The position numbers were made by a program, and so were the translations under genes. The notes under the pieces were generated by a model. It did no database searches and was not told the origin of the DNA. It was given only the letters and a program-made list of their open reading frames with translations. Of a DNA stretch of 64,000 nucleotides, positions 1 to 64,000 are shown in pieces (within the stretch, counting starts at the first letter, position 1; every line of letters starts with the position of its first letter). The DNA is from Bacteroidota bacterium (lineage in GTDB: Bacteria > Chloroflexota > Anaerolineae > Aggregatilineales > Phototrophicaceae): contig JAPUDW010000142.1 in the NCBI GenBank assembly GCA_027492915.1, forward strand, positions 1 through 64,000. Direction: 5' to 3'.

Positions 1-85
1 TCAGCGGGGTTTGACGCAAGATGGTTTTGAGTTTGTCGATTTCGGTGATGAAGGCGATTTGCTGTTCTAAGCGTGATAGGGACAT
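1..85 (-). CDS. HD-domain hydrolase, N-terminal fragment
   Basis: The reverse strand from an ATG at 85 reads MSLSRLEQQIAFITEIDKLK and then KTILRQTPL before leaving the window. This matches the N-terminus of HD-domain proteins of the YfbR/5'-deoxynucleotidase type, in which a stretch of the form LEQQ-I-F--EIDKLK--LR-T precedes the first metal-binding histidine. An AAGGAT ribosome site lies just upstream. Only 28 residues are visible, so no catalytic residue can be checked; the family call rests on this opening alone. Confidence 0.6.
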   Translation of the reverse strand, partial: MSLSRLEQQIAFITEIDKLKTILRQTPL

Positions 86-244
86 GGGGCATCCTTCATT
101 GACACGCGGCGACAGACCGTACCGGAAGTGGCGCGGGTATCGTCGCTGGATTGTCGATCTGTCATGTTGTGATGTGCTTATTATGACACATATGCATGGG
201 GGAGGGCGAGGCGGGAATGTTAAATAAGATCCCAAGAAAGAGGA

Positions 245-268
245 TTTGCCAGCGGCAAGCCCCTACAA
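245..268. repeat. Short hairpin repeat ending in CCCCTACAA
   Basis: A TTGCC/GGCAA stem around AGC is followed by GCCCCTACAA. The same unit, with the loop AGC and the CCCCTACAA tail, occurs at 22723-22747, and a degenerate copy at 39683-39702. It belongs to a dispersed set of small hairpins in gaps of this window. Confidence 0.6.
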
Positions 269-306
269 GCGTTGTCCGGTATTCAAGAACGTTTGCTGAT
301 GCCTCA

Positions 307-359
307 CATGAGGCTAAAGCCGTCATGCTGATCACCAGACAAGTGCACTAAAGGCACTT
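307..359. repeat. Twin TAAA-loop hairpin repeat, copy 1
   Basis: Two hairpins lie in series: 307-327 (CATGA, GGC, loop TAAA, GCC, bulged G, TCATG) and 341-359 (AAGTGC, bulged A, C, loop TAAA, G, GCACTT). A second copy is at 23606-23659. The second stem there is AAGTCC/GGACTT, so a G-C pair has become C-G with pairing kept. The rest of the 86-506 gap shows no gene. Confidence 0.6.
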
Positions 360-506
360 CAAAGGCAGATGTTCGCATCTAGAAAATAGGCTGGTTTCCA
401 ATTTGAACATGAATTCGGCTCGTTTCTCTCGTAAATTATGACAGAATGAATGCCGAACAAGCTTCTACAGAGTCGTGTTGGGGTTGAGATATGCGAAAAC
501 GGGTGA

Positions 507-917
507 TTATTTCTTCTTGGGCGCGAAGGCGAGACCTTTTTCGGCAAGGGCTTCACCAAGGATGCGGGTGGCTTTCGGCCCAACGCCGTGAATTTTTAAG
601 AGTTCAGCTTCGCTGACGGAGGGCAGTTGTTCGAGGGTGGTATAGCCAGCGTTCGCCAGTTCACGCCGCGCGACATTGCCGATATTCGGAAATTCGGTAC
701 TCGACGCTGCGGTCGATGGCTGGGCATCTGATGCGAAGGACAAGCCGCTATCAGCGAGGGCTTGGCGCAGGGTTTTGAGCGCGTTGGGACCCATGCCGTG
801 CAGTTTGCTCAGTTCGGCCTCGCTGACTTTTGTGAGTTGTTCGAGGCTGGTATAGCCCGCGCCAGCCAGCGCACGTTGGGCAGGAGCGGCGAGTTTGGGG
901 AAAGGTGTGCCTGTCAT
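507..917 (-). CDS. Tandem helix-hairpin-helix protein
   Basis: The 136-residue protein consists of two copies of one domain of about 58 residues, roughly 3-62 and 74-132. Each has a conserved FP-----A-R-LA-AGYT-LEQL segment and then VSEAEL-K-HG-GP-A---L, the pattern of a helix-hairpin-helix DNA-binding fold like the RNA polymerase alpha C-terminal domain or the DNA-repair HhH. A Ser/Ala-rich linker joins the copies and a PKKK tail ends the protein. The start is supported by GGAGAT seven bases upstream. Binding of nucleic acid is an inference from fold; the actual role is unknown. It lies downstream of the two RibD_C genes in the same orientation. Confidence 0.75.
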   Translation of the reverse strand: MTGTPFPKLAAPAQRALAGAGYTSLEQLTKVSEAELSKLHGMGPNALKTLRQALADSGLSFASDAQPSTAASSTEFPNIGNVARRELANAGYTTLEQLPSVSEAELLKIHGVGPKATRILGEALAEKGLAFAPKKK

Positions 918-940
918 GGGATTATCTCCAAGTCGTTCAG

Positions 941-1504
941 TTACGCGGGTTCATAGAATAGTACAACGACATCTGTTTTATAGGTTTGTGATTTTAGCAG
1001 CTTGAGCTTGAGCGGTTGAGTGATGCCGACAAACTCCGGTTTACCTTTACCGAGAATCGTCGGGATGATGAACAATCGGTACTCGTCGATCAAGCGGAGT
1101 TTGGTGAGGTCAGAGACGATGCTACCGCTGCCGAAAATGACGATATCTTTACCGAACTGCTGTTTGAGGCGAGTAATTTCTTCCACCATATCGCCTTTGA
1201 GGATGGTGGCGTTATCCCATTTGCCCCATTCGGCTTTATCGAGGGTGCGCGAAAACACCAGCTTGGGCAGCGTGTTCATTTTGTCGGCTGTATAGGGATC
1301 GTCCGATTGTGCCTTTTCACTCGTCCAAAAGTCGCGCATTCCTTCATAGGTGACGCGCCCAAACAAGAGCGTATCCACTGCGGTTAGCTGTTGGTTGGAG
1401 AAGGCGAAGAATTCGTCATTGGTGATGAACCAGTCGATTTCGCCATTGCGTCCAGCGTAAAGATTATCGAGGGTGATGAGGTTCGAGACGATGATTTTAC
1501 GCAT
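941..1504 (-). CDS. Dihydrofolate reductase-like (RibD_C) protein
   Basis: 187 residues, the usual size for the stand-alone RibD C-terminal/DHFR-like family. It opens with MRKIIVSNLITLD, contains LFGRVTYEGM in the nucleotide-binding region, and has IVIFGSGSIVSDL and IIPTILGKGKPEF near the C-terminus, all typical of this NADPH-dependent reductase fold. The physiological substrate of such proteins is generally unknown. It overlaps the end of the paralogue upstream (1497-2099) by 8 bases, so the two are probably translated from one message. It is one of four paralogues in the first 8.5 kb. Confidence 0.88.
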   Translation of the reverse strand: MRKIIVSNLITLDNLYAGRNGEIDWFITNDEFFAFSNQQLTAVDTLLFGRVTYEGMRDFWTSEKAQSDDPYTADKMNTLPKLVFSRTLDKAEWGKWDNATILKGDMVEEITRLKQQFGKDIVIFGSGSIVSDLTKLRLIDEYRLFIIPTILGKGKPEFVGITQPLKLKLLKSQTYKTDVVVLFYEPA

Positions 1505-2099
1505 GAGGCATCCTCATGTCATGTGGAGCGGCGCTTTTGGCATGGTAAACAAGGTTGACCGCGCCACTCTTATAGGCATGGCTTTCCACCAGCTCCAAGT
1601 TGATTTGATGATTGAGGTTGGCGAACAGGGATTTGCCTCTGCCGAGGATGACGGGACTTATATTCAAAAGATATTCATCAATCAAGTCGAGCGCGATCAG
1701 GCTTTGGGCGAGCGTCGGGCTGCCCATAAGCCATATATCTTTACCGGTTTCTCCTTTAAGCTTGTCGATTTCGTCGGCCAGATTGCCATTAATGATTCGC
1801 GTGTTTTCCCAATCGGCATGTTTGAGCGTCTTGGAGACAACCACTTTTTGTGCGGTTTTCTGCCATTCGGCATGGTTGCGATCATCCTGCGAGCTGGCAG
1901 GGTTGGAAAGGACGGTCGGCCAGTAAGACGCCATCTCCTTGTAGGTGACGCGGCCAAACAGTGCCGCGTCGGTTCTCCCGTGCAGACGTTGGACATAAGC
2001 CTGTGCTTCCGTATCGTGATGCATCCAGTCTGTCTCGCCTTTTGGGCCAGCGACGAAACCATCCAGTGAGACGTGCATGAATAAAATGATTTTACGCAT
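1497..2099 (-). CDS. Dihydrofolate reductase-like (RibD_C) protein
   Basis: I start this protein at the ATG at 2099 (MRKIILFMHVSLDGFVAG), because AAAGGATG lies just upstream and the MRKII opening is shared with paralogues; a longer frame exists to 2141. Motifs include FGRVTYKEMASYW, DIWLMGSPTLAQSL and ISPVILGRGKSLF, as expected for the RibD_C/DHFR-like fold. Its stop codon lies inside the start region of the next gene (8-base overlap). An AraC regulator gene lies 72 bases upstream in the same direction and could be its regulator; that is inference from position. Confidence 0.88.
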   Translation of the reverse strand: MRKIILFMHVSLDGFVAGPKGETDWMHHDTEAQAYVQRLHGRTDAALFGRVTYKEMASYWPTVLSNPASSQDDRNHAEWQKTAQKVVVSKTLKHADWENTRIINGNLADEIDKLKGETGKDIWLMGSPTLAQSLIALDLIDEYLLNISPVILGRGKSLFANLNHQINLELVESHAYKSGAVNLVYHAKSAAPHDMRMPHA

Positions 2100-2171
2100 G
2101 AGACATCCTTTGTTGTGATCATTAAGAGGATATGGCATCACACAAGCGTTGTATTGAACAAAACGGCCAAC

Positions 2172-2849
2172 TTAACCGATGGATTCAGCCCGCACGAGCT
2201 GGGCTGGCGTGGCACCGATGAAGCGTTTGAGTGAGCGCGTCATATGTGGTTGGTCAGCGTAACCGAGTTGGTAGACCGTATCTAAGATCGAAACGCCTTT
2301 TTGCAATAGGTCAGACGCTTGCCGGGCGCGGGTAATTTGCTGGATGACCTTGGGTGTGAGGCCAGTCGCGTGAATGAATCGCCGCCGCACCGTGCGCAAA
2401 GATACGTCCTGTTCTTGCTCCTGCATGACCGAGTTAACGACGGGTTCGACCTTCAACACATCTTCGCGCACAAGGCGGTCAACAAAGGTTTCGACATTCT
2501 CGAAACTCGGAAGCTGCCACGACGCGCCGTTTAGCCAGAAGGAATTGCTGCTGGCATCCGGCAAATCGGTATTGGAATTGAGCAGGTTATGGACGGGGAT
2601 GACGGGCATATACATGCCGAGCTTGAACTTGATGACCAAAAACTCGCTGCCTTCGATGTTGTTTTTCATAATGGTCTGGTTAGTCGCGCCCTCAACTGTA
2701 ACTTTGATATTTTTGCCGCGCTGCACGAATAGGAGATTCCAATGCGGGTCGGCAGGGCAAACGGGCTGGTAGTCTTGCTCAACATGGCCGCGCCAGATCA
2801 TGTGGATATAAGGCGAGTCGGAAGGACGACCTTCAAAGACAGCGCTCAT
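2172..2849 (-). CDS. AraC-family transcriptional regulator
   Basis: 225 residues from the ATG at 2849; the frame continues upstream to 2909, but that extra part does not resemble the family. The C-terminal third (about 135-222) is an AraC double helix-turn-helix, with VSLRTVRRRFIHATGLTPK in the first unit and DTVYQLGYADQPHMTRSLKR in the second, followed by FIGATPAQ. The N-terminal half resembles the DUF6597/cupin-like sensing domain of short AraC proteins (FVQRGK, GSEFLVIKFK). The ligand cannot be read from sequence. It is upstream of, and co-oriented with, two RibD_C reductases and the HhH protein, so it may regulate them. Confidence 0.88.
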   Translation of the reverse strand: MSAVFEGRPSDSPYIHMIWRGHVEQDYQPVCPADPHWNLLFVQRGKNIKVTVEGATNQTIMKNNIEGSEFLVIKFKLGMYMPVIPVHNLLNSNTDLPDASSNSFWLNGASWQLPSFENVETFVDRLVREDVLKVEPVVNSVMQEQEQDVSLRTVRRRFIHATGLTPKVIQQITRARQASDLLQKGVSILDTVYQLGYADQPHMTRSLKRFIGATPAQLVRAESIG

Positions 2850-3185
2850 TGGTGGAACCTTTTGTATAACTTCTATAACTAATTTAGCACATGTGTTCCG
2901 GTGTGGCAAGCGGTCCGGCAGCAGATTTGGGGAGTGAAAAGCTAGTCAGGCTAAAATCGGATTGTAAAGAATGATAAACCCACTTGTAATTGGGGGGTGG
3001 GATTTACGGAATTTATCTGCAAATTCCTGTATACTTTGTTTCAAAGTTAATTTCAGGCTTAAACCTGTAATAAATCATTTAGAGGCCAAAACTGACCTCT
3101 AAAAATTAGGCCAAATTATTATTATTTTATGTTTTTGTTTTAAATTACAATTTAGTTTGATGTTTCTAGTGAGAGGAGGCTACTT
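2850..3185. other. AT-rich gap with two hairpins upstream of nfeD
   Basis: No gene is visible. The strand leading into nfeD has a GGAATTT/AAATTCC hairpin at 3008-3027, a TATACT at 3030-3035 that could be a -10 element, and a TTTAGAGG/CCTCTAAA hairpin at 3078-3103. The second hairpin lies between that putative promoter and the gene, so it could be a leader element. All of this is inferred from sequence shape only. Confidence 0.35.
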
Positions 3186-3707
3186 TTGGAAGGGAACCCG
3201 ATGTTTTGGGTATTCGCCGTGATGACTTTGATCGGCGTGTTGTACTTTTTAGTCACGATCTTTACCGGCAGTGATTTGTTAGGCGATATCGATTTGCCCG
3301 GTATTGATGTCGGGGATGGCTTTGGCTTTACCGTACTGGCGGTATTTCTGGCGGGCTTCGGCTCGATAGGGCTGCTGGGGTCATTATCAGGATGGGGCTT
3401 AGGATTAACACTCATCGCGGCGTTGATCTTCGGCGTGATATTGGGACGGCTGGCGCTAGTGCTGCTGCGCTGGGTATTTAAGCAGCAGTCGGGCAAGATT
3501 GTCAGCCGCGAAGGAGACTTAATCGGAGTTGGCGGGCGCGTCACGATTGAAGTTCCTGAAGGCAAAATCGGCGAGGTGATGATCGAACGTGATTTTGTTC
3601 AGCGTTACCCGATTAAGGAAATAAACGGCGCGGCACTTCAACGCGGCGATCAGGTCGAAGTCGTTGACATCAACGGCGGCATTTTAACCGTCAAGAAAAA
3701 GCGTTAA
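3186..3707 (+). CDS. nfeD: NfeD-family membrane protein
   Basis: 173 residues. Two or three hydrophobic segments fill the N-terminal 95 residues (MFWVFAVMTLIGVLYFLVTIF; TVLAVFLAGFGSIGLLGSL; TLIAALIFGVILGRLALVLL), followed by a small soluble beta domain with GREGD-like LIGVGGRVTIEVPEGKIGEV and QRGDQVEVVDINGGILTVK, the OB-fold of NfeD proteins. I chose the TTG at 3186 because GGAGG (3175-3179) sits 6 bases before it; the first ATG at 3201 is too far from that site. It lies 16 bases upstream of the flotillin gene, the usual NfeD-SPFH operon. These pairs are thought to organise membrane microdomains. Confidence 0.88.
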   Translation: MEGNPMFWVFAVMTLIGVLYFLVTIFTGSDLLGDIDLPGIDVGDGFGFTVLAVFLAGFGSIGLLGSLSGWGLGLTLIAALIFGVILGRLALVLLRWVFKQQSGKIVSREGDLIGVGGRVTIEVPEGKIGEVMIERDFVQRYPIKEINGAALQRGDQVEVVDINGGILTVKKKR

Positions 3708-3723
3708 ACGAGAGGAGCGTGGG

Positions 3724-5247
3724 ATGGAATTCGGTTTAGTTATTGTTCTGATTGTAGTTGCGGTACTGTTCTTAGGGTTGTTGGCTCTTGTGAGAAGTGT
3801 GTATCACCGTGTACCACCGAGCGAGGTGATGGTCGTTTATGGGCGTGGCGACTCGCGCATGGTCACAAATGGCGGTGTGTTTGTCATTCCGCTGTTGGAG
3901 ACCTACAAGAAACTCGACATCACGATTATGACGATCAAGCAGGAACGTGATGAGGTTTACACCGTCAGTGGTGTGCCGATTAAGCTGGATTGGGTGGCAC
4001 AGGTACAAATTGACTCGGAAGAAGCGGCACTGCGGACGGCGGCACGGGCGTTCCTCGACAAGAAACGTGATGATGTGCAGAAGATCATCACCGAGACGTT
4101 GAGCGCCAACTTCCGTGCGATTGTCGGTCAGCTTTCGGTAGAGGCTATTCACCGTGACCGTGACGAATTTGTGCAGAAGGTTCAAGACCTTGCGCGTGAT
4201 GATGTCGCGGCGATGGGTATCAAAGTGATCTCGATGGGTATCGAGGAAATTACCGACGATCAAGGTTACCTGATTGCGATGGCGGCACCGCAAATTGCAG
4301 CCGTTAAGCGTGATGCGACGATTGCACAGGCAGATGCCGAACGCGAAGCCCGTGTACGCGCCGCGACCGCAACCCGCGAGGCGGAGCAGGCGGAACTGGA
4401 TGCACAGCGCGAAATTTTGGCGCAGCGGGAAGCGCTTTCGATCCGCGAGGTCGAGGTACAAAAGCGCGTCGGTTTGGCGAACGCAACCTCCGAGCAAGAA
4501 GTGCAGAAGTTACGTGCGCTGGCTGTTGAGCAGCAGCAGGAAGCTGAAGTGCTGGTTCCGGCACGCGCCAAACGGCAGTCGATTGAAATTGAGGCTGAAG
4601 CTGAGCGCCGCCGTGTGATTATTAACGCGGAAGCCCAAGCAGACTCGACCCGCAAACGCGCGGAAGCAGAAGCGCAAGCGACCGAACAACGTGGCCGTTC
4701 CGAGGCGGTTGCTTACCAAGCGATGAAGGAAGCGGAAGCGCAAGGTGCGAAGGCTGAGGCGTCCGCAGTTCAGGCGCTTAAGATGGCGGAAGCGGAAGGT
4801 AACCGCGCACAACTACTGGCGGAAGCGGAAGGTCGTCGTGAATTGGCGGCTGCGAGCGCGGCAGAGGATGCGATTAATCTGCGTCAGTTCCTGATCGAGC
4901 AGATTACGAAAGCGGATGTGTCCAAGACTGAAGCGATGGCGAAGGCGTTGGCTGGTCTCGGCGGTAACGTGCGCGTCGTACAGATCGGCAATAACGGCAA
5001 CGGCGCAAACGGCGGCAGCGGGAACACCTTCATGGATATGTTGATGAATATTCCTGAAGTGGCGGAAACGTTCCGCACGAAGGTCGAGGCGTTGAGCGGT
5101 GAGGACTTCCAAGTGACGCTGGCACGGATGGCGATGATGTTTGAAACGCTGCGGAATGCAGGTGGGTTTGAGGGTACTCCCAGCGTGAAACCGGCGGAAA
5201 CGATTACGCCGAGCGCACCTGTCACGGGTGAAACCTCAGAAGGTTAA
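3724..5247 (+). CDS. Flotillin-like SPFH protein
   Basis: 507 residues. One N-terminal membrane anchor (about 4-24) is followed by the SPFH/band-7 domain (VPPSEVMVVYGRG, GGVFVIPLLETYKKLDI, VSGVPIKLDWVAQVQI) to about residue 180. Then comes a long Ala/Glu-rich coiled coil (about 190-400) full of AEAE and EREAR repeats, as in flotillins, and a Gly/Asn-rich linker near 425. A GAGAGGAG site lies 6 bases upstream of the ATG. It follows nfeD directly and a hairpin terminator follows it, so the pair forms a complete two-gene operon. The likely role is a membrane scaffold. Confidence 0.92.
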   Translation: MEFGLVIVLIVVAVLFLGLLALVRSVYHRVPPSEVMVVYGRGDSRMVTNGGVFVIPLLETYKKLDITIMTIKQERDEVYTVSGVPIKLDWVAQVQIDSEEAALRTAARAFLDKKRDDVQKIITETLSANFRAIVGQLSVEAIHRDRDEFVQKVQDLARDDVAAMGIKVISMGIEEITDDQGYLIAMAAPQIAAVKRDATIAQADAEREARVRAATATREAEQAELDAQREILAQREALSIREVEVQKRVGLANATSEQEVQKLRALAVEQQQEAEVLVPARAKRQSIEIEAEAERRRVIINAEAQADSTRKRAEAEAQATEQRGRSEAVAYQAMKEAEAQGAKAEASAVQALKMAEAEGNRAQLLAEAEGRRELAAASAAEDAINLRQFLIEQITKADVSKTEAMAKALAGLGGNVRVVQIGNNGNGANGGSGNTFMDMLMNIPEVAETFRTKVEALSGEDFQVTLARMAMMFETLRNAGGFEGTPSVKPAETITPSAPVTGETSEG

Positions 5248-5270
5248 GCACGGCACCGAGTTGTAAAGTT

Positions 5271-5300
5271 AAGGGCGACCATTTGGGTCGCCCTTTTGTT
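5271..5300 (+). terminator. Rho-independent terminator after flotillin gene
   Basis: A 10-bp perfect stem (AAGGGCGACC with GGTCGCCCTT) closes a 5-base loop and runs into TTGTTTT. It lies 23 bases after the flotillin stop and marks the end of the nfeD-flotillin operon. Confidence 0.85.
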
Positions 5301-5349
5301 TTGGTTCGAGCGTGGCAGGTTGCGAATGAGGCATCTACGGCGGTTGGGG

Positions 5350-6201
5350 TTATCGTTTGAGGGCGTGTTTTAAACCCCATTGTATGCCCGGTGCGGCGAC
5401 TTCACAGTGGTTCTGGTCGAGGAATACGTGTTTGACCAGCGAGAAGCCTTCGTACTTGCGTTCTTTCAGGATGGCCGCTATGCGCAAGGTGTCGGTCACG
5501 GTGGTATCGTCTGCCGTCTCCTCCTGTTCGCCGACAAATAGATAGACTTTTGCTGGAAGCTGACGGTTGATCTTCGCAAAGGCGGCTTCTTGATCGAAGG
5601 TGAAACGGCTGCCATAGGATAGGGTAGGGCTGCCGAGGATCAAGCTGCTGAACAGGGTCGGCGCTTCGAACATGGCGTACAGGCCGAATAAGCCGCCATA
5701 AGAATGACCGACCAAAATCCGTTTGGCTGGATCGGTTCGGTACAGGTTCTCGACAAGTGGGATGAGTTCATCTTTGAGGAAAGTGAGGAACCCTGCCGCA
5801 TCACCGTTGGGCACAGGGCGCTTATAGAACTTTGACATAGACTCCTCAACGGTAGGATCGTAGATGGGGGTGAGGTCGTGGTCGCGGCGGGTGAAGGAAA
5901 CGCGGGTGTCGGCGATGGGGTCACCCGTTTCGGGGTAGCCGATGCCGACGACGATGGCATCGGTTGTACTGCCGCACCACGCCATCGGGCGGATGATACC
6001 GGTGATCATATCGGCGTACCAATTGCCATCCAGTACATAGATCACAGGCCAACGTTCCGGCGTTTCGTTAAACGGCCATTCCTCATCCGGCGATTTGTTA
6101 TAACCCAGCGGTAAGCTAATAGTGATGTGATAACTGCGCCGCGTGTGTTTCGCGGTCATTAGGTGCAATTCACTGCCAAGTACGGTTACGGGTTGCGGCA
6201 T
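5350..6201 (-). CDS. Putative esterase, alpha/beta hydrolase (esterase D / IroE-like)
   Basis: 283 residues from the ATG at 6201, chosen because GGAAAA lies just upstream; the frame continues to 6276. The nucleophile elbow GHSYGG puts the catalytic serine near residue 167. VIYVLDGNWYAD and the closing DQNHCEVAAPG (probable catalytic His) are typical of the esterase D/IroE/Fes-like group, which hydrolyses esters such as siderophore lactones or simple acyl esters. No signal peptide is visible, so it is probably cytoplasmic. No siderophore genes are nearby, so the substrate is open. Confidence 0.85.
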   Translation of the reverse strand: MPQPVTVLGSELHLMTAKHTRRSYHITISLPLGYNKSPDEEWPFNETPERWPVIYVLDGNWYADMITGIIRPMAWCGSTTDAIVVGIGYPETGDPIADTRVSFTRRDHDLTPIYDPTVEESMSKFYKRPVPNGDAAGFLTFLKDELIPLVENLYRTDPAKRILVGHSYGGLFGLYAMFEAPTLFSSLILGSPTLSYGSRFTFDQEAAFAKINRQLPAKVYLFVGEQEETADDTTVTDTLRIAAILKERKYEGFSLVKHVFLDQNHCEVAAPGIQWGLKHALKR

Positions 6202-6293
6202 CACATTTTCCTTTGGTGTGCGTGATCGTGGTTTTTTGTGGGTGCATAGGTCGGGCTTGTCACCGACAGACCCCACAGAATATATTAACCTTT

Positions 6294-6908
6294 TTAGACC
6301 TTTTTAGGCTGAACTTCGTATTTGAGAAGTGTGAGGCCAGAGTCTTTCCATATCGGCGTTCCCATACGCATGAGCGCTACAGGTGGCTGCCCTTCGAATA
6401 GGGGTGTTCCCCCGCCGAGCACCAGCGGCCCGACCATGATATGCAGTTCATCAACTAAGTCGTGCGCGAGTAAATCGTTCCAGAGGGTACGACTGCCAAA
6501 CATGAGGATGTCTTTGCCAGCTTGCTTTTTGAGGTTGGTAATCTGCGCGTGGGCATCGGCACGTTTGATGATGCGGGTGGTATCTTGCCACGGCACGGTG
6601 TCTTTTTCGGTGAGTGTATCGGAGATGACCACTTTTTTGATGGCGTTATTCAGCCGTGAGATTTCGCGCTCAACTGGACGTTCATCGGGATTGTCAGCAA
6701 CCCTAGGCCAATAACTCTTAAAGCCATCATAGGAAGTGCGACCTAACAGCAAGGTATCCGCAGCACGCAGGCGCTCGGCGTTATAGATCGAGAAATTTTC
6801 GTCCTCAGGGTAATTTTCCCCAAAGGCGAATACATCCAACACATTTTTCCCCGGCCCTTCGTAATAACCGTCGAGTGTCATGATGTTAGAGACGATGATT
6901 TTACGCAT
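6294..6908 (-). CDS. Dihydrofolate reductase-like (RibD_C) protein
   Basis: 204 residues opening MRKIIVSNIMTLDGYYEGPG, with LLLGRTSYDGFKSYWP in the nucleotide-binding region, DILMFGSRTLWNDLL, and VGPLVLGGGTPLFEG. This is the classic signature of RibD_C/DHFR-like proteins. The start ATG at 6908 follows AAGGAG. It is the third of four paralogues and is closest in its opening residues to the 941-1504 protein. It stands alone between an esterase and a methyltransferase. Confidence 0.9.
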   Translation of the reverse strand: MRKIIVSNIMTLDGYYEGPGKNVLDVFAFGENYPEDENFSIYNAERLRAADTLLLGRTSYDGFKSYWPRVADNPDERPVEREISRLNNAIKKVVISDTLTEKDTVPWQDTTRIIKRADAHAQITNLKKQAGKDILMFGSRTLWNDLLAHDLVDELHIMVGPLVLGGGTPLFEGQPPVALMRMGTPIWKDSGLTLLKYEVQPKKV

Positions 6909-7097
6909 GTGGCTGCTCCTTTGTTGAGGTTAATCGACTTTTACTGTTTACATGACGACCGTAAATTGCAGATGCGTAACCCCTGTGGCGGCGCTGACCC
7001 GCGCATGGAATCCGCATGATGGTCAGGGATGCTCCTATAAACATACAAAGTTTGTGATTGGATACCATTTATCCCGTAACACGTTTATGAAAAACGC

Positions 7098-7808
7098 TTA
7101 AAGATGTTCGAGCGTCAAGCCAATTACCAGATTGATGGTAGGGATGCGTACCCGTAATGGGAAATAATTTTGGTGAACGATCTTAAAGCGTTTGTGAAGC
7201 TCTGCAAAAATTTCTGACCAATGGTTAATATGTTCACACGCGACAAACCAATCGTAGTCCATTTTATAGCGCTGCTCAAAGATGCGACGCGCTGAAATAT
7301 TCCGTGCAAGGTTGTAGGCTAACCCCGGATCACAGGGCAGCACCACCGAAAATTTCCCTGTTGGACTTAATAACCGTTTGATCTCGTCTAAAGCGTGTGG
7401 TAAATCCGGTAAATGTTCGAGTACATGGATCGTTAAAACACGGTCAAAATAGCCGTTGGGGAAGTCAATTTTATCTTGAATATCACCGACAAATGTCTTG
7501 ATATTCGGGTGAATGGCACGCATTAAGTCAGCTAATTCTGAGCGCAATTCCAAGCCGATGTATTCCTGCTGGTCGAGCTTTTCATAAGCGGCATGTGCGC
7601 CACGACCTGCACCCACATCGAGCGTTTTAACCCCCGGCTTAAATGTTTGAAGCGGATACTGGTGGTTGAATTCCTCGATGATGCCATAACGCTGAGGCAG
7701 AGCTTCTAACCATACTTTATAAAAGTCTTCACGGATGCGTTTTTGTTCATCAGTAAGCTCAGGTAATGATTTAGGGTATTGACCTAAATGGTTAAAGCGT
7801 AATGCCAT
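7098..7808 (-). CDS. Class I SAM-dependent methyltransferase
   Basis: 236 residues if started at the ATG at 7808 (MALRFNHLGQYP); the frame is open to 7862 and neither start has a convincing ribosome site. Motif I is KTLDVGAGRGAH (about 61-72), followed by the acidic end of strand 2 at YIGLELR, then a GDIQD motif and VLTIHVLEHLPDLPHAL, all typical of Methyltransf_11/25 proteins. The substrate cannot be read. It is monocistronic, with about 190 noncoding bases upstream of the RibD_C gene at 6294 and a further RibD_C gene behind it. Confidence 0.85.
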   Translation of the reverse strand: MALRFNHLGQYPKSLPELTDEQKRIREDFYKVWLEALPQRYGIIEEFNHQYPLQTFKPGVKTLDVGAGRGAHAAYEKLDQQEYIGLELRSELADLMRAIHPNIKTFVGDIQDKIDFPNGYFDRVLTIHVLEHLPDLPHALDEIKRLLSPTGKFSVVLPCDPGLAYNLARNISARRIFEQRYKMDYDWFVACEHINHWSEIFAELHKRFKIVHQNYFPLRVRIPTINLVIGLTLEHL

Positions 7809-7892
7809 AGTGTTGTGACTTTCTGGTTCGAATGTGGGAAGAAGTATTATGCTGAACATCATACTTAAATAAAGCCTACATTGACCATCCTA

Positions 7893-8465
7893 TTACTGTG
7901 TGTAATGGATATGGGTTGCATTCGGTGTATGGATGGCTTCCACAACATTGAATTCGCGTGGGAATCCATCGAGATTATCGAACAAGCGCGTTCCCTTACC
8001 GAGCAGCACCGGAACAAGGTGAATATAAAGGTCGTCGATGAGGCCTAGCTTGAGATACTGTTGGGTGATGGTTGCGCCGCCACCAATCACGACATCTTTA
8101 TCACCGGCAGCGGCTTTGGCCTGTGCTAAGGCGCTTTCGATGCCATCGGTGATGAAATGAAAGGTGGTTGGTCCTTTAACGAGGACTGGCTGCGGGTGAT
8201 GGGTGAGGACGAAACAGGGCATCCCAAAGGTGCCATCGTCGCCCCAGTAAGGGATGCCAAGATCAACCATACTTTTGCCGAGGATGAAGGCACCTGTTGT
8301 GGTGAAATATTCCGTACTCAACTGCTTATCAATTTCGGTGGCGGCATTGAACATCCATTTATGCAGCAGTTCGCCGTTTTCGCCAAGCGGATGTTGAGTG
8401 CCGATATTGGTGCCAGCGGCGAAACCATCAAGCGAGATTGAGATTTGGAGTTTTACGCGAGCCAT
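7893..8465 (-). CDS. Dihydrofolate reductase-like (RibD_C) protein
   Basis: 190 residues, MARVKLQISISLDGFAAGTN at the start, then TTTGAFILGKSMVDLG, KDVVIGGGATITQQYL and LVPVLLGKGTRLFDNL. It is the most divergent of the four RibD_C paralogues here: it lacks the MRKIIV opening and has GGGAT instead of GS in the loop after the second strand, which is common in the subgroup related to riboflavin-type deaminase/reductases. The gene ends near the methyltransferase start and could share its message. Confidence 0.88.
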   Translation of the reverse strand: MARVKLQISISLDGFAAGTNIGTQHPLGENGELLHKWMFNAATEIDKQLSTEYFTTTGAFILGKSMVDLGIPYWGDDGTFGMPCFVLTHHPQPVLVKGPTTFHFITDGIESALAQAKAAAGDKDVVIGGGATITQQYLKLGLIDDLYIHLVPVLLGKGTRLFDNLDGFPREFNVVEAIHTPNATHIHYTQ

Positions 8466-8536
8466 ATGCCCCCTTTGTCGTGATGGTCAAATAGTAGGTA
8501 GTTACAAGGTAAGTGATGGGTGTGAAGTTGATATGC

Positions 8537-8561
8537 GGACGAGGCACGCCTCGTCCCTACA
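8537..8561. repeat. Palindromic repeat with CTACA tail
   Basis: GGACGAGGC and GCCTCGTCC form perfect 9-nt arms around AC, followed by CTACA. The same 9-2-9 plan with different arms occurs at 16105, 21055 and 22653. It sits in the gap before the sigma factor gene; the rest of that gap holds only the gene's upstream region. Confidence 0.65.
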
Positions 8562-8750
8562 TTGTTAACGTATTATTTGTTTGTGCAGATTTGTGCCACT
8601 TACCAGACAACCATTACCAAATAGTACATTGTACATCTGTTCTATGAACTATACTGGTTTTTAGCGCATTCGTAAAGATACCTTTGGCTCTGATGTAACA
8701 CTTGGCAGGGTATAGGGTCTTAGTAAGGGAATAGCTTTGGAGGAGCCATA

Positions 8751-9305
8751 GTGCATCGTCCGACGATGTCACCAGCCGATGAAATCCGCATTCTACAGTT
8801 GGCGCAGCGCGACCGGCTGTTATTCGCGCCGATATACGAGGTTTATTTTGACCGCGTATATGCCTACTGCTTGCGGCGTACCGGTAATGTGCAGGAGGCG
8901 GAAGACCTGTGCAGCCTTGTGTTCACACGGGCGCTGGCGGGGTTGGATGGGTATCGCGGTGGGGTGGTGGCGGCATGGTTGTTCCAGATTGCGCACAACA
9001 CGGTGGTGAAGCATTACCGTGCCAAGCGACCGTTAGCGGGGTTGGACGAGGTGGCGGCAGTTGCGGCGGAGTCCGATTTTGGCGATGTGGATGATTACGA
9101 AACGTGGCGCACGGTGGCAGGGTTGGTTTCGGCGCTGCCCGACGAGCAGCGTGAACTGCTGGCACTGACGTTGGACGCGGGTCTGAACTCGCAAGAAGTG
9201 GCGGTGATCGTGGGCAAGAGCGCGGTGGCAGTGCGGGTGCAACTTCACCGGCTGCTAAAGCAGTTACGCGCGCAGTATGAGAAGATCAGCGGGGAACCTG
9301 CCTGA
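8751..9305 (+). CDS. ECF-type RNA polymerase sigma factor
   Basis: 184 residues. Region 2 is at about 25-90 (FAPIYEVYFDRVYAYCLRRTGNVQEAEDLCSLVF in two stretches, then AWLFQIAHNTVVKHYR), and region 4 at about 130-180 (LPDEQRELLALTLDAGLNSQEVAVIVGKSAVAVRVQLHR). It lacks region 3, as expected for ECF sigma factors. The GTG start at 8751 is supported by GGAGGAG 5 bases upstream; an in-frame ATG follows at 8766. Its stop overlaps the start of the next gene by one base (TGATG), so it is probably translationally coupled to that membrane protein, a likely anti-sigma or target. Confidence 0.92.
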   Translation: MHRPTMSPADEIRILQLAQRDRLLFAPIYEVYFDRVYAYCLRRTGNVQEAEDLCSLVFTRALAGLDGYRGGVVAAWLFQIAHNTVVKHYRAKRPLAGLDEVAAVAAESDFGDVDDYETWRTVAGLVSALPDEQRELLALTLDAGLNSQEVAVIVGKSAVAVRVQLHRLLKQLRAQYEKISGEPA

Positions 9306-11203
9306 TGAATGAGCAATCTGAACTGTTGGAGCAGTTTCTACAGCGACTGCGGGACGACTCACAAGCGTTACCGCCAGATGGGCTTGACCCTGCGCTGGCG
9401 GATTTTGCGCGGCGAATGCTGCATACCCCCAAGCCGGATGCTGCTCTGCGGACGCGCATCTGGGAACAAGCTATGCAAGCACAAGCACAGCCGTACCAAA
9501 ACGGGCGTGTGCAAGAACCTGTTTATACGGATAAGGAGGATGAGTTTATGGTCATTAAACCGGAAACCACACGGCGCAATACATGGGCGTGGACGGTATT
9601 GGTCGCGGCGGCAGCTTGCGTCATCGGCGTTATTTTCATTATGCGGTTCCCAAGCCCTAACGTATTCACCAGCATCAGCTTGCAGAACGCGGCAACCCTG
9701 ACGCCCAGCGTTACCGTCACACCCAGCCCAACGATTACGCCGAGTTTGACTGTCACGCCCAGCCTGACGATTACGCCGAGTTTGACGGTTACACCCAGCG
9801 CGACGCTGATGGCTGACCCCATGATGCAATTCCCAACCTTTACGTCAACGCCGTTCGTGAACGCCTCAATGGGTGCTTATGAATATACGATTCAGGCTGG
9901 CGATACGCTTGGTTATATCATTGCCCGATTTGGTTATTCCGATTTGAGTGTTGGCTCCGGCGGCATTGTTGACCAAGTGATGAGTCTGAATAACATTCAA
10001 GATCCGAATGTGCTGCCTGCGACGGGGATGGTGCTGCTGATCCCCGTGCAGACACCAACGCCTACCGCGCCGACTGCTGATGAAGCGGTATACATGACGG
10101 CAACAGTGCTGGTTGAACAGGTGACCGCACAGGCACAAGTGATAGCTAATGTTCAGCCGATTCAAATTGTTCCCGGTCACGCCAACACGGATGATGGCCT
10201 TAGCACGGGAACGCTATCGGGTAGTAATCCGGTTATGAGTTATCAATTTACAGCCGAAACAGAAGGTGTGGTGGTGCTGACCATAGCAAGCAGCCAACTT
10301 GAACTGGTTAACCTCGAACATACTGTTATTCACGCCAGCATGTCGGGTGGTGGCGGCGGCGGGGGCAGCGTGAACCCACTGGTTATGCAAAGTATCATGA
10401 CGCATTTCCTCGTGGTGCCGGGAGACACTGTAATCGCTCATGTGCGGGTGAACACTGATTATGCGGGATACTCACCTGAACAACAGATTCCTTATGAGCT
10501 TGATATAAGACTGTTGGATGTGGTGCCGCTAAACCAAGAGCCATTTAATGCGGCGGTGGATGGAACGTTGAATGACTTTAACCCGATGGCACTCTATTCC
10601 TTCGAGGCGGCCGCCGGTGACCGTGTAACAATTAAGGCGACGGGTGTGGACGGGTTTGACTCGTCACTTAAACTCTATGATGCAACGTTCAATCCGGTGG
10701 GTGATATTTCGGTGGCGTTCGACGATAACAGCGGTGCGGGTTACGACCCTGAAATTAACCAGATAATGCTGCCGACGAACGGGCGCTATTACGTGCTGGT
10801 GACCATTGGCGGTGGTGGTTATGGTGCGTTCAAACTGGAACTGACAAAAGCTGAGATTCCATCCTTGGGTACTGGGACACAAGAGGCACGGTTCAACTCG
10901 TCGCTACAGCCACAGTTCATGTTTGAGGGCAAGGCGGGGCAAGCAACGACGGTGAATATTACCCTGCCGGAAGATGCCAGTGATTACCGTGTTGAGTTTA
11001 TCGATGTGCATGTGTACCAGAACGGGGCGTTGGTGGAGATGCTCAACCACAGCACCGTTAGCCAACCTGTAAATGGGCTGGTGCTGTCGGCGAATATCGT
11101 GCCGCCTGCCGATGGGGAAGTGGTGGTGGAGATTGCCTCGAATGGCAAACTGACTCGACCGAGCCAACAGGTGTTCCGGTTGGAGGTCGCACTGGGAGAG
11201 TAG
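9305..11203 (+). CDS. Membrane-anchored LysM protein with anti-sigma-like N-terminus
   Basis: 632 residues. Residues 1-90 are cytoplasmic and helical (LLEQFLQRLRDD, ALADFARRML), as in anti-sigma or zinc-finger-less regulators. One membrane span lies at about 94-114. An outside Thr-Pro repeat (132-165, units like SLTVTP) leads to a LysM domain at about 192-247 (YTIQAGDTLGYIIARFGYS, LNNIQDPN, LLIPVQ). The rest holds two pre-peptidase-C-like beta domains (SYQFTAETEGVVVLTI; LYSFEAAAGDRVTIKA) and a further beta domain. It is coupled to the ECF gene by a one-base overlap. I infer an envelope sensor or surface protein controlling that sigma factor; direct evidence is lacking. Confidence 0.7.
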   Translation: MNEQSELLEQFLQRLRDDSQALPPDGLDPALADFARRMLHTPKPDAALRTRIWEQAMQAQAQPYQNGRVQEPVYTDKEDEFMVIKPETTRRNTWAWTVLVAAAACVIGVIFIMRFPSPNVFTSISLQNAATLTPSVTVTPSPTITPSLTVTPSLTITPSLTVTPSATLMADPMMQFPTFTSTPFVNASMGAYEYTIQAGDTLGYIIARFGYSDLSVGSGGIVDQVMSLNNIQDPNVLPATGMVLLIPVQTPTPTAPTADEAVYMTATVLVEQVTAQAQVIANVQPIQIVPGHANTDDGLSTGTLSGSNPVMSYQFTAETEGVVVLTIASSQLELVNLEHTVIHASMSGGGGGGGSVNPLVMQSIMTHFLVVPGDTVIAHVRVNTDYAGYSPEQQIPYELDIRLLDVVPLNQEPFNAAVDGTLNDFNPMALYSFEAAAGDRVTIKATGVDGFDSSLKLYDATFNPVGDISVAFDDNSGAGYDPEINQIMLPTNGRYYVLVTIGGGGYGAFKLELTKAEIPSLGTGTQEARFNSSLQPQFMFEGKAGQATTVNITLPEDASDYRVEFIDVHVYQNGALVEMLNHSTVSQPVNGLVLSANIVPPADGEVVVEIASNGKLTRPSQQVFRLEVALGE

Positions 11204-11295
11204 GGCAGTCTTGATGCTAAATTGTTAAAAATGAAACTTTTTGAGGGTGAAAGTCGTTTAGTGAATGTGCGTTAATCATCACACAAGGATGTGTT

Positions 11296-11733
11296 ATGCC
11301 TGTTCAACTTAGACGCTTTCGCCCTTTGCCGTCGTTTGCGCTGCTGCTGGCGCTGGTCAGTTTATCGGCCTGCGGGGTTTTAGGAATTGCCCGTTCGGAT
11401 TGCAGCCGTTCGATGCTGCTGATGCTGGAACTGGAGCCGCCGGAAAGCGCGACCTTCACCGAAGAACATTGTTCGATGGGCATTGTTAACCCCACTTACA
11501 CGGCTACATTGACGATTCCAGCGATTGATCTGGTGGCATTCCAGCAAAGTACACGGATTGAAAGCTGGCTGACGACGGCAGCTTCCGCCATATCGTTGGA
11601 TGACGAAGCTGATGGGCTATCATCCTTATTATTCGGTAGATTCAGTGACGGTTCGATCAGCGAAGAAGTATTGATTGATACGAGCAATCCGCAGCAGTAT
11701 ACCGTGTATGTGGTGCGCTCATTTATTGACTAG
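11296..11733 (+). CDS. Putative lipoprotein
   Basis: 145 residues. A basic start, a hydrophobic core (FALLLALVSL) and the lipobox LSAC put the lipidated cysteine near residue 26. The mature part has two further cysteines (SDC near residue 36 and EEHC) that could pair. No known domain is recognised. It follows the sigma/LysM pair by about 90 bases on the same strand and may belong to the same envelope unit, although an independent promoter is possible. It converges with the beta-repeat gene, 3 bases away. Confidence 0.7.
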   Translation: MPVQLRRFRPLPSFALLLALVSLSACGVLGIARSDCSRSMLLMLELEPPESATFTEEHCSMGIVNPTYTATLTIPAIDLVAFQQSTRIESWLTTAASAISLDDEADGLSSLLFGRFSDGSISEEVLIDTSNPQQYTVYVVRSFID

Positions 11734-11736
11734 GCG

Positions 11737-12126
11737 CTACCAGATGTTTCCCGCGCCGGGGGTGTAGGTTTTACCCATCACTGCATCGGCGATGATGGTG
11801 TCGCATTGGACAACACCGTTAACCTTAACCATGCCGCTGTTGATGACCACATCACTGCTATTAATGACTATTCTCGATGCATCCAGTTGGACGCTGGTGG
11901 CAGCTTGAATATGCACACCCGTGGCATCGAGGGTGATGATGTTGCCGTTGGTATCCTGAATAACGATGGTGTTTTCGTTAAGGGCGATTTGCTGTCCGGC
12001 GTGGTTTTGCAGATGGAGGCTGGCAGCATCCTGCATGGTGCGGATGCCGAGCGGTGTTAATTGGTCAGCGATATTACCACCGCGAAAAAGGTTGAATAGG
12101 CTGGTCAGAAAACTGCTCATCATCAC
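11737..12126 (-). CDS. Small protein with VgrG/gp5-like beta-repeats
   Basis: 129 residues. After a helical start (SSFLTSLFNLFRGG), the rest is a run of short alternating beta-strands: LHLQNHAGQQIALNENTIVI, then TNGNIITLDATGVHIQAA, SVQLDASRIVINSSDVVIN, MVKVNGVVQCDTIIADAVMG. This pattern resembles the C-terminal triangular beta-helix of VgrG/gp5 and related baseplate proteins. No other injection-system or phage gene is present. The function is unknown; it could be an orphan structural protein or a cargo tip. Confidence 0.55.
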   Translation of the reverse strand: MMMSSFLTSLFNLFRGGNIADQLTPLGIRTMQDAASLHLQNHAGQQIALNENTIVIQDTNGNIITLDATGVHIQAATSVQLDASRIVINSSDVVINSGMVKVNGVVQCDTIIADAVMGKTYTPGAGNIW

Positions 12127-12149
12127 CTCACCGGATTATAGGCCGATAC

Positions 12150-12635
12150 CTAACTGTACTTCTTTTGCAGCATGGGCAGCAAACCACCTGCGTCCATAAT
12201 CGCTTGGACGGAGGGCGAGAGGCGTGGGAAAGTGAAGGTTTTCCCTGCCGCCATAATGCTGGCGTTGACAAGATCAATCTCGATGCTGTCACCGGTTTTG
12301 ACGACCGCGTTCAGGCCGGGGCAGACGATGGGTAATACGCCCTGATTAATACAGTTGCGGAAGTACAAGCCGCTGAACGAGGCAGCGATGATGAGGTTCA
12401 CACCAGAATACTTGATGCTGGTCACGCCTTGTTCGCGGCTGCTGCCCATCCCCCAATTCGAACCTGCCACAATCACATCACCGGCTTGTGCGCCGCTGGC
12501 GAAGGCTGGGTCGAGATCTTCGAGGGCGTGGGCGGCGATGTCCTCCGGCGTTTTGAGGGTGTAAGTGTATTTACCGGGGAAAATGACATCGGTATTGACG
12601 TTATCGCCATATACCCAGCAGCGGTGTGTGGACAT
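12150..12635 (-). CDS. leuD: 3-isopropylmalate/homoaconitate dehydratase small subunit
   Basis: 161 residues from the ATG at 12635 (GGAAA upstream). WVYGDNVNTDVIFPGKYTYT at the start and VIVAGSNWGMGSSREQ near the middle are the signature of the swivelling small subunit of the aconitase superfamily, which completes the active site of the large Fe-S subunit. The protein is the short, archaeal/LeuD2-like size. Choice between isopropylmalate (leucine) and homocitrate or methylmalate-type substrates cannot be made safely from the loop residues. The matching large subunit lies 3.5 kb upstream at 16156-17460, not adjacent as usual. Confidence 0.88.
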   Translation of the reverse strand: MSTHRCWVYGDNVNTDVIFPGKYTYTLKTPEDIAAHALEDLDPAFASGAQAGDVIVAGSNWGMGSSREQGVTSIKYSGVNLIIAASFSGLYFRNCINQGVLPIVCPGLNAVVKTGDSIEIDLVNASIMAAGKTFTFPRLSPSVQAIMDAGGLLPMLQKKYS

Positions 12636-13022
12636 GGGTTGGTTTCCTTGCGTTGATGGTGCTGATACGTGTGTATTATGCCGCAAAGGTCATGAGGCGG
12701 CTAGAGATGTCTCAGCGAGAAGTAGAGAGGCTGTGGTGCATGGAGGTTGCTGTCGCCTGCTGGAAACTGGCGTCGTCGTATAAGAAGCGCATGGTTTTTT
12801 TGTGGTTTTCCGGTGGGGTGTTATCACGGAGGGCAGCTGTAATACGATCATCATCGGTGAGGCGCCAGCAACAAAAGCGGCTGTTGTTCAGCCGACAAAA
12901 ATGCCGCCTGTATTTAGTCCGGTTGCGAGTGTGGGGTTGTGGCACCGTTTGGGGCAGGTGGAAAGCTTGTCGAGATTAGGGTATTGTGCAGTGTCAGGCA
13001 GGGCAGATCAATTGTGCCCTGC
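12636..13022. other. Gap between leuD and the histidine kinase
   Basis: No convincing gene. A hairpin with 8-bp arms, GCAGGGCA at 12998-13005 and TGCCCTGC at 13015-13022, sits directly against the stop codon of the kinase gene and could act as its 3' end, although no run of T follows on that strand. An open frame on the minus strand (12712-12945) is Arg/His-rich and lacks a ribosome site. Confidence 0.4.
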
Positions 13023-14345
13023 TTAAACGGCGACAAGGGGCGGGACTTCGAATTTTGTTTCCGTAGCGGGTAGGCTGAACCAGAAGGTGCTGCCGGTACC
13101 GGGGAAACTTTCGACACCCACCTGTCCGCCCATGCGGCTGACCATGCGGTGAACGATGGACAAGCCCAGGCCCAGCCCTTCGGCTTTGACGCTGTGCAAG
13201 CGGGTGAACATTTCAAAGAGGTGGAGTTGGTCTTCTTTGCTGATGCCAACGCCGGTATCTATTACTTCGTAGCGGATGCAGGTTCCCTGTTGGAAGCCGC
13301 GTATGGTGATGCGCGGATCAGACTTGCCGACGCCCATGTATTTGATAGCGTTACTGATGAGGTTCGCGAAGATTTCTTCCAGCCATTGGCTATGCCCCAT
13401 CACGGATGGTAGGTCGTCACCGATCACCACCTCAATGTGGTTGGCATCGAGTTGGAGTTGGAAGCGGTTCACGGCAGCATCAATTGGCAGTTTGGCATCG
13501 ACTACCGTCACACTGTCTTTGTCATTACGCGACTTCGCCAGCCACAGCAGTTGTTCTATCATATCCGCCATTTTGAAAGACGCGGCTTTGATATTGCCCA
13601 AATACTGATGGGCTTTGGGTGGTAAGGCATCTTTCGAGATACGCTGCACCATATCGACGTTCAGGCCGATGCTGGTTAGGGGTGATTTAAGGTCGTGGGC
13701 GATGGTGTGGTTATAAGCATCTAATTCTTGATTGCTGGCTAACAACTCGGCATTATACAATTCCATCGCGATCTGGATTTCATTGAGCTGGCGGACATGC
13801 TCGGCATTATTGATGGCGCTTGCCAACTGAAGCGCCAGCATATAGCCGATGCGCAGATCATCCTGTGAGTAGGCTTTGGCTTCGGTAGTGGCAAAATTAA
13901 TCGCGCCAGTCACCATGCCATGATCCAGCAGCGGAACAATAATTTGGGACGCAAAATGGGCTAAGAACATGGTGGGTTCGGCCTGCTGAATGAGGCGGGA
14001 ATGCCCACTTTTTAAGACGGAACCGAGGTTGGCAGTCGCCGCTAAATCAACACTGTTCATGGTATACGGTTTGCCAAATAAGGTGACAATGTGCCAATCG
14101 CCGTTGGGCTGGCGCAAACAGGCACTGAAGTGTTCATAATCCAGCAACCACTTTGCTTGACGGGCGACGACTTGGAGTATTTCATCCAAGTCAAAGGTGC
14201 GGTTAATCGCGACCCCTATTTCGTTAAGGGCTGCAATCCGACTCGATAACGCCTGAGTTTCTGCGAGTAGGTGGCGCGTCGTGGCTAATAATTCCTCGTG
14301 ATCAAGCTGGTCAAGTTTCCGTGCGCTTAAGGGCGCAGTGGTCAT
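13023..14345 (-). CDS. Soluble GAF-domain sensor histidine kinase
   Basis: 440 residues with no membrane span. A GAF-like sensor (about 45-190; FDLDEILQVVARQAKWLLDY, MVTGAINFATTEAKAYS) precedes a HisKA domain with the phospho-acceptor at H217 in HTIAHDLKSPLTSIG, and a HATPase domain (IFANLISNAIKYM, RYEVIDTGVGIS, EGLGLGLSIVHRMVSRMGG). It therefore should autophosphorylate on H217 in response to a cytoplasmic ligand or light-like signal. Its start overlaps the stop of the upstream decarboxylase-like gene by 4 bases (ATGA), implying coupling. No response regulator is adjacent; the nearest is at 25117. Confidence 0.92.
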   Translation of the reverse strand: MTTAPLSARKLDQLDHEELLATTRHLLAETQALSSRIAALNEIGVAINRTFDLDEILQVVARQAKWLLDYEHFSACLRQPNGDWHIVTLFGKPYTMNSVDLAATANLGSVLKSGHSRLIQQAEPTMFLAHFASQIIVPLLDHGMVTGAINFATTEAKAYSQDDLRIGYMLALQLASAINNAEHVRQLNEIQIAMELYNAELLASNQELDAYNHTIAHDLKSPLTSIGLNVDMVQRISKDALPPKAHQYLGNIKAASFKMADMIEQLLWLAKSRNDKDSVTVVDAKLPIDAAVNRFQLQLDANHIEVVIGDDLPSVMGHSQWLEEIFANLISNAIKYMGVGKSDPRITIRGFQQGTCIRYEVIDTGVGISKEDQLHLFEMFTRLHSVKAEGLGLGLSIVHRMVSRMGGQVGVESFPGTGSTFWFSLPATETKFEVPPLVAV

Positions 14346-14884
14346 AAAGCATCGATCTCCAATTGGATAGCGTCGGTGTATTGGTTGACTTCGGTAAACA
14401 GGTTTGCGGTGGCGACAATTTCATAAATTTCGGTTTCGTCGAGGCCGAGTTTGGTCAATTCCTGATAGTGTTCAGGTGTGATGCTCTTGGGATTGGTTGC
14501 CGCCAGCAGCCCAAACTTAATGACCGCTTTTTCGCGGACAGGTAGGGGGCAAGCGTCGAAGTCTGAAACGAGTGTTTGCAACACATCTTCGCTCATACCG
14601 AGTGCGGATAGGCCGTGCAAATGCACCTGTAAAGCATACTGGCTGTTGTTGGCTTGCGAGATGGCGACACCGATCATTTCTTTGAGGGTGCGCGGAATAC
14701 TGCCTTTGAGCATGGTCGAGCGGAACTTCTTCCAATTGGCTTCAAGAATATCGGGGTTAATAGCCATCGACTTGAAAAGGTTAGGGACGATGCCAAAACC
14801 CAATTCGGCAGTAATCTCATCAAAAACAGCTTTGGTTTTGGGTTCGGTCACGGTAGCAGGGTCAAAAATGGTGACGAGGGACAT
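14342..14884 (-). CDS. Carboxymuconolactone decarboxylase/AhpD-like protein
   Basis: 180 residues from the ATG at 14884. Helical sequence with IPRTLKEMIGVAISQANNSQYALQVH, the position where AhpD-type proteins carry EXXCxxC-H; here the two cysteines are absent (ISQANNSQYA). PLPVREKAVIKFGLLAATNP and GLDETEIYEIVATANLFTEVNQYTDAI complete the fold. Without the redox cysteines, peroxidase activity is unlikely, so this is probably a cysteine-free member of unknown role. It is coupled by a 4-base overlap to the histidine kinase downstream. Confidence 0.8.
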   Translation of the reverse strand: MSLVTIFDPATVTEPKTKAVFDEITAELGFGIVPNLFKSMAINPDILEANWKKFRSTMLKGSIPRTLKEMIGVAISQANNSQYALQVHLHGLSALGMSEDVLQTLVSDFDACPLPVREKAVIKFGLLAATNPKSITPEHYQELTKLGLDETEIYEIVATANLFTEVNQYTDAIQLEIDAL

Positions 14885-15077
14885 CAAAACTCCAATCTGT
14901 AATATTCTGTAATTAAATATTAACACCATTATTTCAATGCATAGGCTGAAGAATTTGTGAAAAATTACTGCAAACAGTATTTTCGTAACAATTCAGTATA
15001 AGTACGTAGTATCGCGGCAATCGGATTTTATTGTGAGTATAATGGGGATGTCGGTTTGCGGCTAAAGGGAAGATTAT

Positions 15078-15500
15078 ATGCCGTTTGATGTGAGTTGGTA
15101 TGATGATGCCCATACCATACTGCGAGTTCGAGTACATGGAAAGCCAACATGGGATGAGTATGATACCGCGATGGATATTGTATCTCAGCGTATCGCCGCT
15201 GTGCCACATCGCGTTGATATGGTATTGGACGACGAGGTGGGGATGCCACGCGGTAACCCGATGCCCCATTTGAAAGCCGCCCTCGACAAAGTTGCTGCGC
15301 ACCCCAATTTAGGGATGAGCATGGCAGCCAGTGCGAATAATGTTGCGCTGTTCCCTTCACTGATGATGGAAACAGCCGGACGCTTGTATGGTGTCGATAT
15401 GAAACGCTATGGGCGCTTCGTCAAATCGATGGATGAGGCGGTCGCTATTATTATGGCCGACCGTGCCAAGGAACAAGGGAAGCCGGCTCAATCGGATTAA
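15078..15500 (+). CDS. Conserved hypothetical protein, STAS/SpoIIAA-like fold possible
   Basis: 140 residues, starting MPFDVSWYDDAHTILRVRVHGKPTWDEYD, with LDDEVGMPRGNPMPHLKAALDKVAAHPN in the middle and YGVDMKRYGRFVKSMDEAVAIIM at the end. The alternating strand-helix order resembles SpoIIAA/STAS-like proteins, but no clear signature residue is present, so I make no functional claim. There is no membrane segment. The gene is alone on its strand and converges with the DinB gene, its stop only 3 bases from that gene's stop. Confidence 0.6.
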   Translation: MPFDVSWYDDAHTILRVRVHGKPTWDEYDTAMDIVSQRIAAVPHRVDMVLDDEVGMPRGNPMPHLKAALDKVAAHPNLGMSMAASANNVALFPSLMMETAGRLYGVDMKRYGRFVKSMDEAVAIIMADRAKEQGKPAQSD

Positions 15501-15503
15501 AGG

Positions 15504-16022
15504 TTAGCTGCTGATTTTCGGCAGGTGGTCGGTATAGTTGACACTAAATGGCCCGCTGCCTTTAATGAAGGGCTGCATGATCGCACGTTCGGCCTGCACC
15601 AGATGGTTAAGGTCGTGGGCGGCGATATGGTGCAGCAGTTGGCTCATGGTTACCCAGCCGTACTCCGCATGAAGTCCCTGTTTTTCTAAATCTGTCTCAG
15701 TCAATTGATTGATTAGCGCGAGGGTTTGCTGGCGCAGCTCGTTAAATTCGCCTGCCAGCACGACGGTTGGCGCGGCTCTGGGTGGACGGTCGGCGGGGTT
15801 GAAGGCGGGGAAGGGCTGACCCGCTAAGATCGCCTTGATGCGTACCGGAAAGGACACGGCTTCGACATCAGTTACGTGCTGGAGGCATTCGAGCGCTGAC
15901 CACTCATTCGGGGCAGGACGGGCGGTGAGCAGTTCGAGCGGAACTGACTGCACAAGGTTGAACCAGCGGGTGGGGCTGATGGCGGCTACGGATTTACACC
16001 ATAATAAAATGTTGTCGGTCAT
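15504..16022 (-). CDS. DinB-family protein
   Basis: 172 residues in the four-helix DinB/YfiT fold: SALECLQHVTDVEAVSFPVRIKAILAG contains the first metal-ligand histidine, and QLLHHIAAHDLNHLVQAERA supplies the C-terminal HxxxH pair (HDLNH). These proteins bind a divalent metal and often act as small-thiol-dependent transferases, but the substrate is unknown here. The ATG at 16022 follows AAGGAAACAAA. It is intact, in contrast to the second DinB gene at 52955-53436. Confidence 0.85.
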   Translation of the reverse strand: MTDNILLWCKSVAAISPTRWFNLVQSVPLELLTARPAPNEWSALECLQHVTDVEAVSFPVRIKAILAGQPFPAFNPADRPPRAAPTVVLAGEFNELRQQTLALINQLTETDLEKQGLHAEYGWVTMSQLLHHIAAHDLNHLVQAERAIMQPFIKGSGPFSVNYTDHLPKISS

Positions 16023-16104
16023 TTTGTTTCCTTGTTTGTAAACTCAAGTATAAAACTCAGATCTGTGCTCTGGTGGTGAGCGTGCTTTTTGCAGCCGACG
16101 CAGC

Positions 16105-16129
16105 GGAGGAGACATGGCTCCTCCCTACA
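16105..16129. repeat. Palindromic repeat with CTACA tail
   Basis: Arms GGAGGAGAC and GGCTCCTCC around AT, followed by CTACA; one mismatch in the arms. Same 9-2-9 plan as the copies at 8537, 21055 and 22653. Confidence 0.55.
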
Positions 16130-16155
16130 ATTAAAGCATTGTCTGTGGGCGTTAT

Positions 16156-17460
16156 TTAGGCGAACGTTTGCGGGTCGGCGATGGCTCCGGCAAGGGCGCT
16201 GGCAGCGACCACATAGGCGTTGCTTAGATAGATGGTCGAGTCGTTGGTGCCCATGCGGCCTTTAAAGTTACGGCTGCCGGTCATGATGGTGGCTTCGTTG
16301 GGCGCGGGAACCCCTTGGTGATTCCCCATGCACGGGCCGCAGCCGGGGGTGCTGATGGTGACACCGGCTTCGAGCAGGGTGGCAAGCGTACCGTCGGTGG
16401 TCGCGTCTAAGAGTACCTGCGAACTGGCGGGAATGACCACAAAGCGGCAGGCGACCTGCTTACCCCGCACGACTTCGGCAGCAGCTTGCATATCGGACAG
16501 GCGCCCGCCGGTACACGTCCCGATCAATGCCTGCTGGATGGGTGTGCCAACCGCTTGACCGAGGTCAACCACATTGTCGGGCAGGTGGGGCAGGGCGATT
16601 TGGGGTTGCAGATCGCTTACATCGAGCGTGTACACCTCATCATAAACCGCGTCATCGTCGGGGTAGAGGGGTGCATAATGGCGGTAGCGATAGGGGTTGC
16701 TTTCGTTGGCAGACGTACCGCGATGGTTAGCCGGTTTGCGGCGTTCTTCGATGTAGGCGAGTACGCGCTCATCGGGGGCGATATAGGCGGACATGGCGCC
16801 GAACTCCGCCATCATATTAGGCATGACGGGCAGCTCGTCAATCGACCAGTAGCCAACCGTGTCACCGCTGATTTCCACCGAGCGATATTGACCCCCGCCG
16901 ACGGTTTTATCTTTCATCAAGCGCAGGGTGATGTCTTTGGCGGTAACACCGGGGCGCGGTTTGCCCGTTAACACGACTTTGAGCGTTTCTGGCACGCGCA
17001 GCCACAGTTCACCGGTTGCCCAGATAGCGGCGATTTCGGTGCGACCCAAGCCCATGCCGAACGCGCCGAGCCAGCCGTAGTGGGGGGTGTGGCTATCCGA
17101 CCCCATGATGACCTCGCCGGGGAGGATGACGGCTTCTTCGCTAAGGACTTGATGACAGATGCCGCGCCCGACCTCGAAGAAATGCCCGACCCCCTGCGCC
17201 TTGACCCACTCGCGGATTTCTGCGTGGTTCTGGGCGTGTTCGGTGGTGGGGGCAGGGACAGCGTGATCGAGCGTGATCGCCATGCGTTCGGGATGCAGGA
17301 CTTTGGGTGCGCCGATTTTCTCGAAGATTTTACGGATGGGCGCGGTGTTGTCGTGGCTAAGGTAAATATCCGGCTTTACGTCGAGGATGTCGCCAGCACG
17401 GGCGGAGGAAACGCCAGCGGCACGGGCGAGGGCTTTTTCGGCAAAGGTGTATCCGGTCAT
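16156..17460 (-). CDS. leuC: 3-isopropylmalate/homoaconitate dehydratase large subunit
   Basis: 434 residues, the length of the archaeal-type large subunit of the aconitase superfamily. MGSDSHTPHYGWLGAFGMGLGRTEIA, IGTCTGGRLSDM and TPGCGPCMGNHQGVP carry the three Fe-S cluster cysteines; TGSRNFKGRMG is the usual substrate-binding segment. It should dehydrate and rehydrate a 2- or 3-substituted malate through a [4Fe-4S] cluster together with the small subunit at 12150-12635. Leucine synthesis (LeuC) is the default assignment, but homoaconitase or citramalate-type substrates remain possible. xisI lies 23 bases upstream in the same direction. Confidence 0.9.
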   Translation of the reverse strand: MTGYTFAEKALARAAGVSSARAGDILDVKPDIYLSHDNTAPIRKIFEKIGAPKVLHPERMAITLDHAVPAPTTEHAQNHAEIREWVKAQGVGHFFEVGRGICHQVLSEEAVILPGEVIMGSDSHTPHYGWLGAFGMGLGRTEIAAIWATGELWLRVPETLKVVLTGKPRPGVTAKDITLRLMKDKTVGGGQYRSVEISGDTVGYWSIDELPVMPNMMAEFGAMSAYIAPDERVLAYIEERRKPANHRGTSANESNPYRYRHYAPLYPDDDAVYDEVYTLDVSDLQPQIALPHLPDNVVDLGQAVGTPIQQALIGTCTGGRLSDMQAAAEVVRGKQVACRFVVIPASSQVLLDATTDGTLATLLEAGVTISTPGCGPCMGNHQGVPAPNEATIMTGSRNFKGRMGTNDSTIYLSNAYVVAASALAGAIADPQTFA

Positions 17461-17483
17461 GGGTGGGTTGATTTCCTATGGGT

Positions 17484-17783
17484 TTACGATGCGGCTTCGG
17501 GAACAGCTTCCCCTGCATAAGCCAATATAATGTCTTTTCGGTCAATACCTGCTTGTACCAATGCATCCACAGCAGGTTTGTTGTTTAGGTCGCGTTCGAT
17601 CACAATTTGTTCGCCAAGTATACGTACCACAAGGCTGACATCCATATCGTGCGGTTTATTCTCAATATCGACAACAGTCAGCAGGCTACCATCGGGATTT
17701 TGGGTCAAATAGCTGATGCAGTTTAATCCATCTTTGGCATATTCAGAAACGACTTGATGTACGGTTTGTTTTAGGGTCGCCAT
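17484..17783 (-). CDS. xisI: XisI-family protein
   Basis: 99 residues: VHQVVSEYAKDGLNCISYL, then LLTVVDIEN and the closing QAGIDRKDIILAYAGEAVPEA, the characteristic XisI layout. XisI with XisH is required for excision of the fdxN element in Anabaena, together with the recombinase XisF; the biochemical role of XisI is not known. It overlaps the end of xisH by 13 bases, as usual for the pair. No recombinase gene is in the window, so an excision role here is unsupported. Confidence 0.9.
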   Translation of the reverse strand: MATLKQTVHQVVSEYAKDGLNCISYLTQNPDGSLLTVVDIENKPHDMDVSLVVRILGEQIVIERDLNNKPAVDALVQAGIDRKDIILAYAGEAVPEAAS

Positions 17784-18175
17784 TCGGTGATTACCTCACT
17801 TTCAGGGTCAAAAACGATGAGTGATATGCTGAAGCGATCAATCATCAATTGCCCAATTTCTTCAGCAAGAATACCTCTAAAGGTAATGGTTGATACAGCC
17901 ATATAAAGAGGGATGTGAATATTTTTGTTCTCTAGAGCCACTCTATACATAAGATACTGTCCCACAGAGTTTGCCAAGTCGTCAACCTGTGAAGCGGACA
18001 CCATTTCCTTTACTTCTACAAGAATGAGTGTTCTTTCAGTTCTGTGTTCTGCTTCAAGATCAATCCATAATCTGCGGTCACCAATTTTGAGCTTCACTTG
18101 TTCATCGGTAATAAGCCATTGATTTTTGACCAAAGCATTTTTCAAGCGGTCATGGTAACGATCTTTAGCAGGCAA
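17771..18175 (-). CDS. xisH: XisH-family protein, nuclease-like
   Basis: 134 residues: MPAKDRYHDRLKNALVKNQWLITDEQ, then RLWIDLEAE and TLILVEVKEMVS. The D-x(n)-E-V-K arrangement in the second and third strands is the catalytic core of PD-(D/E)XK nucleases, the fold proposed for XisH. The remainder, including YLMYRVALENKNIHIPLYMAVS, matches the family. It is the first gene of a short xisH-xisI unit that continues toward leuC. Families of this pair are common in cyanobacteria and Chloroflexota without any excision element. Confidence 0.9.
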   Translation of the reverse strand: MPAKDRYHDRLKNALVKNQWLITDEQVKLKIGDRRLWIDLEAEHRTERTLILVEVKEMVSASQVDDLANSVGQYLMYRVALENKNIHIPLYMAVSTITFRGILAEEIGQLMIDRFSISLIVFDPESEVITEWRP

Positions 18176-18979
18176 TTTCCATTTCCAAATGCTAGACTAT
18201 TTTTGAGGTTAAATATTCGAGAAGTTTGCTTAATGCTACCCTATTCGATGCGAGAGGGCGATAGACGTGTGGTATTGGCGGCCACGTTTTGGACGTAAAA
18301 GTTCGAAATGTTGCAAATATTGATAAAGTTGCCCTAAAGGACTCCTTCGTCGCAATTGTTACAACGATTTTTGATCGGCGGGATTACGGGAGCGAACCGC
18401 TGAAACTGCGAAAACCGCAAATGCAAAAGTGGGTTTTGGCGGCGAGATTAAGGGAGTAAAGCGCCAAAGATTCGCTAAATTCTTCAAATTCTCCCTAAAG
18501 GACACTTCGTAGTCATTTTCACTGTGCATTTTATTTTGTTGTTGCAGTTGAGAATCCATGTTTTGTCGTCAGAACCTGACCCCTAACCCCTCTCCAATTT
18601 GCTGAGTACAGCTTGGAGGGGGAACAAAACATTTGGCAAATTTGGCGGCAATTTCGGCAATGGCAAAAGGCGATTTTGTGCCGGATTTGCCAACCATACC
18701 ATTCATGGTTTTGCAGCAAAATCATGAATGGGCTGCCGCTGCAACGTTTGCTGCAAAAATAGTCCTCAGTTTACAGTCAACAGTTGACAGTTCAATGCAT
18801 AACAAGCGTCAACTACAGCAAATGCGGCGCGAACACCCCTATCCCCAAAGCTTGCCTTGTTACTACGGGGCAAGGGAGCAATGCAGACCTGCTGAGAGAA
18901 ACGCTCTATAGCTAATCTTTATTACAAGTCAATTTTAGAACATTTGTGTTACGGTGTCAAGCGCGTTAAGTTAGGGTTT
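18176..18979. other. 800-bp noncoding stretch with strong inverted repeats
   Basis: No gene is visible. Upstream of xisH lie two similar tracts containing CCCTAAAGGAC and CTTCGT (near 18330 and 18495). A hairpin pairs 18587-18597 with 18613-18622 (CCCCTCTCCAA and TTGGAGGGGG). The strongest element is a 33-base inverted repeat at 18699-18731 (see separate entry). Base composition changes along the stretch and stop codons occur in all frames. Confidence 0.5.
18699..18731. repeat. 33-base near-perfect inverted repeat
   Basis: Arms CCATTCATG-G-TTTTGC and GCAAAA-T-CATGAATGG face each other across a single A. All 16 positions pair in RNA, with one G-U. It lies in the gap between xisH and the TPR gene at 18980. 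It is not followed by a T run, so it is not an ordinary terminator. Its function is unknown. Confidence 0.65.
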
Positions 18980-19993
18980 TCAAACTTTAGTGTCAGCGTT
19001 TGTGATTATTCTGGTTTGAATGCCGGCTGCCAGTTGAAGCAGATTTTCAGGCCAGTTGAGGGTATCGTGCAGCCAGGTAAGGTTGGCGTATTTGGGATTG
19101 AGCGCGGTGGCCTGCTGCCATGCGGCTTGGGCTTCGGCAGGGCGGTCGAGCGCTTGATAGACGAGGGCTTTTAGGGCGTGGAGATTAGGCGCTGCTGCTT
19201 TTTCATAGGCTTGCATGTCCGGTTCGAAACGAATGCTCATGAAATCCGATAATGCGCCTTCATAATTACCCATGACGAGTTGGGCATACCCCCTGCGGAT
19301 TTGCAGTGCTAATTTGACGGTGGGGTGATCTTCGTGAACGGCTAACCCTGCATTGCATTCGGCAATGGCTTCTTGAGGATCATTTCGAGAGAGGTAGAGG
19401 TCGGCTTTGTAATCATGAATGGCACCGGCGCTGTAGTTGATTGAAAAGGGTTTGGGCTGCGGTAATGCGGCTTTGACTCTCGCGATTTCCAACGCGCGAT
19501 CGTAATCCGCAAAGGCTTTATCCCTATTTTTTTGGATGTGGTAGAGAATCCCGCGCTGCAAGTAGCCATAACCGAAATCTCGGTTGAAGCGGATCATGAA
19601 GGTATACAGGTTTTCGGCAGCTTTATGATTACCGGATTTGACGAGAATCGGGCCAAGATATAACAATACAAAGACCCACAAAACAAGCAAGAGCAAGGGC
19701 CAAAAAATAACCAAGAATAATGCAGAAGATAGATCAAGCCGTAAAAACTTGACTACGAGGATTATAAGTGCGGTAATTATTATCCCTAGAATAATAAGAA
19801 AAAGATAACGCATAACGAAGTCTTTGATGCGTTTGGGTAGAAAGCTAAATATTGGGATAAATAACGGAATAGCAAGGAATGACAAAGCAGGAAACAGGTT
19901 TGGATTTTGTGTGTCAGAGGCCACAATCAATACAATTCCCAACACAATTAAACCTAATATGAGCCACTTTGTTCGCGGAGACATTTCACCCAT
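18980..19993 (-). CDS. Membrane-anchored tetratricopeptide repeat protein
   Basis: 337 residues from the ATG at 19993 (MGEMSPRTK). The first 125 residues hold several hydrophobic spans (WLILGLIVLGIVLIVAS; YLFLIILGIIITALIILVV; LLLLVLWVFVLLYLGPIL), then TPR units follow, such as RGILYHIQKNRDKAFADYDRALEIA and HALKALVYQALDRPAEAQAAWQQA. TPR domains mediate protein contacts; partners are not known. The last 55 residues are almost identical to those of the next gene upstream, so the two arose by tandem duplication. A TATAAT at 20027-20032 and AAAGGA at about 20003 precede the start. Confidence 0.82.
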   Translation of the reverse strand: MGEMSPRTKWLILGLIVLGIVLIVASDTQNPNLFPALSFLAIPLFIPIFSFLPKRIKDFVMRYLFLIILGIIITALIILVVKFLRLDLSSALFLVIFWPLLLLVLWVFVLLYLGPILVKSGNHKAAENLYTFMIRFNRDFGYGYLQRGILYHIQKNRDKAFADYDRALEIARVKAALPQPKPFSINYSAGAIHDYKADLYLSRNDPQEAIAECNAGLAVHEDHPTVKLALQIRRGYAQLVMGNYEGALSDFMSIRFEPDMQAYEKAAAPNLHALKALVYQALDRPAEAQAAWQQATALNPKYANLTWLHDTLNWPENLLQLAAGIQTRIITNADTKV

Positions 19994-20000
19994 GCGGCAG

Positions 20001-20034
20001 CATCCTTTGTGCGTGGTTACAAAGTTATTATAGG
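20001..20034 (-). promoter_or_regulatory. Conserved promoter-leader block, copy 1
   Basis: Thirty of 34 bases match the block at 20942-20975 in front of the paralogous TPR gene. Read on the minus strand it has TATAAT (20027-20032), a short leader with GTAACCAC and AAAGGATG next to the start. The duplication of the gene therefore included its promoter. No good -35 element is visible. Confidence 0.5.
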
Positions 20035-20089
20035 GGTGAAAAGTGTCGGCAGGCATAAACGATGAGGGCGCACAGCCGTGGAATAGGGA

Positions 20090-20935
20090 TTATTGAATGC
20101 CGGCTGCCAGTTGAAGCAGATTTTCAGGCCAGTTGAGGTTGTTGCGCAGCCAAGCAGGGTTGGCGTATTTGGGATTGAGCGCGGTGGCTTGCTGCCATGA
20201 CTCGCGGGCTTCGGCAGGGCGGTCGAGCGCTTGATAGACGAGGGCTTTTAGGGCGTGGAGATCGGTTTCGACCTGTGCCTCGTTTGGTTCGAGTTCACTG
20301 TCGAAGTACAGCGAATCGAGATTGTTTAGTGCATCTTCGTAGCTGCCGCTGATGACCTGTGCATAGGCTCGACGGTATTCCCAATAGAGCGTTTGGGACT
20401 GAGCCGCTTCGTTTCGTTTCAGCGCGGCGTCAAATTCTGTAACTGCCTGCTGCGGCTTATCCTGAACCAGATAAAGCTCGGCTTTACTGACATGAATAAA
20501 GGCAATACTGTAATTAACTGACCACAATGGCGGCTTTGCTAGCTGCGCTTTTTGGGCGGTAATCTCCAGCGCCTTATCATAATCTACGAGTGCGTTTGCA
20601 ATATCACCACGTTTTTGCCTGACAACAGCGCGCTGCAAGTAGGCAAATCCAAATTGGGGGGCGAACCGGAGCATGAGGGAATAGTAGTTTTCGGCAGCTT
20701 TATCCAGCCCAAATGAGACCAGCAGCGGCCCCAGTACAAATACGAGCAGGGGACGGTAGAAAATTATCACCAACCCTGAAAGACATGCAACTAAGATCAG
20801 CACGTTATATTGGCCGCGTAAGAAACCGTCCACTAAAGCCATAGGCAGTATTAAAAGGGCTGCAAGCATCACGAGCAGCGATATTTGCCCGATGGCGTAT
20901 CCGGTTGATTTTGGTCGCGGCGATATTGCACCCAT
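20090..20935 (-). CDS. Membrane-anchored tetratricopeptide repeat protein, paralogue
   Basis: 281 residues from the ATG at 20935 (MGAISPRPKS), chosen by alignment to the start of the paralogue at 18980-19993; an ATG three codons earlier overlaps the ribosome site. Two or three hydrophobic spans at the N-terminus (ISLLVMLAALLILPMALV; NVLILVACLSGLVIIFY; LLVFVLGPLLVSFG) precede TPR units including RAVVRQKRGDIANALVDYDKALEI. The C-terminal segment HALKALVYQALDRPAEA is identical to the paralogue. It lacks roughly 50 residues in the membrane region relative to it. Confidence 0.82.
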   Translation of the reverse strand: MGAISPRPKSTGYAIGQISLLVMLAALLILPMALVDGFLRGQYNVLILVACLSGLVIIFYRPLLVFVLGPLLVSFGLDKAAENYYSLMLRFAPQFGFAYLQRAVVRQKRGDIANALVDYDKALEITAQKAQLAKPPLWSVNYSIAFIHVSKAELYLVQDKPQQAVTEFDAALKRNEAAQSQTLYWEYRRAYAQVISGSYEDALNNLDSLYFDSELEPNEAQVETDLHALKALVYQALDRPAEARESWQQATALNPKYANPAWLRNNLNWPENLLQLAAGIQ

Positions 20936-20941
20936 TGGCGA

Positions 20942-20975
20942 CATCCTTTGTAGGTGGTTACAAGGTGATTATAGG
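20942..20975 (-). promoter_or_regulatory. Conserved promoter-leader block, copy 2
   Basis: The counterpart of the block at 20001-20034, with TATAAT on the minus strand at 20968-20973 and AAAGGAT close to the TPR gene start. Four of 34 bases differ between the two copies, two of them adjacent. Confidence 0.5.
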
Positions 20976-21054
20976 CGAGAAAGGGAGATGCGGGACGCCC
21001 ATAAAACGGGTGTTTTTGTGGCGGGTGAGGGTAAAAGGTCGGCGGAAGGATGTG

Positions 21055-21079
21055 GGGCGCACGACCGTGCGCCCGTACA
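21055..21079. repeat. Palindromic repeat with GTACA tail
   Basis: Perfect arms GGGCGCACG and CGTGCGCCC around AC, followed by GTACA. This is the same 9-2-9 plan as at 8537 and 22653 with a different arm sequence. A related hairpin (GGCGCAC, AGC, GTGCGCC, then TCTACAAA) follows at 21186-21209. Between them, 21103-21151 holds two more small stems (GTCGC/GCGAC and CCTCCC/GGGAGG). The whole gap 20976-21231 is a repeat cluster with no gene. Confidence 0.6.
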
Positions 21080-21185
21080 GGCGTGGGGGTAAGGGTGAAT
21101 GGTGACCCCCTCCGTCGCTGACGCGACACCTCCCCCGCAAGCGAGGGAGGGAACATACAAAACCATTTGGGCATAGGTTATGCAG

Positions 21186-21209
21186 GGCGCACAGCGTGCG
21201 CCTCTACAA
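21186..21209. repeat. Hairpin repeat with CTACAAA tail
   Basis: GGCGCAC and GTGCGCC pair around AGC, followed by TCTACAAA. It shares the loop AGC with the copies at 245 and 22723 and the tail with the 9-2-9 family. Confidence 0.5.
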
Positions 21210-21231
21210 AGTAATTCTATCGCGTGAGAGG

Positions 21232-22605
21232 TTATGGCAGGTCTTGTTGGATGAGGCCGTAAAGCATTTCGGCGGCGAGGCGGTTGGCTTCGATGCTGGG
21301 GTGCGAGTCGAAGCGGTTCACCAAGAGGCTAAGGGTGGGTTTGCCTTCAAGGACGGTGCTGATGTCGGCGATTTGCACATTGGGCTTATCGGCGAAGAAG
21401 TCGCGCACACGCTGGAGCGCAGGCTGCGATTCCTTGATGGCAGCGAGCTGCGGCCAGAGCAGGACGATCAGCTTGGCATCGTGGTCAACCGTCCACTGGT
21501 AGAAGTTTTGTAGGTTGCCCTGATGTTCGTTCCACACGGTGTCATCTAAGTGGGAACGGATGAGGATGTCGGTGAAGTTGGTGTTCTTTTGCGGCGAGGT
21601 GAACTGGGCAATGTTGTAATAGGCGTAGTTGGGAGCGAAGAAATTCAGCACAAACCAGCCGAGCGGGGTGTTCAGATCTTGAAACTGGAACACACTGTTG
21701 GGGTTGGTTTCGGGATTGCGGAACAGGATGTAATCGACATCGTTCATGTAATAGGACAGCACGACAATTTTCGGCACACGCGGCGGCTTGAGGTTGTCGT
21801 AGTAGGCACCGAGGTAGGCGGTTTCCACGTTGGTGTCCCAGCCGGATTGGGCGACGGTATTGACATCGAAGTTATCACCAAGCATCCGTTCTAGCACCTG
21901 CGGGTAGGTGTCGTCAATGTTGCTGATGCCATGACCGGCGGTGAAGGAGTCGCCGACGATGGCGATGGTGGTCAGGTCGGGGGAGTCGGACTTGGGTTCG
22001 TGGTCACGGTAGCCGAGCGAGTTCTTGAAGGGATAGTAAAAGTTTTCGTACCACCAGTAGTTCATGGCGGTGAAGCCGTAGCCATCGGTGGTGATGTAGA
22101 AAATGCGCAGGTAAGCCTCCGCGCCCCAGAACAGGAGCAATATGGTGGTGAGGGTGACGAGCACACCCGTCCATTTGCTACTGCCGAGACGTGCGCCCAT
22201 TGCGCGGACGCTGGCGGTGTCGGCATCATAGCCAATGAGGAAGATGAACAACCAGCCGAGGCTGAACAGGTAGCAAAATTCGGGATTACTCAGGCCGCGC
22301 CCGTTGGTGGGTTGGGCTTTATAGACCCACCAGCCAATGGCTACAGTGAGGAACACGAGCATGAGGAACCAATAGGTTACCGGATGGGCGCGCAGCCAGC
22401 GAACAGGGGTGCGGAGCAGGGCAGGGCGAGTGGATGTGAACACCGTGAGCAGGGTTACGCCGATGATGATGATTACGGCAGGCATGATCCACAGCGTAGA
22501 TGAGAGGCCGTTGTCGCCGCTGACGGTGGGGGCGGAGGCGATACCGGTGATGACCGCACCGATAGCGAGTAGTATCCAGATGATTTTGAGAAAGCGTGAG
22601 TTCAT
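21232..22605 (-). CDS. Membrane protein with SGNH/GDSL hydrolase domain
   Basis: 457 residues. Five or so hydrophobic spans occupy the first 170 residues (IIWILLAIGAVITGIAS; PAVIIIIGVTLLTVF; WFLMLVFLTVAIGWWVY; VLVTLTTILLLFWGAEAYL). The soluble domain begins with the SGNH block I motif IAIVGDSFTAGHGI, includes VLSYYMNDVDY (the N block), and ends with NRFDSHPSIEANRLAAE, supplying the Asp-His of block V. SGNH enzymes with this membrane arrangement usually hydrolyse or transfer acyl groups on surface glycans. The substrate is not known. It stands alone between repeat-rich gaps. Confidence 0.82.
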   Translation of the reverse strand: MNSRFLKIIWILLAIGAVITGIASAPTVSGDNGLSSTLWIMPAVIIIIGVTLLTVFTSTRPALLRTPVRWLRAHPVTYWFLMLVFLTVAIGWWVYKAQPTNGRGLSNPEFCYLFSLGWLFIFLIGYDADTASVRAMGARLGSSKWTGVLVTLTTILLLFWGAEAYLRIFYITTDGYGFTAMNYWWYENFYYPFKNSLGYRDHEPKSDSPDLTTIAIVGDSFTAGHGISNIDDTYPQVLERMLGDNFDVNTVAQSGWDTNVETAYLGAYYDNLKPPRVPKIVVLSYYMNDVDYILFRNPETNPNSVFQFQDLNTPLGWFVLNFFAPNYAYYNIAQFTSPQKNTNFTDILIRSHLDDTVWNEHQGNLQNFYQWTVDHDAKLIVLLWPQLAAIKESQPALQRVRDFFADKPNVQIADISTVLEGKPTLSLLVNRFDSHPSIEANRLAAEMLYGLIQQDLP

Positions 22606-22652
22606 AAGCGTTTAAGCGGTTTCTATTAGTTCGAGTAGTCGAGAAATAGTAC

Positions 22653-22677
22653 GGACGTAGCACGCTACGTCCCTACA
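22653..22677. repeat. Palindromic repeat with CTACA tail
   Basis: Perfect arms GGACGTAGC and GCTACGTCC around AC, followed by CTACA. Compared with the copy at 8537, two arm positions differ and both are compensated in the other arm. Confidence 0.65.
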
Positions 22678-22722
22678 ATATTCACCACGCGCTATTATAA
22701 ATCATTCTGCGTGATGTGAGAG

Positions 22723-22747
22723 TTTGCCAGCGGCAAACCCCTACAAA
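22723..22747. repeat. Short hairpin repeat ending in CCCCTACAAA
   Basis: TTTGCC and GGCAAA pair around AGC, followed by CCCCTACAAA; second copy of the unit at 245-268. Confidence 0.6.
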
Positions 22748-22773
22748 CCATGCCTGTTTTTGCGGTGAACGTT

Positions 22774-23625
22774 TTAAAGATTGTCCTTCACACAGCGGAA
22801 GCCGATGAACCAATCGCGGGTTTCTTGGTTGGCCTTGAAACGCACGGTCATGCCTGCACCGAAGTCGATGTAGTTATGCACACCGCCACGGTAGACACGT
22901 TCGACGGTGATATCCGCCAAATCCTCGCGGCCATCGGTGGCAACATACGGGTAACGGGCGTAGGCGCTGCTGACCCATTCCCAGACGTTACCGGACATAT
23001 CGAGCGCACCGACCCACGATGCGCCGTCGGGCTTACTGCCGACTTCGGCGGTCTGGTTGTTGTTGTTCTGGTCGAACACCAAGAAGTCACCCACGAGATC
23101 GTTTCCCCACGGGTACATCAGGTTATCCGGCCCGCGCCCCGCGTATTCCCATTCGGCCTCGGTGGGTAGGTGACCGCCACGGCTGACGCAGAAATCACGC
23201 GCTTCTGACCAGAGCAGGTTGCCACGCGGTTGGTTATCACCGGGGAAAGCACCTTCGGAGCCGTACTGTTTGTTGGTGACTTCGGTTTTGTCGATCCAGT
23301 AGGGGGCAGTGAAGCAGACTTCGGAGGCGGGACGTTCGTCGCGGCGGCCTTCGTCGCTGCCCATCATGAAGCAGCCTGCGGGAACCTGCACCATGACCAC
23401 GCCATCCACCGTTTGCTCAACAGGTGTCCAATCCGCATTTTGGGTGACAGGCATGGCGGTTGGCGGTGGTGGGGTTGCGGTCGGTGCGGCAGGGGCAGCA
23501 TCACACGCGGCGAGGAGGGTTAGGGCGGTGAGGAGGAGAATGGAGGGTAAATGGCGGACAGCATGTACGGCCTGTCCATAGCTAAATACGCATTTGTTTG
23601 CGCCGCATGAGGCTAAAGCCGTCAT
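22774..23625 (-). CDS. Formylglycine-generating-enzyme-like (SUMF1) lipoprotein
   Basis: The SUMF1/FGE-sulfatase domain fills the C-terminal 210 residues: VPAGCFMMGSDEGRRDERPA, APYWIDKTEVTNKQYG, HLPTEAEWEYAGRG, NVWEWVSSAYARYP and the closing WFIGFRC. The oxygen-dependent FGE uses a Cys pair near the C-terminus; only the final FRC is visible, so catalysis as a sulfatase activator is doubtful and a binding or kinase-associated role is equally likely. The lipobox TLLAAC shows it is a lipoprotein. The start is uncertain: the frame is open to 23835, and the best ATG (23625) lies inside a repeat hairpin. Confidence 0.75.
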   Translation of the reverse strand: MTALASCGANKCVFSYGQAVHAVRHLPSILLLTALTLLAACDAAPAAPTATPPPPTAMPVTQNADWTPVEQTVDGVVMVQVPAGCFMMGSDEGRRDERPASEVCFTAPYWIDKTEVTNKQYGSEGAFPGDNQPRGNLLWSEARDFCVSRGGHLPTEAEWEYAGRGPDNLMYPWGNDLVGDFLVFDQNNNNQTAEVGSKPDGASWVGALDMSGNVWEWVSSAYARYPYVATDGREDLADITVERVYRGGVHNYIDFGAGMTVRFKANQETRDWFIGFRCVKDNL

Positions 23626-23659
23626 GCTAGACAGAGGGACAAGTCCACTAAAGGGACTT
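23606..23659. repeat. Twin TAAA-loop hairpin repeat, copy 2
   Basis: Hairpin one at 23606-23626 is identical in stem and loop to 307-327. Hairpin two at 23641-23659 has arms AAGTCC/GGACTT with the loop TAAA. The putative start codon of the FGE-like gene lies inside the first hairpin. Confidence 0.6.
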
Positions 23660-23929
23660 CGAAAATGCGGTTGCCAATCACGCCCGTGAATATTCGTGTT
23701 CTCCGAAGCGAGCACACGGGAAAGCAAGTGTGAACCAATTCGGGACAAGTCTTGTATTCTGCCCCCACTCATCATTGAAACTAGCATCCGGCGTAAGTTT
23801 GAACTTGTAACTTGAGACTTCATAGACACTTGCAACTTGATAATCGTGACTAAAGACCAATGATTATAGGTTTGTGGCTGTTATAATACCGCACGTTGCA
23901 CCCGTTGAATATAAGGAAACCACGCGCTT

Positions 23930-25120
23930 ATGCACCGCCGAATACTGCTTTTCATCCTATTTTTACTTTCGGTCAATATCGCCGCTGCGCAGGAGGCGAC
24001 CGCTGAACCGACGCCGCTGCCGGAGGGCATCCCCGACCCCGCCGGATACGAATGGGCGCTGGTGGCGAACGGCTTCGACAGCCCGATTGGGATTGTTCCA
24101 GCAAACGACGGCACAGGCCGGATGTTCGCGTGGGAGCAAAGCGGGAAGATGTGGGTGATTAACGGGGAAGAAGTGAGCTTCGAACCGTTCCTCGACATTG
24201 GTGAACTGATACCGCCAGCGGTGTTCCAAGGTGGCTACAGCGAGCAGGGTTTGCTCGGCGTGGCATTTCACCCACAGTACGAGGAAAACGGTTACTTCTA
24301 CATTCACTATTCGGATGTGAACGGCGACACGCGGATTGCCCGCTACAAGGTGAGCAGCGACTCGGCTGAACGGGCTGACGCCACCAGCGGCACGATTATC
24401 CTGAGCGTCGATCAACCGTACCCTGACCATAACGGCGGGGAGATCACCTTCGGGCCGGATGGCTACCTATACATCGGGTTAGGCGATGGCGGCAACCCTG
24501 ACGACCCGCTGCGCAACGGGCAGAGTTTGAACACACTGCTGGGTAAGATTTTACGCATCGACGTGAACGCCACGCCGTACAAAGTGCCTACAGATAACCC
24601 ATTCGTGGGTCGTTCGGACGCCAAGCCGGAAATCTGGGCATACGGCCTACGTAACCCCTTCCGCTTCAGCTTCGACCGCGACACCGGCGACCTATTTATC
24701 GGTGACGTGGGACAGTGGGATTATGAAGAAGTTGATTTCGCGCCAGCGGGTGTGGGCGGGCAGAATTACGGCTGGAGCGCGTATCAGGGGATGCACGAGT
24801 ACATCAAGCAAACCAAGCCGGTTGACGAGACCATGCTTACCTTGCCCATTCTAGAATATCCACATATGCTGGGATGTTCGATTACGGGCGGTTATATCTA
24901 CCGTGGGGCGGCGCTGCCGGAGATGAACGGCGTTTATCTGTACGGCGATTATTGCAATGGGCGCATGTGGGCGGCAGTGGAAGGCGCAGCGGGGTGGCAG
25001 GGCGCTGTGTGGAAAGAAACCGGATTCACGATTACCTCGTTTGGTGAGGATGAGTCCGGCGAGTTGTATGTGACGGATTATAAGGGCGGCATCTACAAGC
25101 TGGTGGCTACCGGTTCTTAG
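23930..25120 (+). CDS. PQQ-dependent sugar dehydrogenase-like protein
   Basis: 396 residues with a signal peptide (RRILLFILFLLSVNIAAAQ, cleavage near 21). Motifs of the soluble glucose/sorbosone dehydrogenase six-bladed propeller are present: QGLLGVAFHPQYEENGYFYI, DHNGGEITFGPDGYLYIGLG and IWAYGLRNPFRFSF. Such enzymes use pyrroloquinoline quinone and calcium to oxidise aldoses in the periplasm or outside the cell. No PQQ synthesis gene is in the window, so the cofactor may come from elsewhere or the protein may act otherwise. Its stop overlaps the stop of the response regulator gene. Confidence 0.88.
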   Translation: MHRRILLFILFLLSVNIAAAQEATAEPTPLPEGIPDPAGYEWALVANGFDSPIGIVPANDGTGRMFAWEQSGKMWVINGEEVSFEPFLDIGELIPPAVFQGGYSEQGLLGVAFHPQYEENGYFYIHYSDVNGDTRIARYKVSSDSAERADATSGTIILSVDQPYPDHNGGEITFGPDGYLYIGLGDGGNPDDPLRNGQSLNTLLGKILRIDVNATPYKVPTDNPFVGRSDAKPEIWAYGLRNPFRFSFDRDTGDLFIGDVGQWDYEEVDFAPAGVGGQNYGWSAYQGMHEYIKQTKPVDETMLTLPILEYPHMLGCSITGGYIYRGAALPEMNGVYLYGDYCNGRMWAAVEGAAGWQGAVWKETGFTITSFGEDESGELYVTDYKGGIYKLVATGS

Positions 25121-25557
25121 CTATGCATGTCACGCGGGGGCAGTTTGGCGATGTCGAACCAAAAACTTTCGACACTGCGCACTACCTCCATAAATTCGTC
25201 CATGTCGGCGGGTTTGGTGATAAACGAGTTGGCATGACGTTCATAACTGGAAAGGATGTCGTCGCTGCTGCTGGAGGTTGTGAGTACCAGCACCGGAATG
25301 AGCTTGAAATCAGGATCACTCTTGACTTCTTCCAGCAGTTCACGCCCATCTTTGCGCGGCAGGTTGAGGTCGAGCAGCATGATGTCCGGTCGCAGGGCAT
25401 TGGCATAGCGCCCTTCACGGCGGAGGAAAGCCATTGCCTCGACACCATCCGTTACCATGCTGACATTCGTTTTGAGTTTGCTTTCTTTGAGTGCTTCTAA
25501 GATTAAACGGGCATCCCCCGGATTGTCCTCGACGAGCAGGATGTGAACGTCGTTCAT
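25117..25557 (-). CDS. Stand-alone response regulator, CheY-like
   Basis: 146 residues from the ATG at 25557 (AAGGTGG upstream). A single receiver domain: acidic pair ED at residues 10-11, phospho-acceptor D63 in IMLLDLNLPRKDG, VLTTSSSSDD at the conserved Thr/Ser, and FITKPADMDEFM with the conserved Lys. The long beta4 insertion and the pairing RREGRY resemble the cyanobacterial Rcp1 group, which is phosphorylated by phytochrome-like kinases. There is no output domain. No kinase is adjacent; three orphan histidine kinases elsewhere in the window are possible partners. Confidence 0.93.
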   Translation of the reverse strand: MNDVHILLVEDNPGDARLILEALKESKLKTNVSMVTDGVEAMAFLRREGRYANALRPDIMLLDLNLPRKDGRELLEEVKSDPDFKLIPVLVLTTSSSSDDILSSYERHANSFITKPADMDEFMEVVRSVESFWFDIAKLPPRDMHS

Positions 25558-25788
25558 GGTAACCACCTTGTTGGTTGTCGTGAGTTTAAGATAACGTAAT
25601 GTCGGTAGATTATCACAATCATACGTCTTTCGTATGAGTTAATACGCCTAGTCGTAAAGTCTACAAGGCTGATACAAGATCGCCCAGATGTACTATATCG
25701 CCTGATATAATGAATTTAGAGGTTAACGATTTGTTTTAGGGCAAGTCTACAGATCAAACAAGGCAAAAAAGCGGTAAAAGCAGGTTAA

Positions 25789-27804
25789 ATGACGCCCACT
25801 ACACCACGCAGCGCATCCCATAACCGACCGACTTTTACACCAATCGTGCTGTGCCTCGCTTCACTCCTGCTGCTGCTGGTTGCTGTTTATTTATTTCGTG
25901 CCAGTAATAACGATCTCGCGCTTTTGCCGTATGCGGGGTTGTCGGTCGCTGTAGCAATCGGTTTGGTCGGTTTATTGGCGCGATACCAGCCATTACCGAA
26001 TGCCGTTCGCTGGCCTATCCAGCCGGATAATACGGCTATTAGCACGCATCGCTCACGTTACGGCAGTGGTGTGCTGGTCGGCGTGGGTGTGCTATTTGAG
26101 CTGGTTGTTATCGAAATCAACGGTTCATTTCTTCAACTTGAACTGCTCAAACAGGTTCACTATCTGATCCAGCTTGGTTTGTTGCTGGGGGGTGTCGCGC
26201 TGATCGTCGCCGGACTCAGTCAGTGGGATTGGCGTTGGCCGGAAATAGCGCGCCGTGATGGTATTTTGCTGGGCGGTATACTCCTGCTGGCTTTGGTGCT
26301 GCGGCTGGTGATGATCGACACTACTATCCACCGCTTTGTCGATGAGATCAATTTTATTGATGCGATTGTTCGGCTTCGGGACGAGCCAAGCGTGGCTATT
26401 CTGCGCCCGTTTAGTGATGTGACGGCGTTCACATGGCTTTATCCCATCGGGCAGCATATGACGAGCAGCCTATTGGGGACGAACCTCGTTGGGCTGCGGG
26501 CGGCCAGCGCGATTTTGGGAACACTGACGGTTGCATCCCTGTATTTTTTGGCAAAGTCCCTGCTGCACGACCGGAAACTCGCCTTATTAGCGGCATTACT
26601 GCTGGCGACTTTTCCACCGCATCTGCACTTTAGCCGGATCGGGCTTAACAATATTGCTGACCCCTTCTTCGGCCTTACGGCGCTGGCCTTTTTGATACGC
26701 GGGTTGCAATCCAACCGGCGGTCAGATTATGTGGTGGCAGGGGCGATGTTAGGGCTGACGCAGTATTTTTATGAAGGCGGACGGTTGGTGTTTCCGGGTT
26801 TGGTCATCCTCGCCGGAATGCTTTACTGCCTGACATTGACAGATAAACGAGCGCACTTAAAGGGTTTGGTCTGGATGCTGCTGGTGGCTTTGGTCGTGGC
26901 AGCACCGGTTTATACGACGCTGGCTGCTCATGAGGCAGTGATTCTGCCACGGTTGTACAACGAATCGATTGAGCCGCGCTGGTATTTTAGTTTGCTGACG
27001 TATGCAGACGGTCAAGGGGCGTGGCTGAAAGAACGGTTTCTGAATCCTTTGCTGCTATATTTTGCGCGTCCTGATGCGAATTGGTTTTACGGCGGGCATG
27101 AAGCGCTGATTTTGCCAGCGATTGCCCCATTTTTTCTGCTGGGGATAGGCTGCCTGTTCTGGCGGCCACGGTCGCCCACGAGCCTGTTACTGCTGCCGTG
27201 GCTGCTGCTGACGGTACTGGGTAATAGTTTTCTGCGCGAGAGTGCGTCATCACCTCGGTATGTGGTTATTTTTCCGGCACTCATGTTGGTGACGGCTGTA
27301 GGCTTGTGGTACACACTTAGATTTCTAACTCAAGCACTCACGGTTAAGATGAAGCCGGCTGTGGTTAGCGGACTCATTGTCACCCTGATTGCTGTGGGGC
27401 AGGTCGTCTATTATTTCCACGACCACCTGCCCGTGTTTACCGAGCAGATGCGGCAGCCAGAAGCATGGGAGGACGCGCTGTTCCGGCTCGAAGGGCTGCC
27501 AGCGGGGACACAAGTGCATTTCATCATGGATGAGCCGGTGCGTTATTTCAATGTCAATGCGTTCGTCCGTTACTGGCAGTTCGATGTGCAGGTTGACGCG
27601 CAAGCGGTGGATGAAGTCAGTGATGGGTATTTGCAATCGCTCGACCCGACTGTGCAGCATATGTTCTTTGTCAATGAAGCCAAGCACGATATATTGACGC
27701 TGATCCGCAGGTATTTTGTGCTTTCATCACCCGAATACAGCGCTTATGATTTGCCACTTCATACGCAGCTTATGTTGTATCGCGCGTCGCCGATACCGAA
27801 ATAG
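25789..27804 (+). CDS. Multi-span glycosyltransferase, GT39/ArnT-like
   Basis: 671 residues with about ten membrane spans. The first large loop contains a conserved acidic pair in HRFVDEINFIDAIVR, the place where PMT/ArnT-family enzymes (GT-C fold) bind the polyprenyl-phosphate sugar. Other spans include LALLAALLLATFPPHLHF, the typical second conserved region. It probably transfers a sugar from a lipid-linked donor to lipid or protein outside the membrane. A TATAAT at 25706-25711 lies upstream, but no clear -35. It is monocistronic. Confidence 0.8.
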   Translation: MTPTTPRSASHNRPTFTPIVLCLASLLLLLVAVYLFRASNNDLALLPYAGLSVAVAIGLVGLLARYQPLPNAVRWPIQPDNTAISTHRSRYGSGVLVGVGVLFELVVIEINGSFLQLELLKQVHYLIQLGLLLGGVALIVAGLSQWDWRWPEIARRDGILLGGILLLALVLRLVMIDTTIHRFVDEINFIDAIVRLRDEPSVAILRPFSDVTAFTWLYPIGQHMTSSLLGTNLVGLRAASAILGTLTVASLYFLAKSLLHDRKLALLAALLLATFPPHLHFSRIGLNNIADPFFGLTALAFLIRGLQSNRRSDYVVAGAMLGLTQYFYEGGRLVFPGLVILAGMLYCLTLTDKRAHLKGLVWMLLVALVVAAPVYTTLAAHEAVILPRLYNESIEPRWYFSLLTYADGQGAWLKERFLNPLLLYFARPDANWFYGGHEALILPAIAPFFLLGIGCLFWRPRSPTSLLLLPWLLLTVLGNSFLRESASSPRYVVIFPALMLVTAVGLWYTLRFLTQALTVKMKPAVVSGLIVTLIAVGQVVYYFHDHLPVFTEQMRQPEAWEDALFRLEGLPAGTQVHFIMDEPVRYFNVNAFVRYWQFDVQVDAQAVDEVSDGYLQSLDPTVQHMFFVNEAKHDILTLIRRYFVLSSPEYSAYDLPLHTQLMLYRASPIPK

Positions 27805-27886
27805 CAGCATAGGTAGGCTTTCGTAATTGACTTTGATGAATCTGACTACATGATTTGCGAGTCCTATTTTGGTTCACGGTTGGTCG

Positions 27887-28702
27887 CTATGCGGTTGTCA
27901 GCCATGCACTGATTTTGGCGGCGTAAGCATCTGGCGCTTCCAGCGGCAGCCAATGGCTGTAGTCGGCAAAGTGGTGAACTTGCTGCGCCCCGAATTGATC
28001 GGCGAAGGCTTTGTCGGCAAACGGGTCACGGTCGCCCCACAGCACCATTGACGGTTTCTCGCTCATCAGCGCTTTGGCCTTTTCATCCCAACCGACAAAA
28101 TCAGTTTGCGGATTGCGCTCGCGGTACATGCGCAGGATGGTTTTGCGGACTTTGGGCGAACCGAAGCCGACAGGGTAGCTTTCGTCCACATACGATGCGG
28201 GTAGGGCAGGGGCGAACTGCTTCATCGACTGCTTGAGCATAGATTTTGGCGTGGCGATGAGTAACTCGCCTAGCAGCGGCACGCGGTAAAGTTTGGCGAA
28301 CCCGTGCCAGCTATAGTCGCGGTGGAAGGTGGTGTTACCGACGACGATGCCCCGTACCCGTTCGGGATATTTGACAAGAAACGCCTGTGAATAATGGCTG
28401 CCAAAATCGGCGCTTACGAGATACACCGGTTCATGAATATCGAGCTGGTTCAGCAGGTCATTGATGAAATCGGCAAAGTTATCGAGCGTCAGCTTGTAGC
28501 CAGCGGGTAGGGTTGAACGCCCGAACCCCGGTAGATCGGGCGCGATGCAGCGTACTTTGTCCTTCAGGCGGTCGATAAGCGGCTGCCACATCGCGCTGGT
28601 ATCCGGCGAGCCGTGCAGCATCAGCATCGGTACGCCGTGACCTTCTTCATGCATGTATATGTTCATCCCTTGAATGTTTATCTCTTGATTCATGCTGTTC
28701 AT
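27887..28702 (-). CDS. Alpha/beta hydrolase, epoxide hydrolase/dehalogenase type
   Basis: 271 residues. The oxyanion region is LMLHGSPDTSAMW, the nucleophile elbow is VSADFGSHYSQ, where Asp replaces the usual serine, as in epoxide hydrolases and haloalkane/fluoroacetate dehalogenases. VLWGDRDPFADK gives the third acid and FADYSHWLPLEAPD the catalytic histidine. The start could be 28702 or 28693. It lies divergent from a TetR gene across a 24-bp palindrome, a typical arrangement for a hydrolase induced by its own substrate. The substrate is not identifiable. Confidence 0.87.
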   Translation of the reverse strand: MNSMNQEINIQGMNIYMHEEGHGVPMLMLHGSPDTSAMWQPLIDRLKDKVRCIAPDLPGFGRSTLPAGYKLTLDNFADFINDLLNQLDIHEPVYLVSADFGSHYSQAFLVKYPERVRGIVVGNTTFHRDYSWHGFAKLYRVPLLGELLIATPKSMLKQSMKQFAPALPASYVDESYPVGFGSPKVRKTILRMYRERNPQTDFVGWDEKAKALMSEKPSMVLWGDRDPFADKAFADQFGAQQVHHFADYSHWLPLEAPDAYAAKISAWLTTA

Positions 28703-28715
28703 CTCGCTTATAATT

Positions 28716-28739
28716 TATGAATGTGAATTCACATTCATA
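28716..28739. promoter_or_regulatory. 24-bp perfect palindrome, probable TetR operator
   Basis: A perfect 24-bp palindrome centred on GTGAATTCAC, in the intergenic region between the divergent hydrolase and TetR genes. It lies 14 bases before the hydrolase start and 62 before the TetR start. TetR-family repressors bind such sites between themselves and the gene they control. Confidence 0.8.
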
Positions 28740-28801
28740 TTTTAGATATACCGACATTCTATGCTAGAATAAAGGCTTGTCAAGAGATTCCACCACTTTC
28801 T

Positions 28802-29416
28802 ATGCCAAAAGTCGTAGCTCGCACCCAACCTAAACAGAATCGTGGTCGCCAACGGGTAGAGGCTATTCTGAATGCCGCTTCTGAGGTGTTTGCGGACGTT
28901 GGTTATGATGCCGCAACCATCATCGAAATCGCCGCGCGGTCAAATACGTCGGTCGGTTCGCTTTATCAATTTTTCTCGAATAAAGAAGCGATTCTTCACG
29001 CGATTGTCGAACGTTATGTGGCGGCAGCGACCGTCACTTTTGCCAATATGGAAGTCGAGTCCTTCCCTGAGATGACACTGGAGCAGAGCATCCGCGCGAT
29101 CATCCGACCGCTGAAAGAATTTATTCGCGACAACCAAGACTTCAAGGCGATCTTCGCCAGTTCGCACGGGCCGGACTTCCTCGAACAGACCATTCGCGCG
29201 ATGGATGAGGCAATGCTGGCGCGGACTGATGCGGCGCTGGCGGAAGCGCGACCGCACATCAGCCCTGCCGACCGGCGCAAGGCCAGCCTCGTGTGCATGG
29301 TCATTATGAAGGCGATGCTAGGGATGACCACGACCAACAGCGAACTGAGTTTTGATGAAATCTTTGAGGAGATGGAAGCGGTATACATCCGCTATCTCAC
29401 ACCACTGATGGGGTAG
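28802..29416 (+). CDS. TetR-family transcriptional regulator
   Basis: 204 residues. The N-terminal HTH (about 15-62) reads RVEAILNAASEVFADVGYDAATIIEIAARSNTSVGSLYQFFSNKEAIL, the classic TetR/AcrR fold; the C-terminal 130 residues are helical and would bind a ligand. The start at 28802 has no strong ribosome site; a TAGAAT at 28765-28770 is a -10 candidate. It is divergent from an epoxide-hydrolase-like gene with a shared palindrome between them, and converges with the dehydrogenase gene across a 33-base hairpin. It is the probable local regulator of the hydrolase. Confidence 0.92.
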   Translation: MPKVVARTQPKQNRGRQRVEAILNAASEVFADVGYDAATIIEIAARSNTSVGSLYQFFSNKEAILHAIVERYVAAATVTFANMEVESFPEMTLEQSIRAIIRPLKEFIRDNQDFKAIFASSHGPDFLEQTIRAMDEAMLARTDAALAEARPHISPADRRKASLVCMVIMKAMLGMTTTNSELSFDEIFEEMEAVYIRYLTPLMG

Positions 29417-29423
29417 GAGAGGG

Positions 29424-29456
29424 GAAGTGCATATCACCGGCGGAGGTATGCACTTC
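29424..29456. terminator. Hairpin between convergent tetR and dehydrogenase genes
   Basis: GAAGTGCATA and TATGCACTTC form a perfect 10-bp stem around a 13-base loop. It lies between two gene ends pointing at each other and could serve both. There is no T tract, so it may be rho-dependent or a processing site. Confidence 0.55.
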
Positions 29457-29486
29457 ATGAAAGCTGGTTATGGCTTTGTGCGGGTT

Positions 29487-30761
29487 TTAGACCCAACCGC
29501 GCATCTGCACCGCTTCGGCTACGCGCGATACGGCTACACAGTATGCCCCTAAGCGATTGTGAACCTGCAAATCTTGTGCGCGTTCGTGTACCGCATGGAA
29601 CGCGTTGGTGATCTTCTCATTCAGGCGTTCATGTACGGTCTTTTCTGACCAATAACGCCCGTAAGCATTCTGCACCATCTCGAAATATGAAACTGTTACC
29701 CCGCCCGCATTACACAAGAAGTCTGGAATGACATATACGCCATTTTCATAGAGGACTTTATCGGCTTCCGGTGTGGTTGGCCCATTCGCGAGTTCAGCGA
29801 CAATTTTAGCTTTAATGCGGTGGGCGTTTTCGGCAGTGATGACGTTTTCCAAAGCCGAGGGAACGAGAATATCTACATTGAGTTCAAGCAGATCAGCGTT
29901 TGAAATGGGCTGTGCCTTTGGATAGCCAACGATGGTGCCATGCTGCTTTTTGTAGGCAATGACATCGGCGGCATTTAAGCCATCTGGATTATAGATGCCA
30001 CCCTGCGAGTCGGAGACTGCGACGGTGACTGTGCCAATCAACTGCGGCCCTAACTGGGCGGCGAATTGTCCGGCATTACCGAAGCCTTGAATCGCCATTG
30101 TCGCCCCATGCGTGTCGAAATTGAGCACCTTGGCTGCCTCGCGCACACAGTACAGCCCACCCCGCGCGGTTGCATCTTCGCGTCCTTTGGAGCCACCTAA
30201 GGCCAATGGTTTACCGGTGATAACCCCAAATTGGTTTTGGCCTTTGAGTACGGAATATTCGTCGGCCATCCACGCCATAATTTGTGGGGTGGTGTAAACA
30301 TCGGGTGCGGGGATGTCCATTTCGGGGCCGATGATGCGCCCTACCTGACGGATATAGGCGCGGCTGAGGCGTTCAAGTTCGGTAGTGGATAACTCTTTGG
30401 GGTTGCAGATGACACCGCCTTTGCCGCCGCCCAACGGAATATCGACCACCGCGCATTTCCATGTCATCCATGCTGCCAACGCTTTTACGGTGTCGATGGT
30501 TTCGTCGGGGTGAAAACGGATGCCACCTTTCGTCGGCCCGCGCGAGTCGTTGTATTGGACACGGAAGCCTTTGAAAACACGGCTTGAACCATTATCCATG
30601 CGGATGGATAGGGTGATGTGCAGTTCGCGCACCGGCTCGCGCAAGTATGCGTGGACAGCCGGATCGAGTTCGAGGATAGCAGCGGCTTCATCAAGCTGCG
30701 ACTGAGCAATATCAAACGGATTTAGATCTTCCTGACTGTAAGTAGGCAGTAAAGTAACCAT
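29487..30761 (-). CDS. gdhA: Glu/Leu/Phe/Val dehydrogenase (glutamate dehydrogenase type)
   Basis: 424 residues from the ATG at 30761, with AAAGGAGAATA directly upstream; the frame is open to 30857. The glutamate-binding segment [24 protein letters not shown] (catalytic Lys) and the downstream PAPDVYT, and the NAD-binding fingerprint [14 protein letters not shown], are all standard for ELFV dehydrogenases. It interconverts glutamate and 2-oxoglutarate, linking nitrogen and carbon metabolism. The length and PAPDV box fit glutamate dehydrogenase best. The 154 bases in front carry a perfect 19-base palindrome (30915-30933). Confidence 0.93.
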
Positions 30762-31230
30762 TATTCTCCTTTGATGCGGGATGTAAGACCCAATTGAAAT
30801 CGTGTAAATTGAGCCAACTACGATGCACTTGATCGGGGGATATACACCACTGGTCAATCGATTTAATACGCTGTTCGCTCACAGTTGACGATAACGCCAA
30901 CATTATCTTCACGCATTGTTGATTATCAACAATTTCAACAAAGATAAACTTAGATAATTTGTCAAAATTGACATTGAAACCGGTAAATTAACCATTGTGT
31001 ACAAAATTATGAAACATAAATTGTTTGATGTTGACAACATGCGCAGCCTCGCAGAGAGTGCCTTACTTGTATCAAGATGGCGCATTTTACGAGTTGGCTC
31101 TTCAGGATTCGTGCGTTTGCATTTCACCAACCCTGCATTATCATTAGCGCCAATGTTCAACAACTTCACGCCGCCAATCGCCAACCGATTTGCACCTGAC
31201 GACTGGCGACTGTAGACTGGCGACCCTGTT
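30762..31230. other. Gap between gdhA and GT2 gene
   Basis: Besides the two palindromes (30915-30933 and 31028-31040), the gap holds a short tandem GACTGGCGAC pair (31201-31210 and 31215-31224) just before the GT2 start. No ribosome site or clear gene is visible; an open frame at 30997-31215 has no supporting features. Confidence 0.4.
30915..30933. promoter_or_regulatory. 19-bp palindrome upstream of the dehydrogenase gene
   Basis: ATTGTTGATTATCAACAAT, a perfect palindrome around one T. A related smaller palindrome, ATGTTGACAACAT, lies at 31028-31040 in the same gap. Both contain TGTTGA/CAACA half-sites. They sit between gdhA and the GT2 gene. Confidence 0.5.
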
Positions 31231-32037
31231 ATGAAACTCTCCATCGTCATCCCCGCACGCAATGAAGAAGGCAATATTGGCAAAACGCTTCACCTGCTGA
31301 GTTCGCATCTGGACGGCGCCGGTGTGTCGAACTTCGAAATTTTGGTGGTGGATGACGGCAGCAAAGACCGCACCAACGAGATTGTGCAAGCCGAAAATGC
31401 CCGCGACCCGCGCATCCGTGTCGTCCGCAATACAGGGCGCAACGGCTTCGGGCGGGCGGTCACTGTGGGGCTGAATAACTTCACGGGCGATGCGGTCATT
31501 GTGTATATGGCGGATGCTTCCGACGCGCCGGAGGATGTCGTGCGCTACTATCACATCCTGCGCGACGAGGCGGACTGTGCCTTCGGTTCCCGCTTCATGC
31601 GCGAGTCCAAAGTGTATGATTACCCGCGCTTCAAGCTGGTGATTAACCGCATCGCCAACTTCGCTATCCGCAGCATGTTCAGCCTGCGCTACAACGATGT
31701 GACCAACGCTTTCAAAGGCTACCGTCGCCATGTGATCGAAGGCTGCCGACCGTTCGTGTCGCCACATTTCAACCTGACCATCGAAATACCGCTAAAGGCT
31801 ATCGTGCGCGGCTACACTTACAAGACGCTGCCGATTACATGGCGCAACCGTGATATTGGCGAGTCGGCGCTGAAGCTCAAGGAGCAGGGCAGCCGCTACC
31901 TGTACACGCTGCTGACGGTATGGTTCGAATACCTGCTGGTGAGCCACGACACGCGCCGTACCGACAGCGGTGAGTTCGTCCCGTGGCGGGCGGAGGATGC
32001 TGCCGAGCCGGAACCTGCACCTTCGCACGAAAAATAA
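31231..32037 (+). CDS. Family 2 glycosyltransferase, DPM1/GtrB-like
   Basis: 268 residues. A GT-A fold: KLSIVIPARNEEGNIGKTL at the start, DDGSKDRTNEIV (first nucleotide-binding Asp) and VYMADASDAPEDVVRY (the DXD equivalent), then FGSRFM. It lacks membrane spans. The layout is that of polyprenyl-phosphate mannosyl- or glucosyltransferases (DPM1-type), which make the lipid-linked sugar donor used by GT-C enzymes such as the protein at 25789. The C-terminal HEK tail is short. It has no obvious ribosome site; the ATG at 31231 is chosen by the conserved start. Confidence 0.9.
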   Translation: MKLSIVIPARNEEGNIGKTLHLLSSHLDGAGVSNFEILVVDDGSKDRTNEIVQAENARDPRIRVVRNTGRNGFGRAVTVGLNNFTGDAVIVYMADASDAPEDVVRYYHILRDEADCAFGSRFMRESKVYDYPRFKLVINRIANFAIRSMFSLRYNDVTNAFKGYRRHVIEGCRPFVSPHFNLTIEIPLKAIVRGYTYKTLPITWRNRDIGESALKLKEQGSRYLYTLLTVWFEYLLVSHDTRRTDSGEFVPWRAEDAAEPEPAPSHEK

Positions 32038-32214
32038 TTGTGTTAAGGGCAGGTAGCAAGCCATAAACGCAGCTTCACCCCATACAATTCAATGATTATT
32101 TACAACGTATGACAGGTGACTGAGGTGTGCCTCAGACTTCCTGATTTCAATTTTGTTTGTCAGATTATTTCGTACACGTACATCCTGATAAACTAGTCTG
32201 ACTGTGAGCGACCG

Positions 32215-33486
32215 ATGGGCTTTTTGAAGATCTTTAATAACCTGTTATCGCGCTCTGGAAGCGCACAACCAGCACCGGATACGCGCATTGATGAAGCAAC
32301 GGTGAATGCGATCACTGAAACGCTCTACAGCAAAACTATCGCGGTCATGAATGATTTGTCGCAGCTCCAGCAAGGGGATTTTGATTTCGCACGCTTAAAG
32401 ACTGAGCTGCTTCGGCCTATCGCACACTACCTCGCCGGACAAGCGATTTACACGGCGGCAAACATACCCTTTGTCAAACCCTTATTCGTCTCCGGTGTAC
32501 CGGGAATCGGCAAAACGACCTTGCTGATGGTGTTGGATGAAGTGCTGTACTCATTGAACAACTCCTGCCGTGATCTGGTCGTCGCAGGGAAGATTAGCGG
32601 CTACTTCCCCCATAAGACCGTTTTGAACGTCACACCGTTGCAGTTATTCGGAAAATCTACCGGTATGTTGAGTGTGCGCGACTGGAATAACATCCTACGA
32701 CACTGGACATTTGATGGAACCACTGTTGATACTAACCCTGATGCGCTGGCGGATCTGACCTCACGTCTGCGGGGTAAAGTTGTTTTTATGGATGAGGCCG
32801 AATTAGAAGGCTACGTCTATATGAGTGAATTACTGGCGCGGCATGGCATTCTGGTGATCCTCACCAGCAACCTCGACCAAACCCAAATTCATCTTCCGCC
32901 AGATCATGTTCAAGTTGTCGCACTGCAAGGTTCAGATCATCGTCACGGCAACCTTGCTCAGGTGTGTTTACCCGCCCAACCGCATGAATTATTCGACCGA
33001 TTTGCGGAACATTTCGCCCATCACCAAAAATTGTACGTGGCGAGTGGGTTCGTGGGTGGGATCAACATCACTTATTTAAATTGGGGCAACCTTGAACGAC
33101 AGCCGTTGCTGAAGGATGATTTTGCCCGTCTGTTTGTGGAGAACAAAACGCAGGCGGTGCTGCTCGATGCGGTTCCATTTTTTGCAAACATTCCTCCTTC
33201 GTTCGTTGATCTGAGCTTTTTGGGCTATCTCGCACGGTTTGTTAACTTGGTGGATGCTATTCACGACTCTGGACTGCCGCTGTTGATTCGGGGAACGCAC
33301 CCGCACAGCTTGAACCCTCAAACGGCTGGAAAGCATTTAGACTCCATCTTGGCGGACTACGATCAACGGGTGGAAGGGCATTATGGGCAGGTCGCACGGA
33401 TTGAGTGGGCGCGCTGCCTCTCTCGTTTGCAATCGCGCGAGGCAATCAATGCACAGGTTTGGCCTCTGGAAGTGGAACATGCTTAA
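32215..33486 (+). CDS. AFG1/ZapE-like AAA ATPase
   Basis: 423 residues. Walker A GVPGIGKT is at 94-101 and Walker B VVFMDEAE (D193, E194), followed by LVILTSNLDQTQIHL (sensor 1) and the family-specific end: DFARLFVENKTQAVLLDAVPFF and FLGYLARFVNLVDAIHDSGLP, which match the AFG1/ZapE pattern of a C-terminal helix with RF--L-D--YD. The central region is longer than in ZapE. ZapE acts at the division ring and AFG1 at mitochondria; here the role is unknown. The usual arginine finger near RRFI reads LARFV, so ATP turnover in a ring may differ. Confidence 0.72.
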   Translation: MGFLKIFNNLLSRSGSAQPAPDTRIDEATVNAITETLYSKTIAVMNDLSQLQQGDFDFARLKTELLRPIAHYLAGQAIYTAANIPFVKPLFVSGVPGIGKTTLLMVLDEVLYSLNNSCRDLVVAGKISGYFPHKTVLNVTPLQLFGKSTGMLSVRDWNNILRHWTFDGTTVDTNPDALADLTSRLRGKVVFMDEAELEGYVYMSELLARHGILVILTSNLDQTQIHLPPDHVQVVALQGSDHRHGNLAQVCLPAQPHELFDRFAEHFAHHQKLYVASGFVGGINITYLNWGNLERQPLLKDDFARLFVENKTQAVLLDAVPFFANIPPSFVDLSFLGYLARFVNLVDAIHDSGLPLLIRGTHPHSLNPQTAGKHLDSILADYDQRVEGHYGQVARIEWARCLSRLQSREAINAQVWPLEVEHA

Positions 33487-33566
33487 TTTGCTTACCGGCT
33501 CATAATTTGTCATAGTGGAGTTTGCACTGCACCGAAACCGCACATCAAATTAAGGAGATAATCCTG

Positions 33567-33799
33567 ATGATTGCCTTCATGCTGCTCGTATTCTTTTTCC
33601 TCAACCCTACCCTTGGCATTCTCTTACTGCTGCTCTCGCCAATCCTGAGCTTGTTCGGGGCTTTTTCACCGGCGAGCATTTATTCACAATTTTAAGGGTG
33701 CAAGCTGGACGTTGGCATCAGCTCAATAGCCTTGCTGTTTTTGGCATCCTCTTTGGTTTACTGAGTTTATTTACACTGGATGCGTTCGGCTGGATGTAG
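33567..33799 (+). pseudogene. Small two-span membrane protein, broken by a 1-base deletion
   Basis: The frame from ATG 33567 (AAGGAG at 33552-33557) reads MIAFMLLVFFFLNPTLGILL and on to FG, then ends in TAA at 33695. If one G is added to GGGG (33657-33660), the frame continues as GFFTGEHLFTILRVQAGRWH and a second hydrophobic span FGILFGLLSLF to TAG at 33799, about 77 residues. Both halves look like one two-span protein. The break could be a real mutation or a sequencing error. It is too short for normal gene finding. Confidence 0.55.
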
Positions 33800-33861
33800 A
33801 TTGACAATCTTATAAAATTTGGCTTATTATGGGTCACAAAGGTTCTGATTGAGGTGTGATG

Positions 33862-34308
33862 ATGGACTACAGTGACTTACTGCCAAGCCAATTAGTTGAT
33901 TTGTTGGCGGATAAAACGCAGCGTAACGCCGTCATTGTAGCGCTGGTGGGTGGCATCACGGCGACCGAACTGCGTACCGTGAAAGTCTCGCCGGAAGCCA
34001 AGCAAGCGCTGATCGACGGCCTTAAGCACCGCAACAGCAAAGTGCGCTGGTGGTGCATTCAGTTGATGGATCACCTTGCCGACGAGAGTTACGTGCCGCT
34101 GCTCATCGAAGCCTCGTACACCGACCCCACACCGAAGAACCGCCGCCATGCCATCCACGCGACCACCTGCGAAGTGTGCAAACCCAACCGTCAGCGGCTG
34201 AACGTTGATGTACGCGCCGAACTCATCGCGATTGCCGCGACTGACACGGATGCTTCGGTACGCGAAATGGCGCTGCAAGAGTTGGCAGAGATCAACGGCG
34301 AGAATTAG
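33862..34308 (+). CDS. HEAT-repeat protein
   Basis: 148 residues from the ATG at 33862, placed 7 bases after GAGG. Two or three ARM/HEAT-like helical pairs are visible: KQALIDGLKHRNSKVRWWCIQ-LMDHL, then YVPLLIEASYTDP, and ELIAIAATDTDASVREMALQEL. HEAT repeats make curved surfaces for protein or nucleic-acid contacts. The function is unknown. The stop at 34308 is 3 bases from the next gene's start, so it is in an operon with the B3/B4-domain protein and may act with it. Confidence 0.7.
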   Translation: MDYSDLLPSQLVDLLADKTQRNAVIVALVGGITATELRTVKVSPEAKQALIDGLKHRNSKVRWWCIQLMDHLADESYVPLLIEASYTDPTPKNRRHAIHATTCEVCKPNRQRLNVDVRAELIAIAATDTDASVREMALQELAEINGEN

Positions 34309-34311
34309 CTG

Positions 34312-35019
34312 ATGCCCACATTCCACTACACGCCGCCGATTACCGCTGCTTTCCCGACCATCGTTGGTGGGGTTATGATCGGTACGGTGACGAACGCGCC
34401 CACGCCCGACGACTTGAAAGCCGCCTATATCGCGGGGCAGCAGGCGGTCATTGCCCGAATCGGCAGCACACCGTTGAGCGACCTTGATTCGCTGGCTGCG
34501 TGGCGGAGTGCCTTCCGCCTGTTCAACGTTGACCCGACCAAGTACCGCTCGGCGGCAGAAGCGCTGTTACGCCGCCTCACCAAGCAGGGCGATATTCCGT
34601 CGATCAACACATTGGTCGATGTGGGGAATATGGTCAGCATTCGCTACGGTCTGCCGGTCGCCGTGCTGGATGTGCGCGGGTTGGTGGGGGAGGGCATTGC
34701 GGTGGGGTTCGCGGCTGGCGATGAAACCTTTTACGGCATCGGTGTGGAAGAAGGTGAACACCCCGAAAAGGGCGAGGTGATCTTTGCTGATGAAGGCGGC
34801 AACATTTACGCACGCCGCTGGTGCTGGCGGCAGTCGAAGGGCAGCGCCGCCCAGCCGGATACCACGCGCGTGATCGTCACCGTTGAGGGGCATCACGGCA
34901 GCGCACAGGCCGATGTGACTGCCGCGCTCAACGATTTGCAGCAGCTATTGACGCAGTACGCGGGGTTCAGCGGGTCGGCGGGTATTGTGTCGGCGCGGGA
35001 GCCGAGGTTTGCAGGGTAA
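34312..35019 (+). CDS. B3/B4 tRNA-synthetase-editing-domain protein
   Basis: 235 residues. The start FHYTPPITAAFPTIVGGVMI and the domain RRLTKQGDIPSINTLVDVGNMVSIRYGLPVAVLDVRGLVG match the stand-alone B3/B4 domain of the phenylalanine-tRNA ligase beta chain, which clears mischarged Tyr-tRNA(Phe) in the full enzyme. Stand-alone copies are proposed as trans-editing or amino-acid binding proteins. The segment RVIVTVEGHH near the end is common to them. It is directly behind a HEAT-repeat gene, 3 bases apart. Confidence 0.85.
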   Translation: MPTFHYTPPITAAFPTIVGGVMIGTVTNAPTPDDLKAAYIAGQQAVIARIGSTPLSDLDSLAAWRSAFRLFNVDPTKYRSAAEALLRRLTKQGDIPSINTLVDVGNMVSIRYGLPVAVLDVRGLVGEGIAVGFAAGDETFYGIGVEEGEHPEKGEVIFADEGGNIYARRWCWRQSKGSAAQPDTTRVIVTVEGHHGSAQADVTAALNDLQQLLTQYAGFSGSAGIVSAREPRFAG

Positions 35020-35022
35020 AAA

Positions 35023-36120
35023 TTAGTCTGAGGCTGTAGGTATACCCCAAATAATAAGTTGTCCGGCAGGAACATGAATATTTGTATCACCAGTTGCCAA
35101 TAAGCGATAATCTGGCGAAAATGCAACAGCATTCACCCATCCATCTGATATTTCAGACCGGATAGCTTCTTTGGGTGTAAGATCAGTGTTTTGAAGAAAT
35201 TGTTCTAAACTATAAAAGTATAATGTTCCGTAGGCATTGTTTAGGTTAGGTGCATCGTAGTTTGTCCCACCAATGACGATCAGTCGCCCATCGCGACTGA
35301 ATATGGGAGAATTATTTGAACCCGAAATCCCAACGAAGCCTATTTTTACTCCAGTTTTGCTATCAATAATTTGGATACCTTGTCTGCCCTCTCTGCCCGG
35401 CATAGCTACGCTAAAAGCAATCATTGATCCATCAGGGCTATAATTCAGACCCCATGCTTGATAGAGGGGGAAGAGTGTTTTATTCCCCGTAGCAATGTCG
35501 AGTACTCCTGTTTCTGCTTTTTCGCCTAAATCCAGTGATGAGAAGACTATGTTTTTATTGTCTGGACTAAATGATACACTGAGAATACCACAACCGTACT
35601 CATCACAATTTGTATTCTGTTGAAGAGGAATCCGCATGATAAGCGTATTGGTCTCAGTATCTTTTATCGTGATTGCTTGGTCTTCGCTGTCAGCATACAA
35701 ACTTCCATCAGGACTGATGTAGTCATAACTTTTAGGTTTCGCTCTCAACTTTGTTAAAGTAGCAGCATCATAAATGCTGTCACCCGCAATAAACTGTGTA
35801 CTTTTTGGAATGAATTTTATCCTACTGTAGCTAGTCCCATCTATCTTTATGAAGTCTGAATCAATGTTATTGGCATCGATGGTATATATCCATATGCCTT
35901 CAGGAATGATTACAGCCAAAAACTTCCCGTCATTTGACCATCCTAAAGTATTAACTCCGGTCAGATCAATCGTGATTAGAGGAAGTAGCTTATCAATGTT
36001 ATCGAGCGTAATTTCTTCTAACGACTCAGGTAATTCTAACCGGCTCTCACGCCCAAATGTAAAAGTGCGTGTTACCAGGCAGATGAATAAAAAGGTCAGA
36101 ATTTTAAGTTTTAGGTGCAT
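35023..36120 (-). CDS. Secreted WD40-like beta-propeller protein
   Basis: 365 residues, with a signal peptide LKILTFLFICLVTRTFTF. About six repeated strands of propeller type follow, e.g. LGWSNDGKFLAVIIPEGIWIY, LSVSFSPDNKNIVFSS, NYSPDGSMIAFSV, IFSRDGRLIVIGG and VAFSPDYRLLATGD. The SPDG/SPDN motifs are those of WD40/PD40 domains, which bind proteins or peptides. No catalytic motif is visible. It is on the opposite strand to its neighbours, 3 bases from the stop of the B3/B4 gene, and its composition is more A/T-rich than theirs, so it might be recently acquired. Confidence 0.75.
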   Translation of the reverse strand: MHLKLKILTFLFICLVTRTFTFGRESRLELPESLEEITLDNIDKLLPLITIDLTGVNTLGWSNDGKFLAVIIPEGIWIYTIDANNIDSDFIKIDGTSYSRIKFIPKSTQFIAGDSIYDAATLTKLRAKPKSYDYISPDGSLYADSEDQAITIKDTETNTLIMRIPLQQNTNCDEYGCGILSVSFSPDNKNIVFSSLDLGEKAETGVLDIATGNKTLFPLYQAWGLNYSPDGSMIAFSVAMPGREGRQGIQIIDSKTGVKIGFVGISGSNNSPIFSRDGRLIVIGGTNYDAPNLNNAYGTLYFYSLEQFLQNTDLTPKEAIRSEISDGWVNAVAFSPDYRLLATGDTNIHVPAGQLIIWGIPTASD

Positions 36121-36660
36121 TCAAAATCGCTCTTGCTGATTAGACATATAACTTCTATGGTACATGAAATATCATCTCGAAAGCGTACGTCATGTCACCG
36201 CTCAGGTTTGTAAACTCAAACGCTTTTCGATTGACAATTTCGATTATTTGTTCTAATATAGGTTTATCTTTTCGCTCAAATTGGCAAACTGAATGACCGT
36301 TTCTTTCTCTCTATTCCTTGGCGTTCTTGGCGATTTGCAATTTTGCTGCACACCCGGCGGATTGCTCCCTCATATCCACTGCGGCAGCACGACATTTGCA
36401 CAGCGGCGGACACACGGGAGCGTTTCGCGGCAGTCAGCGGCAACAGCCGAGCCAACCGCCTGCCATTTACGACAATTCAGCGGCAACAGCCGAGCCTCCC
36501 GTCCGCCATTTCGGCAGATAAATTGCATTTTCCGCCAATTTTGAACGTATACTGCATGTCGAACTAATCTCTGTCTCCCTGCGGTTAATAACAACTTCTT
36601 GCCAATTCGCCCCCCCACCTGTTATCTTTACGTCATACTATATGAAGAAAGTAAAACAGT
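36121..36660. other. Gap with a 43-bp direct repeat
   Basis: No gene is visible. Two imperfect copies of a 43-bp unit start at 36434 and 36477, sharing TCAGCGGCAACAGCCGAGCC, then GCCATTT. Each has a CGGC/GCCG stem around AACA. A C-rich, then A/T-rich stretch follows up to the P450 start. Two copies only, so it is not a CRISPR array. Confidence 0.5.
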
Positions 36661-38091
36661 ATGGCGAACGCGACTGTAACCCATCCACGTCCTTACGGTC
36701 TTGGTGTGCTGCCGAAGCTGGCTTCGAACCCGCCAGAGTTCTTCCTCGAAACCCTGAATAAACGCGGGAGCTTGGTGGAAATTAACCTTTTTGGTTCACG
36801 CCTGCTCCTCGTCCATCATCCTGACCACGTTCGTCATGTCATGACCGATCATGCTAAACACTACGGTAAAGGCTCGATGTGGGTCGCCATCCGTAAAATG
36901 GTAGGTAATGGCCTACTCGGTAGCGAGGGTGAAATCTGGCTGCGCCAGCGCCGACTGATGCAGCCCGCTTTCCACCGTCAAAAGCTTGGTGGACTCGCCA
37001 CCAGCATGACTGGAACCATCGCCGAGATGCTGGATAACTGGGGCAAGCTGGCAGGGGAGGGCAAGTCGCTGGATGTCACGCGTGCAATGGCTGACCTCAC
37101 GATGCAGATTATCGTTCGCACTATGTTTGGTTCCGGTCTTGAACAGAACGAGATGCATGAGATTGGTGAAGCCTTCGGTACCGCCCTCAAACTCATGAAC
37201 ACCCGCATGTGGACATCCTTCCTGCCGATTTCCATCCCGCTGCCCGGTGACCGCACCTTCAAAGAATCCATCGAAAAGGTTGACCGTTTCGTCTATCGCC
37301 TGATCGCGGAACGCCGCCACAACCCCAATGCCTCGGATGATCTGCTGTCGATGCTGCTCGACATCCGTGATGAGGAAACGGGTGAAGGCATGACCGACCA
37401 GCAGGTGCGTGATGAAGTGTTTACCGTGTTCCTTGCCGGGCACGAAACCACGGCTACGGTGATGGCTTGGGTGTGGTATTTGCTCGAAAAGTATCCTGAT
37501 GTCGAGCGTAAATTACACGCCGAACTTGATACTGTCCTTGCGGGAAAGTTACCGTCAATGGCAACCCTGCCGCGCCTGAAGTACACCAAAATGATTATCG
37601 AAGAAACGATGCGCTATTACCCGCCGTCGTGGATGATCCCGCGCTCGACCGAAATTGATGATGTGATCGACGGACTGCCAGTGAAGAAGGGGACGACTGT
37701 TCTCATCAGCCCGTATGTTGTCCACCGTCACCCCGACTTCTGGGAAAATCCAGATCAGTTTGACCCTGAACGCTTTCATCCTGATCGGGTCGTTCCCCGC
37801 AGCGCCTATATACCATTTGGCAGTGGCCCGCGCTTGTGCATTGGCAACAGCTTCGCTACTATGGAAATGCAGCTCATTCTGGCGATGACTGCGCAGGCTT
37901 TCCGCCTCCGCCTTTTGCCGGGAATTACCATTAAACCGACGACCATGCCAACGCTGCGCCCCAATAAGGCTTTGCAGATGACCCTCGAAACCCGCACCAA
38001 GCCCGTTTCCAGCGCCACATGGCAGATCGCCACCGAAACCGGGGAATACGCGGTCGTCCCATCCGAAATAACAACAGGTGAACGTGACTAG
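36661..38091 (+). CDS. Cytochrome P450
   Basis: 476 residues. The I-helix motif is FLAGHETTAT, the K-helix motif EETMRYYPPSWM, then PERF, and the heme-binding loop FGSGPRLCIGNSFA with the proximal C393. There is no membrane anchor; it is soluble and needs separate redox partners, none of which is in the window. The length and loop fit the CYP class found in actinobacteria and Chloroflexota. It overlaps the next gene by 8-14 bases, so both are in one operon. The substrate cannot be deduced. Confidence 0.94.
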   Translation: MANATVTHPRPYGLGVLPKLASNPPEFFLETLNKRGSLVEINLFGSRLLLVHHPDHVRHVMTDHAKHYGKGSMWVAIRKMVGNGLLGSEGEIWLRQRRLMQPAFHRQKLGGLATSMTGTIAEMLDNWGKLAGEGKSLDVTRAMADLTMQIIVRTMFGSGLEQNEMHEIGEAFGTALKLMNTRMWTSFLPISIPLPGDRTFKESIEKVDRFVYRLIAERRHNPNASDDLLSMLLDIRDEETGEGMTDQQVRDEVFTVFLAGHETTATVMAWVWYLLEKYPDVERKLHAELDTVLAGKLPSMATLPRLKYTKMIIEETMRYYPPSWMIPRSTEIDDVIDGLPVKKGTTVLISPYVVHRHPDFWENPDQFDPERFHPDRVVPRSAYIPFGSGPRLCIGNSFATMEMQLILAMTAQAFRLRLLPGITIKPTTMPTLRPNKALQMTLETRTKPVSSATWQIATETGEYAVVPSEITTGERD

Positions 38092-39034
38092 ACGCATTCT
38101 TATTACAGGCGGGGCAGGTTTTATCGGTGGGCATATCGCAGAACTCTTGCTCACCCGTGGCTATCAGGTAATTGCGCTCGACAATTTAACTACTGGCAAG
38201 TACGAAAATGTGCCACACGGCGCGGAATTCATACAGGGCGATGTGACCGATTCGGCGCTGCTCGATAGCATTTTCGCCAGCGGTGTTAGCGCGGTTATGC
38301 ATATCGCAGGGCAGGCTTCGATTAGCCTATCCTTCGCTGAACCCTCGGCAGACTTGAACATCAATACGCTCGGTACGATTCGCGTTTTGCAAGCGTGTTT
38401 GAACCACCGGGTTCCGCGCTTGCTGTTCGCCAGCAGTATGACGATTTACGGTGCATCCCCCGTAACCCCCACGCCGGAAACCACAGCGGCTGACCCCATT
38501 TCCTACTACGCCATCACCAAGTACGCGGCGGAACGCTATGTCCACGCGACCGCCTTGCGCCCCGACCTCGACTTTAAGTTTAATGTGACTTCCTTCCGTA
38601 TGTTTAATGTGTACGGCCCGCGCCAGAGCCTGACCAATGCCTATCAAGGGGTGTTCGCTATCTTCGTCGGCAAGGTGTTGCGCGGCGAACCGATCATCAT
38701 TTACTCGGATGGTAAGCAGGCACGGGATTTCGTTCATGTAACGGATGTCGCCCGTGCGTGGGTGAACGCACTCGACTCGGCAGTGAGCTACGGACAGGTA
38801 ATCAACCTTGGTACAGGTCAGCCGACCTCCGTCAATGAACTAGCCGACCTCGTACTTGCTGCATTCGGGCATACCCGCGATACCTATCCGGTCGAGTACC
38901 GCCGCGCTCAGGCTGGCGATATGCGCGTTTCGGCAGCCGACATCAGCCGTGCATACCAACTGTTGGGTTGGTCGCCGCGTGTGAGCATCAGCGATGGTAT
39001 GGCGGAGACGATAGAGTGGGCGCGTGGTAGTTAA
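38078..39034 (+). CDS. NAD-dependent sugar-nucleotide epimerase/dehydratase
   Basis: 318 residues from the GTG at 38078 (or 38084, overlapping the P450 stop). The Rossmann fingerprint is ITGGAGFIGGH, SSMTIYG supplies the catalytic Ser/Thr region, and YYAITKYAAERY the YxxxK pair. FNVYGPRQSL is the usual extended-SDR segment. It fits UDP-glucose 4-epimerase-like enzymes of surface polysaccharide synthesis. Coupling to a P450 gene is unusual. It may act on a nucleotide sugar; the exact sugar is not visible. Confidence 0.9.
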   Translation: MNVTRRILITGGAGFIGGHIAELLLTRGYQVIALDNLTTGKYENVPHGAEFIQGDVTDSALLDSIFASGVSAVMHIAGQASISLSFAEPSADLNINTLGTIRVLQACLNHRVPRLLFASSMTIYGASPVTPTPETTAADPISYYAITKYAAERYVHATALRPDLDFKFNVTSFRMFNVYGPRQSLTNAYQGVFAIFVGKVLRGEPIIIYSDGKQARDFVHVTDVARAWVNALDSAVSYGQVINLGTGQPTSVNELADLVLAAFGHTRDTYPVEYRRAQAGDMRVSAADISRAYQLLGWSPRVSISDGMAETIEWARGS

Positions 39035-39106
39035 ATTCAATCATCCATAAAAAGGTGAATTTTAGCCTTTAAAATTCGCGTAGTCATTTAGCAAAAGGAA
39101 ATGAAC

Positions 39107-39679
39107 ATGGCAAAGGTTCATGACGTTATTACCCCACAGTTGCAAGCGTTCATTCGCAAGCAGCACATGTTCTTTGTCGCTAGTGCGCCCCTCAGTGCTG
39201 ACGGTCACGTTAATATGTCACCCAAAGGCTATGATAGCTTTCGTATCCTTTCCGATATGCAAGTTGCCTACATGGATGGAACCGGCAGCGGTAATGAAAC
39301 ATCAGCACATGTGATGGAAAACGGACGCATTACCATTATGTTCTGTGCTTTTGAAGGCGCACCGAATATCCTGCGTCTGTACGGGCAGGGTAGGGTTGTA
39401 CTCCCAACCCATGCTGAATGGGAAACACTGCACCCGCACTTTGTCGCGATTACCGCCATGCGTCAAATTGTCGTGATTGATGTCCACCGTGTACAAACGT
39501 CGTGCGGCTACGGCGTACCATTCATGGATTATGTGGGCGACCGCGATACGATTGTGAAGTGGGCGGAGAATAAAGGTGAGGAAGGCTTGGTGGAATATCG
39601 CCGTGAGAAGAACAGCGAAAGTATCGACGCCCTGCCAACGCACATCGGGCAGTGTTTTGCTTCAGAGGAAATTCTTTAG
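39107..39679 (+). CDS. Pyridoxamine 5'-phosphate oxidase-like flavoprotein
   Basis: 190 residues from ATG 39107; the ATG at 39101 is too close to AAAAGGAA. The split-barrel fold is seen in MFFVASAPLSADGHVNMSPKGYDSF, YMDGTGSGNETSAHVMENGRITI, and NILRLYGQGRVV. This group binds FMN or a related cofactor (Pyridox_oxidase-like proteins), with an unassigned substrate. It stands alone. A degenerate hairpin repeat with the CCCCTA tail (39683-39702) follows its stop. Confidence 0.85.
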   Translation: MAKVHDVITPQLQAFIRKQHMFFVASAPLSADGHVNMSPKGYDSFRILSDMQVAYMDGTGSGNETSAHVMENGRITIMFCAFEGAPNILRLYGQGRVVLPTHAEWETLHPHFVAITAMRQIVVIDVHRVQTSCGYGVPFMDYVGDRDTIVKWAENKGEEGLVEYRREKNSESIDALPTHIGQCFASEEIL

Positions 39680-39717
39680 GGATTTGCGACCGGCAAACCC
39701 CTAAAAAACGATCCGAC

Positions 39718-40164
39718 TTATTTTTCCTGCACGAATGAACTTTCGTAGGGGTTCTCGGCAGGGCAGCCTGTCCAGATAATGACGTGTACCTTCGCTTCAA
39801 AGTCTGGCCCCACGTTCAGTTGGTATTCACCGCTCGTCAGCTTGTACAGCGCAAACTCGTAATAGCTGTCGATCAGGGTGTTTTCTTCGGGGTTAGCGGG
39901 CAGCTTCGCCAGCGTCGAAGCCTTCACATAAAGCGCCTTGCGCGGCTTGCCAGTCTTTGGGTCGATACCGACCACTTCAATGTCGCAGGTGCCGTTCTTC
40001 AGCTTCTTGGTATACAGCGCATAATCGCCGTAGCAGTTGATGCTGGTGTTGGTCGGGCAAGCGCAGGGCAGGCAAGCATAGGTGACTTGTTGGGGTAGGG
40101 CGGTCAGCAGTAGGGTAATGGTCGATACCAGTACGGCTGTGGCTGAAAAGAGTTTCCGTAGCAT
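39718..40164 (-). CDS. Secreted cysteine-containing protein of unknown function
   Basis: 148 residues from the ATG at 40164 (GAGGAAAAT upstream). A signal peptide (LFSATAVLVSTITLLLTAL, cleavage near ALP or TYA) leads to a mature part with cysteines in YACLPCACPTNTSINCYGDY, a DIEVVGIDPKTGKPRK segment and a final cysteine in IWTGCPAENPY. The paired cysteines suggest disulfides in an exported protein. No domain is recognised. Confidence 0.6.
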   Translation of the reverse strand: MLRKLFSATAVLVSTITLLLTALPQQVTYACLPCACPTNTSINCYGDYALYTKKLKNGTCDIEVVGIDPKTGKPRKALYVKASTLAKLPANPEENTLIDSYYEFALYKLTSGEYQLNVGPDFEAKVHVIIWTGCPAENPYESSFVQEK

Positions 40165-40276
40165 ATTTTCCTCGAAATATTTGTTGCAGGTTGAATACCG
40201 AATCATATCCGAATACGCAACTCAACGCTAGATACAGGCTGGATCTTCACCCTACGATTAACCAGCGTTTGATTGG

Positions 40277-40296
40277 CTTACCCAACACATGGTAAG
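40277..40296. promoter_or_regulatory. Inverted repeat upstream of tetR, possible operator
   Basis: CTTACC, 8 bases, then GGTAAG, 47 bases before the TetR start at 40343. A TAGAAT at 40314-40319 is a possible -10, so the repeat would lie in the -35 region. A TetR repressor often binds such a site in its own promoter. Confidence 0.55.
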
Positions 40297-40342
40297 GTTA
40301 TGCGTATGTTTGCTAGAATTTGGGAACTCATTAAGGATACCT

Positions 40343-40918
40343 ATGCCGCGCAGAGCAGGATTAGACCCGCAGATTGTGGTACAAGCCGCCGCTGAATTGG
40401 TTGACCGCGAAGGTGTAGAAGCCCTGACGCTGGCTGCGCTGGCTGCACACTTCAAAGTCGCTGTCCCGTCTTTGTATAACCATGTGGGCGGGCTGCCGGG
40501 GCTGCAACATCAGTTGGCGCTGCTCGGTCGCCGCCAGCTTACACAGGCACTTGGACGCTCGGTGATGGGCAAAGCAGGGGATGACGCGGTGATAGCGATG
40601 GCGTCCGCCTACCGTACCTACGTCAAAGAACACCCCGGCGTCTATGCCTGTTCGCTGCGCGCCCCTGCGCGGGATGATGCCGAAAGTATCGCAGTAGAGG
40701 CCGAAGCGGTAGAAATCACGTTTAAGGCTTTGGCCTATTATGATTTACATGATGACATGGCACTGCACATGGTACGGGTTTTCCGCAGCATGGTACACGG
40801 GTTTACCACATTGGAAGTCGCGGGTGGATTTGGATTACCGCTCAGTTTAGATGAGAGCTTCCGGCTGCTGGTGCAAAGCTACATTCAAGCGCTGGCGGCG
40901 CAGGCCAACCGTGCTTAA
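40343..40918 (+). CDS. TetR-family regulator, WHG-domain type
   Basis: 191 residues from the ATG at 40343, with AAGGA 5 bases upstream. The HTH is LDPQIVVQAAAELVDREGVEALTLAALAAHFKVAVPSLYNHVGGLPGLQ. The C-terminal part (HPGVYACSLRA and the RVFRSMVHGFTTLEVAGGFGLP segment) is that of the TetR_C_33/WHG domain, a ligand-binding module of this subgroup. The kinase gene follows 15 bases downstream on the same strand, so the regulator likely controls it. Loss of repression by the kinase's substrate is a reasonable guess. Confidence 0.9.
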   Translation: MPRRAGLDPQIVVQAAAELVDREGVEALTLAALAAHFKVAVPSLYNHVGGLPGLQHQLALLGRRQLTQALGRSVMGKAGDDAVIAMASAYRTYVKEHPGVYACSLRAPARDDAESIAVEAEAVEITFKALAYYDLHDDMALHMVRVFRSMVHGFTTLEVAGGFGLPLSLDESFRLLVQSYIQALAAQANRA

Positions 40919-40932
40919 ATAAGGGTTGACGC

Positions 40933-41940
40933 GTGATCGAGCAACCTAATGTGCCGGACGGTGTCATTATTGACGGCCTCCAACAGCACTACAGCCTTAT
41001 AGTGAAGCAGCTTGAGTTCTTGCCAATCGGGAACGATGCGTCGGCGTGGGTCTATAAAGTCTCGACTACCGATGGCGCTGCTTACTTCTTGAAACTCAAG
41101 CGAGGTAAGGTATCCGCCGTAACTCTATCGGTCACACGCTATTTGTATGACAGCGGTCTAAAACAGGTTGTTGCGCCACTACCAACCTGTACCCAATCTC
41201 TATATGCACTTCTCGAAGATTATGCGTTTATTCTCTACCCGTATATCGGTGATGAGAACGGGATGGATAAAGGGCTGTCGCCTGAACAGTGGGGCGAATA
41301 TGGTCGTATCCTCAAGCGCTTGCACACGTTCGAATTGACCGCTGAACTTGCCCCGTATTTACCCTACGAAACTTTCGTCGTTAACCCCAAATGGATAGCC
41401 ATTATCCAAGCACTGCAAGCGGCAATTGAGGATACTACTTATCAACACCCTGCCGAAAAAGAACTCGCTGTTTTCTGGCAAGCACAGCAAGAAACGATCA
41501 GCCGAGTTTGTAACCGGACGCTGGAACTCGGTAAGCTGCTTCAATCAAATACACTACCGTTCGTCGTGTGTCACGGCGATATTCACACTGCCAATATCCT
41601 GCTAGACGCAGCGGGTAAACTATTTGTTGTTGATTGGGATCAGACAATTATCGCGCCCAAAGAACGCGACTTGATGTTTGTGGTTGAGGATAGCATCTCG
41701 CCCGAAAATCAGCAGGCATTTTTCGCGGGTTACGGGCAGGTCGAAATCGACTGGCTGGCGCTGGCCTATTATCGCTATGAGTGGGTCGTGCAGGAGTTCG
41801 CCGATTATGGCGAGCGTGTATTCCTCATGCCTGATATGGGCGAAATCGCGAAGGCCGATGCTGTGCGCGGTTTCAAGCAGCTTTTCCTCGAAGGCGATGT
41901 GATCGACGTTGCTTACGCTTGTGAAGCCTATTTGAAGTAA
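40933..41940 (+). CDS. Aminoglycoside phosphotransferase-family protein (spectinomycin kinase-like)
   Basis: 335 residues from the GTG at 40933. The kinase motif is VVCHGDIHTANILL (D216 as catalytic Asp) and then VVDWDQTIIAPKERDLMF, the metal-binding DW-D. The layout, with a long N-terminal region and YYRYEWVVQEFADYG near the end, resembles the APH(9) spectinomycin phosphotransferase and choline-kinase-like branch. It may phosphorylate an aminoglycoside or another small molecule; sequence does not prove resistance. It is cotranscribed with a TetR-family gene. Confidence 0.88.
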   Translation: MIEQPNVPDGVIIDGLQQHYSLIVKQLEFLPIGNDASAWVYKVSTTDGAAYFLKLKRGKVSAVTLSVTRYLYDSGLKQVVAPLPTCTQSLYALLEDYAFILYPYIGDENGMDKGLSPEQWGEYGRILKRLHTFELTAELAPYLPYETFVVNPKWIAIIQALQAAIEDTTYQHPAEKELAVFWQAQQETISRVCNRTLELGKLLQSNTLPFVVCHGDIHTANILLDAAGKLFVVDWDQTIIAPKERDLMFVVEDSISPENQQAFFAGYGQVEIDWLALAYYRYEWVVQEFADYGERVFLMPDMGEIAKADAVRGFKQLFLEGDVIDVAYACEAYLK

Positions 41941-41945
41941 GCCAA

Positions 41946-42722
41946 TTAGACGATATATGGTGCGACCGTCACCGCGATAATTCCCCAGATGATGCCCAAA
42001 GTCGCCCCCGCCATCACATCACGCGGGTAATGGACACCTAAATAGACGCGGGTGACACCGACCGTTGCCGCAATCGCGTACAGCACCAGTGCCGCGCCCC
42101 ACGGTAGGAAGAAGTAGCTGGTGAACAGGGTTGCCATGAAGAAGGTTTGGGTAGTATGCCCGCTAGGGAACGATAAACCGGCTTCTTTCCAGCCCACCAC
42201 CCGCGTTTCGAGCATCAGGTTGAAGGGACGGGCGCGGTCAGCAAATGCCTTGATGATGGTTACCACCAGCAGCAGTGTGATTGCCCCAAGCGTCAGCCCA
42301 ACCGCAAAACGCCGGTAGCCGATCAGGTAGAAGAAGATGACAAGTAGGGTAATAAAGGCTGTGCTGCCGAACTGAGTGAGCAGCCACATGACCCAATCCA
42401 CCCATTTCGCTCGATAACTGCGCCCGTTGAGTGCTTTAAATAGCAGCACGTCTAAACGCTGACCAACTGACCACAACAATGACATCATAATCAGGCCAAA
42501 TACCAAAAGCAGCGCTAACAACTGGCGGTTGGCGATGATACTGCTCACCAACAACCGGCGCGAAACATCCGGCAGCCACCACAAGAAGATGCCTAACGCG
42601 GCGAGTAGGGTAACTGCACTGGTGGCACGCCTGAAGGCGAGACGATCCCACAAGCGGCGGGCTTTGGGGTTCTGTTCGAGCTGTTGTTCGGCTTGGGCAT
42701 TCGCCCCGGTTGTTGGGATCAC
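41946..42722 (-). CDS. PAP2-family membrane phosphatase
   Basis: 258 residues with about five membrane spans. The three PAP2 motifs are KAFADRARPFN, SFPSGHTTQTFFMATL and YLGVHYPRDVMAGATLG, giving the conserved Arg and His residues. Such enzymes remove phosphate from phosphatidate or undecaprenyl pyrophosphate. It is 20 bases downstream of a diacylglycerol kinase-like gene on the same strand; the pair could balance lipid phosphorylation. Its stop faces the stop of the aminoglycoside kinase gene. Confidence 0.9.
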   Translation of the reverse strand: MIPTTGANAQAEQQLEQNPKARRLWDRLAFRRATSAVTLLAALGIFLWWLPDVSRRLLVSSIIANRQLLALLLVFGLIMMSLLWSVGQRLDVLLFKALNGRSYRAKWVDWVMWLLTQFGSTAFITLLVIFFYLIGYRRFAVGLTLGAITLLLVVTIIKAFADRARPFNLMLETRVVGWKEAGLSFPSGHTTQTFFMATLFTSYFFLPWGAALVLYAIAATVGVTRVYLGVHYPRDVMAGATLGIIWGIIAVTVAPYIV

Positions 42723-42742
42723 GTTATTGCTTCCCTGTTTGG

Positions 42743-43672
42743 TTAAGATACAGCAGGCTGTGGTGCGGCTTTGGGCTTAATCACCCGCAGCGCTTTCGGC
42801 TCCAACCGAACTTCTACGGGCGTATGACCAATGGCGTCACCGTCGGCCTGCACTAACTGCGAGTGCTTCACGGCTTCGATGCGAATGCTTTCTTTCGCGT
42901 CCAGATGTATAAAACGGTTGGTTTGATGTTCTGGTCGGCGGATTAAATCCCACGCCAGTTGTAAGTAGTCACGCCATGTTCGGGCTTTCACCATGTAAAG
43001 TTCAAGTTTGCCGTCGGTGATGGTTTCCAGCGAGCCGAACAACTGAGGGAAGGTTTCGAGCAATGTACTGTTTGATACCATAATTTCAACGGCGTTCACC
43101 CGCTTAATTTGGTTATCAATCGTGAGTTGGTAATTCCGCATGTGGAACAGTCTTGACTGCTTGAACATCGTCCAGATATACGCCAGCCGCCCAAAGCGCT
43201 TCTTTTGCTCCGACAGTGTGTCGTTCATCATGTGCGGCGTTATGCCTACGCTAACGTTCGAGAAGTAATAGCAGTCGTTCACCTTGAGCGCGTCCATTTC
43301 GAACACTTCATGCTCGCCGGAAAGCACGCCTAACGCGCTTTCTAGTTGCAGCGGAATGTTAAGGATACGCGCAAGGTCGTTTCCGGTACCGAGGGGCAGA
43401 ATGCCGAGCGGCACATCCTTGTGAATCAGGCCGTTCGCTACGCCGATCAGTGTTCCATCGCCACCTGCCGAAACAACCATCGTCGCGCCGTCCTCACAGG
43501 CTTTGCGGCTGATGGCGGCAATATCTTCTTTTCCCGTCGTTTCATACACCTCGCATTCCCATTCCGGCTCGTCGAAGTGCTGTTTAAGTGCGGAACGTAC
43601 CTCATCGGCCTGAGCAGCGTTACCGGCAGTCGGATTGAAGATCACAAACACTTTTTGGCTGTTGGTCGGCAT
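42743..43672 (-). CDS. Diacylglycerol kinase-family lipid kinase (YegS-like)
   Basis: 309 residues. KVFVIFNPTAGNAAQADE at the start, MVVSAGGDGTLIGVANG (the GGDGT motif) and LGILPLGTGNDLARILN are the hallmarks of the DAGK catalytic domain; ADGDAIGHTPVEVR near the end completes the second domain. It phosphorylates a lipid such as diacylglycerol or a sphingoid base. It is the first gene of the pair with PAP2. Confidence 0.92.
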   Translation of the reverse strand: MPTNSQKVFVIFNPTAGNAAQADEVRSALKQHFDEPEWECEVYETTGKEDIAAISRKACEDGATMVVSAGGDGTLIGVANGLIHKDVPLGILPLGTGNDLARILNIPLQLESALGVLSGEHEVFEMDALKVNDCYYFSNVSVGITPHMMNDTLSEQKKRFGRLAYIWTMFKQSRLFHMRNYQLTIDNQIKRVNAVEIMVSNSTLLETFPQLFGSLETITDGKLELYMVKARTWRDYLQLAWDLIRRPEHQTNRFIHLDAKESIRIEAVKHSQLVQADGDAIGHTPVEVRLEPKALRVIKPKAAPQPAVS

Positions 43673-43846
43673 ATGGATTCTCTTGTCAGTATTACAGTAA
43701 ATGGTGTTTCATAACTAGCGTAATGGATTGTATTCGCATTCCACAGCACAGGTTGGCGGGTCTTGGAATAGGATGGGTGGACAAAATTTGATGTGAAAGC
43801 GAAACGCACCTTTGCAGCGCTCCGCATCCCCGCTAAACTCCTGCCC

Positions 43847-46030
43847 ATGAGACAAACTTCATCACACACCCATCATCTTGTCGCGCTGGTGGCTTTCTTC
43901 GGGCTGGCTTTGCTGGCGCTGTATTGGCCGCTGTTCAATATGGCGACCCACCTCACCGGCGATATTCCCACCGATTACTTTCACTTTCACTGGAACTTCT
44001 GGTGGGTGCGGCACGCGCTGGCGACCGGACACACCATCTACGAAACCAACTACGTGTTGTACCCCTATACGTCGAGTTTGGTGTATCACACGCTGACAGT
44101 ATTCTGGTATCCGCTGTGGGCACTGCTCGAACCGTTCTTCGGCACGGTTCCCGCCATGAGTACGGTGTTTGTTGCTAATTACCTGCTGTGCGGCTACAGC
44201 GTTTACCTGCTGCTGCGGCATGAAGGGGTTTCGGCAGGGTTAGCGCTGGTGGGTGGGGCGCTGCTTGAACTTTCACCAATCATGACCAACAGCGTCTATT
44301 GGACGAATATCAACCTGATGGGCTGGTTCTGGCTGCCGCTGCTGCTGCTGACATGGGGCAAACTTACGCGGCAGGTGTGGGCGGCTAACGGGCGAAAGGC
44401 GGCATTGTACGCACTGCTCCTCGGCCTGACTTTTTGGGCGATGCTGCTGGATGACCTGCAATACCCGATCTTCGCGGCGTTCCTGCTCGTCCCCTACGGC
44501 TTGCTGACGTTGTGGCAGTCGCCCTCGTGGTCGGCGCGGATACGCGTTGTGGCCTACGGTTTGCTCTCGATTGCGATTGCGCTGGTGCTGCTGTGGTTCA
44601 TCGGGCCGCTGCGCTACCTGCTGAGTTACGACTCGACGGGTCTTTCGCCCACGCCGATGGAACGCGCCGTTCATATCCCGTTCCCACTAGGTTTTATCAG
44701 CCATTTGCCGAAAGATGTATCGGTGGGTGCGGTGCTGCTGCCGCTCGTCCTGCTGGCCTTACTAGCGGGTTGGTGGTGGCGGGGTAGGGGAATGCGACCG
44801 ATGCGCTGGTTCTGGTTGGCGCTGATGATACTGCCGCTGCTGCTGGCGGCGGGCGCGAGTATCACCATCGGCGAGACCCAAATCCCGATGCCGTATGTGG
44901 TGCTGCATAGCCTGTTTGGTGGCATGTTCCGCTATCCCGAACGTTTCGTACCGGTATTCACAATTCCCGCGCTGCTTTTTATTGGTATGACGCTAACGCC
45001 GTTGTTGAAACCGCGCCGTTTCATACGCGTGGCGGTGCCTGTCGTGCTGCTGGTGCTGGTCGCCGCCGACTCGTGGCTCTATGCGCCGGATGCCATCCAG
45101 CCGATTCCTTATCGCTACAGCTTTTACGACAAGATGGGGCGCGAACCCTACGACTATGTGGTGATTGAGTCGCCGTCCGGTGGCAGCAGCGGCGAAGGCT
45201 TGGTGGGCGAACAGCGTTTCGCGGCGCTGCAATGGTACGGCACCATCCACGGCAAGCGTATGGTGAATGGGCATATCTCGCGGGTGAACGCCCAGCACTT
45301 CTGGTTCATGCGGACGGATGACCCGCTGCTGGCGTGGCTGGGTCAGCGCCGCTTCCTCGAACCGGATTTGGTGGAGCCAGAACTGCGAGAGATTATCAAC
45401 GAATGGCCGGTTGGTTATATTGTCATTCATCAGGATATGATCGGACGTTCCGGCCCCACCACGCAAGAAATTATTGGCTACCTGAACAGCAGTCCCGGCC
45501 TCGTGTGTCCGGTGTGGGTGGAGCATGAGGCTGTGGTTTACCGCACGACATGGCATCCCGAAGGCTGCCCGCCGCGAACACTGCCAGAAACTGACATGGG
45601 TATTTACCGCATCGACCTCGGTACAGAAGGCGACGAACGCTTCATCGGCTGGGGCTGGCATTATCCCGAAGTGGTTGGCGGCTCGACCACATGGCGCTGG
45701 ACAGGGGAATACCCGCAAACACAGCTCTATGTGGATTTACCGGCTGGTGCTTACACCGTAAGTTTAGCCACGCAAGCGTTTTACGAGCCGCGCATCCTCA
45801 CGCTGTCTGCGAATGGTGTACCTTTGGGCGAGCCTGTAACTGTCCTGCCAGATACCTTGCAAACGCTGACCTTCACCCTACCGGCTGATGTGGTTGGCGA
45901 TGGCAAGCACATTATGCTCACACTCGATTATGACGGAGTTATTGTGCCGAAAGAAGAAGGGCAGGGCGGTGATGAACGCAAGTTAGCAGTGGCGGTCGAT
46001 TGGGTGGAGTTTGAGCCGGTTGGGGATTAG
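43847..46030 (+). CDS. Large membrane protein, putative glycosyltransferase-like
   Basis: 727 residues from the ATG at 43847 (the frame is open to a GTG at 43793, and no ribosome site favours either). The first half has about ten membrane spans; a DIPTDYFHFHWNFWWVRHAL segment after the first span has the acidic positions of GT-C enzymes. The soluble C-terminal half contains beta-rich sequence (YVDLPAGAYTVSLATQAFY). I see no strict family match beyond GT-C-like topology. It converges with the GT2 gene, 6 bases apart. Confidence 0.65.
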   Translation: MRQTSSHTHHLVALVAFFGLALLALYWPLFNMATHLTGDIPTDYFHFHWNFWWVRHALATGHTIYETNYVLYPYTSSLVYHTLTVFWYPLWALLEPFFGTVPAMSTVFVANYLLCGYSVYLLLRHEGVSAGLALVGGALLELSPIMTNSVYWTNINLMGWFWLPLLLLTWGKLTRQVWAANGRKAALYALLLGLTFWAMLLDDLQYPIFAAFLLVPYGLLTLWQSPSWSARIRVVAYGLLSIAIALVLLWFIGPLRYLLSYDSTGLSPTPMERAVHIPFPLGFISHLPKDVSVGAVLLPLVLLALLAGWWWRGRGMRPMRWFWLALMILPLLLAAGASITIGETQIPMPYVVLHSLFGGMFRYPERFVPVFTIPALLFIGMTLTPLLKPRRFIRVAVPVVLLVLVAADSWLYAPDAIQPIPYRYSFYDKMGREPYDYVVIESPSGGSSGEGLVGEQRFAALQWYGTIHGKRMVNGHISRVNAQHFWFMRTDDPLLAWLGQRRFLEPDLVEPELREIINEWPVGYIVIHQDMIGRSGPTTQEIIGYLNSSPGLVCPVWVEHEAVVYRTTWHPEGCPPRTLPETDMGIYRIDLGTEGDERFIGWGWHYPEVVGGSTTWRWTGEYPQTQLYVDLPAGAYTVSLATQAFYEPRILTLSANGVPLGEPVTVLPDTLQTLTFTLPADVVGDGKHIMLTLDYDGVIVPKEEGQGGDERKLAVAVDWVEFEPVGD

Positions 46031-46036
46031 CCGCTG

Positions 46037-46873
46037 TTAGCTGGAAAAGACGCCAGCGCCTTTTTCGTAACGTGTCTGCTCGCCATCGACCAGCACGCGC
46101 GGCATGGACGGCCAGCTTGCGAAGGTGAATATCGCGCGGAGGGGTAGGGCAACCGTGCGGATAGCATTCGGCAGCGTAACACCGGCTTCGGCGTAGTATT
46201 TGTCAAGGGCACTGGTCTTTTGTTCCGGCTGCGTGCGGAAGGCCGCGAGATGCTGGTCAACCGTTACCAGTGGCGCGTGAGCCGCGAACCGCCGCCACAG
46301 GTCGAAGTCCATTGCGTAATGCAGGCCTGGATTGATGCCGCTGACTTTATTCCACAATGACCGCCGCCAGAATGTGCCTTCCTGCCGGATGAACCCTAAA
46401 CCGCGCCCGTGGTACCACCCGCGCCGTATAAGGCTTCGACTGTGTCCGGTTTTCATCCGTCCGAGGCGCAGTTTACCCACAACGTCCATATTGGCAGGCT
46501 GTCCAGTTAACCATTCAATTGATGAATAATCCGCGAAGATGCCTCCCACCCGTCGCAGTGCTCCCGGCAGCAGCACATCGTCACTATTCAACCACGTCAT
46601 AATCTCATTGTTGGGTTCGATTTCAGGCGCGGGTGCAATTGCAAACCCCTTGTTTATTGCATCCGACTGCCCGCCATCTCGCGTACTGATCCAGTAGGTG
46701 AGCTTATCAGCATAGTGCTGGATAATTTCAACGCTGCCATCAGTCGAGCCGCCATCCATGATGATAAAGCGTAGGGCAGGGTAATCTTGATCTAACACCG
46801 AACGGATTGTGGCCTCTAAATAGGCTGCTTGATTATAGGAGGGGGTGACTAAGGTGATGGTTGGGTAGGTCAT
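46037..46873 (-). CDS. Family 2 glycosyltransferase
   Basis: 278 residues from the ATG at 46873 (MTYPTITLVTPSYNQ). GT-A motifs: SYNQAAYLEATIRSVLDQDYP, IMDGGSTDGSVEII, DGGQSDAINKGF and WLNSDDVLLPGAL (the DXD equivalent), then YAMDFDLWRRF. Enzymes of this pattern add sugars to surface polysaccharides. It is in single-gene context between a GT-C-like gene and a kinase. Confidence 0.9.
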   Translation of the reverse strand: MTYPTITLVTPSYNQAAYLEATIRSVLDQDYPALRFIIMDGGSTDGSVEIIQHYADKLTYWISTRDGGQSDAINKGFAIAPAPEIEPNNEIMTWLNSDDVLLPGALRRVGGIFADYSSIEWLTGQPANMDVVGKLRLGRMKTGHSRSLIRRGWYHGRGLGFIRQEGTFWRRSLWNKVSGINPGLHYAMDFDLWRRFAAHAPLVTVDQHLAAFRTQPEQKTSALDKYYAEAGVTLPNAIRTVALPLRAIFTFASWPSMPRVLVDGEQTRYEKGAGVFSS

Positions 46874-47007
46874 AGCGGCTATTGTAAACGCGATTCTGAA
46901 TAAGTTGTAAGCTCGAAGTTCCAAAACCTGAATTGTTGGTTATTAACAATATGATTAATATTAATTATAGTAAACAAATATAAAATGCTTTGTAATGAGA
47001 GGGCAAC

Positions 47008-48096
47008 TTGTCGCGGATTACTGTTATTGATGATGACCCTGATGTATTAGACACTGTTATTCGCGTTTTGCAGGGAGAGGGCTATCAAGTGAGTAGCGCT
47101 GTGAATGGCAGTCAAGGTATCCGCACCGTGCGAAATGAGATGCCAGATTTGATTTTGTGCGACATCAACATGCCCGTTCTGGACGGTTATGGCGTATTTC
47201 AGGGCGTCAAAAGTGACCTCAAAACCAACGCGATACCATTCGTGTTTTTAACGGCGCATAGCTCCCGTGCTGACCAGCGCAAAGGTATGGAACTTGGCGC
47301 GGATGATTATCTTGTTAAACCTTTTTCCCACAAAGAGTTGCTGTCCTGCGTGCGTACCCAGATTACCAAGCATCATTCAATCGCGGATCGTTACGAGACC
47401 ACGTTACGTCTAGTTCGCAAGAATATCATGTACGCCCTTCCGCACGAGCTGCGAACACCGTTGTCGCAAATCATCGGGTATGCTGGCCTGTTGGAAATGC
47501 AAACCGCTCCGGTCAATATCGACGTGATTCACCAATACGGCGCGAGTATCAACCGTGCCGGTCAACGATTGCAACACCTGATCGAGAATTATCTAGTGTA
47601 CGCCCAGTTGGAAATTATCGCTTCTTCCCCCGAAGAATTAGCGAAGCTGCGTAATCATATCGTCCGCAATATCAAGCCGGTGATCGAATCCGCCATTGAC
47701 GAATGTGCCACTAAGCATAATCGTGCCATTGATGTACAAACGGAGATTGAACCCCTCTCGCTGCAAATATCTGAAAACGACTTGAAGAAAATTATCGGCG
47801 AATTGGTGGATAATGCACTCAAATTCTCCGCGCCGAATGCATCCATCCGTGTCCAAACTCAAAAAGCTGATGATCACATTCAGATCGTTATCCGCGACGA
47901 AGGCCGTGGTATGAGTGCCGATCAGGTGATCTTACTGGGCGCGTATATGCAGTTTGACCGTTCTTTTTACGAGCAGCAGGGCATCGGGCTGGGCTTTATG
48001 ATCGCCAAACGGCTTGTCGAACTGCATGGTGGCAAAATCGCCATCGAAAGTAATCTCGACAATGGCACACGTATCTTAATCACATTCCCGACTTAA
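47008..48096 (+). CDS. Receiver-histidine kinase hybrid
   Basis: 362 residues. The receiver domain comes first (acidic pair at DDD near residue 8, phospho-acceptor D52 in LILCDINMP, T82, K104 in YLVKPF), followed by HisKA with H146 in ALPHELRTPLSQIIGYAG and a HATPase domain (ELVDNALKFSA, RDEGRGMS, GIGLGFMIAKRLVELHGG). No membrane span is present. A TTG start at 47008 is placed by GAGAGGG just upstream. This order, receiver before kinase, suggests input from another kinase. Confidence 0.9.
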   Translation: MSRITVIDDDPDVLDTVIRVLQGEGYQVSSAVNGSQGIRTVRNEMPDLILCDINMPVLDGYGVFQGVKSDLKTNAIPFVFLTAHSSRADQRKGMELGADDYLVKPFSHKELLSCVRTQITKHHSIADRYETTLRLVRKNIMYALPHELRTPLSQIIGYAGLLEMQTAPVNIDVIHQYGASINRAGQRLQHLIENYLVYAQLEIIASSPEELAKLRNHIVRNIKPVIESAIDECATKHNRAIDVQTEIEPLSLQISENDLKKIIGELVDNALKFSAPNASIRVQTQKADDHIQIVIRDEGRGMSADQVILLGAYMQFDRSFYEQQGIGLGFMIAKRLVELHGGKIAIESNLDNGTRILITFPT

Positions 48097-48100
48097 CCGG

Positions 48101-50029
48101 TTATTGGATAGTTAGCCACAAAAATTCATACGCGCCGAGTGTCAGCGTTTCGCCGACTTTAACAGAGCGCTGGCTGACCAGATCAAGTGCGCTTGTTACC
48201 AGTGTTGGTAGCTGAGCGCGCAGGCCATTAGCCGAAACGCTTTGCGGGTGTTCGGAAAAGTTTGCCAGCACTAAAATCTGCTGATGCCGTAAGTAGCTCA
48301 GAACGTGCCCATTCCCTGCGTCAAAGAAAGTGGTTTGTCCGCCCGCTAATTCCGGCGCAGCCTTACGTGCCGCGATGATTTGCTTCAACCCCTTAAACAC
48401 GCGGCCTTCGGTGGTTTGCTCATTCGCGCGGTTTTCCGCCCGCTCCCAGTCAAATTGGGTGCGATGTACCCACCGGCTGTCCTCGGCCTTAGCGTGGTCG
48501 TGCTGATAGGTGTAGTCATTGATTGTGGCGATTTCATCACCGAGGTAAATGAGTGGTATGCCGCCCACGCTCATGGCGATGCTATAAATCAACAGAATTC
48601 GCTTGATAGCATTATCAACATACAGCGAGTCCTTGATCGCCAGTGCTTGCTCCAACCCCGCCAACGAAGCCGCCGTGCCGGAAATCCGCATATCCTGTGT
48701 GATGGGGTTCAAGTTGAATGGCAGCCCCTTTGCGAACGAGCCGGGGAAGCGCCCATTGTAGAAGGAATTTAGGAACAGGCGGTGATCGAAGCCGTTGATA
48801 CCTAATTCTTGAGCATCCTCGTCCGCGAACGTCCAGCCGATGTCATCATGCGACCGCACATAGTTGACCCACGCGCAGCCATTGGGCAGGGTAAACCAGT
48901 GTTCCATCGACTTGCGCAGCAGCTTGACTTCACGGGTAGCCAACGCTTCCCATGTCAGTGCCATTAACGTCGGGTTATATGAAATCGGTGCTTCTTCCGG
49001 GCTGATGTAAGTTGCCACCGCTGCCGGATGCACAATCGCCTCTGACTTAAAGAGCAGGGCAGGGGCGGCGATGCGACCCAGTGCGTTATAGGCTTGGATA
49101 ATCCAATGCACTTGCGGCAGGCTCTCGCAGCTTGTCCCCATCTGCTTCCAGATGAATGCCACCGCATCCAAACGCAGGATTTCCACGCCGTTGTTCGCCA
49201 GTGTCAGCATTTCGCCCAGCATCGCATTGAAAACCATCGGGTTGCTATAGTTCAAATCCCACTGGAAGTTGTGAAAGGTCGTCCATACCCATTGGTTTGC
49301 TTCGGTGCGGAAGTTAAAGTTGCCGCGCCGGTGTTCGGGGAATATCTCACGCAAGTTTTGTTCGTATTGGTCAGGGATTGTGCGGTCGGGGAACATGAAA
49401 TAATAATTTTGATAGGTTTCATCTCCCACTAGCGCTTGCTTCGCCCAGTCATGCTCATCTGACGTGTGGTTAAAAACGAAGTCCAGCACAAGGCTAATAT
49501 CGTTTGCGCGGAAATCTGCTGCCAGCGCGGCAAGTTCTTCCATCGTGCCGAGCGCGGGGTTTACGTCGCGATAGCTGCTTACTGCGTAACCACCGTCGCT
49601 GTTACCTTCCGGTGCTTTAAACAGCGGCATCAGGTGTAAATAGGTCAAACCCAACTCGCGGAAGTAAGGGATTTTCTCGCGCAGACCTTGCAAGTTATCG
49701 GCGAACAAATCGACGTAACAAACCCCGCCTAGCATTTTTTCACTCTGGAACCACAGCGGGTCACTTTCGCGCTGTTGGTCAAGTATGCGTAGGTCGGTAG
49801 GTCGGGCAGCGGAGAGGTTGATCAAGTTTTCAAGAATATGTTCGAGGTGATAAAAGAAGTCATATTGACTGCCGTATAAGTTGTAGAGGTGGTTGAATGC
49901 TGTTGGGAAGTGCTGGTGAAGCCGCCGTAAAAATAGATCTCGCTCTTCAATAAGTGCTAATTTGGGTTCTAAACGTGGGAGTAAACGTTTCAAAGAAAGA
50001 TGAGCTTTTTTGATGATGTCGTTGGGCAT
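48101..50029 (-). CDS. Amylosucrase-like GH13 enzyme
   Basis: 642 residues from the ATG at 50029. GH13 regions are visible: GGYAVSSYRDVNPALG, SLVLDFVFNHTSDEH, EILRLDAVAFIWKQMGTSC (catalytic Asp) and LLFKSEAIV (acid/base Glu), NYVRSHDDIGWTF. The N-terminal helical domain (residues 1-95) and the WKQMGTSCESLP stretch are features of amylosucrase, which makes alpha-1,4-glucan from sucrose and releases fructose. Close relatives include sucrose hydrolases, so transfer versus hydrolysis is uncertain. It is alone on its strand; the PfkB and GalT genes at 58-60 kb fit related sugar use. Confidence 0.9.
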   Translation of the reverse strand: MPNDIIKKAHLSLKRLLPRLEPKLALIEERDLFLRRLHQHFPTAFNHLYNLYGSQYDFFYHLEHILENLINLSAARPTDLRILDQQRESDPLWFQSEKMLGGVCYVDLFADNLQGLREKIPYFRELGLTYLHLMPLFKAPEGNSDGGYAVSSYRDVNPALGTMEELAALAADFRANDISLVLDFVFNHTSDEHDWAKQALVGDETYQNYYFMFPDRTIPDQYEQNLREIFPEHRRGNFNFRTEANQWVWTTFHNFQWDLNYSNPMVFNAMLGEMLTLANNGVEILRLDAVAFIWKQMGTSCESLPQVHWIIQAYNALGRIAAPALLFKSEAIVHPAAVATYISPEEAPISYNPTLMALTWEALATREVKLLRKSMEHWFTLPNGCAWVNYVRSHDDIGWTFADEDAQELGINGFDHRLFLNSFYNGRFPGSFAKGLPFNLNPITQDMRISGTAASLAGLEQALAIKDSLYVDNAIKRILLIYSIAMSVGGIPLIYLGDEIATINDYTYQHDHAKAEDSRWVHRTQFDWERAENRANEQTTEGRVFKGLKQIIAARKAAPELAGGQTTFFDAGNGHVLSYLRHQQILVLANFSEHPQSVSANGLRAQLPTLVTSALDLVSQRSVKVGETLTLGAYEFLWLTIQ

Positions 50030-50523
50030 AGCAGCCACTTTCAAAAGTGATGGCAGATCGCCTCGTTAGGTCATTATGGTAGGCCATATTTTAGCGAAAC
50101 AAGCAGCGACACGCTAAATGAAGTGGTAGATCAAACATTTTTACAATGCTAGGGAATAGCAGCTTTATCTTTTTGAGTGATTTTGAAAGGCGAATTAATA
50201 CTAAATTTATGAAAAATTTACGTTCTTGCAAGGTGCTATTAGGCATTTGTATGGTGGATACCGTATAGTTCACGTTAATAGATCAATGAGTTGCGGCTGG
50301 TTACCTAAACTTAAATCTATTGGTTGACTGATACAATTTCTCCTGCGATAGCGATAATGACGGAATACGCTCTATAGGAAACTGTAGAGCGTGTTTCGTT
50401 TTACCCCCATACCTTACAAATATTTCTTTACTTTCTTGACAATTAAACCCGATCTCTGTAGTATGTGCAGTAAGACTATCACAAAATTGTTATAGTTTGA
50501 AATAGGAGTTGGGGAGGTAAGGG
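50030..50523. other. Gap with hairpin and promoter before the small protein gene
   Basis: A hairpin with 8-bp arms (ACGCTCTA, 50367-50374; TAGAGCGT, 50385-50392), followed by GTTTCGTTTT, could stop transcription from the left. A promoter follows at 50436-50464. No other gene is visible. Confidence 0.5.
50436..50464 (+). promoter_or_regulatory. Sigma-70 type promoter
   Basis: TTGACA (50436-50441) and TAGTAT (50459-50464) with a 17-base spacer. The GGGGAGG ribosome site at 50511-50517 follows, 6 bases before the ATG at 50524. This is the best consensus promoter in the window. Confidence 0.75.
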
Positions 50524-50763
50524 ATGAGCTGGAAACTGCAAACGCAGACTCAAGAAATTAGTATGGTTGACCGGCTAGTGCATTACGCCCGTACGCATAA
50601 TTGTAACGCAACCGACGCCGCGCAGGATATGCGCGACATTCTTAAAAAGTCGCCGGCGCTCGATGATATTAATAAAGCTCAAGCTCTGTTGGATGCCGAA
50701 AAAGCTGAAGCAGAGCAGAAGAAAATGGGTACACGCGGTGAATTCTACCATTGGCGTGACTAA
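50524..50763 (+). CDS. Small conserved hypothetical protein
   Basis: 79 residues with no recognised domain. It is helical and rich in Lys, Ala and Glu, opening MSWKLQTQTQEISM. It has a consensus promoter, a very strong ribosome site and a terminator immediately after it, so it is probably expressed at a high level. It may be a small stress or DNA-associated protein; this is a guess from its context beside a stress ferritin-like gene. Confidence 0.65.
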   Translation: MSWKLQTQTQEISMVDRLVHYARTHNCNATDAAQDMRDILKKSPALDDINKAQALLDAEKAEAEQKKMGTRGEFYHWRD

Positions 50764-50785
50764 CCCTCATCGCTAACCAGAAATT

Positions 50786-50812
50786 AAAAGGCGCATTTAA
50801 TGCGCCTTTTTT
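50786..50812 (+). terminator. Rho-independent terminator
   Basis: AAAAGGCGCATT with AATGCGCCTTTT, then further T, forming a stem with a TT-rich tail 22 bases after the stop of the small protein gene. On the other strand it could also serve the ferritin-like gene end. Confidence 0.9.
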
Positions 50813-50839
50813 AATTGCAGTCGTCAAGGTGAAAGCCGA

Positions 50840-51334
50840 TTAGGTCTGTTTTTCTGCCGTCACGTTGATTTTTCCGGCAAGTTCGGTCAGTTTTTCGTCA
50901 GCAGCAACCTCTTCGTTGAGAGTTTCTTGAAGGATCGCTTCAAGGTCGTGGTGGCCTAACACATGGGCGAATGTACGCACAGTACCGTATCCGGCCATCT
51001 CGTAATGCTCGACACGCTGTGCTGCACCGATCAGCGCCGCATCCTTCACGTTCGGTTCCATTTCTTCTTCAATTACTTCGCTGCCTTCTTCCACCAGCCC
51101 CTTCATCGCAGCACAGGTTTTGCGGGTGGCCTTCTTACCAAGTCCCTCAAATACCTGTTCCAGCCGCTTGATGTGGCCTTCAGTCTCGGAAAGGTGAGAC
51201 TCGAAAGCCTTCTTCAAATCGGGAGATGTGGCGGCCTTTGCCATCTTCGGAAGCGCTTTAGTTAATTGATGTTCAGCATCATAAAGATCTTTCAGTTCAT
51301 CAACAAATAGATCTTCAAATGTTTTTACAGCCAT
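50840..51334 (-). CDS. Ferritin-like YciE/YciF (DUF892) protein
   Basis: 164 residues from the ATG at 51334 (AAGGAG upstream). It begins with FEDLFVDELKDLYDAEHQLTKALPKMAKAA, the DUF892 opening; SETEGHIKRLEQVFE, MKGLVEEGSEVI and RVEHYEMAGYGTVRTFAHVLG hold the Glu and His residues of a ferritin-like diiron bundle. The family is linked to stress responses but its reaction is not established. It is intact and alone. Confidence 0.92.
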   Translation of the reverse strand: MAVKTFEDLFVDELKDLYDAEHQLTKALPKMAKAATSPDLKKAFESHLSETEGHIKRLEQVFEGLGKKATRKTCAAMKGLVEEGSEVIEEEMEPNVKDAALIGAAQRVEHYEMAGYGTVRTFAHVLGHHDLEAILQETLNEEVAADEKLTELAGKINVTAEKQT

Positions 51335-51571
51335 TTTGAACTCCTTGATTAGTGGTTCGTCGTACAACCTCACTATACGCGCCTCGAATAACGATCTTAT
51401 GACCCATTAGTATAATTTTTACATAGGCTGTTTATCGCTGCATTGTCACTTTCAAACCCACCACTTGACCTATGGTTGTCGGTCTAGTTGATCGACTGTA
51501 ATCCAAAATGTTTTTACTACAATGACAGTAATTATGGGCAGATAGGGTCTGTATTCGGGGAAGGTAACATT

Positions 51572-52054
51572 ATGAACGGGATATTGAGGCATGTGTCATG
51601 GCGTGCTGTATTGATCTCCGGCCTCGCCGCTGGCACGTTGTTCTTACTGGTGGATTTTTTACTGGCACCGTCCGTCTTGCAAGTCGATGCCGGTCTCATG
51701 CTGCGTTATTTCGCGGCGTTGGTGATGGGCAGCGGTGTGCTAACCCAAGCCGGTAGTGAAATCATACTCGTCGGCATTCTTGTCCATTATGTGTTGTCAC
51801 TGGCCTTTGCGTTAGTGATCGCAATTGTCGTCCATCGCTGGGGCTTGTTGGTGGGCATCGTTGGCGGGGCAGTCTTGGGTTTAGCCATCTACAGCATCAA
51901 TTTATATACCCTTACACTCCTTTTTCAATGGTTCTTTGCCATTAACAGCACCGTCATTATTCTCGGTCACATTGTATTCGGTGCGGTCGCGGGTGGTATA
52001 TACGAAATGTTTGACCACTATGACCAACCGATTATAAATGAAGGGGGCATTTAA
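51572..52054 (+). CDS. Small integral membrane protein
   Basis: 160 residues from the ATG at 51572 (GGGGAAGG upstream). Four or five membrane spans follow: AVLISGLAAGTLFLLVDFLL, YFAALVMGSGVL, ILVHYVLSLAFALVIAIVV, WGLLVGIVGGAVLGLAIYS, STVIILGHIVFGAVAGGIY. No enzymatic motif is visible. It abuts the M48 protease gene with no gap (TAA then ATG), implying translational coupling, so it may be a partner or substrate of that protease. Confidence 0.72.
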   Translation: MNGILRHVSWRAVLISGLAAGTLFLLVDFLLAPSVLQVDAGLMLRYFAALVMGSGVLTQAGSEIILVGILVHYVLSLAFALVIAIVVHRWGLLVGIVGGAVLGLAIYSINLYTLTLLFQWFFAINSTVIILGHIVFGAVAGGIYEMFDHYDQPIINEGGI

Positions 52055-52885
52055 ATGCGTTTATCAGCGTCTCGCTTAGGTTATTCGTCACAGCGCGGGG
52101 GTGGCGGCAGTAGTATGCGCCTGATTATAGGTGTAGTCATTGCCATTATATCCATCATCTCTTATGTCGCCTCGCGTGAATACAATCCGGTTACAGGTGA
52201 AAATCAATACCTCAGCATCACTGCTGAACAAGAAATCGCGCTCGGTCAGCAATCTGCGCCAGAAATGGTACAGGAGTTTGGTGGCCTCAGCCCCGACGAC
52301 CAAGCACAAAGCTTAGTCGATGACATTGGCTACAACATCGTGAATAACTCGGTCGCTCATACAACACCGTGGGAGTTTGAATTCAGCGTGCTGGATGACC
52401 CGCAGACCATTAACGCTTTCGCGCTGCCCGGTGGGCCGGTATTCATCACCTCCGGTTTACTTGCACAGTTGTCGACCGAAGATGAAGTTGCCGGTGTGCT
52501 TTCGCACGAGATTGTTCACGTCCTCGCTCGCCATAGTGCGCAACAGCTTGCGTCAAGCCAGTTAACGAATGGACTGATTGGCGCGGTCGGTGTGGCTTCC
52601 GGTGATGCGAATGCTGCACAGACGGCGGCGGTCATCGGCCAATTAGTGAACATGCGTTATGGGCGTGGCGACGAAATACAGTCGGATACTTTAGGCGTCT
52701 GTTTGATGATCGCCTCAGGTTACAATCCCGAAGGCATGATTCGTGTGATGGAAGTGCTAGAAGCGGCGGGTGGTGGCTCTGGTCAGCCGGAATTCTTTAG
52801 CACCCACCCGAACCCCGAAAATCGCATTGCCCAAATCCAAGCTGCAATCGAAAACGCGCCAACCCAGTGCGCTTCTTACCAATAA
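52055..52885 (+). CDS. M48-family zinc metalloprotease
   Basis: 276 residues. One N-terminal membrane span (MRLIIGVVIAIISIISYVA) is followed by the M48 domain: QEIALGQQSAPEMVQEFG, NAFALPGGPVFITSGLL, the zinc motif HEIVH (151-155) and GDEIQSDTLG with the third zinc-ligand glutamate. It resembles BepA/LoiP-type periplasmic proteases of envelope quality control more than HtpX. It follows the small membrane protein with zero gap. Confidence 0.93.
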   Translation: MRLSASRLGYSSQRGGGGSSMRLIIGVVIAIISIISYVASREYNPVTGENQYLSITAEQEIALGQQSAPEMVQEFGGLSPDDQAQSLVDDIGYNIVNNSVAHTTPWEFEFSVLDDPQTINAFALPGGPVFITSGLLAQLSTEDEVAGVLSHEIVHVLARHSAQQLASSQLTNGLIGAVGVASGDANAAQTAAVIGQLVNMRYGRGDEIQSDTLGVCLMIASGYNPEGMIRVMEVLEAAGGGSGQPEFFSTHPNPENRIAQIQAAIENAPTQCASYQ

Positions 52886-52954
52886 ACCATGGCTGTCTTT
52901 GAAAACGCGGCGTTTGGAAAGACCGAACGCCGTGTTTTTATTTGTGGTTATCCC

Positions 52955-53436
52955 CTACACTCGGTCAAAGATGTAGAAGATGTAATCCTGATGGGTGGTT
53001 TGAAATCCCATCTCATTGAGCGTTTTTAGTAGTTGAGCGCGATGGTCGGTACCATGCCAATATGCAGGAGTATTTGCCATGTGACGAGTACCTCGTCGCC
53101 CCCTTGCAGCGGGTGTTGAAACAACATGTCATCCCGCAAGTTTGCTAGATAACCGCGCATATTCTGCTCGACAGTATCCCAATAGGCACGGATAGCGGTG
53201 CGATCCTCAAAGTCATTGGGATTTAGCATACCTGGCATTTCGATGCTGCGCAGACCACTAAACCAGTAATCATCCGCACTCATCATATGCACAACTTGGT
53301 TACGAATAGAACCGACTGAATAATTCACAGGCTGCATAAACTGCTCCTGCGAAAGCGTCATGACGAGCCTATCCCATATTTTCCGGTTTTCAGTGAAATG
53401 GTATTCGTAGTAATGGCGAAAGGCATTCGCGTCCAT
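52955..53436 (-). pseudogene. DinB-family gene with a C-terminal frameshift
   Basis: From the ATG at 53436 the frame gives MDANAFRHYYEYHFTENRK and goes on to LLHIGMVPTIALNY, ending at 53026. One added T at 53059-53061 (ATTGG to ATTTGG) would restore LLHIWHGTDHRAQLL and a tail ending at 52955, which includes the HxxxH metal ligands HGTDH expected at the end of DinB proteins. Without them, metal binding should be lost. The break may be a mutation or sequence error. The remainder matches DinB well (QVVHMMSADDYWF). Confidence 0.75.
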
Positions 53437-53489
53437 AAGTTTATAACTCCTGATTACCGGTAAAATATGGTCGTGCTGTAGCGCTATTT

Positions 53490-54389
53490 CTAAACCGTTT
53501 TTCCCTCTTCCGCCTGCTTTGCCACAAAGAAATTCCACCAGTGGGGTTGGCTACCATCTGCATCTTTGAAGCCATATTCCTGTCCGAGATGCCATGTCGC
53601 TAACGCTTGGCCGTTCTTGTCAGCTACTTTAGGATCAGTTGCTAAAGCAACAACCGCTTGCCCGATAAAGTAAGGTGTTTCAGAAGCCTCGAAATATGGT
53701 TCTTTGGCGATTGCATCCCGCCAATTGGCCTCGGTAACGCTGAAATAGTCGAGCATTTGCTCCGAACGGAGGAAGCCCGGTGTAAGGGCAAACGCGGTAA
53801 TCCCTTTTGGCTGGAGTTCGATACTCATTCCTTTTGCCAACCGGATAACCGAGGTTTTCGCCAAATCATACACCAGATTACCACGATATTTATCATTATC
53901 CCCATCAGTAATTTCGATCACCAAACCTTTACCGCGCGCCACCATCAACGGCACCGCATAACGACTGGTGATAATATGGGTGAAGATCGCCCGTTCCAGC
54001 AGAAGCAAGCCTTTTTCCATCGATAATTCCCAGAACGGCTTGCCCCATTCAGTTAATGTCTCGCCTCCCCAAATATCATTGACAAGAATATCTAGCTGAC
54101 CGTTTTGTTCGGTGTTAATCCGTTCGATGAGCGCCTTGACTTCCGCTTCCTGGCTGTGGTCAACCTGCACCGCAATACCTTTACCACCTGCTGCCGTCAC
54201 TTGTTCGGCGGTTTCGTCAATGGTCTCGCTGCGCCCGATGTCCGAACGTTGGTTACGGGTTGTTCGCCCTGTGCAGTAAACGGTTGCTCCGGCACTTCCC
54301 AACGCGACAGCGATTGCTCGTCCAGCGCCGCGTGTAGCACCCGCAACCAAGGCAACTTTACCTGCTAATTTTTTTGATTGATCTTCCAT
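53490..54389 (-). CDS. Short-chain dehydrogenase/reductase
   Basis: 299 residues. The Rossmann motif is VAGATRGAGRA, with VQVDHSQEAEVKAL and ILVNDIWGG in the nucleotide-binding part, and YDLAKT is the YxxxK pair. The usual catalytic Ser upstream of YxxxK is replaced by the VIEITDG stretch, as in the DHRS1-like subgroup, so classical SDR catalysis may be altered. The start at 54389 has GGGAGGG upstream. It is divergent from a WYL-domain regulator gene and there are two operator-like repeats between them. Confidence 0.85.
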   Translation of the reverse strand: MEDQSKKLAGKVALVAGATRGAGRAIAVALGSAGATVYCTGRTTRNQRSDIGRSETIDETAEQVTAAGGKGIAVQVDHSQEAEVKALIERINTEQNGQLDILVNDIWGGETLTEWGKPFWELSMEKGLLLLERAIFTHIITSRYAVPLMVARGKGLVIEITDGDNDKYRGNLVYDLAKTSVIRLAKGMSIELQPKGITAFALTPGFLRSEQMLDYFSVTEANWRDAIAKEPYFEASETPYFIGQAVVALATDPKVADKNGQALATWHLGQEYGFKDADGSQPHWWNFFVAKQAEEGKTV

Positions 54390-54437
54390 TTACAACCCTC
54401 CCAATTAATCCATCTGTTTTCAGAATAACCGTATATA

Positions 54438-54456
54438 GTAGACACGTTATGTCATA
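54438..54456. promoter_or_regulatory. Operator-like repeat A in the SDR/WYL gap
   Basis: GTAGACA, 5 bases, then TGTCATA: a GACA-N5-TGTC core, 49 bases before the SDR start at 54389. The same core and spacing occur at 54593-54611. Confidence 0.55.
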
Positions 54457-54592
54457 TATAAAATTGGGGCATAGGCAAATCGGGGAAATAATCAGAGATG
54501 GGGTTTTGTGTTCGCCTCTATATTTACTTTCAGGATATTTATTGAACGTGTAATACGCTCGGCTCAATAGGGGAGCATTTTTGAAATATCGG

Positions 54593-54611
54593 TATGACAA
54601 CACATGTCATA
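54593..54611. promoter_or_regulatory. Operator-like repeat B in the SDR/WYL gap
   Basis: TATGACA, ACACA, TGTCATA: a perfect 7-bp inverted repeat with a 5-base spacer, 44 bases before the WYL-gene start at 54655. It shares the right half and the GACA core with repeat A. Confidence 0.6.
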
Positions 54612-54654
54612 TTTACGGTGTATCTTTAGAGTAGGTAGGTAAAAGAGGTATTAC

Positions 54655-55602
54655 ATGCGCGCGGATCGTTTACTATCTATTTTGCTGCTGTTGCAAACCA
54701 ATACACGCCTTACAGGGCGCGAACTGGCGACGCGCTTGGAGGTTTCCGAACGTACCATTCACCGTGATATGGAAGCGCTGAGTATGGCCGGTGTGCCTGT
54801 ACTCGCCGAACGCGGGGCAAGAGGCGGGTGGTCATTACTGGAATCTTACCGCACCAATTTAACCGGCTTAAATATATCTGAAATTCAATCACTTTTCGTT
54901 GCCGCTCCTTCGCACCTCATGACCGACCTAGGACTCCGCACGGCTTCCGAAGCCGCATTAATCAAGCTGCTGGCCGCGCTTCCGGGTGAGCAATTGCGCC
55001 ACGATGCAGCATTTATGCGTCAGCGTATTCATATCGATGGGGCAGGCTGGCAGCAGGAACCGGAGCAGGTTGTTTGGCTGCCAACGGTGCAAGAGGCATT
55101 GTGGCAGGAACGTAAATTGTTCCTGAGCTACCAGCGTAATGACGAAACCGTTGTTGACCGGTTGGTTGATCCGCTGGGCTTGGTGGCGAAAGGCCGTATC
55201 TGGTATCTTGTCGCGGCGGTCGAAGGGCAAACCCGCACTTACCGGATCAGCCGCATACAAGACGCTAGAATCAGTAACGACCGCTCGGAACGACCGCCTG
55301 ATTTTGACTTAGCCGCCTTCTGGAAAGAATCGATGTCGGACTTCAAGGCCAACTTACCGCGTTATTGCGTCACGTTTTGTGTCGATCCGGTTATCCTCCA
55401 TGAAATGCGTTATATGGGACATATCGAGCATGTGCATCCGGCAGCGCATGATGGTTGGCAATCGGTCGAAATGCGCTTTGATATCGAGTTACAGGCACGT
55501 GCTTTTGCGCTGGGGTTCGGTGGTCAACTCGTCGTCGTTGCGCCGCATGAACTCCGGGAAACGGTTCTGCGTTTGGCAGGGGAGGTCATTCAACAGTATT
55601 AA
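54655..55602 (+). CDS. WYL-domain transcriptional regulator
   Basis: 315 residues. An HTH_11 domain (MRADRLLSILLLLQ and the LTGRELATRLEVSERTIHRDMEAL segment) precedes the WYL domain (about 140-240; VQEALWQERKLFLSYQR, VDPLGLVAKGRIWYLVAAV, RTYRISRIQDARI). This is the DeoR-type WYL family; WYL domains can sense small ligands or nucleic acid. It faces an SDR gene, and two copies of a GACA-N5-TGTC repeat lie in the gap, so it probably controls itself and the SDR. Confidence 0.92.
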   Translation: MRADRLLSILLLLQTNTRLTGRELATRLEVSERTIHRDMEALSMAGVPVLAERGARGGWSLLESYRTNLTGLNISEIQSLFVAAPSHLMTDLGLRTASEAALIKLLAALPGEQLRHDAAFMRQRIHIDGAGWQQEPEQVVWLPTVQEALWQERKLFLSYQRNDETVVDRLVDPLGLVAKGRIWYLVAAVEGQTRTYRISRIQDARISNDRSERPPDFDLAAFWKESMSDFKANLPRYCVTFCVDPVILHEMRYMGHIEHVHPAAHDGWQSVEMRFDIELQARAFALGFGGQLVVVAPHELRETVLRLAGEVIQQY

Positions 55603-55758
55603 TAAACGAGGGGCGGGTAAAAACGCAGAAAATTATACGTTTTAACATAATAGATAATTTAAGTATTTTATTCATCTAATTATGACCTATAATTAAAGAA
55701 ATTAGGTGGTTTATTTCATGCTGAAATGCTGTTTCCGGTTAACGTGAGGAATTTTCGC

Positions 55759-57879
55759 ATGATGCTTACCAGTATTGCAAAACATCTGCAAAAGATCTGG
55801 TCTTCGTTTACACATAGATGTAACCCAAATCAAGAACAGTTAGTCCAACAAGTGTCTTCGCTCCTGCTTGAAAACGCCGCCCTTAAGGCAGCATTAGCCC
55901 ATGATACTGAAGAACGCAAACGAACCGAAAACGACCTTCGCGCCGTTCAAGAACGCCAAGCTGCCTTGCTCAACGCAATCCCCGACTTGATGATGCGCTT
56001 CAAAGAAGATGGCACTTATATCGATATTCACGCGCTTGATCCTGCGATGCTTATTGCGGACCCAAAAGATATGCTGGGGCGCAAACTGACTGATTTTATC
56101 CCTCCGGAAGATGCTGCTATCCACATGCAGCATGTTACCGAGGTCATTCAATCGCGCAAGGAAGCTGTGTTTGAATTCGAGCTGCTGCTGAGTGGCGTGG
56201 TTTATGATTTTGAATCGCGGATGGTACCCTCTGGTGCGAACGAAGTTTTGACTATTGTTCGTAACATCACCACACAAAAACGAATGCAGAAACGAGATTC
56301 CGAATTCTTGCGTGACATGAAAGCCCTGCAAGAAATCTTTTTCACCCTATCTCAAATTAACGATATGGAAGTGCTGTACGCTAGTATGGTTCGATTGATA
56401 AAAGAGAATTTGGATATTGATCGGGTAGCGGTCTTTATTATTGACCCAAAGACAGGCATTCTTAATGGAACTTATGGTGTTGGGCCGGACGGTAATATAC
56501 GCGATGAACATGACTACCGTGAAGTCATTACTGAGCAGCATTGGACACACGATGTTATAAACAGCCCGATACGAACTTATTTGCGGGAAAACATTCCGCT
56601 CTATGAAAAAGGTGTTCAAATCGCTGATGGCTGCTGGCACACCGGCTCTGCTTTATGGAACGGGCAAACCGCTGTCGGTTTTTTAGTCACCGACAATCTC
56701 CTTTCCCGTAACCCGCCTCGCTCCTACCAAGCCGAAATAGGGTCTATCCTTGGCAATACCTATGGGCATCTGATTCATTTGAAGCAAACACAAGCAACGC
56801 TGGCTGAAAGTGAAGAACATCATCGCATTTTATTGAATGCCGTACCGGACTTGGTGTTTCGCCTTGATTATGCCGGAAAGTTTCTAGACTATCATTCTAG
56901 CAACCCGAATGATTTAGTCGCGCCGCCTGAATTCTTTTTAGGACGCAATATTGTCGATGTAATGCCCAAAAATTTATCAGGATTAATTGAGGAAAATATT
57001 ACTAGGCTTATCCAGAGTCAGACAGAAGTGGCGTTCGAGTATGAATTGATTGTCAACGATGTGGGGAACCAGTTTGAAGCTCGTATGTTTCCCTCCGGCG
57101 AAAGCGAGATGATGGTTGTCATCCATGATGTGACTGAGCGTAAAAAGCTGGAAGAACAGTCGTTTAAATTGGCAGTCGAAACCGCCCGTAGCAAAATTTT
57201 ATCCGAGTTTGTTCAGAACGCTTCCCATGAACTACGGACACCGCTTTCAATTATCAGTAACTCGGTTTTCCTAATGAACAAGGTTACGGACGAAAACAAG
57301 CGTGCGAATTACGCGAATCGGGTAGAGGCTCAGGTTCAACAACTCATCCGTTTATTAGACATGATTATCGATATGACGAAATTGGATAGTGATGTTCAGT
57401 TGGATAAACAGTCAACTCGGCCTAACGATCTTCTTAGACATATGGATACTGAAAGGAAGATCGAACTTAGCCAGAAAAATATAATGCTGACTACACAGCT
57501 TGATCTGGCGATTGCGGATATAAATGTCGATCAGCGTTGGTTGCAAGATGCTCTCGGTCATATCATGAACAACGCGGTTCGCTTTGTACCGGATGGCGGC
57601 AGTATTTCGCTCGCCACTTATTCACGCGATACTGATGTGGTGATCGAAATTACCGACACAGGCATCGGGATGAGTGAGGACAGCGTGCCCCATATCTTCC
57701 AACGTTTCTGGCGGCAGGATAAAGCCCACACAACCCCCGGCTTTGGGTTAGGACTTTCGATAGCTCAAAAAATCGTGGAAAAACATGACGGTTATATTGA
57801 GGTCAAAAGTGAGGAGGGTAGGGGAAGCACTTTTCGAGTAGTGCTTCCCGCTGCGATGCCAAATCCTGTAGCCCAATAA
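55759..57879 (+). CDS. PAS-GAF-PAS sensor histidine kinase
   Basis: 706 residues from the ATG at 55759, 8 bases after GAGGA (55746-55750); an ATG at 55726 lies upstream. No membrane span. PAS domains near residues 75-170 and 350-450 share the stretch LLNAIPDLMMRF/LLNAVPDLVFRL and end in VRNITTQKR or IHDVTERKK. A GAF-like domain lies between them (about 180-340). HisKA has H490 in NASHELRTPLSIIS; the HATPase part has HIMNNAVRFVP, ITDTGIGMS and GFGLGLSIAQKIVEKHDG. It is a cytoplasmic sensor kinase with no adjacent response regulator. Confidence 0.9.
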   Translation: MMLTSIAKHLQKIWSSFTHRCNPNQEQLVQQVSSLLLENAALKAALAHDTEERKRTENDLRAVQERQAALLNAIPDLMMRFKEDGTYIDIHALDPAMLIADPKDMLGRKLTDFIPPEDAAIHMQHVTEVIQSRKEAVFEFELLLSGVVYDFESRMVPSGANEVLTIVRNITTQKRMQKRDSEFLRDMKALQEIFFTLSQINDMEVLYASMVRLIKENLDIDRVAVFIIDPKTGILNGTYGVGPDGNIRDEHDYREVITEQHWTHDVINSPIRTYLRENIPLYEKGVQIADGCWHTGSALWNGQTAVGFLVTDNLLSRNPPRSYQAEIGSILGNTYGHLIHLKQTQATLAESEEHHRILLNAVPDLVFRLDYAGKFLDYHSSNPNDLVAPPEFFLGRNIVDVMPKNLSGLIEENITRLIQSQTEVAFEYELIVNDVGNQFEARMFPSGESEMMVVIHDVTERKKLEEQSFKLAVETARSKILSEFVQNASHELRTPLSIISNSVFLMNKVTDENKRANYANRVEAQVQQLIRLLDMIIDMTKLDSDVQLDKQSTRPNDLLRHMDTERKIELSQKNIMLTTQLDLAIADINVDQRWLQDALGHIMNNAVRFVPDGGSISLATYSRDTDVVIEITDTGIGMSEDSVPHIFQRFWRQDKAHTTPGFGLGLSIAQKIVEKHDGYIEVKSEEGRGSTFRVVLPAAMPNPVAQ

Positions 57880-57888
57880 GCGGTATCA

Positions 57889-59306
<1,418 letters not shown>

Positions 59307-60245
59307 ATGACCACCAAACCTTATGACTTTTTACTGCTCGGTGATTATTTCTTCGACATGATTTACAGTGGCTTGGGTACGATGCCTGTGCTGGGGCGCG
59401 AAACCTACAGTCAGGACTTAATTGCGACAGGCGGCGCGATGTATATCACCGCCGTTGCGCTTCGCCGTTTAGGGTCGCAGGTGGCGTGGGCCAGCCACTT
59501 CGGGAACGACTACTACAGCGGATATGTCCGTCATCTCGCAGCCGCCGAAATGCTCGATCTGCAATTTTGTAAAGCGCTCGATCAGCCTTATCGCCGTGTC
59601 ACAACCGCACTGGCACTGCACGGCGAACGGGCATTCGTGACCTATACCGACCCCGATGAGCAGGGGATACAAGCTTATTGGCTCGAAACGATTAAGCGAT
59701 GCAGTTTCCGTCACTTGCACCTCGGTGGCTTAGTACATCCGAATGACATACAACCGTTGGTCGAAGCTGCGCGTACCAAGGGGGCAACCATTTCGATGGA
59801 TTGTCAGGACGTTCCTTTGTTGAAGGAAGCCCATATTTGGCACGAATTGGTGAACACGGTCGATATTTTTATGCCCAATGCGCGGGAAGCCATGCTGCTT
59901 ACGGGCAAGCCGGATATAGAAGGGGCACTTCGGCAGCTTGGTGAGTGGTGTACGGATCGTTTGGTCGTGGTTAAAGATGGCGAACATGGCGCGTGGGCGA
60001 TGCAGGCGGGAACGGTTTATCAAGTTCCGGCGCTGCCTGTGGCATCTGTGGTAGACACAACCGGGGCAGGGGACTGCTTCAACGCCGGATTTCTACATGC
60101 CTACTTTGTAGAACAACAGTCGCTCGAAAATTGTTTGCGCTACGGCAATATTTGTGGGGGGTATTCGGTACAGGGGATGGGCGGCGCGACAAACGCTCCC
60201 ACCCATTCCCAGTTAACCGAGGCGTTAGCTGTTCACTATGTTTAA
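59307..60245 (+). CDS. PfkB-family carbohydrate kinase
   Basis: 312 residues. DFLLLGDYFFDMIYSGL and ATGGAMYITAVALRRLGSQVAW at the start match the sugar-binding start of PfkB kinases; the anion hole/ATP motif is DTTGAGDCFNAGFLHAY near the C-terminus, with the catalytic Asp. It phosphorylates a sugar or nucleoside (fructose, ribose, adenosine and others are possible). Because an amylosucrase that would release fructose is in the window, a fructokinase is one plausible reading, but not supported directly. It converges with the nitroreductase gene, overlapping by 4 bases. Confidence 0.88.
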   Translation: MTTKPYDFLLLGDYFFDMIYSGLGTMPVLGRETYSQDLIATGGAMYITAVALRRLGSQVAWASHFGNDYYSGYVRHLAAAEMLDLQFCKALDQPYRRVTTALALHGERAFVTYTDPDEQGIQAYWLETIKRCSFRHLHLGGLVHPNDIQPLVEAARTKGATISMDCQDVPLLKEAHIWHELVNTVDIFMPNAREAMLLTGKPDIEGALRQLGEWCTDRLVVVKDGEHGAWAMQAGTVYQVPALPVASVVDTTGAGDCFNAGFLHAYFVEQQSLENCLRYGNICGGYSVQGMGGATNAPTHSQLTEALAVHYV

Positions 60246-60754
60246 GAACGCTTGCCTTCCCACTTATTCCAGTAGGCGACTTCTTGGACAGGTTTACGCC
60301 CGCCCATTTGTGCGGGTTTGTGTTCCGGCGCGGCATAGCCAAAGGATATAGCGCAAAAAGCACTGTGTTCTTCAGGGATGTTGAGCAGTGCTTTGACTTG
60401 TTCAGGGTAGTAAATAGCCGCGATGCACGACCCTACGCCGACTTCATCGGCTGCTAATTGTAGATAGGACGCCGCTTGTCCGAGGTCAAAACTATTCCAT
60501 GTGTTGTCTTGAAGCCCCACAAGTAGAACGGCAAAGGCCGCGCCCGCCAGATGACCGGCAAAATTGCCCATTTTGGACATGGACTCTAGCAGAGCGCGGT
60601 CAGTTACCACGATAAACTGCCACGGCTGGGTGTTCTTGCTGCTCTGGGAACGGCGACCTGCATCCAATATCGCCAGCATCACCTCGTCTGGTACGGGGCG
60701 ATCAGAGAATTGGCGTACGGCATGATGATTTTTAATGACTTCAAGAACGGTCAT
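60242..60754 (-). CDS. Nitroreductase-family protein
   Basis: 170 residues. NHHAVRQFSDRPVP at the start, SSKNTQPWQFIVVTD (FMN phosphate-binding), FDLGQAASYLQLAADEVGVGSC and the C-terminal FGYAAPE are standard for the small FMN-dependent nitroreductases. It would reduce nitro compounds or quinones with NAD(P)H. The ATG at 60754 follows AAGGAAATAT. It is shorter than NfsB types. Confidence 0.92.
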   Translation of the reverse strand: MTVLEVIKNHHAVRQFSDRPVPDEVMLAILDAGRRSQSSKNTQPWQFIVVTDRALLESMSKMGNFAGHLAGAAFAVLLVGLQDNTWNSFDLGQAASYLQLAADEVGVGSCIAAIYYPEQVKALLNIPEEHSAFCAISFGYAAPEHKPAQMGGRKPVQEVAYWNKWEGKRS

Positions 60755-60796
60755 GATATTTCCTTTGTGATCACTTATTTTTGAGGAAGATAACGT

Positions 60797-61114
60797 CTAT
60801 TTTAACGTTAAACTGACATCACCAAATTGTTTGATCGTTTTGCTCAACAGGTTGTTGATTTCGTCAACCGTTTGCACACCGCTTTCGGCTAAACGGTCAG
60901 CTAATGCGGCTGCGGTTTTAAACACCTTGATATAGAGCCGAGCGTTGGCGCGTAGCAGCGATGTTTCATAGATTTTGAGGTCGGCCTGATGCTTTGACCA
61001 CACGAATATGCCACAAATCGCGATACCTGTAGCCGGCACAACCAGATCAATACCGACGGAATCCCGAAACTCCTCAACATCCGGCGATTGCGTAACTATC
61101 AAATCAATTTCCAA
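60797..61114 (-). CDS. Hypothetical protein
   Basis: 105 residues: MEIDLIVTQSPDVEEFRDSV, then VVPATGIAICGIFVWSKHQ which is a possible single hydrophobic segment, and an amphipathic C-terminal half (LADRLAESGVQTVDEINNLLSK). No family is recognised. A small membrane-associated protein is possible. It is upstream of, and co-oriented with, the nitroreductase, 42 bases apart. Confidence 0.5.
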   Translation of the reverse strand: MEIDLIVTQSPDVEEFRDSVGIDLVVPATGIAICGIFVWSKHQADLKIYETSLLRANARLYIKVFKTAAALADRLAESGVQTVDEINNLLSKTIKQFGDVSLTLK

Positions 61115-61266
61115 AACGATGTTCCTTATAGACAGCGGACAAGTGCATCATTATAACTTTGGACGCTGACAAATTCACCGGTTCAGGTTTTGACTTGAAA
61201 AGACATTAGACTGAAAATAATGTAACTACTTAAATGAGCTAAGTCACCAGTAATGTCGGGGATATT

Positions 61267-61674
61267 ATGAATGCAGCATCTCGTTTGTTTCGCACCCTAA
61301 TGGTCATTATTCTACTTGCGCTGGTTTCAGCGTCGGTCGGTTCAGGCTTGGTGAGTTGGGTACGGAGTCTTGGGTCAATCGGCGGATTGGTGACAACAGC
61401 CCTGACAGTATGTACTGGAGTCTGGACGGTGATCATGCTGGTTGGCATGGTATTTATTGTTCGTGGGGGATTAGGCGAGTATTTTTGGTTGGGCGCTCCA
61501 GTGGTCACAGCCTTGGCACTGAGCATCGGCCTGATGGCGCAGTTTGGTGCAGACCCTTTGACGAACGTGGTTTATGCGACCGTAGGCAGCCTCGTTTTAT
61601 ATACTACAGCCGCCAGTGTTCATATGTTTCTTGGCAAGCGGAAATCAAGTAGGCAGGAAATTACATCAGATTGA
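61267..61674 (+). CDS. Small integral membrane protein
   Basis: 135 residues with four hydrophobic spans: FRTLMVIILLALVSASVG, GLVTTALTVCTGVWTVIML, WLGAPVVTALALSIGLM and VVYATVGSLVLYTTAASVH. A GGGGAT site precedes the ATG. The C-terminal tail KRKSSRQEITSD is basic and cytoplasmic. No function is recognised. It diverges from the hypothetical gene at 60797. Confidence 0.6.
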   Translation: MNAASRLFRTLMVIILLALVSASVGSGLVSWVRSLGSIGGLVTTALTVCTGVWTVIMLVGMVFIVRGGLGEYFWLGAPVVTALALSIGLMAQFGADPLTNVVYATVGSLVLYTTAASVHMFLGKRKSSRQEITSD

Positions 61675-61785
61675 CGGGTCGATATTTTTTTTGAGCATGT
61701 TGCATTCAATTTGATAATTCGTGTTAATTCATATTTACAAGACTTATTCAGAAGCTAAAAAAGCAGCACTTAAGCCTTAGAATGT

Positions 61786-61808
61786 GGGTGGATAAGTACT
61801 ATCCACCC
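61786..61808 (-). terminator. Hairpin after the HTH gene
   Basis: GGGTGGATA and TATCCACCC form a perfect 9-bp stem around AGTAC, 30 bases after the stop of the HTH gene, on the side toward which that operon is read. It lacks a strong T run. Confidence 0.5.
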
Positions 61809-61837
61809 AGCCTCTATTTTCTATTATTGGGAATGAC

Positions 61838-62185
61838 CTATGCCAGCGGTGCCCAACCATTCGCTGGTTTTTCGACGGTGCCTTTGAGTACACCCTGCAA
61901 CGTTTCGAATGGAAAGCCGACCGCGTCAGCCAGTTCCGCCAGCAGATCGGCGTGAAGTTCTGATTCGGGCAAGATGCCATCAAGTATGCCATCAACCAAT
62001 TCAGTTTCCATATCAAGCGTTTGTGCGAAGGTGACTCGGCTCATCTCACGGCTTTGCAAACACCGCTGCAAATATTGTCCCAATGACTTTGGGCCGTTGG
62101 TGATACGAGCAGGTCGAGTTTGTTCAGCACGTTCGCGTACTGCTTTTAAGACAGCGATTTTGGTTTTTTCAGTTGCGTTGACCAT
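61838..62185 (-). CDS. Helix-turn-helix protein next to a sigma factor
   Basis: 115 residues. SLGQYLQRCLQSREMSRVTFAQTLDMETELVDGIL has the layout of an XRE-type HTH, with ILPESELHADLLAELADAVGFPFETLQ as the fourth helix; it resembles the anti-sigma-like HTH partners found beside ECF-type factors. It is 57 bases downstream of the sigma gene, same direction, so it may be coupled to it. Whether it acts as an anti-sigma or regulator is not shown. Confidence 0.75.
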   Translation of the reverse strand: MVNATEKTKIAVLKAVRERAEQTRPARITNGPKSLGQYLQRCLQSREMSRVTFAQTLDMETELVDGILDGILPESELHADLLAELADAVGFPFETLQGVLKGTVEKPANGWAPLA

Positions 62186-62242
62186 GCTGCCTGACTCCTA
62201 TAAGCATGAACCAATGGGATTGAAACGTTAAATGCATTCCTG

Positions 62243-62851
62243 TTAATCATCCATCCGGTGACGTAAGTTCTTGCGAACACGGCATATCAACTGTGAAATA
62301 GACTGAACTTTCAAATCGGGATAGCGCAGTGCCAACTCTTCCGGCTTCTCATCCATGACGAGACGGCGCACCACAATTTCACGGTCACGCGGACTCAACT
62401 CTGAAAGGAGCTGCTCCAATTGTGTCATTTGCTGCCGGATGAGAACCTGATTCTCGACATCGTTGATGGCTAACCCCTGCGTTTGAAGAAAATAGTCAAG
62501 TGCATTAGGCGATTGGGTTTCTTCGAGCGCATCAAATGAAATGTTTTGTTTATTTTTGCGCCAGTAATTTCGCACATGGTTGAGTGCAATCACACGCAAC
62601 CAATTGTAAAATTTGCCGTCACCATCACACACAAACTCGTGTATTTTTTCGACAGCAGTGAGCCACGTTTCCTGTAAGACATCGTCACCCAACTCCGGCG
62701 GAAGATCTCGCTTGCGAAGTGAGGTGCTAATATCGTAAATCAAGGTCGCGGTATAATTTTCGAAAATGTGCTCCCACATGCGCGAGTCCATACGTTTGAG
62801 CTTATCAACAATTTTCTTTTCGCTCATCAGCACGGGGGTGCGGCCAGACAT
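62243..62851 (-). CDS. RNA polymerase sigma-70-family factor
   Basis: About 202 residues (the first ATG is at 62860; the one at 62851 is the third residue after it). Region 2 is EHIFENYTATLIYDISTSLRKRD, then DDVLQETWLTAVEKIHEF and FYNWLRVIALNHVRNYWRK; region 4 is LSPRDREIVVRRLVMDEKPEELALRYPDLKVQSISQLICRVRKNL. There is no region 1 or 3, so it is ECF-like. It precedes an HTH gene by 57 bases and is divergent from the GDP-fucose synthase-like gene, whose promoter it might control. Confidence 0.9.
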   Translation of the reverse strand: MSGRTPVLMSEKKIVDKLKRMDSRMWEHIFENYTATLIYDISTSLRKRDLPPELGDDVLQETWLTAVEKIHEFVCDGDGKFYNWLRVIALNHVRNYWRKNKQNISFDALEETQSPNALDYFLQTQGLAINDVENQVLIRQQMTQLEQLLSELSPRDREIVVRRLVMDEKPEELALRYPDLKVQSISQLICRVRKNLRHRMDD

Positions 62852-63040
62852 GTCCAACATGGTACTACACTCCGATACTTACTCAACTAAATGTCGCCAG
62901 CCAGCGGTTTATTGTCAAACTCGTGTTTTAAAGTACAAAATGGCTGCGACCAAATCTCTGTGTGCAGTATTATAAACCATTATCGTTTACTTTTTTCACA
63001 CGATATTTATTAGCATACTGGATTTCGGGATTGCCTCTTA

Positions 63041-63058
63041 CCCCCTACAATTGGGGGG
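63041..63058. other. CCCCC/GGGGG hairpin upstream of the sugar gene
   Basis: CCCCC, TACAATT, GGGGGG in the gap between the sigma gene and the GDP-fucose synthase-like gene. A similar TTGTAATTGGGGGG occurs at 2978-2995, upstream of nfeD. It may be a shared upstream element. The rest of the gap has no gene. Confidence 0.35.
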
Positions 63059-63142
63059 ATGCAGCGTGTAAATCCTGTTTCTTCCCTCAAATGGGGATAG
63101 TACTCTGGTATTGTTATCTGTTTCTGACCATATTATGCTTGA

Positions 63143-64000
<858 letters not shown>

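Follow-up and report, generated by a model that had tools for sequence, protein, structure and literature searches.

The window, a 64,000-nucleotide stretch that is part of contig C142 of a 6.86 Mb assembly (G000; 445 contigs, 87.7% complete), carries seven short hairpins, each of which was confirmed where the initial annotation had placed it. That annotation had described four of them as sharing a plan of two 9-nt arms, a 2-nt centre and a (C/G)TACA tail, and the other three as related. Since the tail is a GTAG head (once GTAC) when the other strand is read, the hairpins show the defining arrangement of GTAG-type REP elements. They are accordingly listed as REPs, together with a composite element that encloses one of them.

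242 to 267, minus strand: REP, GTAG head with arms GGGCTTGCC/GGCAAATCC and one G.T pair, family II (found by genome-wide pattern search and sequence reading).
8509 to 8603, no strand assigned: composite element of about 95 bp with inverted boundaries, GTAAGTGAT and (A/G)(T/C)CACTTAC, and a REP at its centre.
8537 to 8560, minus strand: REP, GTAG head with GGACGAGGC-GT-GCCTCGTCC, 9-2-9, family I.
16105 to 16128, minus strand: REP, GTAG head with GGAGGAGCC-AT-GTCTCCTCC, one mismatch, family I.
21055 to 21078, minus strand: REP with GTAC replacing GTAG, followed by GGGCGCACGGTCGTGCGCCC, family IV.
21186 to 21207, minus strand: REP, GTAG-A followed by GGCGCACGCTGTGCGCC, family IV-like.
22653 to 22676, minus strand: REP, GTAG head with GGACGTAGC-GT-GCTACGTCC, 9-2-9, family I.
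22720 to 22744, minus strand: REP, GTAG head with GGGTTTGCC-GCT-GGCAAACTC, family II.

The hairpins at 8537 and 22653 are both perfect, and the two arm positions at which they differ are both compensated, as had been reported. The common 9-2-9 plan stands as regards the places of the four copies, whereas at 16105 a single mismatch leaves 8 of 9 pairs and 21055 ends in GTACA, not CTACA. Read on the minus strand, TGTAG is followed directly by the hairpin, so that a GTAG (GTRG) head lies immediately 5' of the palindrome; the exceptions are 21055, with its GTAC, and 21186, with an extra base after GTAG. Stems are mostly 8–9 bp and loops 2–4 nt, within the stem length of roughly 6–9 bp and the short loop of REPs. 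The 22720 REP lies 44 bp from that at 22653 in identical orientation. A hairpin at 57818 (10-bp stem, 8-nt loop, within a predicted gene) was omitted as probably unrelated. Other repeats are also present in the window. One of about 200 bp (264–462) adjoins the 242–267 REP; upon comparison of window positions 1–2000 with the window's own genome 44 matches were obtained, all except the self-match within 264–462, and the core of this repeat (307–363) reappears at 23596–23666. A 50-bp repeat at 21104–21153, CCCCCTCCGTCGC...CTCCCCCGCAAGCGAGGGAGGG, is found at many places in the genus, mostly at 93–100% identity.

A genome-wide search for the palindromes, as the initial annotation had proposed, gave copies in excess of chance. 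The 9-2-9 pattern GTAGGGACG-N10-CGTCC matched 85 times in the window's genome against 0 in the reversed control, and TGTAGGG-N17-CC 123 times against 36 for the reversed pattern. The former matched 288 times in G015, a genome of the same genus. In the window itself a strict scan returned 4 CTACA-tailed hairpins compared with 0 or 1 per Markov shuffle (3 in total over ten shuffles). Over 1.06 Mb of the own genome a hairpin followed GTAG in 21.6 per 1000 cases, roughly fivefold the rate of most other tetramers (2.5–5 per 1000); TAGG, which overlaps GTAG, stood before a hairpin in 18.7 per 1000 cases. The sample behind the statistics comprised roughly 1.3 Mb from G000 and 0.68 Mb from G015, with some contigs picked for having pattern matches; on this base the numerous REPs were mostly intergenic, 10 of 106 lying within predicted genes. 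The arms sort into several types.

Family I, 9-2-9 arm types: GGACGAGGC, GGAGGAGGC, GGATGAGGC, GGACGCAGC, GGACGTAGC, GGACGCGAT.
Family II arm types: GGRTTTGCC, GGGCTTGCC.
Family III arm types: GGAATGGTC and relatives.
Family IV arm type: GGGCGCAC.

In some copies the palindrome extends through the head, giving GTAG...CTAC. REPs also occur in close pairs 22–132 bp apart in the own genome, mostly of different families and in 13 of 16 cases in the same orientation, as at 22653/22720 in the window and at 7342/7395/7500 of L147.

Covariation of the arms, which the initial annotation had suggested as a check, was then evident: the arms change together. Among 23 distinct 9-2-9 sequences of family I, 97.6% of cells pair, two-sided changes occur at 6 of the 9 pairs and the remaining 3 pairs are invariant. 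The covariation score was 0.518 compared with 0.190 upon shuffling, with 0 of 500 shuffles as high and a lower score in every slid control. These sequences had been selected on the outer four pairs, and changes at the inner five pairs thus form the independent part of this result. When copies were chosen by the outer 4–5 pairs alone and the inner pairs scored afterwards, 75–87% of inner pairs were Watson-Crick compared with 25% expected by chance. The proposal of a folded form that is kept as opposed to decay is therefore upheld in one respect, in that a dispersed family retains its fold despite arm changes. Ten other copies of the 95-bp element around the 8537 REP, mostly 72–86% identical, were aligned from the same genome, and two-sided changes were observed in the REP stem within this backbone as well (11 copies). 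The element is possibly a new detail.

REPs of this layout are associated with RAYT transposase genes. A scan of contigs returned 532 RAYT relatives, the best 80 of which span many phyla. In an alignment of RAYTs of this type H77, H79, Q133, Y153 and N157 are invariant and W132 and P158 nearly so, and the NHxH, WQ and YIxNNP motifs of RAYT group 4 (TnpA_REP subclass 2.4) are present. The density of GTAG hairpins was 1.6 per kb up to 400 bp from these genes and 0.14 per kb farther away. The open reading frame itself contains a GTAG hairpin in 66 of 99 RAYT genes, in almost every case between HUH and Tyr, which is where the in-frame REPs of this group are located; the counts of matches were 120 for GTAG, 9 for GATG and 2 for CTAC. 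Internal and flanking hairpins of one locus shared the same 8-nt arm in 27 of 38 loci compared with 4% between loci. The exact 24-mer of the 8537 REP lies inside the RAYT gene of another member of the Anaerolineae (L270), a region without a match among plasmid records, and GTAGGGACGAGGCACGCCTCGTCC is located 418 bp from a RAYT of the same genus. In G015 (L198, positions 8791–10655, G015:C14) a tandem array of alternating inverted REPs encloses a RAYT gene.

The association is thus seen in relatives, and in the window's own genome only with a broken RAYT. This copy, on contig C48, has an internal TAG and REPs within and adjoining it, and scores 74 bits against NCBIfam REP_Tyr_transpos (cut-off 80); its orthologue in G015 is intact. 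A second match to the RAYT profile exists in the own genome. Y1 and RAYT profiles revealed no intact gene of this RAYT type in the own assembly, which is 87.7% complete. Other candidate movers were rejected. The IS200-type transposase gene L009 (G000:C358:4120-7000) showed no GTAGGG hairpin in the 2.9 kb around it, and its flanking repeat differs; on both flanks lie GCATGATGGCTTTAGCCTCATGC-type repeats, similar to the core of the window 264–462 repeat. L010, with a weak Y1_Tnp match in a long open frame, was set aside.

Judged from sequence, the window palindromes are very probably GTAG-type REPs served by RAYT group 4 (TnpA_REP subclass 2.4), with a spread that depends on pairing and arms that are compensated; the group was assigned by motifs and in-frame REPs. 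The basis of this is observed, namely the layout, copy number, covariation, presence or absence between species and the hairpins around and inside RAYT genes. What the palindromes do had been considered unknown; their kind is known, as they have the GTAG-type REP layout and the same hairpins accompany the transposase genes of relatives.

The same sites were compared in G015, which is syntenic with the window at roughly 74–86% identity in longer matches. The orthologous context was read for 26 G000 REP elements (29 detections, three being the second strand of symmetric copies). From the alignments 10 were read as shared, 15 as absent and 1 as ambiguous, and one REP present in G000 is absent from a clean site in G015. 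At the 22653 site the sister species has GGATGAGGC-GT-GCCTCATCC, and all three arm differences are compensated. A count by eye over four shared sites (22653, C59:10428, C48:10123 and L160:1537) gave 8 pairs with two-sided changes that preserve pairing and 3 with a change on one side only. Among the remaining shared copies some are the same or almost the same in both species, and others have decayed or are split in the loop by a REPIN. The 22720 REP is decayed in the sister species, and in G015 a REPIN is inserted in the loop of an older REP (L197/L318, G015:C3) where the G000 site (L149:6278) is an intact REP. The earlier statement that these are not decaying repeats consequently fails for several orthologous copies that are decayed or interrupted in one species, besides the 15 that are absent.

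At the shared sites, replacement of a REP by another family member would look no different from compensatory mutation. This explanation of the arm differences between species is compatible with the REP/RAYT reading and is a real possibility, although not the expected one. The arm types at 22653 recur elsewhere in the own sample (GGACGTAGC twice, GGATGAGGC six times); in the G015 sample, the arm type that G015 has at the L160 site (GGACGAGAT) occurs five times. At 22653, however, the alignment of the flanks between species continues to the very edge of the hairpin, and one-sided changes are seen as well at the other three changed sites. In-place arm changes between species are possibly a new detail.

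The orientation of the REPs was related to base composition. Of 91 scorable own-genome REPs, 67 had GTAG on the strand that is locally C-rich (67:24, p = 7e-6), as had 51 of 71 with neighbours collapsed (p = 3e-4). G015 leaned the same way (41:27) but not significantly on its own (p = 0.11), and along a 180-kb stretch of G015 the REP strand largely switches with the sign of the third-position skew. Two genes found as leading-strand markers were in disagreement. No report of such a bias was found in the open literature searched, which is not proof of absence, and the bias is possibly a new detail. It is conceivable, if rather doubtful, that REPs are inserted with a fixed polarity to the local G/C asymmetry and that copies keep switching arm type in place, through selection on the standing hairpin or RAYT-driven exchange.

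Compensated arms could also arise by quasipalindrome correction, a mutational process in which template switching inside the hairpin rewrites one arm from the other, so that no selection on pairing is required. Perfect palindromes are common, and arm copying could yield the GTAG...CTAC copies in which the palindrome runs through the head. In most copies, nevertheless, the GTAG head stays asymmetric and the loop unpaired. Double-foot REPs have been described, and a deletion within an inverted dimer is another way to produce them (PMC6006769). Nor would arm copying alone lead one to expect the same arms both within a RAYT gene and on its flanks. As the full explanation it is therefore improbable; such repair may contribute as a mutational route to compensated arms.

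A role of the hairpins at the RNA level, where they would terminate transcription or stabilise mRNA and pairing would be selected for, is slightly less probable again. Such a role has been proposed for REPs in general (PMC3733652), and the REPs are found mostly downstream of genes: 64 of 86 have an upstream gene on the same strand, a preference for 3' ends, and 6 of 86 lie between divergent genes. The 8537 REP, however, is flanked on either side by the 5' end of a divergent gene, Rfam gave no match in the window, and the GTAG head and the RAYT association would be left unexplained. The reading of the window copies as intrinsic terminators was rejected, as no T run stands behind the hairpins and 8537 is upstream of two divergent genes.

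The REP/RAYT reading agrees with described systems. The palindromes belong to a known kind, described in 2018 for RAYT group 4 / TnpA_REP subclass 2.4. Genes of that subclass contain in-frame REPs, and double-foot REPs occur (PMC6006769, Quentin et al. 2018). Shared with it are the NHxH, WQ and YIxNNP-type motifs, the variable HUH-Tyr insert that contains in-frame REPs, stems that begin with G-C pairs and double-foot REPs, whereas here the own-genome RAYT is broken and family I stems start with GGA in place of three G-C pairs. GTAG REPs with complementary stem changes and several families per genome have been reported, including a record from Chloroflexi (PMC3733652, Di Nocera et al. 2013). 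That superfamily, with its 24 published consensus families, is matched in its GTAG head at the foot of the stem, 6–9 bp stem, short loop, complementary-change sub-families, dimers, intergenic location near gene 3' ends and multiple families, the likeness being one of layout. A distinguishing trait of the present REPs is the prominence of tandem pairs that share an orientation but belong to different families. Complementary REP changes were taken as suggesting selection (PMC2817692, Nunvar et al. 2010) and REP class was found to change at orthologous RAYT loci (PMC3686654, Nunvar et al. 2013). The REPs of Stenotrophomonas likewise have a perfect palindrome directly after the head and arm variants that keep pairing. 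The Stenotrophomonas/Pseudomonas classes with cognate RAYTs resemble the present ones further in REPs that outlive a lost RAYT and in class change at orthologous loci, but here arm changes also occur at a solitary non-RAYT site (22653). Cleavage of perfect-palindrome REPs is lowered or almost lost when the stem contains a mismatch, and is less affected by base swaps (PMC8266576); the RAYTs for which binding and cleavage have been published belong to groups 2 and 3, not to group 4.

By this mechanism the transposase would recognise the single-stranded GTAG head plus the folded hairpin, and recognition would need a paired stem yet be lenient on which bases pair. Pairing would be selected at the recognition or spreading step, and the RAYT would presumably move REP copies into mostly intergenic sites. 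Lenient recognition would lead surviving and new copies to differ by compensated arm changes, with several families coexisting. As the sole RAYT of this type found in the own genome is broken, most REP copies there may be relics of past activity.

A formerly unexplained family of palindromes is hereby tied to a transposase group that has its own REP inside the gene, and this location allows cognate REP/RAYT pairs to be read directly from sequence. If the polarity and the in-place changes hold, the genus could be used to test how REPs get into a chromosome during its replication, and whether existing copies are kept up or exchanged for others.
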